Below the pieces are notes generated by a model. The model was not told the origin of the DNA, searched no databases, and worked only from the letters and a program-made list of their open reading frames with translations. Source: Phlegmacium glaucopus (Eukaryota; Basidiomycota; Agaricomycetes; Agaricales; Cortinariaceae). Taken from it: a DNA stretch of 64,000 nucleotides. Position 1 is the first letter of the stretch. Each line of letters opens with the position of its first letter. Of the stretch, positions 1-64,000 are shown one piece after another. Made by a program: the position numbers and the translations under genes. Location: positions 190,570 to 254,569 of the forward strand of contig MU130378.1 in NCBI GenBank assembly GCA_015039465.1, in the 5' to 3' direction.

Positions 1-840
1 ACAATCACAACTTTTACAACAATTCAACACTCTGAGAAACTGATCTGTATTCAATACCCAAATCTCAATGACGAGTGTTCTTGCTCAATGTCTAAGAGGG
101 GGGAAAGAAAGAATCCAATTTTCTGACTATTTACAAACCCTGGGAGGTATTTTATACATTTGAGATATTTAAAAATAGATAATGTCCAAAAATAGATATA
201 CTGGTTCCTGGTACTGGAAACATAGGGGTTGTTCTATTTTTAGCCCCATGTTGCTAATTTTAGGTAGTTTCCACCCCTCTTGATGGTAACTGTGCCTATT
301 GTGCCTGGAAACAATCTTTATAATTGTTCAGCACTCCCCCTATCCTTAGTCATCATGATTCCCACACAATCACATGGTTCCACTATCTTGGTTATTCTGC
401 TTCCACTGTTGCTAGGGCACCAACCTTCCCCTGAATATTTATTAATAATATTCTGTTGCTCCACAATCACACCCCATGACATTTGCTAACCCAATATTGT
501 TTATTTAACTTTTCCTGTGCCAAGTCTATAAGGATATTCATGGATTTATTGGTTTTAATCCAGACATGCAATTTGTAGTGTAACAAATGATAGTCTATTG
601 ACCACACTTATTAACTATATGCATTTAAGTCACACAGTAATAGGTCTAATCAGCAGTTGTAGGGTAAACAACTTTGATTCCCTTGTTTATTATCAGCTGT
701 ATTAACAAGTTATTGATGCATTAATTAATATTTATGCCGAAATAATAGATAAAAATTGCAAAAACCATGCTTATGCAGATTTAAATCATATCACTGGCAG
801 AGTATGTGGGGAGTGTACAGTCCTCCTAAACACACCACCA
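1..840. other. Gene-free AT-rich flank, possible LTR remnant
   Basis: No convincing coding region is seen. On the minus strand, a purine-rich stretch near 330-345 is followed by a segment beginning TGAACAATTATAAAG and running to a GTTGAATTGTTG-like end near the window start. That arrangement resembles a retrotransposon polypurine tract followed by an LTR. No target duplication can be tested because the element runs off the window, so this is a weak inference. The rest of the stretch (about 480-840) is AT-rich and I recognise nothing in it. Confidence 0.3.
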
Positions 841-1805
841 CCACCCTAAAAAAACCCCCCTTCACCAGGGGGGTTTTTTACTTCAACAGACGATGGCACT
901 CCCCTATGTAGGGGGGTTTCTTTACTTCAATGGACGATGACTGCTACCCCCCTGTTTAGGGGGGTTTTCATTTTATTTCAATGTACAACAACCACTACTC
1001 CTGTTAAGTTTAGACAAAGGGAAAACATTGGAGTAACTCCGGACCAGACGGAATGGAACTGGAACAAGTAATGGAAAGGACTTTGGCCTCAGTGTATGTG
1101 CTGTGCTGCCCAGCTCCTATAATGTCCTGATTTTGGAACTGGAAGAGAGCGGAAAGATGGAAGACCTCAGTGACTTAGAGGGCGAACAAGAGGAGGAAAC
1201 TAAGATGATATTCGAACTGAGGGAAAACATACAAGTTTGAAGTACTTCAATAATAAAAGGAATTGCAACCAAAATATAGAATATAAATTTAAGTGCTGCG
1301 TTCTGCTCCCGGAAAAGGTCCTGCATTCTTATAATCCATAGCTGGTGTGCTGACTGATAGTGGGAAAGTGATGACAAAGAAATAGTTGTTATTGCGAAGA
1401 TGTGGTAATGGGTTTGGAGTATCGTCGGAAGAGTCGGAATGATACGGAGAAGTCTCGGAGTTGGATGTAGGAGGAGTAGAACCGGAAACAAGGGAGAGTA
1501 CTGGAACAGAGTATGGACTACCGGAAACAACTCCGATGGAGTCGGACTGGAGTAACGTATAACAGAATGTAACAACTCCCCTTTTTAGGGGTGTTTTCCA
1601 TTTATTTCAATGTACAATGACTGCTACCCTCCTTTTTAGGGGGGTCTTCATTTTATTTTGACATACAACAACCACTACCCCCTTTCTGAGGGGTTTTCTT
1701 TTTATTTTGACATATGATGACTGCTACCCCCCCTTCCAAGGGGTTTTTTTTTAAATTTCTATTGAACATCAGCTACCCTTCCCTTGTGGGAGGGGTTTTT
1801 TTATT
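841..1805. repeat. Tandem array of G/C hairpins with T-tracts
   Basis: A unit of about 60 bp recurs at least seven times. Each unit has a C-run, a short loop, a matching G-run, a T-rich tract, then a conserved linker like TTCAATGTACAATGACTGCTA. The first hairpin (about 846-877) is nearly perfect: six C, a seven-base loop and six G, flanked by A and T runs. Three units lie before 1002 and the rest after 1579, because a solo LTR has inserted inside the array. The hairpins look like bacterial intrinsic terminators, but nothing in this fungal context supports that role. I read it as a satellite-like repeat of unknown function. Confidence 0.75.
1002..1574 (+). mobile_element. Solo LTR (family C) with 5-bp target duplication ACTCC
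   Basis: The element begins TGTTAAGTTTAGAC and ends AGAATGTAACA, giving TG...CA termini inside a short TGTTA/TAACA inverted repeat. It is flanked by identical 5-bp duplications ACTCC (997-1001 and 1575-1579), the classic footprint of an LTR retrotransposon. No internal coding region is present, so it is a solo LTR left by LTR-LTR recombination, which is established behaviour for the class. It interrupts the hairpin array. A second copy exists in the polarity-reversed blocks (4039-4483 plus 11379-11405). Orientation is arbitrary because no internal region is attached. Confidence 0.85.
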
Positions 1806-2308
1806 TTTTATTTTACTCTTATGTATGAACAATGACAAATGTAGGTACCCCCCATTTTTTTATTTTTATTTTAGTTTATCAGATTAAATAATATATAATT
1901 GACTATGAATCATGGTACCCCTAGCTATAGGGTACAGTTGTTCAGAGACAGGCATAAAACACATTATGTGTTTTGTGGCTGTTCCCAAAAGAAAATATTC
2001 TACCTTTTCTTTTGTGTATTTCTTACATATACTCTTATTGTTTCATTATTCATATTTTTGTACAATTAATTTTTTCATTTATGTTAAGTGTAAAAAGGAG
2101 AAATTTTCATTGATCAAAGAAGTTTTTAAGAATTCTAAGCACAGAGATATGTTTACAAAGTAGCTCTAATCCGTTTGGTGGGCTCACATTTTTGAAATAT
2201 TCCTTTTGTGGCAGGTTATTGAGGTTGAGAAATCAAGCTCAATCTGCTTACATAAGGGGTGCCAGTTCCTGGTGGCATCTATCTTAGTTCTGGATGTAAG
2301 GGAAAGCA
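1806..2308. other. AT-rich spacer, nothing recognised
   Basis: The stretch is AT-rich and low in complexity around 1850-1900. It has only short open frames with no recognisable protein features. Confidence 0.4.
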
Positions 2309-2362
2309 CTGGTATGGATGGAGTGCGGACTACCAGAGACAGCTCCAATGGAGCCAGACCTG
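2309..2362 (+). repeat. Fragment of LTR family C
   Basis: The words ACTGGTATGG, GGACTACCAGAGACA and CTCCAATGGAG follow the same order as the last third of the solo LTR at 1002-1574 (about 1500-1550 there), with scattered substitutions. It abuts repeat A copy 1. It is short and diverged, so family membership is likely but exact edges are not. Confidence 0.5.
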
Positions 2363-2368
2363 TATTGC

Positions 2369-3603
2369 ACACTAATATTGATCGGTAGTGTGGGTAAAAA
2401 GCTTAAAAATTGCCAATGTCTCTCACTATGCTCTCCATCATTTACACTATCAACATGAAAAACATCTACCATCCATTTATTCCTTGGCTAGTGATACAAC
2501 AAAATGATCAATCTACTATTCACATCAGTCATCGGTTTGTGTTTGATTGTATCTATAGCCCATCATTTCAAGAATGACCCATCTATGGATGCATCAGCTT
2601 TATTTCCCATTATGTAAAAGGCTTTGTCATTGTTGTTGTGGCTATGGACCCACAAGTCTTCCCCTCAGCTATCTACCTTGCCATACCTCACTCCTGGATC
2701 TCACTTAGTCCCCTATCCTCACCTTATCTACCTCTTATCTTATCATTCACTGCCAGAACCAACATTCACACAGTACCTGAATCCTTCCCACCCTCTTTAT
2801 CCCACTTTAGGAAGTCCAGAAGGATCATGAGACTAAGCAAGAGTTGCAGATGAATCAGCAGCAGAGGAATATTCTCACAGTGTGTCAAGTGTTATTGAGG
2901 CTGCACAACATAGGACCATGGGCAAGTGGTATTTTCTCAGGAACAAGGCTGTGCCTTCCAAGTGTTGACTCAGGACCTTTCACATTTTGACATGACCACA
3001 CAGCTATGGAGTTGATATATTTTTGCTATTGGACTATGCACACTGCCTTTTCTTCTTTTCTCTTGCACTTTGACAACTTACAGATTTTTTTATTGTTCCT
3101 TCTTCTTTTCCATTGTTCTTTTCTTCTTGCAGCTGTTGACTCTTCATATTTCTTCCTTTGACAGTGCCTACTTCTTTCTTTGTATTGTTCTACATAGCCT
3201 CATCCTTAGGGTATAAATACTGCTCTTTTGTACCAGGATAGGTAGTTCCCTTCAATTCATCTCTAAGTCTCTTACAGTCACCATCTCAGTAGAGTTCCAG
3301 TGTATTCCTCCCTCAAGTTCGCTTTTTCAGCATTTTATCTGTTACTGTCCCCTACTGTCAATTGCTATAGTCTTACTGAAGACTCTTTCTCATTCATCCT
3401 CTTCTCTATACTCTCTCACCTCAGTCACCTTTCAAGACCTTCATCTTCATCCTCATCACCTCTACTCATACCCCCTACCTTTGTGTGTTACAAGTCTAAG
3501 GCTAAGTAAGCCTTCCCTAAACAAATAACAGGGAGTCTTTTGACCTAAAGACTGGTCCACTGCTCTCTGGTTGGTGTTTTATATCAACACAAACAATAAT
3601 TTA
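2369..3603 (+). repeat. Dispersed repeat A, copy 1
   Basis: This copy aligns along its whole length with those at 27084-29059, 30029-31193 (opposite orientation) and 3891-4038 plus reversed block 1. The family begins near a small palindrome (ACCAAT-ACTG-ATTGGT in intact copies), has a long pyrimidine-rich second half, and ends ...AACAAyAATTTA. No copy encodes a convincing protein. This copy lacks a stretch present in copy 2 after the start. Only copy 3 shows a clear target duplication (7 bp). The family looks like a non-autonomous retroelement or an LTR-like sequence, but I cannot assign a class. Confidence 0.8.
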
Positions 3604-3890
3604 TACTGGAGTAACACATGATGGAATGTAACAGTGGCTTATAATAGTCATTAAACTGGATATAATTAGTAAGGTTTTTTAAATAGTAAAAAAGTGAACA
3701 TACCATATTTTTGAGTGCTTCATAACCAGCATCATAATATTCTGTATCCCACATCTTCTTACAATATGCAAGCTTGATAGAAGGTTGTAACACTAGCTCA
3801 AGTAAGTATATAGACTTAAAAAAATAAGATATAATTTGTTAGGGGACACCCAGTTTTTGACTGAAGCACCAACTCCCGATCGGTATCACA

Positions 3891-4038
3891 CACCAATACT
3901 GATTGGTAGTGTGAGAAGAAAGCTTAAAAGTTGCCATCATGAAAATAAGCGGACTTTGAATTCACTTACCTATTTTGGAAGCAGCCCTGAATCGCGTTCC
4001 TGGTCGACAAATCATTTGTTCAATGTTATCACCCTCAT
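3891..4038 (+). repeat. Repeat A, copy 4, first part (normal polarity)
   Basis: It matches copy 2 (27084 onward) base for base with few changes, from the CACCAATACTGATTGGTAG start to ACCCTCAT. The match then stops abruptly at 4038. The expected continuation, TGCTCATCATrTTCTCAATG, is found at 5883 reading backwards without complementing. The remainder of this same copy is therefore 4688-5883 in the reversed block. Confidence 0.9.
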
Positions 4039-4483
4039 AGGCATAGTAAGGCTGGGAAGGCTGCTATAGGGTTTGGGGAATGGTGTGGAAGCAGTATTGT
4101 TGATAAGGAAACAGTAGTGAAAGGGTGATAGTCAGTCGTGTGGTCGGTACCTAATAAGTGGGTTCTTACGTCCTGGAAAAGGCCCTCGTCTTGCGTCGTG
4201 AATATAAATATAAGATATAAAGCCAACGTTAAGGAAAATATAAATTTCATGAGCTTGAACATACAAAAGGGAATCAAGCTTATAGTTGAATCAAAGGAGG
4301 AGAACAAAAAGGAGATTCAGTGACTCCAGAAGGCTGAATAATGAAGAAGAAGGCAAGGCTTTAGTCCTGTGGAATCCTCGACCCGCCGTGTCGTGTGTGC
4401 GACTCCGGTTGCAGGAAAGGCGAATGACAAGGCCAAGGCAAGGCCTCATCGAGGCTGCACTGAAGGAACAAAATTTGAATTGT
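4039..4483. mobile_element. Solo LTR family C, main part (in reversed block 1)
   Basis: Read backwards from 4483, the text starts TGTTAAGTTT and follows the 1002-1574 LTR until the block edge at 4039. The LTR's last 27 bases (TGGAGTAATGTGTGACGG... to TAACA) are found at 11405-11379, also read backwards. The five bases outside each end (4488-4484 and 11378-11374, backwards) are both CAAGA, a perfect 5-bp target duplication. About 115 bp of the reference LTR are missing at the join, between two short CGGA words. This could be a real deletion or lost sequence. Confidence 0.9.
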
Positions 4484-4687
4484 AGAACGAAGAGAATACC
4501 GACGGTAGTTGTTTCATAACACCTTCTATACACAACTGACGTCTCTAATGTCGGTAAAAGTATTACTATCCGGGGCTGTAAAGGACGAACAAATCTGGCA
4601 CAAACCGACATAACCTTCTAGACCAGGTTCTTCATACTCGACTGTCAGACGGCAGACCCTAACCGTTTACAAACGGGTAGTTGTCAT

Positions 4688-5883
4688 ATTTAACAACAAA
4701 CACAACAATATTTGTGATTGGTCTCTCGTCACCTGGTCAGAAATCCAGTTCTCTGAGGGACAATAAACAAATCCCTTCCGAATCGGAATCTGAACATTGT
4801 GTGTCTCCATCCCCCTTTCTTATCTCTTCTCTTCCTACTCCTACTTCCAGAACCTTCCACTTACTCCATATCCTACTCCTACTCCTACCCATTCTCTTTC
4901 AGAAGTCATTCTGATATCGTTAACTGTCATCCCCTGTCATTGTCTATTTTCCGACTTTTTCACTTGAACTCCCTCCCTAAGTGACCTTAAGGTGACTCTA
5001 CTACTGTCAACCCCTCATTCTTACTTAACTCCACTTGATGGATAGGACCATGTTTTCTCGTCATAAATATGGGATTCCTGCTCCGATACATTTTGTTTAT
5101 TTTTCTTTCTTCATGTACGACAGTTTCCTTCTTACTACTTCTCCTGTCGACGCTCTTCTTTCTTGTTACCTTTTCTTCTTCCTTGTTATTTTTCTAGACA
5201 TTTTACAGTTTCACACTCTCTTTTCTTCTCTTCCGTCACATGTATCAGGTTATCGTTTTTATATAGCTGAGGTTTCCGCACACCAGTACAGTTTTTACAC
5301 TTTCCAGGATTCAGTTGTGAACTTTCCGCGTCGGAACAAGGGCTCTTTTGTGATGAACGGGTACCAGGGTACAGCGCGTCGGAACTATTGTGAACTGTGT
5401 GACGCTCTTATTAGGAGACGACGACTAAGTAGACGTTAAGGACGAATCCAGTACTAGGAGGACCTGAAGGATTTAACAGTATTTCTCCCACCCTTCCGAA
5501 GTCCATGGCGCACTTACTACCAAAACCGTCACTTACTATTCTATTCTCCATCTATTAACTCCTATCCCCTGACTCACTCTAGGTCCTCGCTCCCTACCGT
5601 TCTATCTACCGACTTCGTTTTTGAACACCCAGGTATCGGTGTTGTTGTTACTGTTTCGGAGACTGTATTACCCTCTACATCGACTACGCAGGTATTTCCC
5701 CGGCAAGAACTTTACTACCTGGTTTCTATGCTAGTTTGCGCTCGGTTACTGGCTACGCTTATCATCTAACTAGCGAAACAACCTAGTGATCGGTTCCTTG
5801 TTTACCTACCATCTACGAATCCTCGTACAGCTATCACATTTGCTATCTCTCGTATCACACTCTGTAACTCTTATACTACTCGT
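4688..5883. repeat. Repeat A, copy 4, remainder (in reversed block 1)
   Basis: The left-to-right complement of this stretch runs parallel to copy 3 (30029 onward), including the TAAATTGTTGTTTGTG start and the CCAGAGAGCAGTGGACC word. It ends at 5883 exactly where copy 4 part one (3891-4038) should continue. The text 4489-4687 before it carries a ~100-bp segment shared with 31205-31310. Confidence 0.9.
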
Positions 5884-6400
5884 AAAAAAAAAAAAAAAAA
5901 AAAAAAAAGGAGGTTTTTGGGAATGGGAACCGACTCCCATTCCCAAAACCTCCCATTCCCATTCCCAAAGACTCCCCAACCTCCCATTCTTTGGGGTCGT
6001 CCCAAATCACGTTCCCAAACCAGGTTTAGGAAGGAGTTCGAAACATTAGGTTTCCTCGGAAGTTTCATCGATAATAAATTTTGTACAAGTCCCACAATTT
6101 CCACAAATCGTTATCTAAAATTTACTTTATCTCTCCCAAACTGATCATAAAATTCGATGACTAACAACACTTTCGTCACTCCGGAGAAATCTAACGAAAA
6201 AGAGACTAAATTTCAGTTAAAATATCTATGTGTTGTCAATCTAGTGAGACTATAGTCTCTTTATTTTTAAGGGTTTTTATGGGACTGGGGAGGTCTTCCC
6301 ATTCCCAAAAAGTTCCCAGTTTTTTAGACATGGGACTGGGACTGGGAGGAATGGGAATGGGAACATGGGGTCCCCAAAGGGTTTGGGGACGGGTAGTGAT
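5884..6400. mobile_element. hAT MITE B3, first part (in reversed block 2)
   Basis: Read backwards from 6400, the text starts TAGTGATGGG and is rich in GGGTAAGGG/GGGTCAGGG words, ending in the 25-A run at 5884. The other terminus (to ...CCATCACTA) lies in normal polarity at 11406-11457. The eight bases outside each terminus (6408-6401 backwards, and 11458-11465 forwards) are both AATCCTGG. An 8-bp duplication with TAGTG...CACTA termini is characteristic of hAT elements. Total length is about 569 bp. It is inserted in the ABC-transporter gene. Confidence 0.9.
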
Positions 6401-6408
6401 GGTCCTAA

Positions 6409-7240
6409 TGTGGGAAAAGGGAAACTTGCACACAAAAAAAGAGACGTCTTACGGATGAGAAAAAGGAAGATTTAAGACGGACGTTCTAAGCTCTATTGTA
6501 GAGTGAGCCACTAGGTGGAGTGAGAAGACTGAAGAGATCTTAGGTTTTCCGACGACTCAATCCTCCGCGACTACGGAAGTGACTCGCTGACGGACTGTTT
6601 ATGTTCTGTATGGAGTTTTCTGGACACTACCTAGTTATAAGGAGGAATGGTCTTCCTTGATGTTGATACAAACCCACATGTCAACTGATGGTCCCACAGT
6701 CTCTACGTCCACCGTAGTCATTAATTTGGTACCCTAATTCATCTCCTGTCTGTCTACGTCGTCTAACGAAACATACATACAGAAAATAATAACTCGGGTG
6801 CCCAACTGAATGAAGTTAATCCAGTACCTGTGAGTACACAAGCCATCAATAGAGTACCCGGACCGAACGACGATAAACTGCTCGGAAGTCGATCGAACCT
6901 AGGCTGTCGACTTGTACCACACAGAGGAGGACACAGAGGGTCCGGTACGGGAAGTATAACGAGAACTGGTTGGGAACTAAGAAGTGAGACATTTAGATAA
7001 ACTTACTGATGTAGTTGATGTACTCTTATTGTGTTACTATAAAAGAAGTGTGGCTAAACCTTTAGATTGAGTGGTGCGTCTAGAGTAGGACATTCGAAAG
7101 AACATTATTAACCAGACTAAAAATAGGGGGTCCATATACTTACTAAGATAACACCATCTTTTTGAGTACTGGTTGAAGACAACAGTCGTTCCGTATAGAC
7201 CTACAACGTTCGGGTACGAAAGTAGATCACTCCTTACACC
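6409..7240. pseudogene. ABC transporter, C-terminal ATPase half (in reversed block 2)
   Basis: The left-to-right complement encodes the half-transporter ATPase C-terminus: IRDNISLGDP near 6500, then a degraded signature region. Next come a Walker-B-like stretch (CCYLTSLQLAWIRQ, where a DEPSASLDPTAE-type sequence is expected) and NTMIFSSHRFGNLTHHADL near 7040-7085, which carries the switch histidine. A short exon with YMNDSIVVE near 7140 follows. It continues directly from the minus-strand part at 11466-12335 once MITE B3 and one target copy are removed, giving VLFQD-YT. Stops, altered Walker B residues and insertions make it a pseudogene. Family: fungal half-size ABC exporter with an N-terminal membrane domain. 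Confidence 0.75.
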
Positions 7241-7639
7241 TGGATGTTAAAATACGAAAAACAATACACTGATCGTTATAAACGAGGGAAGGGGGTCAAA
7301 ATAAGTACCACTTTTGTTGTTTGTCTGTCCATATAAAATTCGTCTTACCCTGTTGAAAAGTATGTAACCAATGTCTACCACTCCTACACCTAGAACTACT
7401 ACAGGGAAGGTGGATACCTGATTGTACCTGGCTGTTCTAGGCCAACGATAGGCACTGGTAAAATAGGTCTATTGATAAATACCCATAGGTATTGATTTAT
7501 ATCGTTTGGCGTCTATAGGTCTATCATGATTTATATCTAGTTAAAAATTAAAGACGGCAGTGTGCACTAAGACGTCAACATAGTTAACGACACGTGTCAA
7601 AGTCCTGAAACGAAGGGAAGAGGGTGCGAACAGTCTACA

Positions 7640-10450
7640 ATACGGAGGGTCCCGACGAGGGTTCCGAGTATTCCGACCTTTTAGACGATGACATCACGGA
7701 CGTCGGAGACATCGGGAATGACTAGTACGACTAGTACATGGTGACTTGGGTGGACAATGAGGTGGGGGTACCGTCCGTGTAGTCGACGTCAAACTCTGGG
7801 GTCCTCTCACGAAAGGAAGTCATAGGGGTCCGAGTTCACTAAGTCTACATCCTTACGAACAATGACTCCTACAAAAACGAAGAGGTTAGGAATAGAGTGG
7901 GTAGTTCACTACGGTCTCCGTTCGACGAGGGTGTGATTTAGTCGAGTGACTAGACCTCCAGACCCTCTAATCACTACTTCTCTAACAACAAACTATTTGA
8001 AGTAATGATTTATATTTATTTACTTAAGAAATTCTACGTCGTGTTTACAGCACCTCTAGACTTCATATACTGGTGATGCTGTAACCAGACGCTACACTAA
8101 AATGAGGTTGTGTACTTGGGGAAAGAGACTGGGACCACAAGTGGACGTTTTGGGTAGGGGTAGTAGGTAGGTAGACAGACTTGAGCGGGTGTCCCTTTTT
8201 GTCCACTGCCTTGTTCGTTAGACGTCTTCCTACAACTATACACAAACTCCTTCGTTCCGGTACTTGTACATTTTGGTCTTAGTCCCTGATAAGGAATGAG
8301 ACTCGGTCGAGTGGCACGTGAATAACGGGACGCGACACGTTTTTTACGAGCAGGTTAGTTGAGACAGGAACTGCTACTGATATTCGAACTCCAACTTTAC
8401 GATGTCGGACCCTGATTCTAAGGTGTAGGTTACTGTCAAGTTGTCCTAAACGAAATGTAGATACTCGTCCGAAGTTAACGCCACTTCTTAATAAAAAACC
8501 ACACAATAAAAATAACATTTTAATTTTTAAACGAATATGTAACTTATGTCGTTGACTTATCAGGAAGTAAGGGAGTGAAAAAATATCGAATTGGGTTTTT
8601 GTACCTACCATAGACCGGTGACAATGTCGACTAACGAACTTTGTCAAACCAGAACTAGTTGTCCATTTCTTTTATTACAACAGAAGATTTTATATTAATA
8701 TAACCATAAAAATATCGATGAACCATTCAACGATGGACTGATATAAGAATGTAAGATATAAGGATGTAAGGTCCCATACCTACGTACCGACACTACAAAC
8801 TGAGTATATGAATTAGAACAACGTTTCATTGTTATAGATAATAATAATTCGTCAACTGATTAATAAAGATAGATCTAGAAGTAAAGAAAGAAAAAGTTTT
8901 TTGGTTTTCACTTCTTTATACAGTGTTAAGGTCGTCTATTAGTGTGGTCACTCCACCTCCACCAACACCTAGGACCCCTCCCTGGTCTACTACTACTACT
9001 ACTACTAAAACGACGTTGACTCGTTCCAAATTAACTGAGTCTCCTTTTATGAGTTCTCCTACTATCAGTCGATCGGGTACTACTACGTCAACAGTTCAGA
9101 GAAGTTCTATAACGTCATATACTTTACCTCCGATTTCCACATCACTACAGACTACGTCTTTCCGTCTACCGAGACTTCGAGAAAGGGAACCATATCAGTA
9201 AAATTTTATAAAGGTCACAACAAGATTTTAGAAGAGATCCAAAGACCTGAACGTGTAACATAAGTAGTACTGAGTAGGTGTGATTTATTTTCTAAGGTCC
9301 TCGAATAACTGGTCCTAGGACTCGAATGTTGACGTTTACACGAGAACTAACGACACAGGGGTGAGTTACCTTGAGACTGAAACTAACGGAACGACGTGTA
9401 AACGTGAAGTTTTTACAACAACTCCGATATTGTCCACAAAGACCGTTGTTCAACGTCGGTATGGTGGAAAGTCTTCTTGTCACCGTTAATCGTCTACTAC
9501 AAGTGCTCCAGAATTTCCGTAAATGTAGGAAAATAAATAATAGTTAAAGAAGATTAAAAAACCTATCGAAAAATTTCTAGATTGAAACGAAAAGAGAGTT
9601 CGTCTCCAAGGGGAATAACACCTACGGGAAGGATACAATAAGATTAAAGTCCTCTCAAATGTCCGACAACAAGTACTAGTTCAGGTCTTGTATAGGAGAA
9701 GACCACTTTGTGGACGTCAGTAGGTCTAACGACGAGTACGACCTAAAAACAATTAATTGTTCATATACCTGAACTGTACCCTAACACTTTAGATACAATA
9801 GCGTGAACCACGTAAAATAAAAAAGAAAGAATAGATTAAATTAACGATTGTAGAGATTTGTTCAATACACGGGACTAACCTTCGAAGTCACCGACTTTCT
9901 GGCACAAAGTAGTCTTACCAATTTCCTCTAGTTTTTCGACCATCAGTTGGTTACCAGTTTTAGAATACGTAGACGTGTCAGGGTCTAAGGTCAGTATTTC
10001 TTCTGTTGGTTCCATTATATTAAAGATTCGGTATTTAAGTTTATATAAGAATGAGATCTAAAATCCTTTTCAGTTTTACCCGACGAGGGTGTAGAAGAAG
10101 ACCGAGGTCGTTTATAGGAGAACTGAGGTAAGTCCGTATAAAACGTCTTTCATAACAGGGGGAGTGTGGAGTAATGTCTTCGTCCTCCTATATACTTTAT
10201 AATCATAGTTGATGTTTTGTCAGCTGGATCGGAAAGTTCTTACCGTGTTCGTATAACAAGTCGTGGTCCAATCTAAATAGATGGTAGGTCTTCGGGAAAA
10301 TTAAAAAGGAACAAAGGTCGTTGGAGACAACTACGTCTTGTACGTAAGAGTTGACCAACAACAGTTCATTTAATGTACGTTGTGTTAGACTCGAGTGTTT
10401 GTAAGTTCCGTGTACATCGTTAACCAAGTACCCGATTTTGAGGGTATAAA
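7640..10450. pseudogene. hAT-family transposase hAT-1 (hidden in reversed block 2)
   Basis: Complemented left to right, an ATG near 7640 opens MPPRAAPKAHKAGKSATVVP and a Ser/Pro-rich N-terminus. SEVYDHYD (about 8059-8085) is the putative zinc-finger/DNA-binding region. IPYSEPAHRALIALRCAK (about 8290-8345) and an Asp-rich acidic linker (8960-9020) follow. The core then shows RWNSDFDCLAAH (about 9367-9405), SQAEVPLIVDALPML (about 9600-9645) and MCPDWKLQWLKDR (about 9865-9905). The dimerisation tail is ATSVDAEHAFSTG...GSWAKTP (about 10319-10435). Small introns are evident, for example GTATAGTC at 9188 and GTAATATA near 10010. At least one frameshift and a stop separate core segments, so it is probably inactive. 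It would catalyse cut-and-paste transposition. Confidence 0.85.
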
Positions 10451-11378
10451 GGGTTTAAAAGTCTATAACGTCGTTACCACCGTAGTGTGTACCCACTTCT
10501 ACAAACTTTAACTTACTTATATATTATTTGAACATGATATAAAGGTAAAAGGTTTCTGAGTACAAACATTAATCGTATATTTATTTATGGGGACAAGTTC
10601 TCGAAAGATTGCGTGGACCTAAGTTCGTTTTGCCTATTCTTAACTATGAACTCACGTCTTAAGAGTACCTAGATAGGTCTAGCACGACTAGGGTTGGTAT
10701 AGGTTTGACATAAACCGTTTTAGACGCCAAGACAATACATAAACCAGGTCTAGATAGGTACAGTCAGGGATGAAGACGGTCAGTTGATCAAGAGTCATAA
10801 AAACATACACATACGTAAGTATCCTCTAAACATCCTCTATGTGGAACGTAATATATAGTCTGATTTTACGGATTTAACGTCCCAATTTTAGAAACTCGAA
10901 GAGGTGTAGTCGTGAAAAACTTTGTTGATGGAAGTAAACGGTGACAAATAAAGAAGTTTAGTTGGAAAGTGAAACCTCCCCGACCTACTACTTGCTATAG
11001 TGTCACAGATACTCCTAATGAGATGGATTACGATAAGGTAAGTGTAACTGAAGAGCTCTTTGACTCCACCGAATTGTACCAGTTTTACTGACCAATAATT
11101 ACATACTATAGTACTGACAACCCTACGGTAGAAGAACTGTGTGGAACGTTTCAACAGGTCGCCGAACCTGATTTCTTTACTTAGACCAGTTTTTAGAACT
11201 AGTCGTACGTCAACAAGTTCCCCCTTTTTTGGTATGGACTAATATTTACGTTCACCCCCACACATCTATAACGAATACAGTGTATACCATGTAGACATTC
11301 CCTTCTTAATACCGCCCTAACCCATGATCTAGCCAACCGATCTAACCATAGTCATTGATAATTGTATATCTTTAGAAC
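10451..11378. other. Unassigned stretch inside reversed block 2
   Basis: Complemented, the text looks like ordinary AT-rich fungal DNA downstream of the transposase. It includes sub-terminal words related to the left flank of hAT-1 (GGATATCC-like). I recognise no further gene. The last bases before 11379 hold the CAAGA target copy of the LTR. Confidence 0.4.
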
Positions 11379-11405
11379 ACAATGTAAGGCAGTGTGTAAT
11401 GAGGT
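11379..11405. mobile_element. Solo LTR family C, terminal 27 bp (in reversed block 2)
   Basis: Read backwards from 11405, the text gives TGGAGTAATGTGTGACGG then AATGTAACA. This matches the last 27 bases of the solo LTR at 1002-1574 with about three differences. The CAAGA duplication follows at 11378-11374. This is the missing end of the LTR whose body is 4039-4483, so the two reversed blocks must be neighbours end to end in the true sequence. Confidence 0.9.
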
Positions 11406-11457
11406 AAGGGTAAGGGTCAGCCTAATTCCACCCCGGGGTTACCCTTGACCATCACTA
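11406..11457 (+). mobile_element. hAT MITE B3, second part (normal polarity)
   Basis: The segment GGGTCAGCCTAATTCC...GGGGTTACCC...CATCACTA matches the terminus of MITE B copies at 17926-18226 (reverse complement) and 26825-27012. It is followed by the target copy AATCCTGG (11458-11465). Its other half lies in reversed block 2 (5884-6400). The MITE sits inside the ABC-transporter pseudogene. Confidence 0.85.
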
Positions 11458-11465
11458 AATCCTGG

Positions 11466-12335
11466 AACAACACAGTTATTGCCTTTCTAAGATCCACAAG
11501 TCTCAATGTTCTGATATCTTGGCTGTTGATTCGTATCTTGCTTTCCATGGGGTCATACAGCCTAGCAATCAGTTTAAGAATGACAGAAGAAAACATGCCT
11601 CAGGTGATGCACGGAGAATTTCTTCAAAGAAAAGGGCCACAGGAATTCCAGGTTGTTGATGCCTTGATAATGCTTCAAGATAATTGCTTGCATAGCCAGA
11701 TATCCAGCCTATAGATTTACAATATCCTGCACAGGATATCAGAAGATACAGGGAAAGAAAGGAAACAAGTCTTACAAGTGAGAAGAAAGGGGGTGATTCC
11801 TGCTGCAACCATTTCTTGCTGGTGAATTAGGTCACTGATAGTTTGCTTCAATCCCTCTGAACATAAGAAGTCTAGATCATTAGTTGTTGTGGCCCACACT
11901 GCGGAGATGAAATGAGTGAGGGATGTAAGGATAAATGCCAATGATGAACATGAACCTAAATCATTGATGAAAGGTTTTTTCGCCTTTGTCCACTGAGCAA
12001 AGCCATGTGCAAAACTGAGAATGGGTGAGGAGAAAGCCGTCTGGTTGACCTTTGAGGAGATTGATGAGCACCGAAAGCTGAGATAAGAATTGGATAGCGG
12101 TGCCAAAGACATGTAGGGTGGTCGTTACAGCTCAAAAAGCTATACTGCCATGTGCATGATTTGGAATGGCCTGCTGCAGCTGACGTTGAACAGCTGGGTC
12201 GTCAAATGTGGGGACATCTAGACGCGACATTGCGTAGAATATGTGAACAGAATAATGTTGCTTTATACGCAGACAAAGCAGAGAAGAAATACAATTCTTT
12301 GCATGCTGGAGCCAACGATGAAGCAAAGGCACCAA
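11466..12335 (-). pseudogene. ABC half-transporter, N-terminal/Walker-A-side part
   Basis: On the minus strand, SRLDVPTFDDPAVQRQLQQA (12240-12180) and QTISDLIHQQEMVAAGITPF (about 11845-11785) resemble the membrane-domain region of fungal half-size ABC exporters. LKLIARLYDP...KIRINSQDIRTLRLVDL...VLFQD (11585-11466) is the stretch after Walker A up to the Q-loop. The Walker A motif itself is not visible; the text before LKLIARLYDP is scrambled, with a stop. The frame is cut at the Q-loop by MITE B3 and continues in reversed block 2. Several frame changes confirm decay. Upstream it runs into the crypton remnant. Confidence 0.6.
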
Positions 12336-12434
12336 AGGCCACAGATATGAAAAGATGCTACTGTTCTGTAATCAAAGGCTACTTGAACCTAAATGGAGTC
12401 AGTGGAAGGCAATGTCAGAGAAGAAGGATTGGTT

Positions 12435-14122
12435 TACAATTGAGAGCATTTGACCCGAGTAGGAGAGAGTGAGGGCAGGTATGAGAGCAGCCATGAGCTG
12501 CGAGGATATAAGCTAGTAAGTAATAGAGGCCAGCATTTGGGAATTGAGGCAATATCTTTTAACATACACCTTGCACCCACCCACCCCACCATCGAATGCG
12601 AGCAAGAGTCCAGCGTTGTCCAACTGGGGCAAACATGAAACAATATTGTGCTCCTCCACGACGGAAACAGTGTGTTGTGAAGTATTCCGCACCATCAATC
12701 CCCGCTTTTGTTGCCATCTCGGTCTTCTTTTGTATGACATCTGCTGTCATTGGTCTATTTGGGTGTACTGATGTTCCATTTGCACCGATTGCAGGAAAGA
12801 TGTGGTCACTTGGTTGGAGGGGCCATTGAAGCAAATAGGTCTCATAGAAGTCAAGCCAGTCTAAAACATTGGTGTACATGTCAATGGCAGGCGTGTTCAT
12901 TTGGGGGTAGATGTTATAGAGGTGACCTGTTTACAACACCCTGAGTTCTATATTGGACTGTACATCGTGATTATTGGAGCATTAACCACTGGTTTGTTGA
13001 TCACCATTCTTTGTGCGCTTCTGCCAGTTCTTATGGTTTTGCAGTTTGTCAAAACTTTGAAGTGAGTGAATTGACCTGTTAGTGATTCAGAACTGCCTCT
13101 TGGTTCACCTCTTATGCCTGTGGCCATAAGAAAGTCTTCTAGCGTCAAACTTGTTGTCTCACAGTTTCTAAACACTTGGATAAGTCTTCTCTTTTTCAAA
13201 TAGCATGTCAAAGGAAGGTGACAGCTGGGTGTTGTAGGTCATTATTTTTACTGTGTCCGTGTATGCTGTGCTTGCAAGCGCAATGAACAGCAAAAAAATT
13301 CCACGTTGCGCTGCTGATAATTCCAGGCCTGAGCATTGGGATTTGCATACTCGTAAAGCTTTGTCATATCACCAATGGACATGGCTTTTGAGTGAGTCCT
13401 CTCACTTTCACATCTTTTGTTCAAGTAAGTCCTGCCTTCTTTCCATATATGTATCTCTTCTCCAGTATACCTAACTTGTAGATTGACATGCTTGCTGCCC
13501 TAGACAAACACTCCATTCTTGTATTTACATGCCTCGAGAATATCACCCACTTCAGCAGAGCAGACTGGATTTCCGATCCACTCCTTGTTTACTGTGTCAA
13601 AATGCCAATGGCCATGAAACTTGTCCCCTGCCCTTGATACCAGTGAGTTACATTTCCGAAACAAGAAGAGTTTATTTGACTCACATAGTATCATAGTAGC
13701 GCAAAAAGGCTGCATGAATAGCAGATGCTGTGGACTTCCCACATTCCTCAGTGAAACATTTCTGTGCAATGAACATGGCAAGGGCGGTAGGAGTGTACTC
13801 AATTGGCAGACTACTTAAAGGCTTGATGGAGGTTGGGATGCATGTAGCCCTCTGCCTCATGGTCACCGTGTATTCCTTCACCTGCTTCAGGTGTCTCCAC
13901 AACATATGCCGCAATAAACTCCTTTCCCTGGTGCACATTTCCATCATAGTTATCAGTGGTCTTTTTTGACTTTCCATGCTTTTTCTTGCTGTCTTTGACT
14001 GTTTTCTGCACAGATTTATAGCTTGGAGTTGGATTGGACCGGTTTTGTCCTGACTTGGATTTGCCAGGCTTCTTGCAAGAGCTCGTATGGGTAGAGGATT
14101 TTAGGGGCATTGTATAATTCAA
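12435..14122 (-). pseudogene. Crypton-like tyrosine recombinase remnant
   Basis: The minus strand opens with a basic, Ser/Lys-rich N-terminus (14122 down to about 13950). PIEYTPTALAMFIAQKCF follows, then AGDKFHGHWHFDTVNKEW...VGDILEA (about 13630-13525) and HSKAMSIGDMTKLYEYANP (about 13385-13330), a core-binding-like region. The catalytic part is TTHCFRRGGAQ...RWTLARIRWWGGW (about 12695-12570). It contains the HxxR pair typical of tyrosine recombinases, the enzymes that move cryptons through circular DNA. The usual tyrosine segment downstream is not clear. Frame changes between blocks may be introns or frameshifts. The assignment rests on motif memory. Confidence 0.6.
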
Positions 14123-14456
14123 AGGAAAGGTAATCTATTCATAAGGCCACCATCTCAACGTTGTCTGTCCTAATTGTCACACCTGAAACACAGCAGCTCG
14201 GGATGGTAGATAATTAGCATGTTAAGAAGGTACCATATATTTCGAAGCTAAATAAGGCTGCCCAACAAATGCAAATTCTAATTTTGTTTGCTGGTAAGAT
14301 TGTCCGTTAATTTGAATCAAGGTGGGCCCAAGTTCAAATTCTTCTAGACTATCGGGTAAGCCAACATCATGATTAATAACCGTCAGCAACAATTTCAATG
14401 TTGGAAAGCACCTAATAGCCCAGTGAGCAGGATGTCAAAATGGATATGAATAGACG

Positions 14457-15944
14457 CTACCGGGGTGTAGATGTTTCAAGGAAAAGTGCATTATAGTGAC
14501 TCTCAGTGAATTCAGAAAACTGTTTGCCTGTTGCAGCTGACAAAATGGGTCCTGGGACCCAAAGAGATACAGAGATAATTGATGCACCCCCATGCATGAA
14601 CACCTCTGGTTTCAAAGCTTGACACACATCAACGGGCAGTGTTCCCAAAAAGGCTTCAACTCTGTATGAAGGGAACGCGGAACTGGTGGAGATCTTTGTG
14701 CCTACCGATGTTATGTGCCGAATAGTGTCAGGGCCAAGGTTTGTACCATCCGGTAATTCCAAACAACTTATAGATGCCTTCAGACAAGGTGTTAGTGAAT
14801 AAGGTCAGTTATTATATGATACCTGAGCAAGTTGCCGGATAAAATACCCATCCCAAACATTTATACTCAAACGGTTGAGGATATCAGGTCCCCAACCAAA
14901 GTATTGATCACACAGGAGTAGTCAGAGAACCTTAGGATCGGGAAACATAAGTGGGATTGTATGTGCAAGATGAGGATATGTCCAGCCAAGAGCTCCATGG
15001 GGGTCGTTGAGCAGTTCATCCTCAAGATTAAGTTGCCATGTCACCAGATAATTGCGAAGATTGTTCCCAGAAGCCTCAGCCATTGACCGACCAAACCCAC
15101 AAAGGCCAACCTGTAAAAAATCAGCCAATCATTCATGAATGTGTAATTAAGGATCACCGGATCGTAGTCACCACCACACATAACAGCAATAAAAATGAAA
15201 CCAGCGGGAGAGATCTGGTTGGTCTGCCTGGCAAACCCCTCATTGGTGTAAACTTCAACAATGTCACGCTTGTTCGAGTCCTGTGGGCTGTGAAAGCTGA
15301 ATGGGTCTGAGTGAAATGGTAGTAACACACAGACCTTCGCATGATGTGAGTAGCACCAAAAAGGAATATGTCGCTATCACTTGTCAGGATTAAATCAATC
15401 GCAAAGTGTTAAATTGGGTTTGAAAGAGGTATGGAAATAATGTACCGTGTGGCAATAAAATCCATAGGCTTCAACTAGCTTTCTGAATGACGCAGTCAAC
15501 CAGTGTGGAGGTGTCTGGACAGCTTTATTATCTTTGGGCGATGATCTCCATCGAACACGAGTACAGCACTGATAGGAAGTCGTGACAAGGCAGCAAGTCG
15601 ATAGAAGAGGACACGCAGTTCTGGCCTGCTTACAAATGCTGACATCCCCTTCCTCTGAACACGGCTTGACATTTAAAGAACCAAGTACTAGGAAATGAGT
15701 TGAAGATAGCCAGATTATAGATACTACTATAGCAGTAATTAGCACACCTAGCATCAATTCCAACAACCACAACTCCAGTCCCATGCCTGTTTCTCTCGAA
15801 TCCCTCACGAACAGCTATCTCCGAAAATGATGTCTTCTGAGCAGCGGGTGCGAGGATCTAGATTCAATGATGAAATATGAAGATCAGAAGAAATCCACCT
15901 CAAATGTAGAGCAGACTCACCTTCCAAAGGTAATTGATACCCAT
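14457..15944 (-). pseudogene. XPG/FEN1-type (XPG-I) nuclease-like gene, degraded
   Basis: A tiny first exon reads MGINYLWK (15944-15921) before GTGAGT, matching the Met-Gly-Ile start of XPG-N domains. Later minus-strand pieces read VREGFERNRHG...VVVVGIDA, VQTPPHWLTASFRKLVEAYGFYCHT, AIDLILTSDSDIFLFGATHI and RDIVEVYTNEG. Next come GFIFIAVMCGGDYD (about 15200-15160), LLNDPHGALGWTYPHLAHTIP and a C-terminal extension ending at 14457. Order and motifs fit the expanded fungal XPG-I family of structure-specific nucleases. The acidic GEAEAE-type motif expected between FYCHT and AIDLILT is absent, and one stop/frame change occurs in the middle. It is probably a pseudogene. Its cellular role is unknown. 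Confidence 0.65.
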
Positions 15945-17925
15945 GGTGAAAAAAGAGAGAGAGAGAGAGAAATGGGGACACAGCTATCATATAGGACAAT
16001 GTCTCTCAATTGTCATGCTGTGTTTTAGGAGTCAGAAGAGGAGAAGCTGATCTCTGAAGGAGGGTTGATTGACACCAGCTATGTACATGGATATTGTAAA
16101 GTATTTCTATCCTACAAGAAAAAGCACTACTGGCTGGTTAGCATAATGATCTTGGAGATGGAGACAGGAGATTTAAGCATACCCAAGATAAATTTTCAGC
16201 AGGTTTCAAGTCAGACAGGATTGAACATTAAATATTTCAGCAGGGATGGCTGCCCTCAAAGATCAGAACATGGAAGGAAGGGAGGTAATGGGACGACTGT
16301 GTGAGAGCGTCCAGTTCATTGCTGAGCCAAGTTCTCAACATTCTCAGCGTTCTGTTGATTGTATTGGCAATGTTTGGCAAAACCACTGACATTTAAAGCT
16401 CTGCACTCACATAGACGTGCGCACACATGCTGAAGGTAAGAATGGCAGTCGGTGTGAGCTAGTTGATGCAAACTTCCATACTTCATTAGAAATACATGTT
16501 CCTTCCCTCCCTTCCCAAACATTCATGGATAGACCTTTAAATATGTAATATACTTGAATATTTGGTCACCGAAGGCAGTACTCTTGAAGAACCTTTGCAT
16601 GTAGACATTCCGAGGCTGAATTTAAGAAATAAGTTGAGAAAAGTCCAACTAACTGTGACATAAGCTGGATTTAAGGAGAATTTAACAGAATTTAACAGAG
16701 ACGGAGCATGGAGCACAGAGTAGATGAGCTTGGTGACATTGTCGGTTCCCATAAATCAGGGACAATCCCAATTCCTGATTCACCAACCCTTGCTTAGCAG
16801 TGGTCCCAAGATTGTGGCTAGCTCTGAGATTCCATAATTTCCATTCTAGCGAAACAGTGTGAATTTCCTCTGGTATTGAGGTCATAGTCTTCAAGTGCAC
16901 ACTAATATTTATCCTCATTATACTAGTCTTCCTTTCACATGAATGGTGTAGTACTAGTAACTGCATTAGATTTGATATCTTTTCTTTTACTTGTGATTTT
17001 GTACAGTTGCACTTGTACTTCGTGTACAGAGCATACTACTGTATCCAGGTTCCGAAGACTCTGCTCCTGGTGTCTTGCCGTCGCTTGCTTCTATGCACAC
17101 TTGCCCTCTTCAAGCCTTGTCACACTGGAGATCTGGATTGTAAATTTAAGGATCTCGCTTAAATCTTCCTAATTTTGGGCAATTAACCAGACTTATTTGC
17201 ATTATTATATCTGATCTGATCTGATCTCCAGATCTATTATCTGATCTCAGATCAGATCCTTTCACACTGTCTCCAGATAGGTTTCTTATTGTTCTCTTTT
17301 CTATATAATCAGTAGCTAGCTTGCCAGAAGTCACTCTGGACTTCAGCTTACCATAGCTCTTGTGTCCCGACACTAGACAGCTGTTACAACTTCAAAGAGT
17401 TCAGACTCTGACCATAGACAGTTGTATAAAGATTCATTTGTTCAAAGTTAGCTCAGAAGAATACCAAGAGATCATCTCAAGGAATTGTCTTAAGGAAAGT
17501 TGGTATGATTCTCAAGAACTAGCTAGAGAATACATGTAGAGTAAATACTGTATTTAAAGTAAAAGGATGAGTTGCATATGTGTATGAGTCGTCTGCATGT
17601 GAAAGGTGAGTCATAGATAAAAATAGAGACAACTCATGCAATGAGTTGTATGCATGTTTATGAAACAATGAAAAAGGTATGGCAAACATATGTAAATGGA
17701 AATGAAAGAGGATGTATATAGCATATGTAGGAAATGGTATTGTGTTTGGTGGAGTTAAAGAAAATAAAAATGAAGTTTGTAACAACAGCACTATAGAGTG
17801 CTATAAGGTGCTATATATTATAGGGCTAGGCTAATTATTAACTGTCCATAATTAGTTGGATGTTGGAAATTTGGATGTCAGTTTGATGAACAAAGCTAGC
17901 AGGGTGACTTAAACACAGTAGGCAC
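15945..17925. other. No recognisable gene; contains a TCTGAT palindromic repeat
   Basis: Only short open frames are present and none shows family features. A GA dinucleotide run lies at about 15955-15970. At 17204-17266 the words CTGATCTGATCTGATC and ATCTCAGATCAGATC form a small palindromic TCTGAT/ATCAGA cluster. No element boundaries are clear. Confidence 0.5.
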
Positions 17926-18226
17926 TAGTGATTGACAGGGGTAACCCTCGGGTATCTTGATGCTGACCCATACCCATACCCCTGAGACCCCTACCCATCA
18001 AACCCATCAAAACGAGCCCAAAAACACCCAAAACGACCCAGAAATGAGCTATGTGCTAAATGATATGTTATATCATTTTGGCTATATCTCCACTAATTCT
18101 CATCCATTTTGGATGTTCTAGGGCTCGTTTTGTAGGTGGTGGGTACATATTCCTGTACCCGTACCTGTACCCATGTGTACCTGGCTTGTGTACCTGCAGG
18201 ATTTCAAAAACCCGTGGCGATCACTA
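17926..18226 (+). mobile_element. hAT MITE B1, 301 bp, target duplication GTAGGCAC
   Basis: It begins TAGTGATTGACAGGGG and ends GGCGATCACTA. Identical 8-bp duplications GTAGGCAC flank it (17918-17925, 18227-18234). The interior carries iterated CCCATACCC and CCTGTACCCGTACC words. The 8-bp duplication and TAGTG/CACTA termini place it in the hAT superfamily. It has no coding capacity, so it needs a transposase from elsewhere, possibly hAT-1 or hAT-2, though no shared termini were demonstrated. Confidence 0.9.
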
Positions 18227-18234
18227 GTAGGCAC

Positions 18235-19343
18235 TGAGCTAGAGCGGGGATACACTATGTATTTGATCAATAGAGAATCTATCCCTAAAGGCCTAAGTAT
18301 ATGCTACGAGGGCTATGAGTCCATTCCGTTATTGGTCAGTATCTGCTTACTCATGATGATGCAAGATAGTGCGATATGACATGATTGGAACAAAATATTC
18401 CAACATTAGAGAGGCCTATACTTATAATATTCTAATAGCATCACAACTGGAGTAAGGAAATTGTTCATATTCAACTAAGTACTAGTAGTCTAAACATTGT
18501 AATAGATACTACTTATATATAAACAAGATGCTAAATTAGCTTTTAACCTTAACGATCAGACCCCTAATTGGTGCTCATGCGCTCATGCGCCCTCAAGCTT
18601 CAGCTCTGATTCTAGATCTGATGCCCTAGAATTTTGAGCAGTTCCATGCTGCTTTGATGACTCTCTTGCCCTTCGTTTGTCCCTGCTCACTCTTGGGACA
18701 TTCAAGATGTTCATGATGAAGATAAAAAGTAAACAAAAAGATTATGCATGACCATTGCATGTTGAGTTGTTTATTTCTGGTGCCACACCTTGTTTGCTTA
18801 CTGCTGATTGCAGAATTTTCATTATGTGCATATATTAACCCAATATGTTCTACCTTCAGGGGTTGCTTCCATTTTGTTCCAACCAGGATCCCCAATTTTT
18901 CACTGGCTGACTGTAATGGCAACGGTAACTCTAAGGAGAGTGGGAGTCTATAAAGACTGAGTAAAGCAGCTATGAGCCAGTTATAGTAAGGGGATTCCAG
19001 TAATAATGAGATAAGGATAGTAATTACTGACTACTACTCGAAATAAGGTGGTAGCCACACAGTAGCAAATAAGTATGTAAGCAAATTGAAATGAGGATAA
19101 AATATAAACAGTAAATATGGTATATACCTCAGGGTTATCCCCTGACACTGACAGGATGACAGAAAGGTTTGTTCTTGTACTGCTAAATAAGACAACACCC
19201 CCATCACTTCAGTCATATTCCACCAACTTAACCAATCTGTGGTTTTTGGTGTTTAAATGATGGGTCAGAGTTTCTAGCTCTATTATTTTGTTTCAATGCT
19301 CATTTTACTTTTCATCTCCAGAGGCACTTCAGGTGGATATGCG
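18235..19343. other. No recognisable gene
   Basis: AT-rich spacer with only short, feature-poor open frames. I see no repeat boundary or RNA gene in it. Confidence 0.5.
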
Positions 19344-19348
19344 CAAAC

Positions 19349-19678
19349 TGTTAGGGGACGTTAGAACCCAGGAACCAAGTTGAATACAAAGGTGGTTATC
19401 AAAGATAACCACCTTTCGTCTATATACTACAGGCGTGGGAGCCAATTCAACTATATACAGCTAGGATGTAATAGAAGGTAGGACAAGGTAAAGATAACCT
19501 AAATATAAACTGACATCTGTCACGATGTCATCGGCGAAGGGACAACTACTACTACAATGGAAGGGAGAACACGAGGAGCAGGATAAGGGATGTGGTATGG
19601 GATACAATCGTAGAGATGAGTGAAAGTAAGTATATACTAAGCAAGCATAGAGGCGGACACAATAGGTGTCCCCTGACA
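19349..19678 (+). mobile_element. Solo LTR (family D), 330 bp, target duplication CAAAC
   Basis: It begins TGTTAGGGGACG and ends GTGTCCCCTGACA, a long TG...CA inverted terminus. Flanking 5-bp duplications CAAAC lie at 19344-19348 and 19679-19683. Inside, 19388-19416 is a perfect hairpin with a 13-bp stem (AAAGGTGGTTATC), a three-base loop and the complementary arm. The TGTTAGGGGAC start resembles the LTRs of the gypsy element at 21003, so they may be related families. No internal region remains. Confidence 0.85.
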
Positions 19679-19970
19679 CAAACCCCATGTTTATCCTATT
19701 AACTGCATCATCAACCAAGACTGTTGTGACTTGGGCTTCTACATGGTTTCTTCTCAATATGCTCATTTTTGGTACACTGGTTATTCTGTTGGCGACTTTT
19801 CTTGTGTTTGGCTCTATGCTTGCTCCAATTTTATTTCAATCTGTTGTCTTGACTTTGAAAGCATTACCACTAGGTGCAACAGCATTGGTGGGGTATTGCT
19901 TTTCTATCATTGTTGCATGTATGTGATTACAATATTAATATTTAATATGTAAAGGCTGATCAACGCTGTC

Positions 19971-20550
19971 ACCAATTCTGCAGGATGCAGAATCGATGCA
20001 AAATGTAATGCAGGATCATAAAAATCTGCATTTAGCAGAATAATTAATTCTTAAATAATTCTGCTGAGATGAAAGCAATTAAAATCCAGCCAGATTTATA
20101 AATTCTGCCTCAATTTTACTTTTGCATGAATTCTGCAACAATTAGAATCTGATTAGAATGTAAGATTCTACCTTAATTTCACAAGATGCAGAATTTATCA
20201 AGAATGATAAATTCTCAATGGATTTCACAAACTGCAAAATGTTGTCAGAATTCATTATTCCACATTTTGCAGAATTGATTGTGTAGTCAGGGGCAAAATG
20301 CAAATGATGAATTCTGACAGTTTGTGAAATCCATTGAGAATTTATCATTCTTGATAAATTCTGCATCTTGTGAAATTAAGGTAGAATCTTACATTCTAAT
20401 CAGATTCTAATTGTTGCAGAATTTATAAATCTGGCTGGATTTTAATTGTTTTTTGCATCTCAGCAGAATTATTTAAGAATTATTTTATTCTGCAGATTTT
20501 TATGATCCTGCATTACATTTTGCATCGATTCTGCATCCTGCAAAATTGGT
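19971..20550. mobile_element. Foldback element with ~240-bp inverted arms
   Basis: The left arm starts ACCAATTCTGCAGGATGC and the right arm ends with its near-perfect reverse complement GCATCCTGCAAAATTGGT. The arms pair over roughly 240-270 bp each, with small differences, around a centre near 20255-20300. The sequence is AT-rich and dominated by TTCTGCA/TGCAGAA words. No open frame and no obvious target duplication are seen. Such a long hairpin fits a foldback or MITE-type DNA element; the superfamily is unknown. 19684-19970 beside it holds nothing recognised. Confidence 0.85.
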
Positions 20551-20997
20551 GGCTTCCAGGAGTGTGTAGGTCTTCTGTTCCTTCCTTGGCTTCATCCTTT
20601 AATTTGAGTCATAAATACCCAATTTTTGCGCTATTGATACCATCATTCTCATATTTCACACATGTGACTTGACTGTTTGCATTGCCTTGTCAACTCTGCT
20701 CCTTGTTTTACTATATTTATCACGCCCTCATTTGGAAAAAACATCTCAATGTGTAAGTTTTTTTGGAGTGGTCCATTGTTGATAGTATTAATAATACAAA
20801 CCTGGTCCCTTATGAGGGCGCATTGGTCTAATAAAAAATATATTATTATATAAGATATGCAGGGGTAAAAATCAAATTCTAGCTAAAAACAAAGAGCAAA
20901 TAGTAAAGTGAGAAAGTAGGCCAGCAGAGAGATAATGCATAGTATCAGAGCCTCTAATAAAATGAGACTGAGAACTGTTCATAAAAGAGGTAAGAAA
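20551..20997. other. No recognisable gene
   Basis: Spacer between the foldback element and the gypsy element. A short inverted pair (CGCCCTCAT near 20733 and ATGAGGGCG near 20812) is the only structure noticed. Confidence 0.5.
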
Positions 20998-21002
20998 GGG
21001 CA

Positions 21003-21394
21003 TGTTAGGGGACACTCGATTGCAACCTTAGAATCATACATCCCGCCTTTCCGACGACCTCCGACCTTCCGTCCAACTCCGCTTCCATCACCGGTTTACT
21101 CCGGAACCCCGTAGTTCCACTCCGACTCCGATCCTCCATTTCGCTCCATCTTTTATTTCTATTTTTCACATCACACCACTTCTTATTTAATTAATTAATT
21201 ATTATTGTATCATTCATTTATTTATCTTATATCTCCATTATGTCCATATTAGTACTTAAATACCCCCAGCCTAGCAGGGATCCCCATCCTTTCCTCTTTG
21301 GATGGTAAGTCACTTGTAGATATCTTTTCTGAAATACTATTAACTTTGGATCCCCTGCTTGCTTGACTAAGTCAGCGTCGCAGTTGCCCTAACA
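21003..21394 (+). repeat. 5' LTR of the gypsy element
   Basis: It begins TGTTAGGGGACACTCG and ends GTTGCCCTAACA. It pairs with the 3' LTR (25625-26025), which is slightly longer because of a small duplication around GGATCCCCTGCTAG. The primer-binding site should follow immediately at 21395; I could not match it to a tRNA by eye. Confidence 0.93.
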
Positions 21395-21560
21395 TTAGGA
21401 AAGGATCATCCTTTAATGGACCGAGTCCGGTCCGCACAGTGGAACGATAGTCCAATTTACAGCCCCCGATTTGGGCCAATCAGACTCCGTACACTCCCAG
21501 ACCGTGGCTCCCTCCTTGTCTTCACAGCACGCATCTCCGAGCGGCTCCTTCTTATCAGCC

Positions 21561-22560
21561 ATGGATGATGAACGCACCGCCCAGCTGGAAAGAGAAGTCA
21601 TCCTATTGCGAGCTTGGAAACATACCCCGGACACGCTCTGCAAGGCCGGCATTCCCAACGGAGTTTGACGGAGAACAATCCAAAGGAACAGCATTCCTTC
21701 ACTCCTGCCAAACGTACATCCGGCTCTGTTCCAACGAATTCTCAGACAAGCAAACAAAAATTATCTGGGCTATGTCCTACATGAAATCCAGAAGAGCATC
21801 AAAGTGGGCAGCTAGGGTTTTCCGATGGGAAATGGAGAACCCTGAGTCAACCCAGTTCCTGGATTGGTCCGATTTCCGAGACGACTTCAAAAAGGAGTTC
21901 TGTCCCGCAAATGCGGACTCGGTTGCCATCAACCGACTAGAGTCAACTGGATATTTCCAGAAAACCTGGTCTTTGGAAGAATATGTGGACGAATTCCAAG
22001 ACCTAATCACGGATTCTGGATACACTGATCCGAAAACTATTGTAGTAAAATTCCAAAGAGGTCTGAATGCCCAGATTCAAAACTCCATCGCTACAATGGC
22101 TTCCGGAAGACCATCAGATACAGATCTGACGGGATGGTACAGAATGGCACAGACAATAGACGAAAACCGAGCCACTAACGAGGCCTTCCAGTCAGCTTAT
22201 AAAAGTCCAGTAGCAACCACTTCTCAACCAACCGGTACCACCACACTCCGGTTCAATCCGTCAATTCCGCCACAAAGGAACACACGCCTCGTACCAACTC
22301 CAGGAAACCCTGTACCTATGGACATTGATGCGGCCCGAAAAGCAGGTTCTGTACCACTGTCATGCTTCCGATGCGGAGGCATCAGACACATCGGGAGACA
22401 TTGCAAAAAATGTTTTGATGTCCGAACAATGTCCATAGACAAACTCCATACCCTCTTGGAGTTCTGACTGGCCGAGTACGACAAGGTACCTGACCCAGAG
22501 CCAACGGAACCCTCGGAAAACACTGAACACGAAAGTCAGACCGAGGATTTAAAGGATTTT
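21561..22560 (+). pseudogene. Gag with CCHC zinc knuckle (gypsy element)
   Basis: The start MDDERTAQLEREVILLRAW lies at 21561. A frameshift before about 21655 moves the frame to FPTEFDGEQSKGTAFLHSC, a retrotransposon Gag capsid region. The zinc knuckle CFRCGGIRHIGRHCKKC (about 22361-22411) would bind RNA; it has Cys-X2-Cys-X4-His-X4-Cys spacing. A TGA at 22465 interrupts the frame, after which LAEYDKVPDPEP continues in frame. Gag would package the element RNA into virus-like particles. Confidence 0.8.
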
Positions 22561-22744
22561 TGCCAAAACAGCGAGTGAACTGCACGCCCTCGCTGTCAAC
22601 GACCAACTGGTTCTCTGTTTTACATGTAGATAGCATTGATGAAATAGACGAGACAGTTGAAAACATTCAAGTTGTACAAACATCAGAAATTCCAAAAAAA
22701 ATCCGAGTGTTCCGACCCCAATGGGAAAGAACCCTCCCTCGATG

Positions 22745-23125
22745 CCGACTCTAAATCACTGGAACTCAAAGTCAGCATTGAAACGACCAACACCGGAGAA
22801 GTAAACTCCTTTCTGTCCTTAATAGACTCCAGAGCCAATGGAAGGTTTATTGACAGAGACTATGTCAAAACTAACAGGCTCACAACAAAGTCCCTGTCAA
22901 ATCCGATTCCGGTATTTAACGTTGACGGTACTCCGAATGAAGCCGGATCGATCACGGAAGTGGTTGATCTGATACTTAGGTACAAAGGACATTCCGAGAG
23001 ATCCTTGTTCGCAGTCACTGGACTAGGAAAACAAACCTTGATTCTTGGACATTCCTGGCTCAAGATGCACAACCCGGAGATCAACTGGGCAACCGGAGAA
23101 GTAAAAATGTCCCGTTGCCCACCCC
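22745..23125 (+). pseudogene. Aspartic protease segment (gypsy element)
   Basis: The retropepsin-like order is visible: LSLIDSRANGRFIDRDYV (about 22815-22870) and, downstream, LILGHSWLKMHNPEINW (about 23037-23088). Family proteases carry Asp-Ser/Thr-Gly at the active site. Here Gly is replaced by Arg (D-S-R), which should abolish normal catalysis. The frame shifts after about 23110. Confidence 0.75.
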
Positions 23126-23464
23126 GCTGTTGTTCGGAATGAAATCCGAGAAGAACAAAAAATTCAAAAGGCGGAAATACGCCGAATTGAAAAATGTTCG
23201 ACCGGCCCACTTCCGGCTCATGTAAAGGATTGCGATGAGGATGACAAGGAGGAAAGTAGCCCAAACCCTGAATTTGAGGATGGCGACAGAATATTCGCCA
23301 CCAGCCTACTACCATCTCCCAACGTCTTGCAGAAGCGTTCCAGTGCAACACACAATCCAAAACAAAAGAAGGAGTTCCGGATTATCTCCGAGAATTCAAT
23401 AGTGTTTTTTCCAAAGAATCTTTTGATATCCTACCTGATCCAAAACCTTGGGACCACGCAGTAC

Positions 23465-23960
23465 CTTGTTTGATCTCACCAAAAGTGATATTAAATGGAG
23501 ATGGAATATGGAAGAGCAGTTGGCATTCAATTCTCTCAAGAACCTGATCACTTCAACCCCGATTCTAGCCTCTCCGGACAACTCCAGGCCATTCCGCATC
23601 GAAGCAGACAGCTCCGATTTTGCGACCGGAGCCGTACTCTCCCAACAATCCCTCGATGATGAGAAATGGCACCCAGTCGCGTTCCTGTCTAAATCCTTAT
23701 CTCCGGTCAAGCGGAACTATGAGATCCACGACAAAGAGATGCTAGCGATCATACGAGCCCTAGAAGAGTGGAGGCACTTCTTCAAAGGAGCGGAACACAA
23801 GTGCAAGATCTAGACTGATCACAAGAACTTGGAATACTTCATGACAGCCAAAAAGCTCAACCGGAGACAAGCCCGTTGGTCATTGTTCCTAGCCCAGTTT
23901 GATTTCCTCATGCCCCACAGACCAGGTAAAAGCATGGGAAAACCGGACGCCTTGTCCAGA
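23465..23960 (+). pseudogene. RNase H domain (gypsy element)
   Basis: FRIEADSSDFATGAVLSQQ (about 23590-23645) and YEIHDKEMLAIIRALEEWRHF (about 23720-23780) are the RNase H signature blocks, followed by a tether ([15 protein letters not shown]). A TAG at 23811-23813 replaces the usual Trp before TDHKNLEYF, a single G-to-A change. The upstream palm domain is deleted, so cDNA synthesis is impossible. Confidence 0.85.
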
Positions 23961-24119
23961 CGAGCGGATCACAGAACCAGAACCAGTGACAATGACAACA
24001 TCACACTCCTGACTCCAGGCTTTTTCGCGATTCAGGCCTTAGAAGGACTGGAAGTCATAGGAGAAGAACAAGATGTCTTGAAAGATATCCGGAAAGGTAC
24101 CTGTGAAGGTGTAAAAGAA

Positions 24120-24990
24120 GAGGCCATAGCTAAAGTGGTAAAGGAGTTGAAAACCACTCACACACAATCCGTCCGATCGGCAGAGTGGTCTCATGACAAC
24201 GACATCCTCTCCTTCCAAGGAAAAATCTACGTTCCAGTCATGTTTGACTTGCGAAGACGGATTGTATCCCTCTGCCATGACACCCTAATTGCTGGGCATC
24301 CAGGAAGATGGAAGACCCTCGAACTCGTGTCCCAAAACTATTGGTGGCCACAGATGTCCTGATATATCGGAAAATATGCCTCAACCTGTGACCTGTGTCT
24401 TCGGACTAAGGCTCAAAGACGCACCCAGTCGATGAACTCCATCCCCTCCCGATTATGAACGCTCCATGGGACACAATTAGTGTGGACTTCATAGTGGAAC
24501 TCCTGGAGTCTTCAGGATACGACTCGGTGATGGTAGTAGTTGATTCGGTCACCAAACAAGCTCATTTTGCACCGACCCTTACTACCACCTCCGCGTCCGG
24601 AACCGCTCGCCTTTATATCCAACATGTCTGGAAACATCATGGAATACCCTGGAGAGTGGTATCAGACAGAGGACCACAGTTTGTAGCGGAATTCACGCAC
24701 GAGCTCTACCGGATCCTCAGAATTAAGTTAGCAGCCACTACCGCTTATCATCTGCAAGGAGACAGCCAGACGGAACAAGTAAATCAGGAACTGGAACAGT
24801 ATCTCCGACTCTTTACAAACCAGTGACAAACCAATTGGGCCGAACTCCTTCCCCTTGCAGAATTCCAGTACAATAATCATGTCCACTCCGCCACACAGCA
24901 CCCACCTTTCCTCCTAGACTCCGGACGAATCCCCCGAATGGGTTTTGAACCAAGCCAACCAGAATCCCGAATGGAGTCTGTTAATGAATT
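24120..24990 (+). pseudogene. Integrase domain (gypsy element)
   Basis: The N-terminal zinc-binding His/Cys module ([13 protein letters not shown]...TCDLC, about 24265-24400) is followed by the catalytic core. The three acidic residues are in place: Asp in SVDFIVE (about 24483), Asp in SDRGPQF (about 24667) and Glu in QTEQVNQELEQ (about 24790). TGA stops at 24360-24362 and 24824-24826 and a frame change near 24430 break it. Integrase would insert the cDNA and make the 5-bp duplications seen. Confidence 0.85.
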
Positions 24991-25372
24991 CACGGAACGA
25001 ATGCGGAACACCCTAGACGAAGCAAAAGCAGCACTGGTCAAGTCTAAAGACAACATGGCAAAAGTCTAAAGACAACATGGCAAGATATTATAATCAGAAA
25101 AGGACTTCAGCACCAGAATACAAACCGGGAGACAAAGTATACCTGGATGCCAGCGACATACAAACAACAAGACCATCCAGGAAATTGTCCCATCGGCACC
25201 TAGGCCCCTTTCCAATCGAAGAACGAGTCGGCAACAATGCTCACAGACTCCAACTTCCCTTGTCCATAAAACGACTCCATCCGGTCTTTAATGTAGTCAA
25301 ATTGACTCCAGCCCCAATAGACCCAATCCCTGGAAGACGCATTCCGACTCCTCCACTTCCGGAAATCATTGA

Positions 25373-25590
25373 TGGAGAAGAGGAATGGGTTGTCGAGGAA
25401 ATCCTCGACAGCAGAGTTATAAACAGGAGATTCCGATACCTCGTGAAATGGCAAGACTTCGGAATTGAACATAAAACCTGGGAGCCTCGGGAAAACATAC
25501 ACGCCCCCGAATTAGTCGTGGAATTCCATAAGAAGTACCCCGGAGCTCCTAAGCACATCAGGATGGCCAAATTTGAACAGTTTCCTTTCA
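25373..25590 (+). pseudogene. Chromodomain at integrase C-terminus (gypsy element)
   Basis: EEEWVVEEILDSRVINRRFR, then YLVKWQDFG and TWEPRENI, form the chromodomain. Its aromatic positions (W in EEEW, W in VKW, W in TWEP) normally cage methylated histone lysine. In chromoviruses this targets integration to heterochromatin. The frame here is open from about 25077 to the 3' LTR, following a tandem repeat of AAAGTCTAAAGACAACATGG that shifted the upstream frame. Confidence 0.85.
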
Positions 25591-25610
25591 TGCCAGGACG
25601 TCACCTACCG

Positions 25611-25620
25611 AAGGGGGGGA
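25611..25620 (+). promoter_or_regulatory. Polypurine tract of the gypsy element
   Basis: AAGGGGGGGA lies four bases before the 3' LTR start. In LTR retroelements such a tract primes plus-strand DNA synthesis. Position and composition are both as expected. Confidence 0.75.
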
Positions 25621-25624
25621 TGGA

Positions 25625-26025
25625 TGTTAGGGGACACTTGATTTCAACCTTAGAATCATACATCCCACCTTTCCGACGACCTCCAACCTTCCGTCCAACT
25701 CTGCTTCCGTCACCAGTTTACTCCAGAACCCCGTAGTTCCACTCCAACTCCGATCTTCCATTTCACTCCATCTTTTATTTCTATTTTTCACATCACACCA
25801 CTTCTTATTTAATTAATTAATTATTATCATATCATTCCTTTATTTATTTTATATCTCTGTTTTGTCCATATTAGTACTTAAATACCCCCAGCCTAGCAGG
25901 GATCCCCATCCTTTCCTCTTTGGATCCCCTGCTAGGTAAGTCACTTGTAGATATCTTTTCTGAAATATTATTAACTTTGGATCCCCTGCTAGCTTGACTA
26001 AGTCAGCGTCGCAGAAGCCCTAACA
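25625..26025 (+). repeat. 3' LTR of the gypsy element
   Basis: It begins TGTTAGGGGACACTTG and ends GAAGCCCTAACA, followed by the target copy GGGCA. Compared with the 5' LTR, at least eight CpG dinucleotides have become TpG or CpA here, and about one change goes the other way. Confidence 0.93.
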
Positions 26026-26824
26026 GGGCAGGCTGTGAGGGAAAGAGTCCTTCTCATGCTAATCCATATTTTATGTTGTTGAGTTACCAAGTCAGACACC
26101 ACTAGTTCAGACCAGATGGTTCATTGAAGGATGCTTCAGAGATTCAATGGGTGGATGATCCAGATGATGAGATTACCCCTGTAGCTTCAAGTTCAGGAAG
26201 GCAGCTTCCTGGTTTGTATTCCAGTATCTACTGGTTTTGATTTGAAAAGTAAAATAATGAATTTTGACAGGTTGAAGTCAGCGATCATACATGGTAATGG
26301 CTAATTATTGACACAGAATGAGCCAGTAATGATGATAACTCCAAGCCATCACACAAATGCCAAAGGAAGGGGAAGGCTAAAGCTGTGCAGGCAGATGAAG
26401 AAGATGATGATTTTGTTGGCTCTTCCAGTGAATCCAAAAGTGAAGGGAGTGATATGAATGGCATTGAAATATTCAATGAAGAAGTAAGCTTGTTTTATGT
26501 TGCTTTCAATGTGCTTCAATAGCTAGCTAATAGCCTCCCTTATAAAAAAATTTCTTCCAGCAGTTGAAGCCACTCCCTGAAGTTGAAAGTAAATAGGCAC
26601 AGACAGCCAGCAAAGAAACCTTGTCTACCAGAAGCTCCTGCCGTACCCACCCCCCCATTGCAAACAAACTTGCTAGTCAAAAGCACGATGGCACCAAAAA
26701 AGGTATATATTTAAGTCATTTCTTGTGACCAGTTGCTTAGTCTATATTAGGCCAGTAAACACAACCCAATATATCACTTTTATGAAGAAGTTTCTTTCAA
26801 CAAGGAAGGAAAACTAGGCAAGGC

Positions 26825-27012
26825 TAGTGATTGCCACAGGTTTTTGATATCCTGCAGGTAAGCAAGCCAGGTACAGATGGGTAAGGGTACAGGTACAGAT
26901 TCCTGTACCTGCCACCTACAAAACGAGCCCTAGAACATCCTAAACCACGGCCTCAGGGGTATAGGTACGGGTCAGCATCGAGATACCCAAGGGTTACCCC
27001 TGTCAGTCACTA
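26825..27012 (+). mobile_element. hAT MITE B2, 188 bp, target duplication GGCAAGGC
   Basis: It starts TAGTGATTGCCACAGG and ends CCTGTCAGTCACTA. Flanks are GGCAAGGC (26817-26824) and GGCGAGGC (27013-27020), one mismatch in 8 bp. It is orientation-reversed relative to B1 and carries GGTACAGG/CCTGTACC words inside. It is inserted in the zinc-finger region of hAT-2; removing it rejoins the KLGK...GDKHYKCYH reading. Confidence 0.88.
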
Positions 27013-27083
27013 GGCGAGGCTGGTGATAAGCACTACAAATGCTATCACAGTAACAGGAAGATCTTAACAATCACGATATCATG

Positions 27084-29059
27084 CACCAATACTGATTGGT
27101 AGCATAGGTAAAAAGCTTAAAAGTTGCCATCATAAAAATAAGCAGACTTTGAATTCACTTGCCTGTTTTGGAAGCAGCCCTGAATCACGTTCCTGATCAA
27201 TAAAATCATTCATTCAACGCTATCATCCTCATTGCTCATCATGTTCTCAATGGCTCTCACTATGCTCTCCATCAGTTACACTATTGACATACTCTTAAAC
27301 ATCTACCATCCATTTGTTCCTTGCTAGCAATACAACAAAGCGATCAATCTACTATTTGCATTGGTCATTGGCTCGTGTTTGATCATATCTTTGGAATGAA
27401 GTGGAGCTGAGGAGCCACCAAAGGCAGCAACAAGGCTGCATAGGAACCACACTCATGCACATGCACCCCATTGAGCTACCCCCGAACTCTTAAGGCCCCC
27501 CATCCCAATACACTCAATGCCAATCCCCTTGGGCACAAACTGGGTTTTCATCATTTCTGAATCATCAGTGATGGCACACACCACCATAACCCATGCTTAG
27601 CATTGCACCCTCTGCAAATTGAACCCAGAGCCTGTTAGGTCACTCTCATGACACTCTAGACCACTAAGCCATCCTCACTTTGGATGTAAGCTATTGTGAC
27701 ATCTCATATGACATTTTATAGTCCCCACTAATTGGCATCCCATGAAATTAACTGATCATAGGCTCTTGGATATGTCACACTGTCAATTATTTAGTGTGCC
27801 AAAGGGGGTTGGTACTTAGTTGACAGGCTTAGGAGGTAGCATTTTGTACACATGTATATACAGCGGTGTAATTAGGCTTTTGGTAGATTAAATCCCTGCA
27901 GTCTAAGTGTCCTATCTTTGGCCCATCATTTCAAGAATAGCCTGTTTATGGACACATCAGTTCCATCTCTCATTATGTAAAAGGCTTTGTCATCGTTGTT
28001 GTGGCTATGGACCCACAAGTCTTCCCTTCAGCTATCTACCTGGCCATGCCTCGCTCCTGGATCTCACTCAGTCCCTTATCCTCAATTATATACCTCTTAT
28101 CTTATCATTCACTGCCAAAACCAACATTCATGTGGTACCTGAAGCCTTCCCACCCTCTTTATCACACTTTAGGAAGTCCAAGAGGATCACAACTAAGCAG
28201 GAGTTGCAGATGAATCAGCAGCAGAGGATTATTCTCACAGTGTATCAAGTGGTATGAAGGCTGTGCAACACAGGATCATGGGTAAGTGGTATTTTCTTAG
28301 GAACAGGGCTGCGCCTTTCAAGTGTTGACTCAGGACCTTTCATATTTTGACATGACCACACAGCTATGCAGTATATTTTTGGACTGTGTACACTGCCTTC
28401 TCTTCTTTTCTCTCTCACTTTGACACTTTACAGATTTTTTTTATTGTTCCTTCTTCTTTTCCATTGTTCTTTTCTTCTTGCAGCTGTCCACTCTTCATCT
28501 TTGTTCCTTTGACAGCATGTACTTCATTCCTTTTTATTGTTCTACATAGCCTCATCCTTAGGGTATAAATACTGCTCTTTTGTACCAGGATAGGTAGTTT
28601 CTCCCAATTCATTCTTACTCCCCAACAGTCATCTTTTGAGTGGAATTCCAGTGAATTCCTCCCTTAAGTTCGCTTTTCAACATTTTATCTGCTACTCTCC
28701 CCTACTGTCAATTGCTATAGTCTTGCTGAAGACTCTCTCTTATTTATCCTACATCCTCCTCCTTAATCCCTCTAAGTTCACTTTTTCAGTCCCTTACTGT
28801 CAACCTATTGTCTACTACTGTCAATTGCTATAGTATTACAAAAGACTCTTTCTCACCCATCCTCATCCTCATCCTCTACCTCAGTCACCTTCCAAGATCT
28901 TCATCCTCATCCTTCTCTTCTCTATTCTTTCCCCCTGCCTCTGTGTGTTACAAGTCTAAGGCTAAGCCTTCCCTAAATGAATAACAGGGAGTCTCTTGAC
29001 CTAAAGACTGGTCCACTGCTCTCTGGTTGGTGTTTATATACAACACTCACAATGATTTA
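27084..29059 (+). repeat. Dispersed repeat A, copy 2 (carries a SINE-like insert)
   Basis: It starts CACCAATACTGATTGGTAG and ends CACAATGATTTA. It is the longest copy, about 1.45 kb without the 527-bp insert, and served as the reference for detecting the split copy 4. It interrupts hAT-2. No clear target duplication remains and no protein is encoded. Confidence 0.85.
27395..27912 (-). mobile_element. SINE-like element with tRNA-like boxes, 9-bp target duplication
   Basis: Inserted inside repeat A copy 2 between duplications TATCTTTGG (27386-27394, 27913-27921). On the minus strand, GGATGGCTTAGTGGTCTAG resembles a tRNA A box and GGGTTCAATTT, about 45 bases later, a B box. A second GGGGTAGCTCAATGGGG / GTGGTTCC pair lies further on (about 27490-27440). 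Internal polymerase III boxes plus variable-length duplications are the hallmarks of SINEs. No A-tail or LINE partner was identified, so the class is inferred. Confidence 0.6.
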
Positions 29060-30028
29060 TAATTAAAGTGATGAACTACAGTCTTAATGGTACTGATGCA
29101 ATCATGAATTACAGAAAAGGCTTGATACTCACATTAATTGTCTTTGAAGGTCTGCCAGAGTTGGTCATTTGTGCTCAACATTTAAGCCAATGTTTGAATT
29201 ATATATGGTTATGAAATCCTGCGACAGACTAAAACCCCCTACTAATGATGAGATCATGTATGCATCTGGTCAGAAGCCACTCGACTCCACAGTGCATGCC
29301 CTATATGCTGACAAACTGGAGGAACTCACCATTAGCATCAAAGATGCATTTGCAAACAGGAGGCAGGTGCAGCAGTAGGTACCCATTTCTTCCAATTACA
29401 GATCAATATTACACATAATTATTACAGCTTCTGTGGGACCAAACCAAGTTTGAGCAACTTCTTATGGAATGGATAATCACTTGTGATCAACCATTTGATG
29501 AAGTGAAACCAGAGTTCATTGCAATGATGGAGTACAGCTGCAATCTGAAGACATTCTCTCTTCCAAAAAGGGATGGTGTTCATTGGCAAGTTATAAAGCT
29601 TGGAGATGAGATGATTGAAGAGACTAAGGACATGTTCACAGTTCATTCTTTTCTCTGAGTTGTTAACTTGGTTTTAATCTTTTGGACAGAAATTGGAAGG
29701 TAAAATTAGCCTCTCACTTGATGCATGGGCCTTCAAGTAATTACTATGTGTTCTTGGCTATCGTTGCTGACTATGTGACCAATGATGGGCATTATGGTAA
29801 GAATAAATTTTATCATGATTCACTTCTTTTTTATTGATGAAAATTGTAGAAGAACTCCTAATAGATTTTTAAGAATTGATTGGAGAGTATTCAGAAGAGA
29901 ACATGGCCACCATTGTATGGTTGATGCTGGAGCTATATAAAATCAAAAATAAGGTGTGCAATGAGCCCTATAATTTTATTCATGCATAAAATTGATAGAT
30001 TATTGCCATTATGATGGACAACACGATA

Positions 30029-31193
30029 TAAATTGTTGTTTGTGTTGTTATAAACACTAACCAGAGAGCAGTGGACCAGTCTTTAGGTCAAGAGACTCCC
30101 TGTTATTTGTTTAGGGAAGGCTTAGCCTTAGACTTGTAACACACAGAGGTAGGGGGAAAGAATAGAGAAGAGAAGGATGAGGATGAAGGTCTTGGAAGGT
30201 GACTGAGGTAGAGGACAAGGATGAGGATGGGTAAGAAAGAGTCTTCAGAAAGACTATAGAAATTGACAGTAGGGGACAGTAACAGATAAAGGGTTGAAAA
30301 AGTGAACTTGAGGGAGGAATTCACTGGAATTCCACTGAGAGGATGACTGTTGGGGAGTAAGAATGAATTGAGGTGAACTACCTATCCTGGTACAAAAGAG
30401 CAGTATTTATACCCTAAGGATGAGGCTATGTAGAACAATAAAAGAAAAGAAGTACGTGCTGTCAAAGGGAGAATGATGAAGAGAGGACAGCTGCGAGAAG
30501 AAAAGAACAATGGAAAAGAAGAAGGAACAATAAAAAAATCTGTAAAGTGTCAAAGTGCAAGAGAAAAGAAAAGAAGGCAGTGTACATAGTCCAATAGCAA
30601 AAATGTATCAACTCCATAGGCGTGTGGTCATGTCAAAAAATGTGAAAGGTCCTGAGTCAACACTTGAAAGGTGCAGCCTTGTTCCTGAGAAAACACTACT
30701 TGCCCATGATCCCATGTTGTGCAGCCTTGATAACACTTGACACACTGCGAGAATAATCCTCTGCTGCTGATCCATCTGCAATTCCTGCTTAGTCATGATC
30801 CTCCTGGACCTCCTAAGTTGTCATAAAGAGGGTGGGAAGGCTTCATGTACCACATGAATGATGGTTTTGGCAGTGAATGATAAGATAAGAGGTAGATAAT
30901 TGAGGATAGGAGACTGAGTGTGATCCAAGAGCGAGGGATGGCAAGATAGATGGCTGAAGCAAAAACTTGTGGGTCCATAGCCACAACAACAATAACAAAG
31001 CCTCTGTCAGAACATAATGGGAGATGTGGCTGATGCGTCCATAAAGGGGCCATTCTTGAAATGATGGACCAAAGATACAATCAAACGCGAGCCAATGACC
31101 GATGTGAATAGTAGATTGATCACTTTGTTGAATCACTAACCAAGGAACAAATGGATGGTAGATGCTTAGGAGCGCTACCAATCAGTATTGGTG
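30029..31193 (-). repeat. Dispersed repeat A, copy 3, target duplication CACGATA
   Basis: This is the opposite orientation to copies 1, 2 and 4. Plus-strand text starts TAAATTGTTGTTTGTG and ends CCAATCAGTATTGGTG. Identical 7-bp duplications CACGATA lie at 30022-30028 and 31194-31200, so family ends are defined here: CACCAATACTG...AACAATTTA. It lies at the broken end of hAT-2. Confidence 0.85.
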
Positions 31194-31204
31194 CACGATA
31201 ACAG

Positions 31205-31310
31205 CAGACCTCGGCAGACCGTCAGCTCATACTCCAGATCCTCTAATACAGCCAAACACAGTCTAAACAAGCAGGAAATGTCAGGGCCTATCATTATGAA
31301 AATGGCTGTA
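31205..31310. repeat. Short repeat shared with reversed block 1
   Basis: GTCAGCTCATACT, CAATACAGCCAAACAC or close forms, and GTCTAAACAAGCAGGAAATG recur, in the same order and spacing, in 4540-4680 read backwards. In both places the repeat follows the AATTTA side or the CACC side of a repeat A copy, with different junctions. Function unknown. Confidence 0.7.
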
Positions 31311-32672
31311 AGGGGGAACCTTTGGTCTGCTCTTGCAAGTAACAAACTTCCGTTTATAAGTTACAAGTTTGTGAATGAAGAACAAAAGATCCTGCTGATT
31401 GAACTTTTAATACAGCACATGGGGTGTGGATGATTAAAATATACATACTTTGACAGAGCCTGTACTAGTTTGCTCTGCTACATGATCAAAGGTCCCAGGT
31501 TGTTCTCCTTCAAAGACAGTCTGCGAATGGACATTCTCGTTGCGGTCCTCAACAAATTCATCATCCATAGAATTGTGGCATAAATCAATGGTTGTCTGGT
31601 GATAGACAGGTTAAAATCAACAAAAGTGACAGGCTTAGTCAAATGTGTACCATCAAAAAATCTGGAGTGGTTGGAAGCATTGCCAAAGACAGTTGGATGG
31701 TAGCTGGATGAAGGGAATGGTGACTGGATGTAAGAACAAGTGTGAATGACGGCAGAGGTTTATGATAGAGCAACATGGGCTCTGGACAAAATAAGTGTTG
31801 GGGATGAAGGGAGGGCAAAAAAAGACAGTTGGAAGTTGAGAGTGAGATTTATAGAGTGAGAAACTGGAAGAGAAGTGGGAAAAGGGTCCTGAGAAAAAAG
31901 GGTCCTCTAGAGTTAGACTTTGCCTCCATGCAGGGCTCTGTCTTGATTTGGGTAATGCCTCGGCACAACTGGTTGTGACTTCAATCTGAACCAGAGTACC
32001 TCCCAATGCACCTATCCTTAACTCCTCAACTCTGAAGTCTCTGAGGTCTGGATATGTGAAAAGCCCCAACCAAGTACCTTGAGGGAACCGACATTCCAAC
32101 TTCTGAGGGGTGGCTAGCTAGAGCTAGCTCTCTGGCCCAAAAGGACTCATCTTAACCATCTGGCAGCACTCCTCCGCAAATATTAATGCTAACCTCTGCT
32201 CTCACTGTAGTTTTCTATTGGAACCTCGCCTTCCTGTATGATGAAAGGTTAGCTTGATGATAATTGCTACTTGCAAAGGAAACAATAAGTGGACAACAAC
32301 CCAGCAAAACTGTGTTGCAGAACAAGAGGACAGGCATAAACAAACTCTACCTTGGATGCCTTCTCAAGCTGCTCAATGGGATGTGCATGGGCTGCTGCCA
32401 ACGTGCCAGGTGGCCCAGGTCCCCTAAAGAGACCAACTTATTGGAATCTAACTCTGGCGGTCCCTGGTTTGGTATAGGCGGAACACCTTGCTCCCATACT
32501 ATCTAGCACTTCTATCATCTCGAGGCCCTCTACCCAGCTAGAGACTGTGACACTTGTCACAATGAGCGTGACCAAAAGTGAGTCAGAGCATTGTTACTCT
32601 TCAACTGTCCACCATGGTATTCACGATTTGACACAAACAGCACAACTTTAAGGTGTGACCAGGATCTATAGT
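31311..32672. other. No recognisable gene
   Basis: Spacer with a few medium open frames on both strands that show no family motif. No repeat boundary was identified. Confidence 0.5.
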
Positions 32673-32680
32673 ATTCCAGC

Positions 32681-33286
32681 TAGTGTTTAAAAGTCTGGTC
32701 CAGTCCAGTTTTTTGACCCTCAGGGCCTCTAACCGAGACCATAACCGGTCCACCTCAGTCCTAGGACCAAAAAAGACCAGACTGGACCGCTTAGGACCGG
32801 TTTACATCGGTTTTTTTCGGTCCTAGGACTGGTCCTGGTCCTAACTGGTCTTAATCAGTCTGTAACTGGTCTTCTGCTGACAAATATATATTTTTGTATC
32901 AAAAACAGTTGTTAATTTTATTAATAGCTTCCGAACGAGCCCAAGAATGTTAAATTCCGTTAGGATTTGGATTTTCTACAGTAATACTTATAAAATGCCT
33001 TATTTTAGCGAATATTTTAGACTATTTTACAGATCTATTTATTTCTCAGCCAGTTTTTATTGGATTTTTATGATCTTAAGCTCGTTGAAAAGGGGTAAAT
33101 TAGGGCTACTTTTTTGCCAGTTCAAACCGGTCTGAACCTCAAAAGACCGGTTAATCAAGACCGGTCTTTTTCCAGTCTTTTATTCTCAAAAATCAAAAGA
33201 CCGGACCACTGGTCCAGTCTTTTTCTGGTCCAGTCCAGTTTGGTTACGGTCTTTTTCCGGTCTCATAACCGGACCTTCAAACACTA
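32681..33286. mobile_element. hAT MITE (ACCGGTC-rich), 606 bp, target duplication ATTCCAGC
   Basis: It starts TAGTGTTTAAAAGTCTGG and ends CCGGACCTTCAAACACTA, with 8-bp duplications ATTCCAGC at 32673-32680 and 33287-33294. Both subterminal regions are packed with ACCGGTC/GACCGGT words in both orientations; the centre is AT-rich. No coding capacity. Confidence 0.93.
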
Positions 33287-33294
33287 ATTCCAGC

Positions 33295-34250
33295 AACAAC
33301 CATGGAAAGAACCTCAGGCCAACAGCCTGTACTTGATACAGCAAGAACCCTGAAGATGCTTGTGCTATATTCAATGCATAAAAAGTGGATAGAACCCAAA
33401 GCATCCAAAGCACAGAAGAGCCATACAAGTCAAGGAAAAAACCACTCACCAAACTAGAGGCCTGATTTTTCTGAATAAGATGTGAATGTTTTCATGTCTG
33501 AAGTCCTGGTGGCCGACCTTGATGCCCGCCACTCATTCTTGCATCAAGAAGCATCAAGAAGCCCCATGAGACCCAGAAGATAACCCTCTTGAATTGTAGT
33601 GAATTATAGGCTTTTCATGCTCCATTGTGTAATTTGACTGTTGCCCAGTGTGTCTGAATCCAAGCCCAACAGGACACCAGGACCATTCCAATGCAAAATG
33701 TAGGGGCTCACCATAATGTTAAGCATCTGTAGCTTCGCTCATAGGACCCATTTCCTATTCTGGAATATTTGTCAAATGAAATTGCACTTGTGGCATATAT
33801 GAATCAAAGATATCCGCAACATCATGCTATGAGCATTTAGACCATGCCATGTCAACTAACAAGGAGGTGAATATACCAGATGGTGAGTGTATATTTTCTG
33901 AGGCTGTGAGATTGTGGTGGTTGACTGAAAAGTTAGGATGGATGTGGAGGATCATTTGTGTTAAGTAGCAGTGTTTCAAAGTTTGCACAACAGGCATCCT
34001 GCCATCTTCACTTCTATTCTCTGCCAAATCACTCTGGCTGCTAGATATTATTTTTTCACCGTCGTATATCAGCAAGGTATATTTTTTCCAGTTATATTAT
34101 ATAAAGTTGGTCAATACAGCAACTTTCGCTTTTGACTTTGCATTCTGTGGCCTGAAATGGGCACTCAACACTGCAACAAACCTCATCACTCAAGGCCTGA
34201 TGACAGAGGCAATTTTTTTTCATACAGAACCATTGTGTTTGATGATGATA
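33295..34250. other. No recognisable gene
   Basis: Spacer between two MITEs, with short open frames only and no domain-like sequence. Confidence 0.5.
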
Positions 34251-34258
34251 TTCCTTCC

Positions 34259-35022
34259 TAGGGATGCCGAAGTTCAGTTCCGAACCAGTCCAAGAACCAG
34301 AACCAACTGAACCGAACCAAGTATCTGGTTCAGTTCTGGTTCTGGTTCGGCCTCAGCCATCTGGTTCTGGTTCTGGTTCTTGATTGGCCAGAAATCTGAG
34401 AACCAGTTCTGAACCAGTTCGAACCATTCTGAACCACTATATCCCAAGGCAAACATTTAAGTAATATATTTACTTATTTGCATTATTTTACAGGTTAAAT
34501 GGCACAATCATCAATGTACCTGTATCTGTAATGAAAATATTTATTCAAGTCACCAACACAATATATTTCCAATCAGAAGTACATCATTTTTTGGTCTGGC
34601 ATAGTACATTATCAATAATATGTCTCATTTACTTTATAACTTCAGGTTTTATTATTATTAATATACTCCTATTGCAAGAATCCAATTCAAAGTTGTCACT
34701 AGTTGGCAAAATGATTTAGTAGTATTTTTTCTTTTCATGTTTACTTTTAGTGATGTCATAGTTATAACACCAATACTACAAACTTCTGGCCTCAAATTTC
34801 AAGATATATTTATTTCTAAGAAATGAGATGTAATTTTAGAAAATAGAATTTAAAATGAGAATTTCTTGTCAAATTGGTGATATCCTAACAAAAGTCTATT
34901 TTTAACTGGTTCTTATGGTTTGTTCTGGTTCTGGTTCTGGTTCTGGTTTTCCTAAGTGGTTCTGGTTCTGGTTCTGAGAAAATGGGTCCTGAACTGAACT
35001 GAACTGAACTTCAGCATCCCTA
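34259..35022. mobile_element. hAT MITE (GAACCAGAACC-rich), 764 bp, target duplication TTCCTTCC
   Basis: It starts TAGGGATGCCGAAGTTCAG and ends GAACTTCAGCATCCCTA. 8-bp duplications TTCCTTCC lie at 34251-34258 and 35023-35030. Subterminal regions are built from tandem CTGGTT/AACCAG hexamers. The central part is AT-rich and non-coding. Confidence 0.93.
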
Positions 35023-35100
35023 TTCCTTCCATTTGACAATACCTATTTCCCCACATTCAAGCATTTCTGAGATCAAATTGCGGCAAAATTATTGCTGTTT

Positions 35101-35692
35101 GCACTATGCAGAAATTTTGAGGAGAAATGGTCAGGAATTGACTGATATCAAGTTTCCTGCAAATAGTGATGTTACGGCTCGGCTCGGCTCGGCTTAGGCT
35201 TGACACGGCCTCTACAAAGCCAGGCCCGAGCCGTAGGCCAAAACTTTGCACGGCTTGGGCTCGGCCTGGGGCTCAGGCCGCGGCTTTTTCCCACACGGTT
35301 AGAAGGTAAGGGAGAACATGAGGGCAACAAAATTTGTATGAAATCAAACTAAAAAATGACCATAAATGACTATCAATGGTAATATTATCAATTACACTCT
35401 GTTACAGTGCTGTTTTAAGTCATCAAAAGTTCAAATTCCCCCCTTAAGACTGCCAAAAATGCGAATTTCGAGGCTCAGACCCAGGCCGTGCTTAAGCCGC
35501 GGCTCACGGCCTGAAAAATCTGAAGCCCAAGCCGTAGGCCGTCAAAGCCGTTGGTACGGCTTTCCCACGGCTCGGCTCGGCTCGACGGCTTGCGGCTTTG
35601 AAGCCGAGCCTTTCACATCACTACCTGCAAAGGTGGCTTATCTGGCTTGTGGATATCAGTCAATTCCTGACCTCAAAATTTCTGCATAGTGC
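35101..35692. mobile_element. Inverted-repeat element hosting another MITE
   Basis: GCACTATGCAGAAATTTTG at the left and its complement CAAAATTTCTGCATAGTGC at the right form inverted arms that extend through TCAGGAATTGACTGATATC. The left arm has an extra 8 bases. Without the nested MITE and one target copy the element would be about 124 bp, so it is a small hairpin or MITE. Superfamily not determined. Confidence 0.75.
35164..35623. mobile_element. hAT MITE (CGGCT-rich), 460 bp, target duplication CCTGCAAA
   Basis: It starts TAGTGATGTTACGGCTCGG and ends CCTTTCACATCACTA. 8-bp duplications CCTGCAAA lie at 35156-35163 and 35624-35631. Subterminal regions consist of GGCTCGGCT/AGCCGTGGG-type words. 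It is unusually GC- and CpG-rich for this AT-rich, CpG-poor neighbourhood, and is nested in the small inverted-repeat element. Confidence 0.93.
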
Positions 35693-35964
35693 ACTGTATA
35701 AAAACCATGTAAACTAATTTCTGAACAAAAACCCTTGAAATTCCAAGTTTTGGTAGTGGTAGAACATGTACACAACTAAACAGTACCTATATGTTTCATT
35801 ATTTCTATTCTCCAAATTGAGCTACAAAAATTGTCCTATGCAATAGGGCTTATTTTCATGATTCCAACCCATGTAAAATCACCCTTATCCAACAGCTGGT
35901 TGCAGAGCTAAAGCTTTTACATCGGAAATTGCACACTTTGATGATATTCACACGCTGGCCATCT

Positions 35965-36254
35965 AGATTGCAAACGGCAATAAACAAGAACATCACATTT
36001 CTGTGTCCTGGCCAATCAGAGACGGTTATCAAGCGACTTTGTTAAGCAATCGTCTGGACAATTCATCTACGCCTCCACGGTTTTCAAATATCTGAAGTCC
36101 CACATCGGCCCACAGAACGCCTGAATAATATATTTGTTAATTTTGACATTACTAGTCGTGGAAGCGACACCCCGTTCGCCAAGCTAGATGCTCTGTATAA
36201 CCGCTCTTTCCTTAGCGGACGATACTTCACAGTGCTGGACGTGTTGAATATTTA
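35965..36254 (+). pseudogene. STAND/NACHT NTPase (NWD2-like) fragment
   Basis: Plus-strand frames read ISFLCPGQSETVIKRL-like text, then QSSGQFIYASTVFKY and DTPFAKLDALYNRS. The last two are the recurring landmarks following the NTPase domain in the large Agaricomycete NACHT family (proposed nonself-recognition proteins). Frames are broken by stops and no P-loop is present. Only this scrap remains. Confidence 0.5.
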
Positions 36255-36499
36255 AGGTAGTATTGGTTTCTGCGCACTGTGAACTTGAAATTGATCGAAG
36301 GCCTTCTTGATCTCAACGGCGGTGGCACCTTAACACAGCAAATTAATTCATTTACATCCGATTCTAGACATTCCAGCTCCGGACGACGATAACACTGAAA
36401 TACGGATTCTACATGCTTCACTTAGAGATTTTCTTCAAGATAAATCCAGATCTAGGCAGTGCTAAATGTGCCCGTGCTAAATTGACCCAACGCTTTATG

Positions 36500-37310
36500 A
36501 CCTTTATTCCAATTGCGCGGAAAAATTGTTATAGTGAGTGTTATCATTTTCAAGTTGAATCCTAGTCCATTCAATTCCTTGTCGTTTTATTATTCAGAAC
36601 TATATTCCCAGGACCTACATACTTCGTATTTACTGGTGGACAAAACATCGTGGCCTCCCTCCAAGACACTTCCCGAGTTTGACTTGCAAGCCTCTTCGTT
36701 GTGTCTGCACTTCATCCACACTTTTGGAAGCATTGCATCATAATAAGAGAAATTGTCAATTGGAAAGAGCCTCAGTTACGAGGCGTGGCGTCTCCCCAAT
36801 ACTCATTTTCAATTTCTCTGGAGAACCTGACGAAGAAGAATCCGACAGTACCGGGTACCATGGGATGTTATCCCAGCTTCTTTATGACTCCAGCCTTTGG
36901 CTACAAGAACTGTCCAGTTCATTACTGATAGCGAGGTGTAAATGTCCCAGTACGTCATTCATACCTAACTGAAATGCTTCTTCAAGTTTCGATATATTAA
37001 ATAACTGGCAATGATTATAGATTCACATTCACTGATATGTTTTACCCTGTGATGTCCTATCTGGGCTTTACAATGCTTGCAGTTTTTCCTGTCAAAAGCG
37101 TCCGTACGCAACCCGTTTGGAAACCGATTCAAATATCATGGTCAGAAGAAAGTCCGAGGCGATTGATGCAATAAACAGTTACATATACGGTGCGTACTTT
37201 TTTCTCCAAGTTTCCATTGTCCTTCTGACTTTCGGTTGCTTGGTTAAGCCGACAAAAAATGAACACTTAGGCGTGTCAGAATCCATGACGGAAGGGGCCA
37301 CAACGTGAGG
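36500..37310 (+). pseudogene. Unidentified gene remnant (weak P450-like N-terminus)
   Basis: Base composition rises to coding-like levels and splice-like signals appear (for example TTATTCAG before AACTATATTCCC near 36598). IFPGPTYFVFTGGQNIVASL followed by a frame change to LQASSLCLHFIHTFGS has the look of the region after the membrane anchor of fungal cytochrome P450s. No heme-binding cysteine motif is seen. Later frames (to METDSNIMVRRKSEAIDAIN near 37117) are not recognised. Confidence 0.25.
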
Positions 37311-38008
37311 ACTTGGCGACCATCGAGAGCACATTCTAGGGCTTATTCAGGACGGCAGTAAATGTTAGTCTCAAGTGTAGCATAGTCTGATATTGTAAAT
37401 AACAGAGGAAATAGTTGGAAATAGGGCATAAACACGCCGATTGAGTCTCCACCGTTTGTAAAAGAAGAAGAAAATAATGAATCTTTTACAAAGATAAGCA
37501 GACATTATTTGAAGTAAGCTATTAATCGATTAATTCCATCGACGGCGCGATTTTGTCAGGATGCGAGAGAGAGTAGTTATTTATATCATGTGTGACAATC
37601 AGGCTGGAGATTTTTGAGTGTGAAATTTGAAGTCGACAGGTCAAGTCCAAGTTGATTGAGACACTTTTATTGGCAAGATTTGCGAGTGAGCCTGCGCTTG
37701 AGTAACGGGCATTTGTGCATGAAGAGCACAAAACTCTGCTGATTGAAAGGAAAGGGGGGAAAAAACTTGATATCGGAGCCAACGGAAGCTGAGTGTACAT
37801 TTACAAGTTAAACCACCCATTGATTCTCTCCGAGGAGAGATAAACCGTCTTATAGATCGTAATACAATGGCACAGGCCGTTCCCAGCCCCTGTCGTCAAT
37901 GGATTAAATTGCCTGCAATAATTTGGCATCCCCCGCCGATATCTTACATTCATCCTCTCTCTTGTTATTTTCGTCCTCAACACCATCCAGTTCTCGCTAT
38001 TGTGCCAT
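37311..38008. other. Intergenic, nothing recognised
   Basis: Lies downstream of the helicase gene's stop codon. No gene or repeat boundary was identified. Confidence 0.5.
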
Positions 38009-41000
38009 TTAGACCATATCGTCGCCATCTTCCATCCCATGTTCAAATTCATCGCACAGATCCCCGACATCGTCATCGATCTTGATGGTTGGCTTCGGCT
38101 TCGGTTTTGGAGGCTTCCTGACCGCGACAATGCCTTTCATGGCCATTGCCATATCATCTTTTACATCTCGGGTCACAGTATGTGCAGCATGTGCGATGTT
38201 GTCTAGGAAACATTCCACTTCCACTACGAGACTTTTTAGAGTCTCCACCTCTCTTTTACGATGAAGCTTAGATTGAGGTTTAAGGGCTTCCTGAAGGCGT
38301 TGCAAGTCCTTGATGACTTTCCTAAGGGGAAGGATATTGTGAGCGACGACTAGATAGTAATATTAAATCCGTACGTGTGCTCTGTCAGGCGTTTCCCAAC
38401 ATCCTCCAGCTCCTGGTGTGATGCAATTCTCAGTCGTTTCTTGTTACGCGCTTTGGTGTCAATGGCCCACGAATGAGCTGCGCTTAGACACACGAGCACA
38501 TGTGGCAGAGGACCTAAGAACAGAAAACGATAATAGCTACCATTCGGCCACTCCATTTTGAGCGACTCCTCCAGGCATGCATCAAAGAAACTTGCCCTTG
38601 ATGCCTCTAGGGTGCTCTTCGTCGACTTGTGCCTTCGTCTCAATAGCTTTCTATACGCAGTTTGGATAACGCGAGTTGCATGGATCTGCTCCTCAGAGGG
38701 AGGGAGGTTTGCCTCGGGAAGGGCTGTGACGGTACTGGACTCGACGGAGGTGCCAGCACCGATTATATCAGTGTTATCTACCTCGGGTTCTTCGATCTCC
38801 TGTTCAGGTTCAGTACCCTCGATTTCCTCAAAGCCTTGATCCACGCGAGGTTTAGGGACGAATACGGGCGCATCAGGTCGCAGATTTGAAATGACTGCCG
38901 GTTTTGAATTGTTGAGTAATCCCATTACTTCTGCGCTATTTTTAAATATCACCCGATGCACATCCAGAGGCGGAGGAGGTGCTTCTTTGCGACTCTCATG
39001 ATAAAGCTGGACCATTTCATCTAATGGCGATCCCTTTGTAGACCCTTGGATGGTAGCTGCAACTCTGGCCCATGTTTTTGCATAGGCGTACCTAGGGCCC
39101 TGTAAACCGCACTGCCACAAGAAAAATATAGATATATACTAACTCTTTATATAGATGGTGAGGTTTGTTTGGGGCAGCACCATTGAGTAGCTTCATGAAA
39201 CCAAGAATTTCATCCCTCAAAGGGTTGTTGAAGAGATTGTGACCAACTGAAGAGGTGAGCGTACTTCTAACATAACAGACTATACAAGAACCTACCCAAA
39301 CCCATGGCTCTACATCTTTGTAAGGCGAAAGCAAGTTGGCCGGCTGGACGAGCACACAAGTAAGCAGAACTCACATTCGTAAAATGAAGGTAGCGCGTTG
39401 TATGAAGAGGCGCTCAAGATCAGAGTTTTCATACAGGAGATGATCTACGATGGTCAGTAAACTCGCGATCACATTGTTCAGGTTTTCCACTCACGAAGAT
39501 CTTTTCCCGAGTACATGCGATCTAACAATTGTCCCAGGGACTTAATGAGCGCATTCACCGAGGTACGTATGTCAATGTTGGATTTGGGATCATTCTTGAA
39601 GTTCGGCAGAAGGGCGATGAACCAGCTACGCGGAAGAGTCACATTGTGCAGAATAAAGTCCCTGAGGACTAATATCACTGCGCCACAAAGGTAGTCAATG
39701 ATATCGCAGAGTACATTGATATCGATAGGAAGCAACTTGTCCACAACTTGCCTGGATCATAGATTGAGTTGGACATTTGAAATACTTTAAGCATCTTTAG
39801 ACCTACTGAACAAATAAAACACCTCGGGGAATAGATTGACGCTCCATCCTTAATAATGAGTCAACGATTTCAGGGACGATACAGATCAATACATCCCCAG
39901 ATTTCCGCGAAAAGTCTGGCAGCGTTCTGAACAGATTGATTACTGGTGCATTGGAAACATAACCCAGCGCCTTTTGTTTGTCAACCAAAAAGCAAAATCT
40001 GGCAGTCTGGCAGACTACGGTGAGATTTTTTGGGTCATATCGATGATGACTTGGGTTGTAAAGGAGGTTGAGTGACCACATTTTAGCAACCTTGAATCCA
40101 ATGTTGGCCTCTGGTAGCGCGGCGATGTCTAGGTTGGCCACGTTTCCAAGGTGGAACAACGGGGGATATAGTGTCTCGTAAAGTCGACCAATCCAGTATC
40201 TATGCGAATAAACGATCTGGAGCTCGCGACCGAGATATCTAGACATACCTGAACTGCCTTATTTTATCAATGCCAAGCGGTGGTGCGGTGCGCAAAGTTT
40301 GAAAAATCAGAATCTGTTGCAAATGGATCCTGACTTGTAGATTATACCAGCTTCGGGTCAAGGAGCTGGCTTCGATATGCTGTCGAGGACACTGCACCCT
40401 GTTGCATTGACGATTGACAATATAGGGAAGGCAGGGGGTAAACGCTGATGCATCATGACGACAAGAATTGTTTTCCGTCTGGACTATATGTAACAGGCGA
40501 TCCATGAGGCATTCTTTAAACTTGCGTCTTAATTCCCACTCTGAAATGAGGATGCCTTCTTCATCTGATCGCACAAGGTTGACGCGAGTTGCAATAATTT
40601 TGCTGTGCAAGAATGTTGCATTGGGTAACAAAAAGATATTGTCGGAGGAAGGATGGATTCGGAATAATTTCCGGATGAGAATGTTATTGCAAGGGTTTCG
40701 AGCAAGGATCAGGGTCTCGAGAGATCGACAGTAAAAATGAAAATCATGAAGCAATTCAGATAATTCAAGCGATGTCAAGTTGCGGAGGCTAGGAAATGAT
40801 TGAAAGTAGTGGTCAAGGCACAAAACAGCGGACACCCTGTCATTTCTGGAGACAAATTTCTTGCTGAGAGTGCGCAGAAGTTTGAGATCTCCCGCATTTA
40901 TAGCTTCAAACATAGTCAGCTATTACCCTGCACCTTTAGCGAACTTCCAGGAGCAAAGATACTATACGTCACGCACTTCATCAACTGCAGCAGCTTCAAG

Positions 41001-44000
41001 CAAGTCCGATGATTTGATTTTGGCTGCTAAGGCTAACAGCCGGGCCACTTCTTCTGGCTTAAAGAACTTCTTCACACCAAAGGACACATGTTCCCAAAGA
41101 CCTTGCAAAATGCAACCATTTCCACGTTGGATAGCGGCTTGGTTGCTCCCGTCCATCAAAAACAGCCTAATCGCTTCCAGAGTTCGTCCTTCCAGGAGAT
41201 GTATTTCAGCTGCATCTTCATATTTACGCAATTTTTCGAGTACCGCCGCTCTCGAGATGTCGAGATCAAAATCTTCAAGATATTCTAGTTCTTCCTCAAC
41301 CGAATTGAAAAGCTGAGTTGCTTTGCTTTGAAAAGGGTTAGATGGCCAATTCACGTTAGTATGAGAAAATTCTACGCTTACTCCAATTCACCGTTTTTGA
41401 AATAAAAAAGCCTGGCCACGTCGATGATGTTTTCAGCCACCTCCAGTTCGACGAATGGTCGATGGCCTATCACAATTGCAACTGCCTCGTCAAATTTAGC
41501 ACATTTTCTGTAAAGTTTAGCAGCAACTGTAAATTCTTCAGCCTGACTATAGGCCTGAGCTGCTTTGAAATCGTCAAGCGCATTCTCGAAGCAACCTGCA
41601 GCACTGCGAAGGTAGGCTTTCTTTTCCTTTACAGTTGTCGCCGACACCACACACGATAGAAATGCATCGGCTGCAGTGGCAAATGCTTTTTCACGTAATA
41701 ATAAGCTTTGTTTTGATCCATGGTTGGGCATCAATCGTGCTTGTTCCCGAAGATAGTATGTGCGTGAAACAGCCACTTCGCGGTTCAACCCAGCTCGCTC
41801 AAAGCAATGCATGGCTTGAAAATATCGCTTGTTCTGGAAAAGAGTCTTTCCCGATTTCTCCCATTCTTCTGGAGATGACGACACAGCGAGACGAGGAACA
41901 TCAGTGCCAGGGGTACAGTTTTGAATTTGGTTTCTCGATGTCCATAGTGTCTGCAGGAACCTGGTCATCAACTGACATCATTACTTCATTAAGCTTAAGC
42001 TTACACGCATTGGTTCGCCTTTTTCAGAACAATCCACAATCCATAGATTTTTTCTGGCTCGAGTGATGGCAACATATAGAAACTTCAACTGTCAAGCACG
42101 GCAGCTGTGAGTAGAAACTAAGTTGTATATGCGGAGAAACACACCTCACTGCAAACACCGGCATGGCGGACTTCGTCAAACCGAGGTGCAAGAACATCTG
42201 GAACCAACGCCTGCGCGCTCTGTAACGAATTCAGGACAACACGCCATTGTGTTAGATCCACAGTGGAGTCCTCGAAGAATTTATAAAGAAGGACCTAAAG
42301 GACAAGAGTGGGATTATTCGAATGCAAAAAAAGGTCATAAAAAAGATGTACATCATCAAATTCAAGGCCTTTACTCTCGTATAAAGTCCTACCCAAATAC
42401 AGTTAGACGTAACATTAATGTTGGATGAAAATGCACCCACATTATTAGACCAATTTCTCCAACCTGACGGCGAAGTTCATCACGCGCCGCGTCGTCGCGC
42501 ACAAGAATGCCTAAGTTGGCATTCAGTCACCCAAGTAGTTTAGAATCAATATCTTAACAAACATTGTTGGGCTCCAAACTCAATCGGATTTCCACTGCAG
42601 AAGACTCTAATGTTAGCTGTTCTTTGGGTAAATGAAGTCCGTGACTCACTTTTCGCCGAATAGAAATTGTTCCTATCAAGAGGGCTTGAGCAAACAGTTT
42701 CAAGGAAAGAAGAAACTGAGCTCATACATATCGAACTGTCTCACTATCCCAACCACTAAAGAAAACGGGCTTCGAACCATCGACGACACCCTTTTCCCGC
42801 GATAGGACGTCGATTGCATATGGCCAAAATTCAGTGATCAACTCTATGACTGAATGGGCACATTGAACAATTCCACCATGTGAGCGGTAATTGACGGCCA
42901 ATTGAAAAGTTCGTGGAGCCTCCTGGGTCACTGTCGTACTGTTATGGAGAGTCTGTTCTCTTCGTGTCTATATTGCAATTGAATAAGAAAGTCCGACATG
43001 AGCCAAATGTGTAACATATACCTCCAAACGATACAAAAAAGCCTTTAGATCGTTGAATCGGAATGAAGATCCAACGGATATTGTTTGTGCTGTATCTCCC
43101 GCCCAGAACAGACCGTGTGGGTTTCGAACCAAAGACCTCAAGACTAGAAAAAAAGAGGTCAACGTGCATAACCACGATAGAAAGTGAAAACAAACAAAGA
43201 GCATCAATGAGAAGATTGTCCTGGGCTTCATCAACGTATCTAACAAAGACAAAGAGAAAGTAAACACGGACTCCCTGCTAGAATTTTTGAGGACTTACAG
43301 GTAATCAATCTTTTGGCCAGGGACACCACCGTCCTGAATGGCGTTTATGACGCGATGTGTTCTATGTTTGTTTCATTAGTGGTGATCTCAGACTTCCTTG
43401 AAAATGATAAATACCTGTCCGCAGCATCATATTCATTGACCATCCGTTTTTGCTTCAGATATAGCATGAAAATTGAGTGGATGGTACCGCGCCTATTGGC
43501 AAAAGTATATTGAGTCCTGTGGCTAAGATGTTGGTAAGTTGTTTGGTCAAGAAATCGATTGTCTTGACAGAGGGCCTCTTCAGAACCCTGAATTACACCT
43601 AAATTAAAATTAGATATTGGGTTTGTAACCATTGCGGAATAGTTAGTTACTCATTAGTTCGCTAAAGACAAGTGCGGGATCTGCACATAAAAATAGAGTG
43701 AACATATAGGGAAAATCCGATTCAAGGGATGCATACTGAGGCCTTTCGTTAATTTTTGAGAGAAATGCGGCCAGTACTCCTCCAGAAAGACAGCATAAGT
43801 GATCAATCTGGAAAATTTCTTCGGGAACAAATCCTTGGTTGAATCAATGTCACACGAGACCTGAGAGAGATCCGCTTCCAGTAACGATGTCAACTTGAAT
43901 TGTAATAAGAAAAAGGTGAAAAAAACATCATTTATAGGTACTCACGCGGTCAAAAGTCAGAAAGAGGGGGAAGTGCTCGTCCTGGAGCTGACTGAAACGA

Positions 44001-46579
44001 GATGGTAGATCTGCTCGCCAAGTCTGGTCGTCGTCAATGTCAATAAGTCCTTCTTCTTCGTTCTGTTGGCGCTTGCTTTTCACCAATTGGGCGAGTTCTT
44101 CCCGGGTTCTCTCGGCTGTCAACAGTGAATCCAAAAGTTTAGAAAAATATTCTTCGACTTTGCCTGCGAGAACTCGTGACTGGGTGACAAATATCTGGCG
44201 AGGCTTAGCCATTGAATCTTTGCGCATGACATACGCTCTTTCGATTCCAAGCATTTTGAACAGCATTGTTGTAGTTTTTCTGTGGAAATCAAACTTTATC
44301 AGCAAAACGGTAGACTGCATCGATCAATGTACAAACCCAGTCCCACTTCTACCAAGGACATAGCAAGAATAAGGGTATTCAATGATTTCTTTCTCCTGCG
44401 GGCTAGATAAGATCATCAATAAATTGGTCAACCCACTTGAGCGTAGGTAGTCACTGACCTGACATTGAAGACATGGGCGACATCGAGGTCCGCCATGATA
44501 CCTGTTGTGAATAAGTACCAAGTAAATCATATATCTCATTCGAACGCACTATTTAAAAGAGCCTAAAATTTAACTTTGAATATCATTATCTATAACCTAA
44601 TGTGACACCTACCTGAGAAAAAGCGACGAATTTTTCGAGGCTAGAGGTTGGACAAATTAAGTTTGTGAGGGTGATTCATCTGTTGTTGACTCACACAAGA
44701 AGCGAATGAAGCTATAAATTAATCATCAAAATGTTACGTCAACTGTTTGCAGAAACATTGCCGATCTCACCTCCTCCAAGTTATCGCAAGGAAGCTCTGG
44801 AACATTACCGAGTTCCTCTTCGACGATGTCAGGAGGTGGGAAACACGCAGGCATAAATACGTTGTCTCCTTTATTAAGAGGTCGATTGCGAAAGGTGCAT
44901 CTACGTCGGTATTCTTTGCCTTTCCTCCCAAGATGATAACCGACTGAATCCCAAAGTCGGTCGTCAATTTGGGCATGAGTGTAAACACCGAAGATCTTGA
45001 CGACTTCAGGATAAGAGTCAGTAGGGAACAGAGCTTTATATCCTTCTGCCTACCTTGACGTTCCACCTGATCAAATCAAAGTATTCAGTAGGCAAAACTC
45101 GACAAAAAAAATAAACAAACGTCGGCGTCGTATTCCGGAAGGCAATCGATGTGATACTGACCGCAGTAATCCGATAAGTCCCTGAGGCAAACGGGGAAGC
45201 AGATAGCACACTTACAACTAAACGCGAGTCTCTTGTCATCTTAGCTTCATAGATCGGTATTTGGGTATTTTGACCATTCAGCCGTTTCTGATTGTCGTCC
45301 GAAAAATGGCCATTAGAAAGCTCCCTGTAAACGCTCTATTGGATGACTGTTGTATGAAACCATCTCAATTTCTTACTTTATTTTCTTGACGATGATCTTG
45401 AAAAACTTGGAATCTTTCCTGCGAGCATCGCGTAGGTCATGATCAGCCCGCGTGGATATCAGAATGCGCCACTCCCCAAATCCGTCGGCGCTCTCAAAGT
45501 AAAGTGCACTGCTAGTTGTCAGCATTCAAATATTTTATGCAGACATGGAACATACGCTTTCATGGGCAGGACCATGGGAAAAGCAGCTGGTGTAGATATT
45601 AATCCATTCGAGGATAAAATTGTCTGTTCCTTGATAATGTTAAGGTTTGGATTTGTATCAAGGACTTCCCTATGTACGCATGCTGTCAAGATGGCAGCCG
45701 CAATATCATGGCGTTGCATGCTTTCAAGGTAGAACTTGAATATGAATGATATCAAAATATGATATGATCCATAAAAAGGATTAAAAACCTTTAGAACACT
45801 CTGTTGATCCTTCAGAATTGCCGTGATCTGACCTTCTGCCTCCTGGGAATCGAAGGGTACACTGAAATTAAAAAAACCAAGTGCTTTCTCTGCTACGGGA
45901 TTGAAAAACTTCGCAGGACCTTTTGCCCCTTTACGTTGGCGTTGGGGCTTTCTGACGAGATATTTCAAATCAATTTCATCTTCCACAGTGTGTCTCTCAG
46001 ATACATTTGGAAAGGCAGCTTCCGACAAGGCCTTCAGTGCATGGGGCGCATTTTTAACACGTGTGAGATAGATGCTCAGTTTTTCCCGAAGATCACGTTC
46101 GAAAGGACATTCAAAGAGTAGGGATGAGGACAGTCTGGCAAGAATTGAGGCAGTGGATGACGAACAGAAGTCTTTGGGGTATAGTGGGAAGTGACTCAGC
46201 AACCAGTTGGCAAAAATCTGTCCGCATTCTGCAGCTGGTCAAGAAGTCAACGTTTGTGAAAACCATACCGAAGATAATGCTTACAAGAAAGGATGAGCTC
46301 GAGAACTAGAGGCGTCGTATGACAGGTAGAGTCAAGTAATTTATTCAAAAATGGCTCAAAGTCCTCGTCCACTATACACATGGCGAGCCTATTGAGTGCA
46401 CAATGTGCGTCCGCTTGAGAAGTCAAACTATCATCGTGAAAGATCGCAATGCAACTATCGATGGTGGATGATTCCACCATCTTGGAGATTGATTCAAGGG
46501 TAACTAGCAGAGCAAGACGAAGGGTGGAAAGAGTTAGCAAGAAAAGAAGCTTTGATATCCTTGGAAGGAAATGAGTCAA
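38009..46579 (-). CDS. TRANK1-like giant UvrD/REP helicase
   Basis: Large multi-exon gene, ATG at 46577-46579 and stop at 38009-38011, roughly 2,000 residues or more. The N-terminal part includes ALYFESADGFGEWRILIS (45510-45450) and AKMTRDSRLV. Walker A GRSGTG/KTTT (about 44340-44260) is split by an intron. Walker B is YVDEAQDN (about 43235-43212). WAGDTAQTISVGSSFRF (about 43100-43050), VNYRSHGGIVQCAH and TLYESKGLEFDDV (about 42400-42355) are superfamily-1 helicase motifs, ending with FLYVAITRARKNLWIV (about 42085-42035). A TPR-like region follows (AAKLYRKCAKFDEA, 41535-41480), then a long alpha-helical tail with an IQ motif (IQTAYRKLLRRR, about 38675-38635). It unwinds or remodels nucleic acid using ATP; its true substrate is unknown. 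Exon joins were inferred by eye. Confidence 0.85.
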
Positions 46580-46770
46580 AAGAGGATTAGATTGGGTAAA
46601 GAAAGTAAGTCTTTCAGCCTGAAAGCACGATAGATCTAGAGTTCAGGCGCGCGACCTGTCACACCCGCTGACCAGGATGTGACATGTGACACGGGGTCAG
46701 TTAATGAAACTTTCTTTTTCAATATCAGTGTCAGTGGATTAAATCGTCCCATGACCTTCGCCGCTTTGGA
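46580..46770. promoter_or_regulatory. Divergent promoter, helicase / polymerase gamma
   Basis: Only 191 bp separate the two start codons. The interval has TGTCACAC (46657-46664) and, about 14 bases on, TGTGACATGTGACAC (46678-46692), an inverted and repeated TGTGACA word that could be a shared factor site. No experimental basis; the element is inferred from symmetry. Confidence 0.5.
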
Positions 46771-49700
46771 ATGCACAGCCCTGTTTCCAGAGTTCCTAAA
46801 TCAACTATCGGTCTCCGCCGCCTTTTTCGTTCGTCTACACCCGACCTACAAATATTGAAGCAAAAGACTTCGTCAGCGATCACTCAGCTCACAAGAACAA
46901 CACCCATCCGCGGAAATGAAGCGAATAGCGAGCTAACCACCTCTGATAATGAGGTGCTTGCTCGACGTCATGGTGAGTCTAATGTCTAGGACTACAAATT
47001 CCACACAGTGATATCTCTCATGTTCAAGTCAAAAGGAACGAACTTGGAGTGCAGCTTCTCTCCCGCGGATTGCACTCCCAGATTTTCAAAAACGTGTCTT
47101 TTCCTTCACCCCCAACTTCATACGTTCAAATCTCTCGCGAACATCTGCGTATGCATGGCCTTGATCCTACGCAAGGTTCCGTACTGCCTGATATCAATTT
47201 TCAACTCCCTCCCTTGCAAGGGTCGAACATTTCAGAACACTTCCATCGTATCGGTGCACATGCTTCAGAGCCCTGGCTTACTATTTCTAAGGAATTGGCT
47301 TCCCTTCACCTCCCCCCAAAACCTGAGAATTGGTACATTCAGAGTGGATGGACAAAATATCATCACGTTCCCAATGGTTTGAGTTATAGCGAACATGTTG
47401 ATGTCCCAACTCATGATGGAAGACCAGAAAATATGCTGGTTTTCGACGTCGAAACTATGCCCAACTACCATCCCTATGCTGTTATGGCATGTGCAGCTTC
47501 AGGCAATGCGTGGTATGCTTGGATCTCACCATGGCTGCTGGGTGAATCAGAGGATCCTCAACAGTTAATACCGTTAGGTGATCCTGCTACACCTCGAGTA
47601 GTAGTCGGCCACAATGTCTCTTACGATCGAGCCAGGGTCTTGGAAGAATATAGTTTAGACCCTTCCGCAAACAGGTTTATCGACACAATGGCCCTCCACG
47701 TCGCTGTGAGCGGCATATCTTCCCATCAACGTCCTGCGTGGATGAAGTATCGAAAACTGAAGGACACAGAAAGCGAACAACAAGAGGAAGCAGTAGAGGC
47801 GGTTAGGGATTTACTGAACACTGTCAACAAGCGCCATGGCGAGGAGGCTGATGCAGTCAAACGGGAGGAGCTTCGTCGACTGCGTCAAGAAATGGAAGAA
47901 AGTCTTCTCTTACTACAAGCTACTGAGACTGAGGATGGTGTTTCAGAAGTAGACATCTCATCAAAAAGATGGGAAGATCTTACTTCTACCAATTCCCTAG
48001 CAGATGTCGCCAAACTTCATTGTGGAATCGAAATGGATAAGCAGATCAGGAATGACTTCATGACTTCAGATCCTCAGCATATTCGCGACAATTTGACAGA
48101 TTACCTGGACTACTGCGCAACCGACGTTTCGGTGACACACCGAGTCTACGCCGTTACTCTACCAGCTTTTTTTATTGCGTGTCCACACCCAATATCTTTC
48201 GCAGGAGTTTTAACTATGGGTTCGAGCTTTCTGACTGTCGATCAGAACTGGGAAGGTTACTTGGAAAAGGCTGAAACTGTATACCGAGAAATGGAAGAAA
48301 CGGTTGAGATGAAACTCAGAAAACTGGCAGAAGACGCTCATACTCTGATGGCAGGTGACGACAAGAAGTGGATGGACGACCCATGGTTGAGTCAGTTGGA
48401 TTGGACGCCGAAGGTTGTGGGAAAATCCAGAGGAATAACTCCCATTACTATCAACGAGGTACATTTCAGTTCAGCTCATTCCCGACCCAAACTAAGTTGA
48501 TTTTAGTGTATAGATCCGGAACCCAGTACTGTTGATACTGCCCTTCCTATCAATACCAAGCCAGCCTGGTTCCTGCAAGTTGTTTCCGATCCTTTTGCGA
48601 AATTGACGATCGAACGTGTAGTCCCAATTCTACTCAAAGTCTCATTCAATGGACATCCACTGCATTACAACACCAAGCAGCGTTGGCATTACTTTGTGGA
48701 TGGTCAAGTTACTTCGCTTGAACTCCTGGCAGGAAAGAAGACGCTTCATATTCTATCACAATACGCGCCGAAACTCTTCAAAAGCGCGCAACTGTGCTCT
48801 GTAGATCCCGAGTTTACTTTGGCGCTTTGTGGTGGCCAGAGAAGCGAGGCCATACGAGAAAGAATTATAACCCTAGCCGAATCAACGCTACAAACCCCAA
48901 CAGCTGAGATTACAGGTGATCCATGGCTGAGTCAACTTGACTGGACCCCCGTTCCTTCCATACCCTCTCCAACAACTGATAATGGCATCCGCCCGAAAAA
49001 AATAAAGAAACCGAAACCTACGAAAACTCCCCCAGTCCTATGGCCGAAGTGGTACTGGGACGCGACGAAGCCAAAGAAAGACATGCCTCCCGGTACGCTT
49101 GAAATAACAGTGCGCAACCGTATAGCGCCTCTGCTTCTGCGCCTGTCGTGGCTAGGCTGGCCTCTGTTTCATTCTCGTGAACATGGATGGACTTTCCGTG
49201 TGACATCTGATGCTGGCTTCAAGACCCGTTTTACATCAGTCAATTTTTATGATCCGGCAGACAGTGCCTTGGCAGAATCTGCCCTCAGTGGTGGTTACGT
49301 TTACTACAAGCTCCCTCACAAAGATGGTGACAAGGCCAACGTCGGAAACCCTTTAGGAAAGACTTTCATTAAGTTCGCTCAAGATGGAACCTTGAAGAGC
49401 CCCGGAAATGAAGCCAAAGAAGCCTTGGATTTGAATGCTCTTTGCAGTTACTGGATCAGTGCTCGAGATAGAATCCTCAATCAGACAGTGGTATGGCAGA
49501 ATTCACAACAATCCTTAGGTTTTCCCACCATGCCAGAAAGCGGGAAGAAGTGGGGCATCATCGTCCCTCAAGTCATCACGATGGGAACTGTCACTCGACG
49601 CGCCATAGAGAAAACATGGTTGACCGCTAGCAACGCTAAGAAAAATCGAGTTGGGTCAGAGCTCAAGGCAATGGTTCGCGCCCCCCCAGGATATGCAATT

Positions 49701-50888
49701 GTGGGCGCCGACGTCGATAGCGAGGAACTTTGGATCTCCAGTTGTATGGGCGACGCACAATTTGGCCTGCACGGGGCGTCTGCAATCGGATGGATGACTC
49801 TGGAAGGAACAAAAGCCGCCGGTACTGATTTGCACTCTAAGACTGCCAGTATTTTGGGTATTTCTCGCGATCAAGCCAAAGTCTTCAACTATTCACGTAT
49901 CTATGGGGCTGGCATGCGACATGCCGTCCTGTTGCTCCTGCAATCTAATGCAGGTATGCTGCCGGAAGAGGCTCAGAAGCTCGCCGAAAACCTTTATGCC
50001 TCTACCAAAGGCAAAAACACTCATCGAACGGATATTTTCGAGCGGAAATTCTGGTTTGGGGGAACGGAAAGTTATCTTTTCAATAAATTAGAGGAAATCG
50101 CAATTTCTGATAAACCCCAAACCCCGGCCCTCGGTTGTGGGGTGACCTATGCACTGTCAAAAGAATATCTACCCGCTGGCTTCGGTACCGACTATATGCC
50201 TTCACGCATCAATTGGGTGGTTCAATCTTCGGGGGTAGATTATCTGCACCTCCTCATTGTCTCAATGAACCACCTCATCGTCAAATATGACATCAAAGCC
50301 CGTTACCTGATATCTGTGCATGATGAACTGCGATACCTCGTTGCAGAAGAAGACAAGTATCGTACAGCTCTGGCTTTACAGATCGCCAACATCTGGACCC
50401 GAAGCCTGTTCGCCTACAAGCTTGGGATGGATGATCTGCCGCAAGGTGTCGCATTCTTTTCGGCTGTCGACGTAGATACAGTACTTCGGAAAGAGGTCGA
50501 CATGCCTTGCGTCACTCCATCACAGCCTATTCCCATTCATCCCGGTGAAAGCTTAGACATTGCTGGCATCCTGGCAAAGACGCATGGAGGCACTTTGAAC
50601 AAAGACGGTCTTCCAATGACGCCAGATTCAGATCACGAGCTAGAAGGGTCGCTCAATGGCTACATTGAACCTAATTGTCTTTCCCATCGTGCCAAGAATG
50701 CAGCTTTCCTCCAGGCTCAGGCAACGACAGATTTCGGCGAGGTCAAAGGTCTTGCTCAGCAGGTATATGGGAAGCGTTTCGTAGGAGGCATGAAAAGTAA
50801 TATACCCCGCCGCAAGTCACCACCCCTTGGCAACGGCGAAGGTTTTGATTGGTCGGAAACCGCTGAACGAATTCTGAATTCGTCGTAA
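46771..50888 (+). CDS. MIP1: Mitochondrial DNA polymerase gamma catalytic subunit
   Basis: Three exons (46771-46972, 47029-48458, 48507-50888) give about 1,337 residues. The Arg/Ser-rich N-terminus (HSPVSRVPKSTIGLRRLFRS) looks like a mitochondrial import signal. The 3'-5' exonuclease has motifs I (LVFDVETMP), II (VVGHNVSYDRARV) and III (YLDYCATDVSVTHRVY). The family-A polymerase has motif A (IVGADVDSEELWI), motif B region (KVFNYSRIYGAGMRHA) and motif C (SVHDELRYLV). It replicates and proofreads mitochondrial DNA. The peptide DPWLSQLDWTP occurs twice in the spacer (48378-48410 and 48918-48950) with different codons. Catalytic residues appear intact. Confidence 0.96.
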
Positions 50889-51204
50889 CGTATACAATTC
50901 GGATGTCATTGAGGTTTCTTCTCGTGCAATCGACTGCATATAATTTATTTGCTACTTTAACAGCGGGTTTCCTTGGTTGTTGCTAATGGTACCGGTGTCT
51001 ATAATAATTTTGTTCCTTTCTTAATATTTCCAATCTTTAAACGTAATTATTTAATAACGTCAAGTTCCCGTTGCAAGGCGTGCACCAGCGCTAGCTCGCC
51101 TCAGGGTTTATCACGGTATATACCACGAGATCTCTATTCCAAACATTCGACAATGGGTACGATATGAACGAATACTTGATAGTATTAACTAATGATTGTA
51201 AAGG
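50889..51204. other. Intergenic between two convergent genes
   Basis: 316 bp separate the stop codons of polymerase gamma and GET3. It presumably holds both 3' ends. No gene was seen. Confidence 0.6.
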
Positions 51205-52601
51205 CTAATCCTTAGGGGGCGTGTATGGTTCAACCAGCATCTTGCTAAAATCTTTGAGTTTCTCTGGACCTCGGACCTCCTCTGTGAGTAGAGGAAGCTG
51301 GATGATGTGGAAAAACTCGTCATAAAGCTCGTGAGCCTCTGCAAGATATTTCTGTTGCATTTTTTGGCGCACATGGCAATGCTCGCAATTCGAAGCTGGA
51401 AGAAGTTAAATATGGTAGAAAGGAGATGTGAGAGGGAACGTACATGTCTTGGGAAATAGCAATTGATTGACGACGATATTATGGGTGTCGATCTCATAGG
51501 CCGTCAGCTCTTGAACAAGACGTTCCGTCTCGTATAGAGATAGGAATTCTGAAATGCAAACACAGACGAAGGTTGTTTTTTCCTGAGAGTAATTAATAAT
51601 ATGAAGACCTTCTAGTTGTGTGAAGTGACCTACTGGATCTTTGAATTGGGTGTTCACTTCTGTGATGACGGCACGCATATTTTCGAGTTTCGCAAACATA
51701 TCTTCTTGGGATCCAGGTTCTCCGCCCATCATGGCCGACATCTAATATCCTATCAGTTACAAAAACCGTTGTATAATTTTTGGCTGACCTGACTGATCAT
51801 TGGCCCAAATCGAGAACCGAGGGAACTGAGTTTACCCAACGCCTTTTCGAGTACGGTGGGGAAAGACAAAAATCGCAACGTGTGGCCAGTTGGCGCTGTG
51901 TCAAAGACAATTACAGAGTATTCCATCGACTTTACATGCCTATGCAGGTATTAAATTGAGATGAAAGAAAGGAGACCCTCGGACTGACTTCATAATTTCG
52001 GCGAAACTCATGGCTTCGTCCACACCAGGAATTGCAAAAGCCAGGTCTTGCATCATGGATCCCATCATCCCATTTGAGTCAGCTTCTCAGGCAATTGAGA
52101 AATTTAGATGAATTGATGTAGGGGGTGAAGCGGGGACTCTTACATTGTTCGACCATCTCTTGGATGGAGCTAGTTGGGTCGATCTCCATTGCGAATAGGT
52201 TGTCAAACCCGTTTACCTTGGTGGCATCCTTGGAAAACTTCTGGCCAAATGCGTCGGACAAGTTATGGGCTGGATCCGTGGACTATAGAAAGATAGATCT
52301 AGATTTTAATGTGTTCCATGCTGGTATCTACTGGACGCACAATCAATAGAACGGACTTGCGGCATTTCGCAAGTTGAATCGCCAGGGAACATGAAGTTGT
52401 CGTCTTGCCTGATAAAAATGGGTCAGCAACAGCTGGTGGATACTTAGAGGAGATAGATTCACCGACACCACCCTTTCCTCCTAGATAGGGTATCAATTAT
52501 AAGTGAAATATTGAAATGAAACGCTACTCACCGCAGAAAATCCATTTCAACGTGGTCTGATCTAAGATATTTTGCAGCGTTGGGGGTAGCAAATCGGCCA
52601 T
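51205..52601 (-). CDS. GET3: GET3/ArsA-type ATPase for tail-anchored proteins
   Basis: ATG at 52599-52601 ([20 protein letters not shown]), stop TAG at 51205-51207, at least seven exons, about 340-350 residues as usual for the family. The P-loop GKGGVGKTTT is assembled from three exons. Next come the switch motif [13 protein letters not shown] (around 52330-52225), the [16 protein letters not shown] motif (around 51930-51880) and the zinc-binding CEHC (about 51395-51380). This homodimeric cytosolic ATPase shields C-terminal membrane anchors and hands them to the ER GET receptor. The gene symbol rests on motif architecture; the older ArsA name reflects the same family. It is divergent from SRP68. 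Confidence 0.93.
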
Positions 52602-52673
52602 TTGGTAGTATTACTTGTAAGCGTCACTTATAGGATCGTGATTGTTGATGGCGGTGGTTTCTCTCTTCCAGGT
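52602..52673. promoter_or_regulatory. Very short divergent promoter, GET3 / SRP68
   Basis: Only 72 bp lie between the two start codons. Both genes act in delivery of proteins to the ER, by the GET and SRP routes. Co-regulation from one nucleosome-free region is plausible but is inference. An upstream in-frame ATG at 52649 meets a stop after nine codons and was not chosen. Confidence 0.5.
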
Positions 52674-54816
52674 ATGACAGAAACTTCTAAACCCATCGTG
52701 GCTTTTCGAGGTTTGCTTCAAACATTTCCAGTTAGGCTGATTCTAATAACTCGACCCTAGCCTTACAATTGGCAAACGAGCAGAGAAGTGCATATGGATT
52801 GCGCTACAACGACTTTACGCGTTATCGGTATGATGTTACTAGACCATAATCGACCATGACTCGAATTGTTACACAGAAAACATTGTGCTAATCGTACACA
52901 TCGTCTGAGGTCGACTTTGAAAATTACTCATGGCAAAGGAAAGGACTTCAAAAAATTACCTCCGATCAACCCAGAGGTAGCCAAGGATGGACAGTGAGAG
53001 ACACTATATTTCCACATCTTATGCATGTCTGACATCCTTCCCATAGCTTACAACTGCTCTTCTTTGAAGCAGAGCGAGCTTGGGCATATGCTCAGGAGCT
53101 CACGACCTCATCTTTGCATCCTGCTAACGACGACAAATCCAGAAGCCTACGACACAGTGCTACTGGTCGATTTCGCCGTGCCGTCAATTGGTCGACTCAA
53201 CTACTCTCCCTCTGTCAGACTCTCTTCACCTTCTCCCGTTTGTCTGCCGAAAACCTTATCGAGGTTACGATCTACACCGTCATCCTCCACGGTCGTTTCC
53301 TCCGCTACCGAGATGACTTTGAGGATGCTCTTATACAGCTCAGTGTTGCAAGAGGCCTTCTGGACGATCTCGTGAACTCGGCTTCAACAAGTCGCGACCA
53401 GGCGCTTGCCATCCTTTTTTCAGACGAGATCGGGCCCGAGATTCGCTACTGTGCCCATGAATTAGGTCGCGCAAAAGCGTACGACGTGAACGGCATTGTT
53501 ACCGAGCTAGCTCCCAAACACAGAAACCAACTTATCGAAAACTGTGATGCACTTATCGCTAAGTTAAAAGCTGAGCAGCGAGTGGCCGGTTCGAAGCTTA
53601 AGCTGAAAGAGCGGTTGTGGGATGGCCAACCAATCCCGGTACGATATCCAGAACTGGTGGATGTCCTTTTGAAGGTAGAGGAAGCGGAGGTTGCACTCGA
53701 AGCCAGTCAGAAGGATCGTCGCCCAGCAGGAACCTTAGGCAAGAAGTCGAAGTTGGGAGTAACAGCTTACGATGCTCTTTTACTGGCGTTGAGCGATACT
53801 GAGGAAGTTGCTCGAAAACTCGAGGGAGTTCAGCAGGTAGGTATTTTTTTTTTTTTAATATCTGGTTTTCTCACTATCCGTGCCAGTTAAACGGTACAGG
53901 CGCCTCCTCGTCTCCCAGTGGAGGACGTGATATCCATTTCGTCCATGCCTACATCCTTTACCAACTTCTTTCCCGGCGTATACAGCGCGACCTGTTGCTC
54001 AAATCCATGCTTCTCGCTTCAGAGTCTGGGGATAAATCAAAAGCTCAAGAAAACAAGAAGAGGACCGTGAAACAACCTGTCGACTATCGGCTGTACCCCG
54101 CACTTATCAAGCTTCTAGATACTGTTCTCCAAAGTCTGACACAAATGAGGACTTTGACCATTGTCGACGACTATCCCGACCTTGCCTCAGCAGTAGAGGC
54201 GAGGATTTCATTCACAAATGTGCAAAGGTGAGATAAACCGATGTTGGACATCAGATCTATCCAACTTTAAACTTGTAGATGTGTTTATCTTGCCCAATGC
54301 TACTCAGCAGTCAAGAAATATGCTGAGGGCCTGGCCCTCCTCCAGCATGCGTCGATTCATATCCGAGAAACGATTTCCAACCTCTCATTATCAGAATTGG
54401 ACCTCATAACCAACGCCACCCCATCTTTCTTCCCATTAAAGATCGATGAAGTAAAAGAATTTGAAAGTACAGTGGCGTCTGAAAGTCTGCAATTCAAACG
54501 AGACTGGTTCGCCTATAATGGTGGCTCGCTAAAGACCGACCCTACAGCGTACAAAAAGCCTCTCTTCTTCAACATAGCTCTAAACTATGTCGAACTAGAT
54601 ATGGATCGCTTACAGGAGCGAACCGGCAAGAAACCTATCGCTCCGTCAACAAGTGGCGCAGCATCTAGTAAGGCCAAGTCGGAATTAGCACCAGAGAAGA
54701 AACAAAATTCCAAAGCAAAGGTCGAAGAACATGTAGAGCCTGCTCCTCAACCACAGCCACAGGCTCGCGCTGGTCTCAGTAGTTTACTGGGAGGTTGGTG
54801 GAGTAAAACATCGTAG
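52674..54816 (+). CDS. SRP68: Signal recognition particle subunit SRP68
   Basis: About 620 residues in several exons. It starts MTETSKPIVAFRALQLANEQ, with a 5' RNA-binding region typical of SRP68: KHCANRTHRLRSTLKITHGK, LPPINPEVAKDG, HLQLLLFEAERAWAYAQEL. Helical repeats follow (FRRAVNWSTQLLSLCQ; RYRDDFEDALIQLSVARGLL; IRYCAHELG). The C-terminal end, GLSSLLGGWWSKTS, is a conserved tail of fungal SRP68. With SRP72 it binds 7SL RNA in the S domain of the particle that targets secretory proteins to the ER. The intron after GVQQ (53837) contains 12 T. The stop at 54814-54816 is 75 bp from the Ku80 stop. Confidence 0.94.
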
Positions 54817-54891
54817 TCCATCTATCAAGCTACATTATTTCAGAAGATGGGCAGGTCATAAGCAGAGATACTGGATAGTGTACAATTACGA

Positions 54892-57800
54892 TTATTTAAG
54901 AAATAAACTGAAAGAAGGGAAGATGTTAGCAGTCATTGCTTTTGGGACCTCACAAAGAGAACGAACCTCTTCAACTTCATCATCTGCAACGCTTGATAAA
55001 CCACCCTGCGTTTTTGCCTCCACTCTGCTGATCAAACTCAAGTCTCTACCAATCTTTTTCACATCAGACCAAAACTCGGGATTGCCTGGCTTTGTAAGAC
55101 ATTTCTCCTTGAGGTTGCGAAGGAAGCTAGAAAATGCATAGACAGTTGCATCAAAAACATACCAACTTGAAGGAATAAAACGACATACGTATTCCAAGCG
55201 TCGATTTCATCCTCCTAATTAAAATCCTGCATTAGACGAATATGTTTAAGCCAAAAGATAGGACTCTCAAAATACCTCAAGGGCCGTTTTCCTCAACATC
55301 GTCATACATTCCAGCAATTCAGTCTTCCTTCTAGAAGCAAATGGCCTCATGACAATCTCTGTGATAACTGCCGAAAGATCTTCAACAGCTTTTGTCACAA
55401 CATCGCCTTGCGCAATATTCTTCTTGAAATCTTTCAGTGGGTAAGTAGTACCAATAATCCTATTAGGCGCGCGACCTGGGTCGACTTGAGGAGACAAAGA
55501 TCTAGCAGGCGTCGGCAACGGTGCCGCATCCCTGGGCTGAAGTAAAGGCGTGCCAGGCTTCTTATTTAGCAGAAGATCCTCGTCATCATCTTCAGTTTCG
55601 CTGTCCTCCGCATTGGCCTTAGCCTTATTGGAAGAAGACGAGGCTTCTGCAACATGTACAAAAAAATTTTCTGGTGCCTTTTTGCGATCCAGGAGAAGCA
55701 AGTCGTCATCTTCGTCTTGAGCATGGACATGGCCATCTTTTCGAGCTTTTGCAATTTTCTTTGGTACTGCATAGTTATTCAATTAAAACTCGAACAAGCA
55801 GTTGCTCAACCTGGTCACCTTCTTTGACTTTGAAAGTTGATGTACATTCTTCAACGGCATCTCGTGCACGCTTAAGCACTTTTTTGGGCGTCTCAAAATA
55901 TTTCAGTAACTCAGGATGTGGTGGCGGGAGAGGGTGGGTTGCGATATCATTTACGACTGCACAGTGAAACATGGCTTGTTTGATACGATGTATTGCAGGG
56001 TTATATGATTGGAGGGTATCAAACCAGGGTAAACGTTGACTAAATTAGTTAGTTAGCCAGCAAATCCCAGGCAAACAACGAAGAATCGTACCCATCTTCG
56101 TTTTTGTCACCTGCATCCATGAGGTCCATGGAATCGACAAAGTTATCCATTGCATCAAGCTGCTGTTCTGTAGGTAAATATGGATGTTCTGTGATCAACT
56201 CGCCCTTCTTTGACACTAGTTTATCAAGGGAGGCAAAAGTGTACTTTCTGACATCGTCTGCGAATGGCATCTTGGATATGAACGCGAGTCAGAGAGGATC
56301 TTTAGTTCAAGAAAGGAACATACATGACTCCAAAGCAGGCAGTCTACATTGTCGAAAAGAGCCGGAAACAAAACACCCATCTTAGGATCCATTCCGTCCC
56401 TACTAACCCATCGGGCAATAGCCATTACACGCTTCTTATTCATACCCTGGGCAATGGAGGACAAAGCTACTTGTTGCTGGGGTGACGATGGATCTGCCCA
56501 AATATATTGGATTTCACCCATGGACAATTCACGGCGGAACTGTTGAATATCAGACCATCAGCGAGATGAGGAAATGGGGTTGAATGCGCCTACATTTTTC
56601 GCCAGGAAGAAGCCGCAAATCTGTATGCCTCTCCTTGTTGGGAGCTTTGGAAAATGACCATCCGGACAGGGGGCGTATGTAGTCCCATACTTGAAACCTC
56701 TAACCAACTCCTCCTTCTCCACTTTCTCGAGATTATCTTTACGCTTCTCCGGGTCATCCTCTCCATTGTCTAACAAATTCTCTTCGTCATCCTCCTGCTT
56801 CATTTTGACGTCGCCTTCTTCATCTTCCTCATCTCCTGCGTTGCGGTCAATATAGTATTCTGTTCTCAGCCTTAACTGGGCAAATATAGTCTTCCCGTCA
56901 TCTTCCTGTGGCTGGTCTTCTTCATCGAGTTCCATATCCATGGCGTCTCTAGCTGCAGCTTCCCTCAGAGCAAATTTTTTCCATCCTTTGGGTCGGGCCA
57001 AAGCGGTGCATTTACTAGTCTTGATTGAGATTTCAAATGCCTCATCTGATCGCGTGTCAACATCTCCGACACGCAAAACGGTGCCCATTAGCGTTGATCT
57101 AACTTCTTTTATATCTGGGCGAGATATTTCGCCAAGGGCGTAGTCGAGATTTCCAAGGACTCCTGACTTCATGTTCGATGTCAGTGTCGCGAAAAATGTT
57201 TCGTTAGCGCGCTAAAACACAAAGTTAACTATTAGTACACAGATTAGTGCGATTTACAGCACCTTGATCGTGGACTTATTGGGTTCGATGTAGGGTAGCT
57301 CCTCGTCGTCGAAGTCGACACCGCTGCAGATATCGTGAGGAGAATATCTCGGGTACAGAGGTAGATACTAACACAATTGTCAGGGTTATATTGAGAGCAT
57401 CCATCTTGCTGACGGTTGCCTCCCAGTCTTCGACTTCAATTGGACTTTCGCCATCGGTGAGAATGACAATCTTCCGAGTCCAAGTTTTCTTATTTGCAAG
57501 GTATCTAGCTTGCGTTTCAATACCAACGATGAGTGCATCAATAGCTGGACAAGGGTATTACTCGAAGTGCATGCAAATAGATTAAAGAGACCATACGATC
57601 GCCTGATGTCGCAGAAGCCTGCAAGGCGTCTATCTTGGCAATGGTACTTGCATTTGGCTGGGCGATAGGAATATATTCGAGAACATTTTCATAGCCTCCA
57701 TTCTCGGTGTTGATTATGTTCTTAGTTTCTAACAGAGACTTTAGTTGAAGAAAATGACGATTGTCCGGGACTAGCCATACCCTTAGAACCGAATAGTACG

Positions 57801-58081
57801 ACGCCACATTGATCTGTCTTTCTGCCGTTGAAAATCTAGAGGGAAATGTCAGTAGTTGGAGGAAGAAAGAGAGGATGTGTTGCACCATTTCCTGTACTTT
57901 GAGCTTTACGAATTGGAGAGCCCATTCCAAGTGAGTCATTTTCCCCCCAGTGCAGAGTGACCCCATTGACGAAGACAAGTCAATGAGGAACATTGTGACT
58001 GTGTACTGCGTGTGTTGAATTATTTCCAAGGTGGTTGTAGGTGAATGAAGGAGTACTTACACCTGCTCTTTCTACTGGCAT
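54892..58081 (-). CDS. KU80: Ku80 DNA end-binding subunit
   Basis: ATG at 58079-58081 in a short first exon (MPVERAG) spliced to YTVTMFLIDLSSSMGS, a von Willebrand A-type fold beginning typical of Ku80. The Ku core follows: GVLGNLDYALGEISRPDIKE and LGFRYGT-like KYGTTYAPCPDGHFPKLPTR near 56700-56650. The C-terminal Ku/DNA-PK-binding helical domain is KKNIAQGDVVTKAVEDLSAV and FLRNLKEKCLTKPGNPEFW (55420-55085). With Ku70 it forms the ring that holds broken ends for non-homologous end joining and also acts at telomeres. An acidic Asp/Glu-rich insert (about 56840-56740) interrupts the core. Length about 900 residues. The vertebrate-type extreme C-terminal DNA-PKcs motif is not seen. Confidence 0.92.
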
Positions 58082-58254
58082 TGTTGAATGAGAGGTGAAG
58101 ACGGTGGAACGCGACTTGAATATTGGATCACATGACCGCCTGAGTTGTTCCCACGTTAGTTGAGTCAAAGGTTTGCTGTGTTTCTCTGCTTTCATCACGC
58201 GGCGGATTCGTGACCTCGTCCTGTATTCAAAGCACACTGGATCAAGAATTTCAA
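58082..58254. promoter_or_regulatory. Divergent promoter, Ku80 / SNF2-type remodeller
   Basis: 173 bp separate the two start codons. No TATA box is obvious. It is a shared regulatory space by geometry only. Confidence 0.45.
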
Positions 58255-61200
58255 ATGTCGGCTCCTTTACTGGGCAACGGCATGGCCCAGAACATGGCCC
58301 AGCAACAAATCCAACCCCGCCAGCCTGGTATGCCTGATCTCCAGCAAATGATTATGGTATCCATTTTTCTTACCTTATATAAATTTAACTAATCTTTTTC
58401 CATTCACAGCGTGCCAACTTTTTGCGCAAAAACCCGCAAGAACAAAAGTCTCCCAATGAACTCGAAAATCTCATGAAGTACATTCATGCGCTTGGTAGTC
58501 AGTTCTTTCCTTTTGTTTTTCTTGGCGCTTATTTTAACTCGTATCATCCAAAGGACGCGGTCAAGTACAACAATCCCCAAGTCATGGCCAGCAGCAGCAG
58601 CAGCAAGTCGTGACCAATGGTCATGGTCCTTCCCTAACAAATGGTTCAGCTCCTACTTCCCTTACTTCAGGTCCAATCCCAGTCCAATCCTTCCCTCCCA
58701 CATCCCAGACCCCTGTATCATTCACCCCCGAGCAAATTGTCGCCTTGCGCGCTCAAATCTACGCTTTCAAGCTTATCACCCGTGGCCAGCCCGTTCCAGA
58801 ACATGTCCAACAAGCTATTCGGGTTCCTAATAATGCTGTAGCCGACCTCGAGAAAATGCTCCATGGTCCTGATATTCCTTCACGGATAGTGGATGCTGCT
58901 GTCAAAGTAGCAAAGGGCGAGTCATCTACCCCTACACTTCCAACTGCCATCCCAGAGGATCTAGTCAAAGCAGAAGAGCTCGACTCTACGCCCATCAATC
59001 CAGCAGATTACCCCAAAGGGAATTTCCTGGAAGACAACGTCAACTCTGGAATATACCCCTACAATGCCTATAGACATCCCTTCTCACATCTCAAGCGGTC
59101 TCCTGAGATGGATCCTAATCAATTTTCGACTCGCCTTCAACGACTCATCGTCCCCACAATCATGCCAGTTGGGCTTGATGCACACCAAATACTCAACGAA
59201 AGAGACCGCTATATTGAAGCTCGAATGCAGCAACGAATCCGGGAACTTGAAGCGATGCCAGCAACAATGGGTGACGGTTCCTTCGACACCACGATCGATG
59301 TCACACCCGACGAAAAAGTCAAGGAAGACAAAGAAAACGATAGTACCATTTCTACTCCCTTGGATACCCTCAAACCTTACAGTGCTCTCATTTACCCGAG
59401 CAATACTGCCCACGGAAAAATTCGTGGCCTTATCGAGCTCAAGGGTCTTCGCGTTGTTGATAAGCAACGTGCCATGAGAGCTCAGGTTGCTGAAAGACTC
59501 ACCCACTCAACTATGCTCCCACTTAACCGTCTTGACTTCCGTCGTACCCGAAAACCCACCATCCGTGACGCCCGCATGACCGAACAATTGGAGCGGAAGC
59601 AACGCCTCGAGCGTGAACGCCGCGCCAAGCACAAGCATGTCGAACAACTCAGCGTCATCTGCTCACATGGAAGGGAAGTTATCTCAGTCAATCGTGTCGC
59701 TCAAGACAAAGTCCTCCGTCTGGGTCGTGCTGTCCTCAACTTCCATGCTCATACTGAAAAGGAAGAACAGAAGCGTATTGAGAGATTGGCTAAGGAACGT
59801 TTGAAGGCACTCAAGGCTGATGATGAAGAGGCATACATGAAGCTTATTGATACCGCCAAAGACACTCGTATAACGCATCTGCTCCGACAAACCGACGCCT
59901 ACCTTGACTCTCTCGCTCAGGCAGTTGTTGCCCAGCAAAACGAAGGTGGACCGATGCACGAGACAGGTTTCGAACAAGAAGAGGGCCCGGCGAACGAAGC
60001 AACTTTTGGTGCTCAAGTCAACGCAGACGACGCTGCCGACGACAAGAAGGTAGATTATTATGCGGTCGCCCACAGAATATCCGAAAAAGTGACCAGGCAG
60101 CCCAACATGCTTGTCGGCGGTAAACTCAAAGATTATCAAGTCAAAGGCTTGCAGTGGATGGTCAGTCTTTACAACAACCGTCTTAACGGTATTCTGGCAG
60201 ATGAGATGGTGAGTTTCTACTTTCTGAAGGGATAGATCTCTACTGATCTTTTTTCAAAGGGTCTTGGAAAAACAATTCAAACAATTTCTCTGATCACCTT
60301 CCTCATCGAAGTTAAGCGACAGCGCGGCCCGTATCTTGTCATTGTACCACTCTCTACCATGACGAATTGGTCGGGCGAATTTGCCAAATGGGCCCCCAGC
60401 GTCCGAATGATTGCCTACAAAGGCAATCCAGCTCAGCGTCGCGCTCTTCAAGGCGATTTACGTATGGGTCAATTCCAAGTCCTACTGACGACCTACGAAT
60501 ACATTATCAAAGATCGCCCGCACCTTAGCAAGCTCAAATGGGTACACATGATCATCGGTCAGTTAGTCCTTTAACTCTCTTCGCCATTATATTTATGTTT
60601 TTTGTCTTCTTCTCTAGACGAAGGTCATCGTATGAAGAATACGCAAAGTAAACTTACTCAAACCTTAACAACATACTACCACTCTCGTTACCGCCTTATC
60701 CTCACTGGAACTCCTCTCCAAAACAACCTACCGGAATTGTGGGCTCTCTTAAACTTCGTCCTTCCTAAGATTTTCAACTCTGTCAAATCTTTTGATGAAT
60801 GGTTCAATACACCATTTGCCAACTCTGGTACCGGCGACAAGATCGACTTGAACGAAGAAGAGGCCCTTCTTATCATTCGACGTCTGCATAAAGTGCTTCG
60901 TCCATTCTTGCTGCGTCGATTGAAGAAGGACGTCGAAAGCGAGTTGCCCGACAAGGTTGAGAAGGTCATCAAGATCAGAATGAGCGCCTTGCAAAGCCAG
61001 CTGTATAAGCAGATGAAGAAACACAAGATGATCGCAGACGGGAAAGATTCCAAAGGGTATGTCTTTATTACTTGGTTATCGTTATGGACTTGCTCAAATC
61101 CATGCCGTTCCAAAAGGAAATCCGGTGGTGTGAAGGGTCTTAGTAACGAGTTGATGCAACTGCGCAAGATCTGCCAACATCCCTTCTTGTTCGAAAGCGT

Positions 61201-63280
61201 TGAGGATAAGATCAGTCCCGGAGGATATATTGATGACAAACTCGTCAGGACATCTGGAAAGATTGAACTGTTACATCGTGTCCTGCCCAAATTCTTTGCT
61301 ACAGGTCACAGAGTAAGCCTCTTGCCCTGGTCCCGTAGCATATCTATTAATCAGACTTATCATAGGTTCTCATTTTCTTCCAAATGACGAAGGTCATGGA
61401 TATCATGGAAGACTTTTTGAAGATGATGAATTGGAAGCACCTGCGTTTGGATGGTGGCACCAAGACCGAAGAACGTGCTTCATTTGTCCAAATGTTTAAT
61501 GCCAAGGACTCGGAGTACAAGGTGTTTATTTTGTCGACCAGGGCTGGAGGTTTAGGTCTAAACCTTCAAACTGCTGATACTGTCATCATGTGAGCATTCC
61601 AAAAGATGGCTGATACAATTTGCGGTGGTTGATTTTATTGGAAAACAGATTCGACAGTGATTGGAATCCTCATGCGGATTTGCAAGCTCAAGATCGAGCG
61701 CATCGTATTGGTCAAACCAAGGCGGTTCTTATCTTGCGATTTATAACAGAAAAGAGCGTGGAAGAAGCCATGTACCAGCGAGCTCGTTACAAGCTTGACA
61801 TCGACGACAAGGTTATCCAAGCCGGTCGCTTCGACAACAAGTCTACCCAAGAAGAACAGGAGGAGTTCCTGGTAACTATTGCCAATAGCTGCATCTAATT
61901 AAACTGTTAACGAAGTATATTTTAGCGTTCTATCCTAGAAGCGGATCAGGAAGAAGACACTGAAGAGGCTGGTGATATGAACGACGACGAGCTGAACGAA
62001 TTGATTGCTCGCCATAAATCCGAGACTGGTATCTTCCATGAGATGGACATACAAAGAGAGAAAGATGCGTTAGAAAGTTGGCGTGCGCAAGGCAAACGAG
62101 GAAAACCCCCTCCGCCTCTCATGCAACTGGAGGAGTTGCCCGAGTGCTATCAGACTGATGAACCATTCGAGGTGAAGGAGGTTGACGATCTTATTGAAGG
62201 TCGTGGACAACGTCGCAGGAACATCGTTAGTTACAACGACGGTCTCAGTGATGACGCTTGGGCACTGGTATGCTTAATTTTAAAAACACACCTTTCTTTT
62301 TTTAACTTGTATTCACAGGCTCTCGAGGAAGGAGAGGACATTCAGGAACTTTCTGAACGTGCCAAAGATAAAAAGGAAAGGCGTGTACACAATAAACTTC
62401 TCAAAGAAAACGATGCCTCGGGACGAGGGACGCCTGCATCAGAAGCGGACGGACGAGGTCGCAAGCCCAAGAAAGGAAAGGCGAAAGCCAACGATTATGA
62501 GGCTACTGTGCCCTCTGGCTCCAAGAGAAAACGTGGTATAAAATCCTTATCTGTCACTCCTGATGGCGATGATGAAGACGAAGACCATAATACGGTTTGT
62601 TTCAATCATTAATTTAAGTTTACCTTGAATAACTCCTTATGATAGAAACGACGGAAGACGAAAACGAGTGCTCTAGAGGGGCTGGAACCCTCTCCAGCTG
62701 TACGAGACAGGATGAAGAAAGCATTTGCAGAATGCTACCGTGCTGTTTTGGCATGCGATGACGGGAATGGTCGGAAACGCTGTGAACTCTTCCGAGAGCT
62801 ACCTGACAAGAGCGTATGTTCACTCCTCTTCACGGTCAATATCTCCTGAATGCTCATTGCTTTCCCTTTCTTTAGGCTTACCCTGATTACTTCACAATCA
62901 TCAAAGAACCCATAGCTCTCAGTATTCTTCGCAAGCGCGCCAACAGCGGTTATTACAAGACCGTCCTACAGTTTCGCGACGACTACAGGCTGATGTTTAA
63001 CAACGCGCGCAAATATAATCAAGAAGGGTCATGGGTTTATGTTGACGCTGAGGAGATGGAGAAAGTGTTCAATGCTGCTTGGGATAGATCCATCGTAGGA
63101 TCAGATCTACCGGGTGCACCTCCAACCCCTGGAACTGTGTCTGCTACTGGTTCTTATGCATCAGCTCTGACTCCGATGGACGACGATGATCGACCACCGC
63201 CACCTACTCGAGGGAGGAGTGCTGGGCGTAAGCAGGTGATCAGTGATGAAGAATATCTGACACCAAGTGACGATGAATGA
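58255..63280 (+). CDS. STH1: SNF2/STH1/BRG1-type chromatin-remodelling ATPase
   Basis: Start [20 protein letters not shown] at 58255, about ten exons, roughly 1,450-1,500 residues. Domains in order begin with a Gln-rich N-terminus and QLQ ([20 protein letters not shown], about 58720-58780). HSA follows ([20 protein letters not shown]... about 59560-59900). The ATPase core has Walker [12 protein letters not shown] (intron-split, 60205-60275), DEGHRMKN (about 60618-60640), [19 protein letters not shown], and motifs [15 protein letters not shown] (61536-61571) and [15 protein letters not shown] SnAC-like region ([12 protein letters not shown]) and one bromodomain ([13 protein letters not shown]...[13 protein letters not shown], 62875-63030) with the acetyl-lysine-binding Asn follow. 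It is the motor of a SWI/SNF or RSC complex. STH1 versus SNF2 paralogy cannot be settled from motifs alone. Confidence 0.93.
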
Positions 63281-64000
63281 TTAGGATTCCTTTACTAGTG
63301 TATTTTTTTTGTTTGACCCTTATCGTACCATGGCGTACTCTGTAATAGTCAGTTGAAATTCTAAATCAATGAAGGTGACAGACGAATGTTGAAAATCGAG
63401 CATCAGCGGACTTAACAATTCTGTGCAAGTGGCCAATGAGCATGGACAGCATAAGTATATTATTATCAGAGGAAAAGTCAATAGAAGCAGTTTGGATTAT
63501 GTAAGCGAGCTTGACCAAGCTAGCCAGCAAGCCTTATTCTCATCCTAAGTTGCACAGCCATGACAAACCTCATCCGCAAAGCATGCTCAATGCTCTTCGG
63601 TGAAGATCCCAACTGCCAGGACACACTGATCTTACAACCAGGCAACAGCAACCCATCTGGTGGCAACTCAGGCATTCCTCTCAATGATACCTCAGGTATA
63701 GCACAATCTCCCCAGAAATCTTCCTGTTGCTAATGATGCACCTGGCTCTCCAGATGGACTACCCCTTAATATTTTGGCTTTCAGGACAATCACCATGTTA
63801 CTTGCCAAGATCCAACAGGAGAGGCCACTAATTAGTAATAGTCTCCAATGCATTGGACAACAAGACTCACAGTAGTGTGACGGCATGCACTCTACCCCCA
63901 TGGCTTCCAGTGGACATTGTGGATTCAATGAATGTCTTCTTTGGTGGCCAGTTGAGGCGGGAGCTCATTAAGCTTATGGACCACTCATTGATGGGGGGTT
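63281..64000. other. Downstream region, no recognised gene
   Basis: Presumed 3' end of the remodeller gene, then a return to repeat-like composition from about 63480. A short frame, MTNLIRKACSMLFGEDPNCQ (from 63560), is not recognised. Text continues to the window end without a clear element boundary. Confidence 0.4.

Follow-up and report, generated by a model that had tools for sequence, protein, structure and literature searches.

Two string-reversed blocks of repeat DNA around a run of 25 A's in a Phlegmacium glaucopus contig, most likely left by long-read gap filling

Introduction

A chromosomal inversion leaves a block in place with a direction unlike that of its relatives, and it yields the reverse complement of the original text. 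Mirror repeats are short local symmetries that read the same backwards on one strand. The region described here, positions 4039-11405 of a 64,000-nucleotide stretch of Phlegmacium glaucopus DNA (the window), resembles both arrangements and corresponds to neither. As in an inversion, it holds blocks that lie in place and run in a direction unlike that of related copies, but their order alone is reversed, and they are not the reverse complement of the normal copies. As in mirror repeats, the same reading is found backwards on one strand, but here blocks of kilobase size mirror copies located elsewhere.

A third parallel comes from the patching of assembly gaps with long reads. We take Cortinarius glaucopus to be the older name of Phlegmacium glaucopus. 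In a study that included Cortinarius glaucopus, hybrid assemblies were made with ALLPATHS-LG from Illumina data and afterwards patched with PacBio reads by PBJelly (PMC7550596). PBJelly treats runs of 25 or more N's as gaps, and flank extension as well as unjoined and overfilled gaps are described for it (PMC3504050); by default, short gaps are inflated to exactly 25 bp (PMC6733440). The likeness to the window lies in contig ends that grow into a gap from either side, stay unjoined and are separated by a fixed 25-base stretch. The difference is that the blocks here are string-reversed and that the 25-base stretch consists of A's, neither of which is described for PBJelly in the available portions of these two papers. 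PBJelly is also mentioned, with no orientation fault in the portions available, in PMC6191289, PMC8081667 and PMC6240028, and a literature search conducted mostly at record level returned no published report of such a fault.

Results

Two adjacent blocks are written in reversed polarity

The polarity reversal in 4039-11405 is confirmed. The preliminary description had claimed that the complement of this text, read from left to right, aligns elsewhere in the window, and it does: in a BLAST comparison of the window with its own complement, the complement of 4680-5825 matched 30019-31173 in the same direction, with 94.6% identity over 1157 bp. The 17-mer that had been quoted as an example, matched to position 30061, is indeed present, but it starts at 4720 and not at 4718. 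The reversed text behaves in the same way in BLAST searches within the window, where string-reversed 4444-4039 matched 1049-1448 (88.0%, 409 bp) and string-reversed 5868-4683 matched 2414-3608 (87.8%, 1201 bp). The complement of 11406-64000, compared with 11406-64000 itself, gave no match of this type at E ≤ 1e-3. The limits proposed earlier for the first block hold, while the second begins at 5909 rather than at 5884, the intervening 5884-5908 being 25 A's (Table 1).

Table 1. Coordinates and character of the features in and around the two mirrored blocks
Feature	Position	Strand	Description
Left contig end, repeat segment B	3881..4038	+	Normal polarity; true neighbour of 4038 is 5883
Mirrored block 1, 1845 bases	4039..5883	.	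String-reversed, probably a left-contig extension; complement and reverse matches, C161
Block 1 content	4039..5883	.	Repeat segment C, followed by a portion of segment A from a further copy
Exact 25-A run	5884..5908	+	Probable placeholder for an unclosed gap; 100 bp in C161 at the same spot
Mirrored block 2, 5497 bases	5909..11405	.	String-reversed, probably a right-contig extension; C161, dinucleotides, hexamer polarity
Block 2 content	5909..11405	.	Fragment of an element with inverted-repeat ends, then a different multicopy repeat
Right contig start	11406..11457	+	Normal polarity; final ~52 bp of the element that is otherwise mirrored from 5909 on
120-aa reading frame	8182..8541	.	Appears only in complemented, unreversed text

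Block 2 has an internal inverted repeat, a self-complementary stretch, at 5909-5953. A leftover PacBio hairpin adapter was considered for this stretch and ruled out, as the parent element has a normal copy in locus L025.

The complement had also been said to encode recognisable proteins, and this was borne out in part. The 120-residue reading frame has homologues, with all 60 candidates reaching E ≤ 1e-3 (best 4.5e-70). One of them, P0122, is a Phlegmacium glaucopus hypothetical protein, and L031 (contig C229) encodes it with no residue differing. For one ORF of the text as written, none of nine candidates was a homologue. Domain matches did not follow: at E ≤ 0.01, Pfam returned nothing for five mirrored and two as-written ORFs, and since both classes gave none, this result decides nothing.

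The observed-to-expected ratios of CG and GC were 1.00 and 0.19 in 5884-11405 and 0.85 and 0.55 in 4039-5883. Three normal parts of the window gave 0.22 and 0.73, 0.44 and 0.92, and 0.79 and 0.99, and the pattern in 5884-11405 is thus opposite to that of the flanks. Polarity was also scored with hexamers, each word being compared with its own reversal, using window positions 11406-64000 and eight other loci as training text. The score fell below -30 in 13 of the 15 pieces of 475 bases across 4039-11405, against one of 63 pieces in the loci L012, L020 and L021; the training text includes the opening 569 bases of L012. Both failing pieces sit in or near a repeat at the start of block 1, whose first ~440 bases carry no mirrored hexamer signal, and the called segment begins at 4480. 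A normal copy of this repeat at 1401-1587 is partly mis-scored as well, which points to an unusual composition of the repeat. For this opening stretch of block 1, the reversal is shown by alignment.

As a separate observation on composition, CG is depleted in the repeat-rich parts of the window at 1-4038 and 11406-30000 (0.22 and 0.44 of expectation), while the gene-rich part stands at 0.79. The depletion in the repeat-rich parts is consistent with CG methylation and repeat decay.

A separate contig carries the restored order

C161 is a separate contig of 19.5 kb, and its bases 1-9500 were examined in reverse complement. In this orientation it first matches window 1592-4038 as written (99.7%). 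Its positions 2451-4293 then correspond to the reversed window text 5882-4039 at 96.9%, an identity low enough that C161 could be allelic or represent a second copy. There follow 100 bp that have no counterpart in the window, where 25 A's stand instead, and from 4394 to 9500 the contig matches the reversed window text 11404-6281 (99.3%). This is the order expected from string-reversing each block in place around an unclosed gap. The match ends at 6281, where C161 starts, and the right junction is not crossed by C161 itself. A 480-base probe, the complement of 8801-9280, occurs in normal polarity on C161 at 100% identity and, also in normal polarity, on five other contigs at 95-96%.

Reversal in place restores both outer junctions

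With block 1 reversed in place, the alignment is unbroken across 4038|5883 in 11 rows of 748-760 columns. These rows represent eight distinct copies, as L016 contains L004 and L024 contains L005. Normal-polarity copies crossing the restored junction are found in L020 (758 bp at 93.8%) and L024 (748 bp at 94.9%), and copies mirrored as a whole in L002, L004/L016, L005/L024 and L008. Within the window, the copy at 27074 likewise aligns across the restored junction, for 322 columns. When block 1 is left as written, the corresponding alignments all stop at 4038.

On the right side, reversing block 2 in place joins 5909 to 11406 and gives an unbroken alignment to L025 (517 columns, 91.3%), while in the text as written the L025 match is confined to the right side of the junction. 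The restored right junction is also crossed by whole-mirrored element copies in L053, L054, L055 and L057 at 97-99% identity. Both blocks, once in their true orientation, join the flanking contigs without a break, as patches would.

The 25-A run behaves as a gap marker

Runs of exactly 25 A's occur 157 times on the written strand of the 60.5-Mb assembly and once on the other strand. For exact 24-A runs the whole-assembly counts are zero and one, and for exact 26-A runs they are 72 and one; the excess at 26 is what one expects when a natural A adjoins a marker. Given 157 against one, with zero and one for 24-A runs, the 25-A run was most likely put in by software to mark a gap. To our knowledge, no natural process yields homopolymers that share one length and are confined to the written strand. 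The exact length of 25 and the restriction to a single strand also rule out a natural poly-A tail at 5884-5908. The 25 A's stand between the inner ends of the blocks, in place of the bases missing relative to C161.

The window and L001-L036 contain seven distinct homopolymers of at least 15 bases, all of them A runs of 25-27. Six adjoin or sit inside mirrored text; the L021 run does neither by alignment or by score, and its left side is in normal polarity by alignment. A clearly mirrored flank was found at five of 14 sampled 25-A sites (5 of 28 flanks), the sites having been chosen along the first hundred of the matches listed. Taken with the normal left flank in L021, this fraction suggests that the fault would strike only a subset of patches. 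In L033, a normal copy of an element runs into a 191-bp mirrored block (450-640) and 25 A's, after which the normal copy resumes with a 10-bp overlap; reversing the block in place makes the element copy continuous.

Mirrored text recurs through the assembly

The mirroring of 4039-11405 is not a lone event and recurs at dozens of other places. A search with window 3800-6200 found at least 68 matching pieces in the assembly, a lower bound, since scoring covered 40 of the 821 first-look candidates. At least 37 of the pieces, the window's own excluded, match the written text of 4682-5882 with 87-95% identity and are hence mirrored. Seven further loci from this search (L002-L008, two of them overlapping) all contain mirrored blocks. 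Mirrored text abuts N runs, which may be gaps or withheld stretches, in L027 and L028; in L016 and L022 it comes within 10 and within ~300 bases of such a run, respectively.

Ten-kilobase samples of C144, chosen by place (L009-L015 and L017-L021), were normal overall in 11 of 12 cases. Flagged stretches in the normal samples were at most ~0.7 kb each, and alignment shows the one in L021 to be a repeat of normal polarity. The twelfth sample, L011 (C144:180001-190000), lies immediately left of the window and contains several kilobases of mirrored text to either side of a 25-A run (182656-182680), which stands ~14 kb to the left of the run in the window. Some 1 Mb away on the same scaffold, L016 (C144:1210001-1220000) has two tandem mirrored repeat copies followed by 295 N's. 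On contig C118 (55,954 bases; L007 and L025), a mirrored block in the last ~1.1 kb reaches the contig end, so contig-end extensions, like internal gap fills, may carry the fault.

A single probe from the pol gamma gene, the complement of 49001-49480, found no mirrored copy in the assembly, while the like-made probe from 8801-9280 did match. On the evidence of this one probe, the mirroring does not represent a second copy of the whole genome. A wholly duplicated mirrored genome, as from a reversed-read file, is accordingly unsupported, both by the empty pol gamma probe and by the C144 samples.

The reversed text of 5909-6400 together with 11406-11457 forms an element of ~550 bp with inverted-repeat ends of the type TAGTGATGG...CCATCACTA, as read by eye. 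Mirrored copies of it at 99% identity lie beside or near 25-A or N runs on C125, C78, C164 and C18. Near-identical copies on four contigs suggest that the same long read or consensus patched several gaps.

Origin of the mirrored blocks

We hold with high confidence that 4039-5883 and 5909-11405 are ordinary repeat DNA, string-reversed about 25 A's, most likely by a long-read gap-filling step. The observations behind this reading are the polarity of the blocks, the seamless restored junctions, the independent contig in normal polarity and the genome-wide excess of 25-A runs on one strand. A short-read scaffold gap would have separated 4038 from 11406. The gap-filling program, likely PBJelly, would have added 1845 bases to the left contig and 5497 to the right one. 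These extensions, we propose, found no overlap because ~100 bp were still missing, and the filler likely left its minimal 25-base gap. A faulty orientation step would have written both extensions backwards, and the placeholder N's likely became A's at that point or afterwards. The DNA as written in 4039-11405 would then most likely not be present in the cell.

We infer that this strain was patched with PBJelly and that the fault arose in its orientation step. The marker agrees with PBJelly output in its length, fixed at 25, and in its restriction to the written strand, but it is written as A and not as N, which makes PBJelly a likely rather than a proven source. As a counterpoint, N runs of other lengths are also present in the assembly.

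Two strings reversed instead of reverse-complemented, each in place, had been the favoured reading of the preliminary description, and the order in C161 and the relatives spanning the outer junctions uphold it. The 25-A run between the strings and the genome-wide recurrence are additions to that picture. Deliberate scrambling and an unknown cellular mechanism, which had been kept as options, are not needed.

The best-placed competitor, still very improbable in our judgement, is a scaffolding or contig-editing error in which two minus-strand contigs were placed by reversing their text without complementing it, with no gap filler involved. Such an error would produce the identical polarity result, and the adjacency of the two blocks and the presence of the same content on the separate contig C161 would fit it as well. 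However, the outer edges at 4038|5883 and 5909|11406 are seamless, with neither gap nor overlap, as in contig-end extension; some blocks are only ~190 bp long (L033); and the 25-A run stands between the blocks rather than at their outer edges. Deliberate scrambling of the text has a still smaller chance of being correct. Reversal in place is easily done by hand, yet the same mirroring and the 25-A run are found at many assembly sites outside the window, and the run replaces 100 missing bp as it would at a true unclosed gap.

We give hardly any credence to an unknown cellular process that inserts DNA copied in reversed, non-complementary polarity. The mirrored copies are numerous and repeat-rich, as such a process might leave them, but they adjoin N runs and the one-strand 25-A run of fixed length, and C161, in normal polarity, has the restored order; moreover, we know of no polymerase or recombinase that copies in this way. 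An ordinary inversion, or a mirror-repeat family mistaken for reversal, has a negligible chance: the region is built of repeats, one of them with the internal inverted repeat in block 2, but an inversion yields a reverse complement, the blocks match as complement or as reverse over 1157-5124 columns, and the hexamer polarity flips.

With long-read gap filling as the preferred origin, the 7.4 kb are a usable warning and not biology, pointing to a systematic assembly artefact. Within the affected blocks, neither gene finding nor repeat annotation works on mirrored text, which can also pass for lineage-specific sequence. We see an even chance that an orientation fault, so far unreported, exists in a gap-filling pipeline applied to many fungal genomes; it would have placed mirrored blocks next to 25-A markers at scores of places here and corrupted other assemblies produced by that pipeline. 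Detection is cheap and needs two signs, homopolymers of exactly 25 on one strand and a flip in k-mer polarity, and both could be used to screen other gap-patched assemblies.

Other features of the window

Rfam and tRNA scans of the window found nothing. The pol gamma protein of the window has its best named match in Crassisporium funariophilum, at 84%, and no Phlegmacium protein stood among the matches listed. The segment 21002-26025 is retrotransposon-like: direct repeats at 21002-21394 and 25624-26025, 92% identical, flank two ORFs, a gag-like one with a zinc knuckle (21565-22467) and one that resembles a chromodomain (25077-25736), the domains having been read from the translations. To the left of this segment, the 582 bp at 19970-20551 match their own reverse complement at 81.5% and form a large imperfect palindrome.
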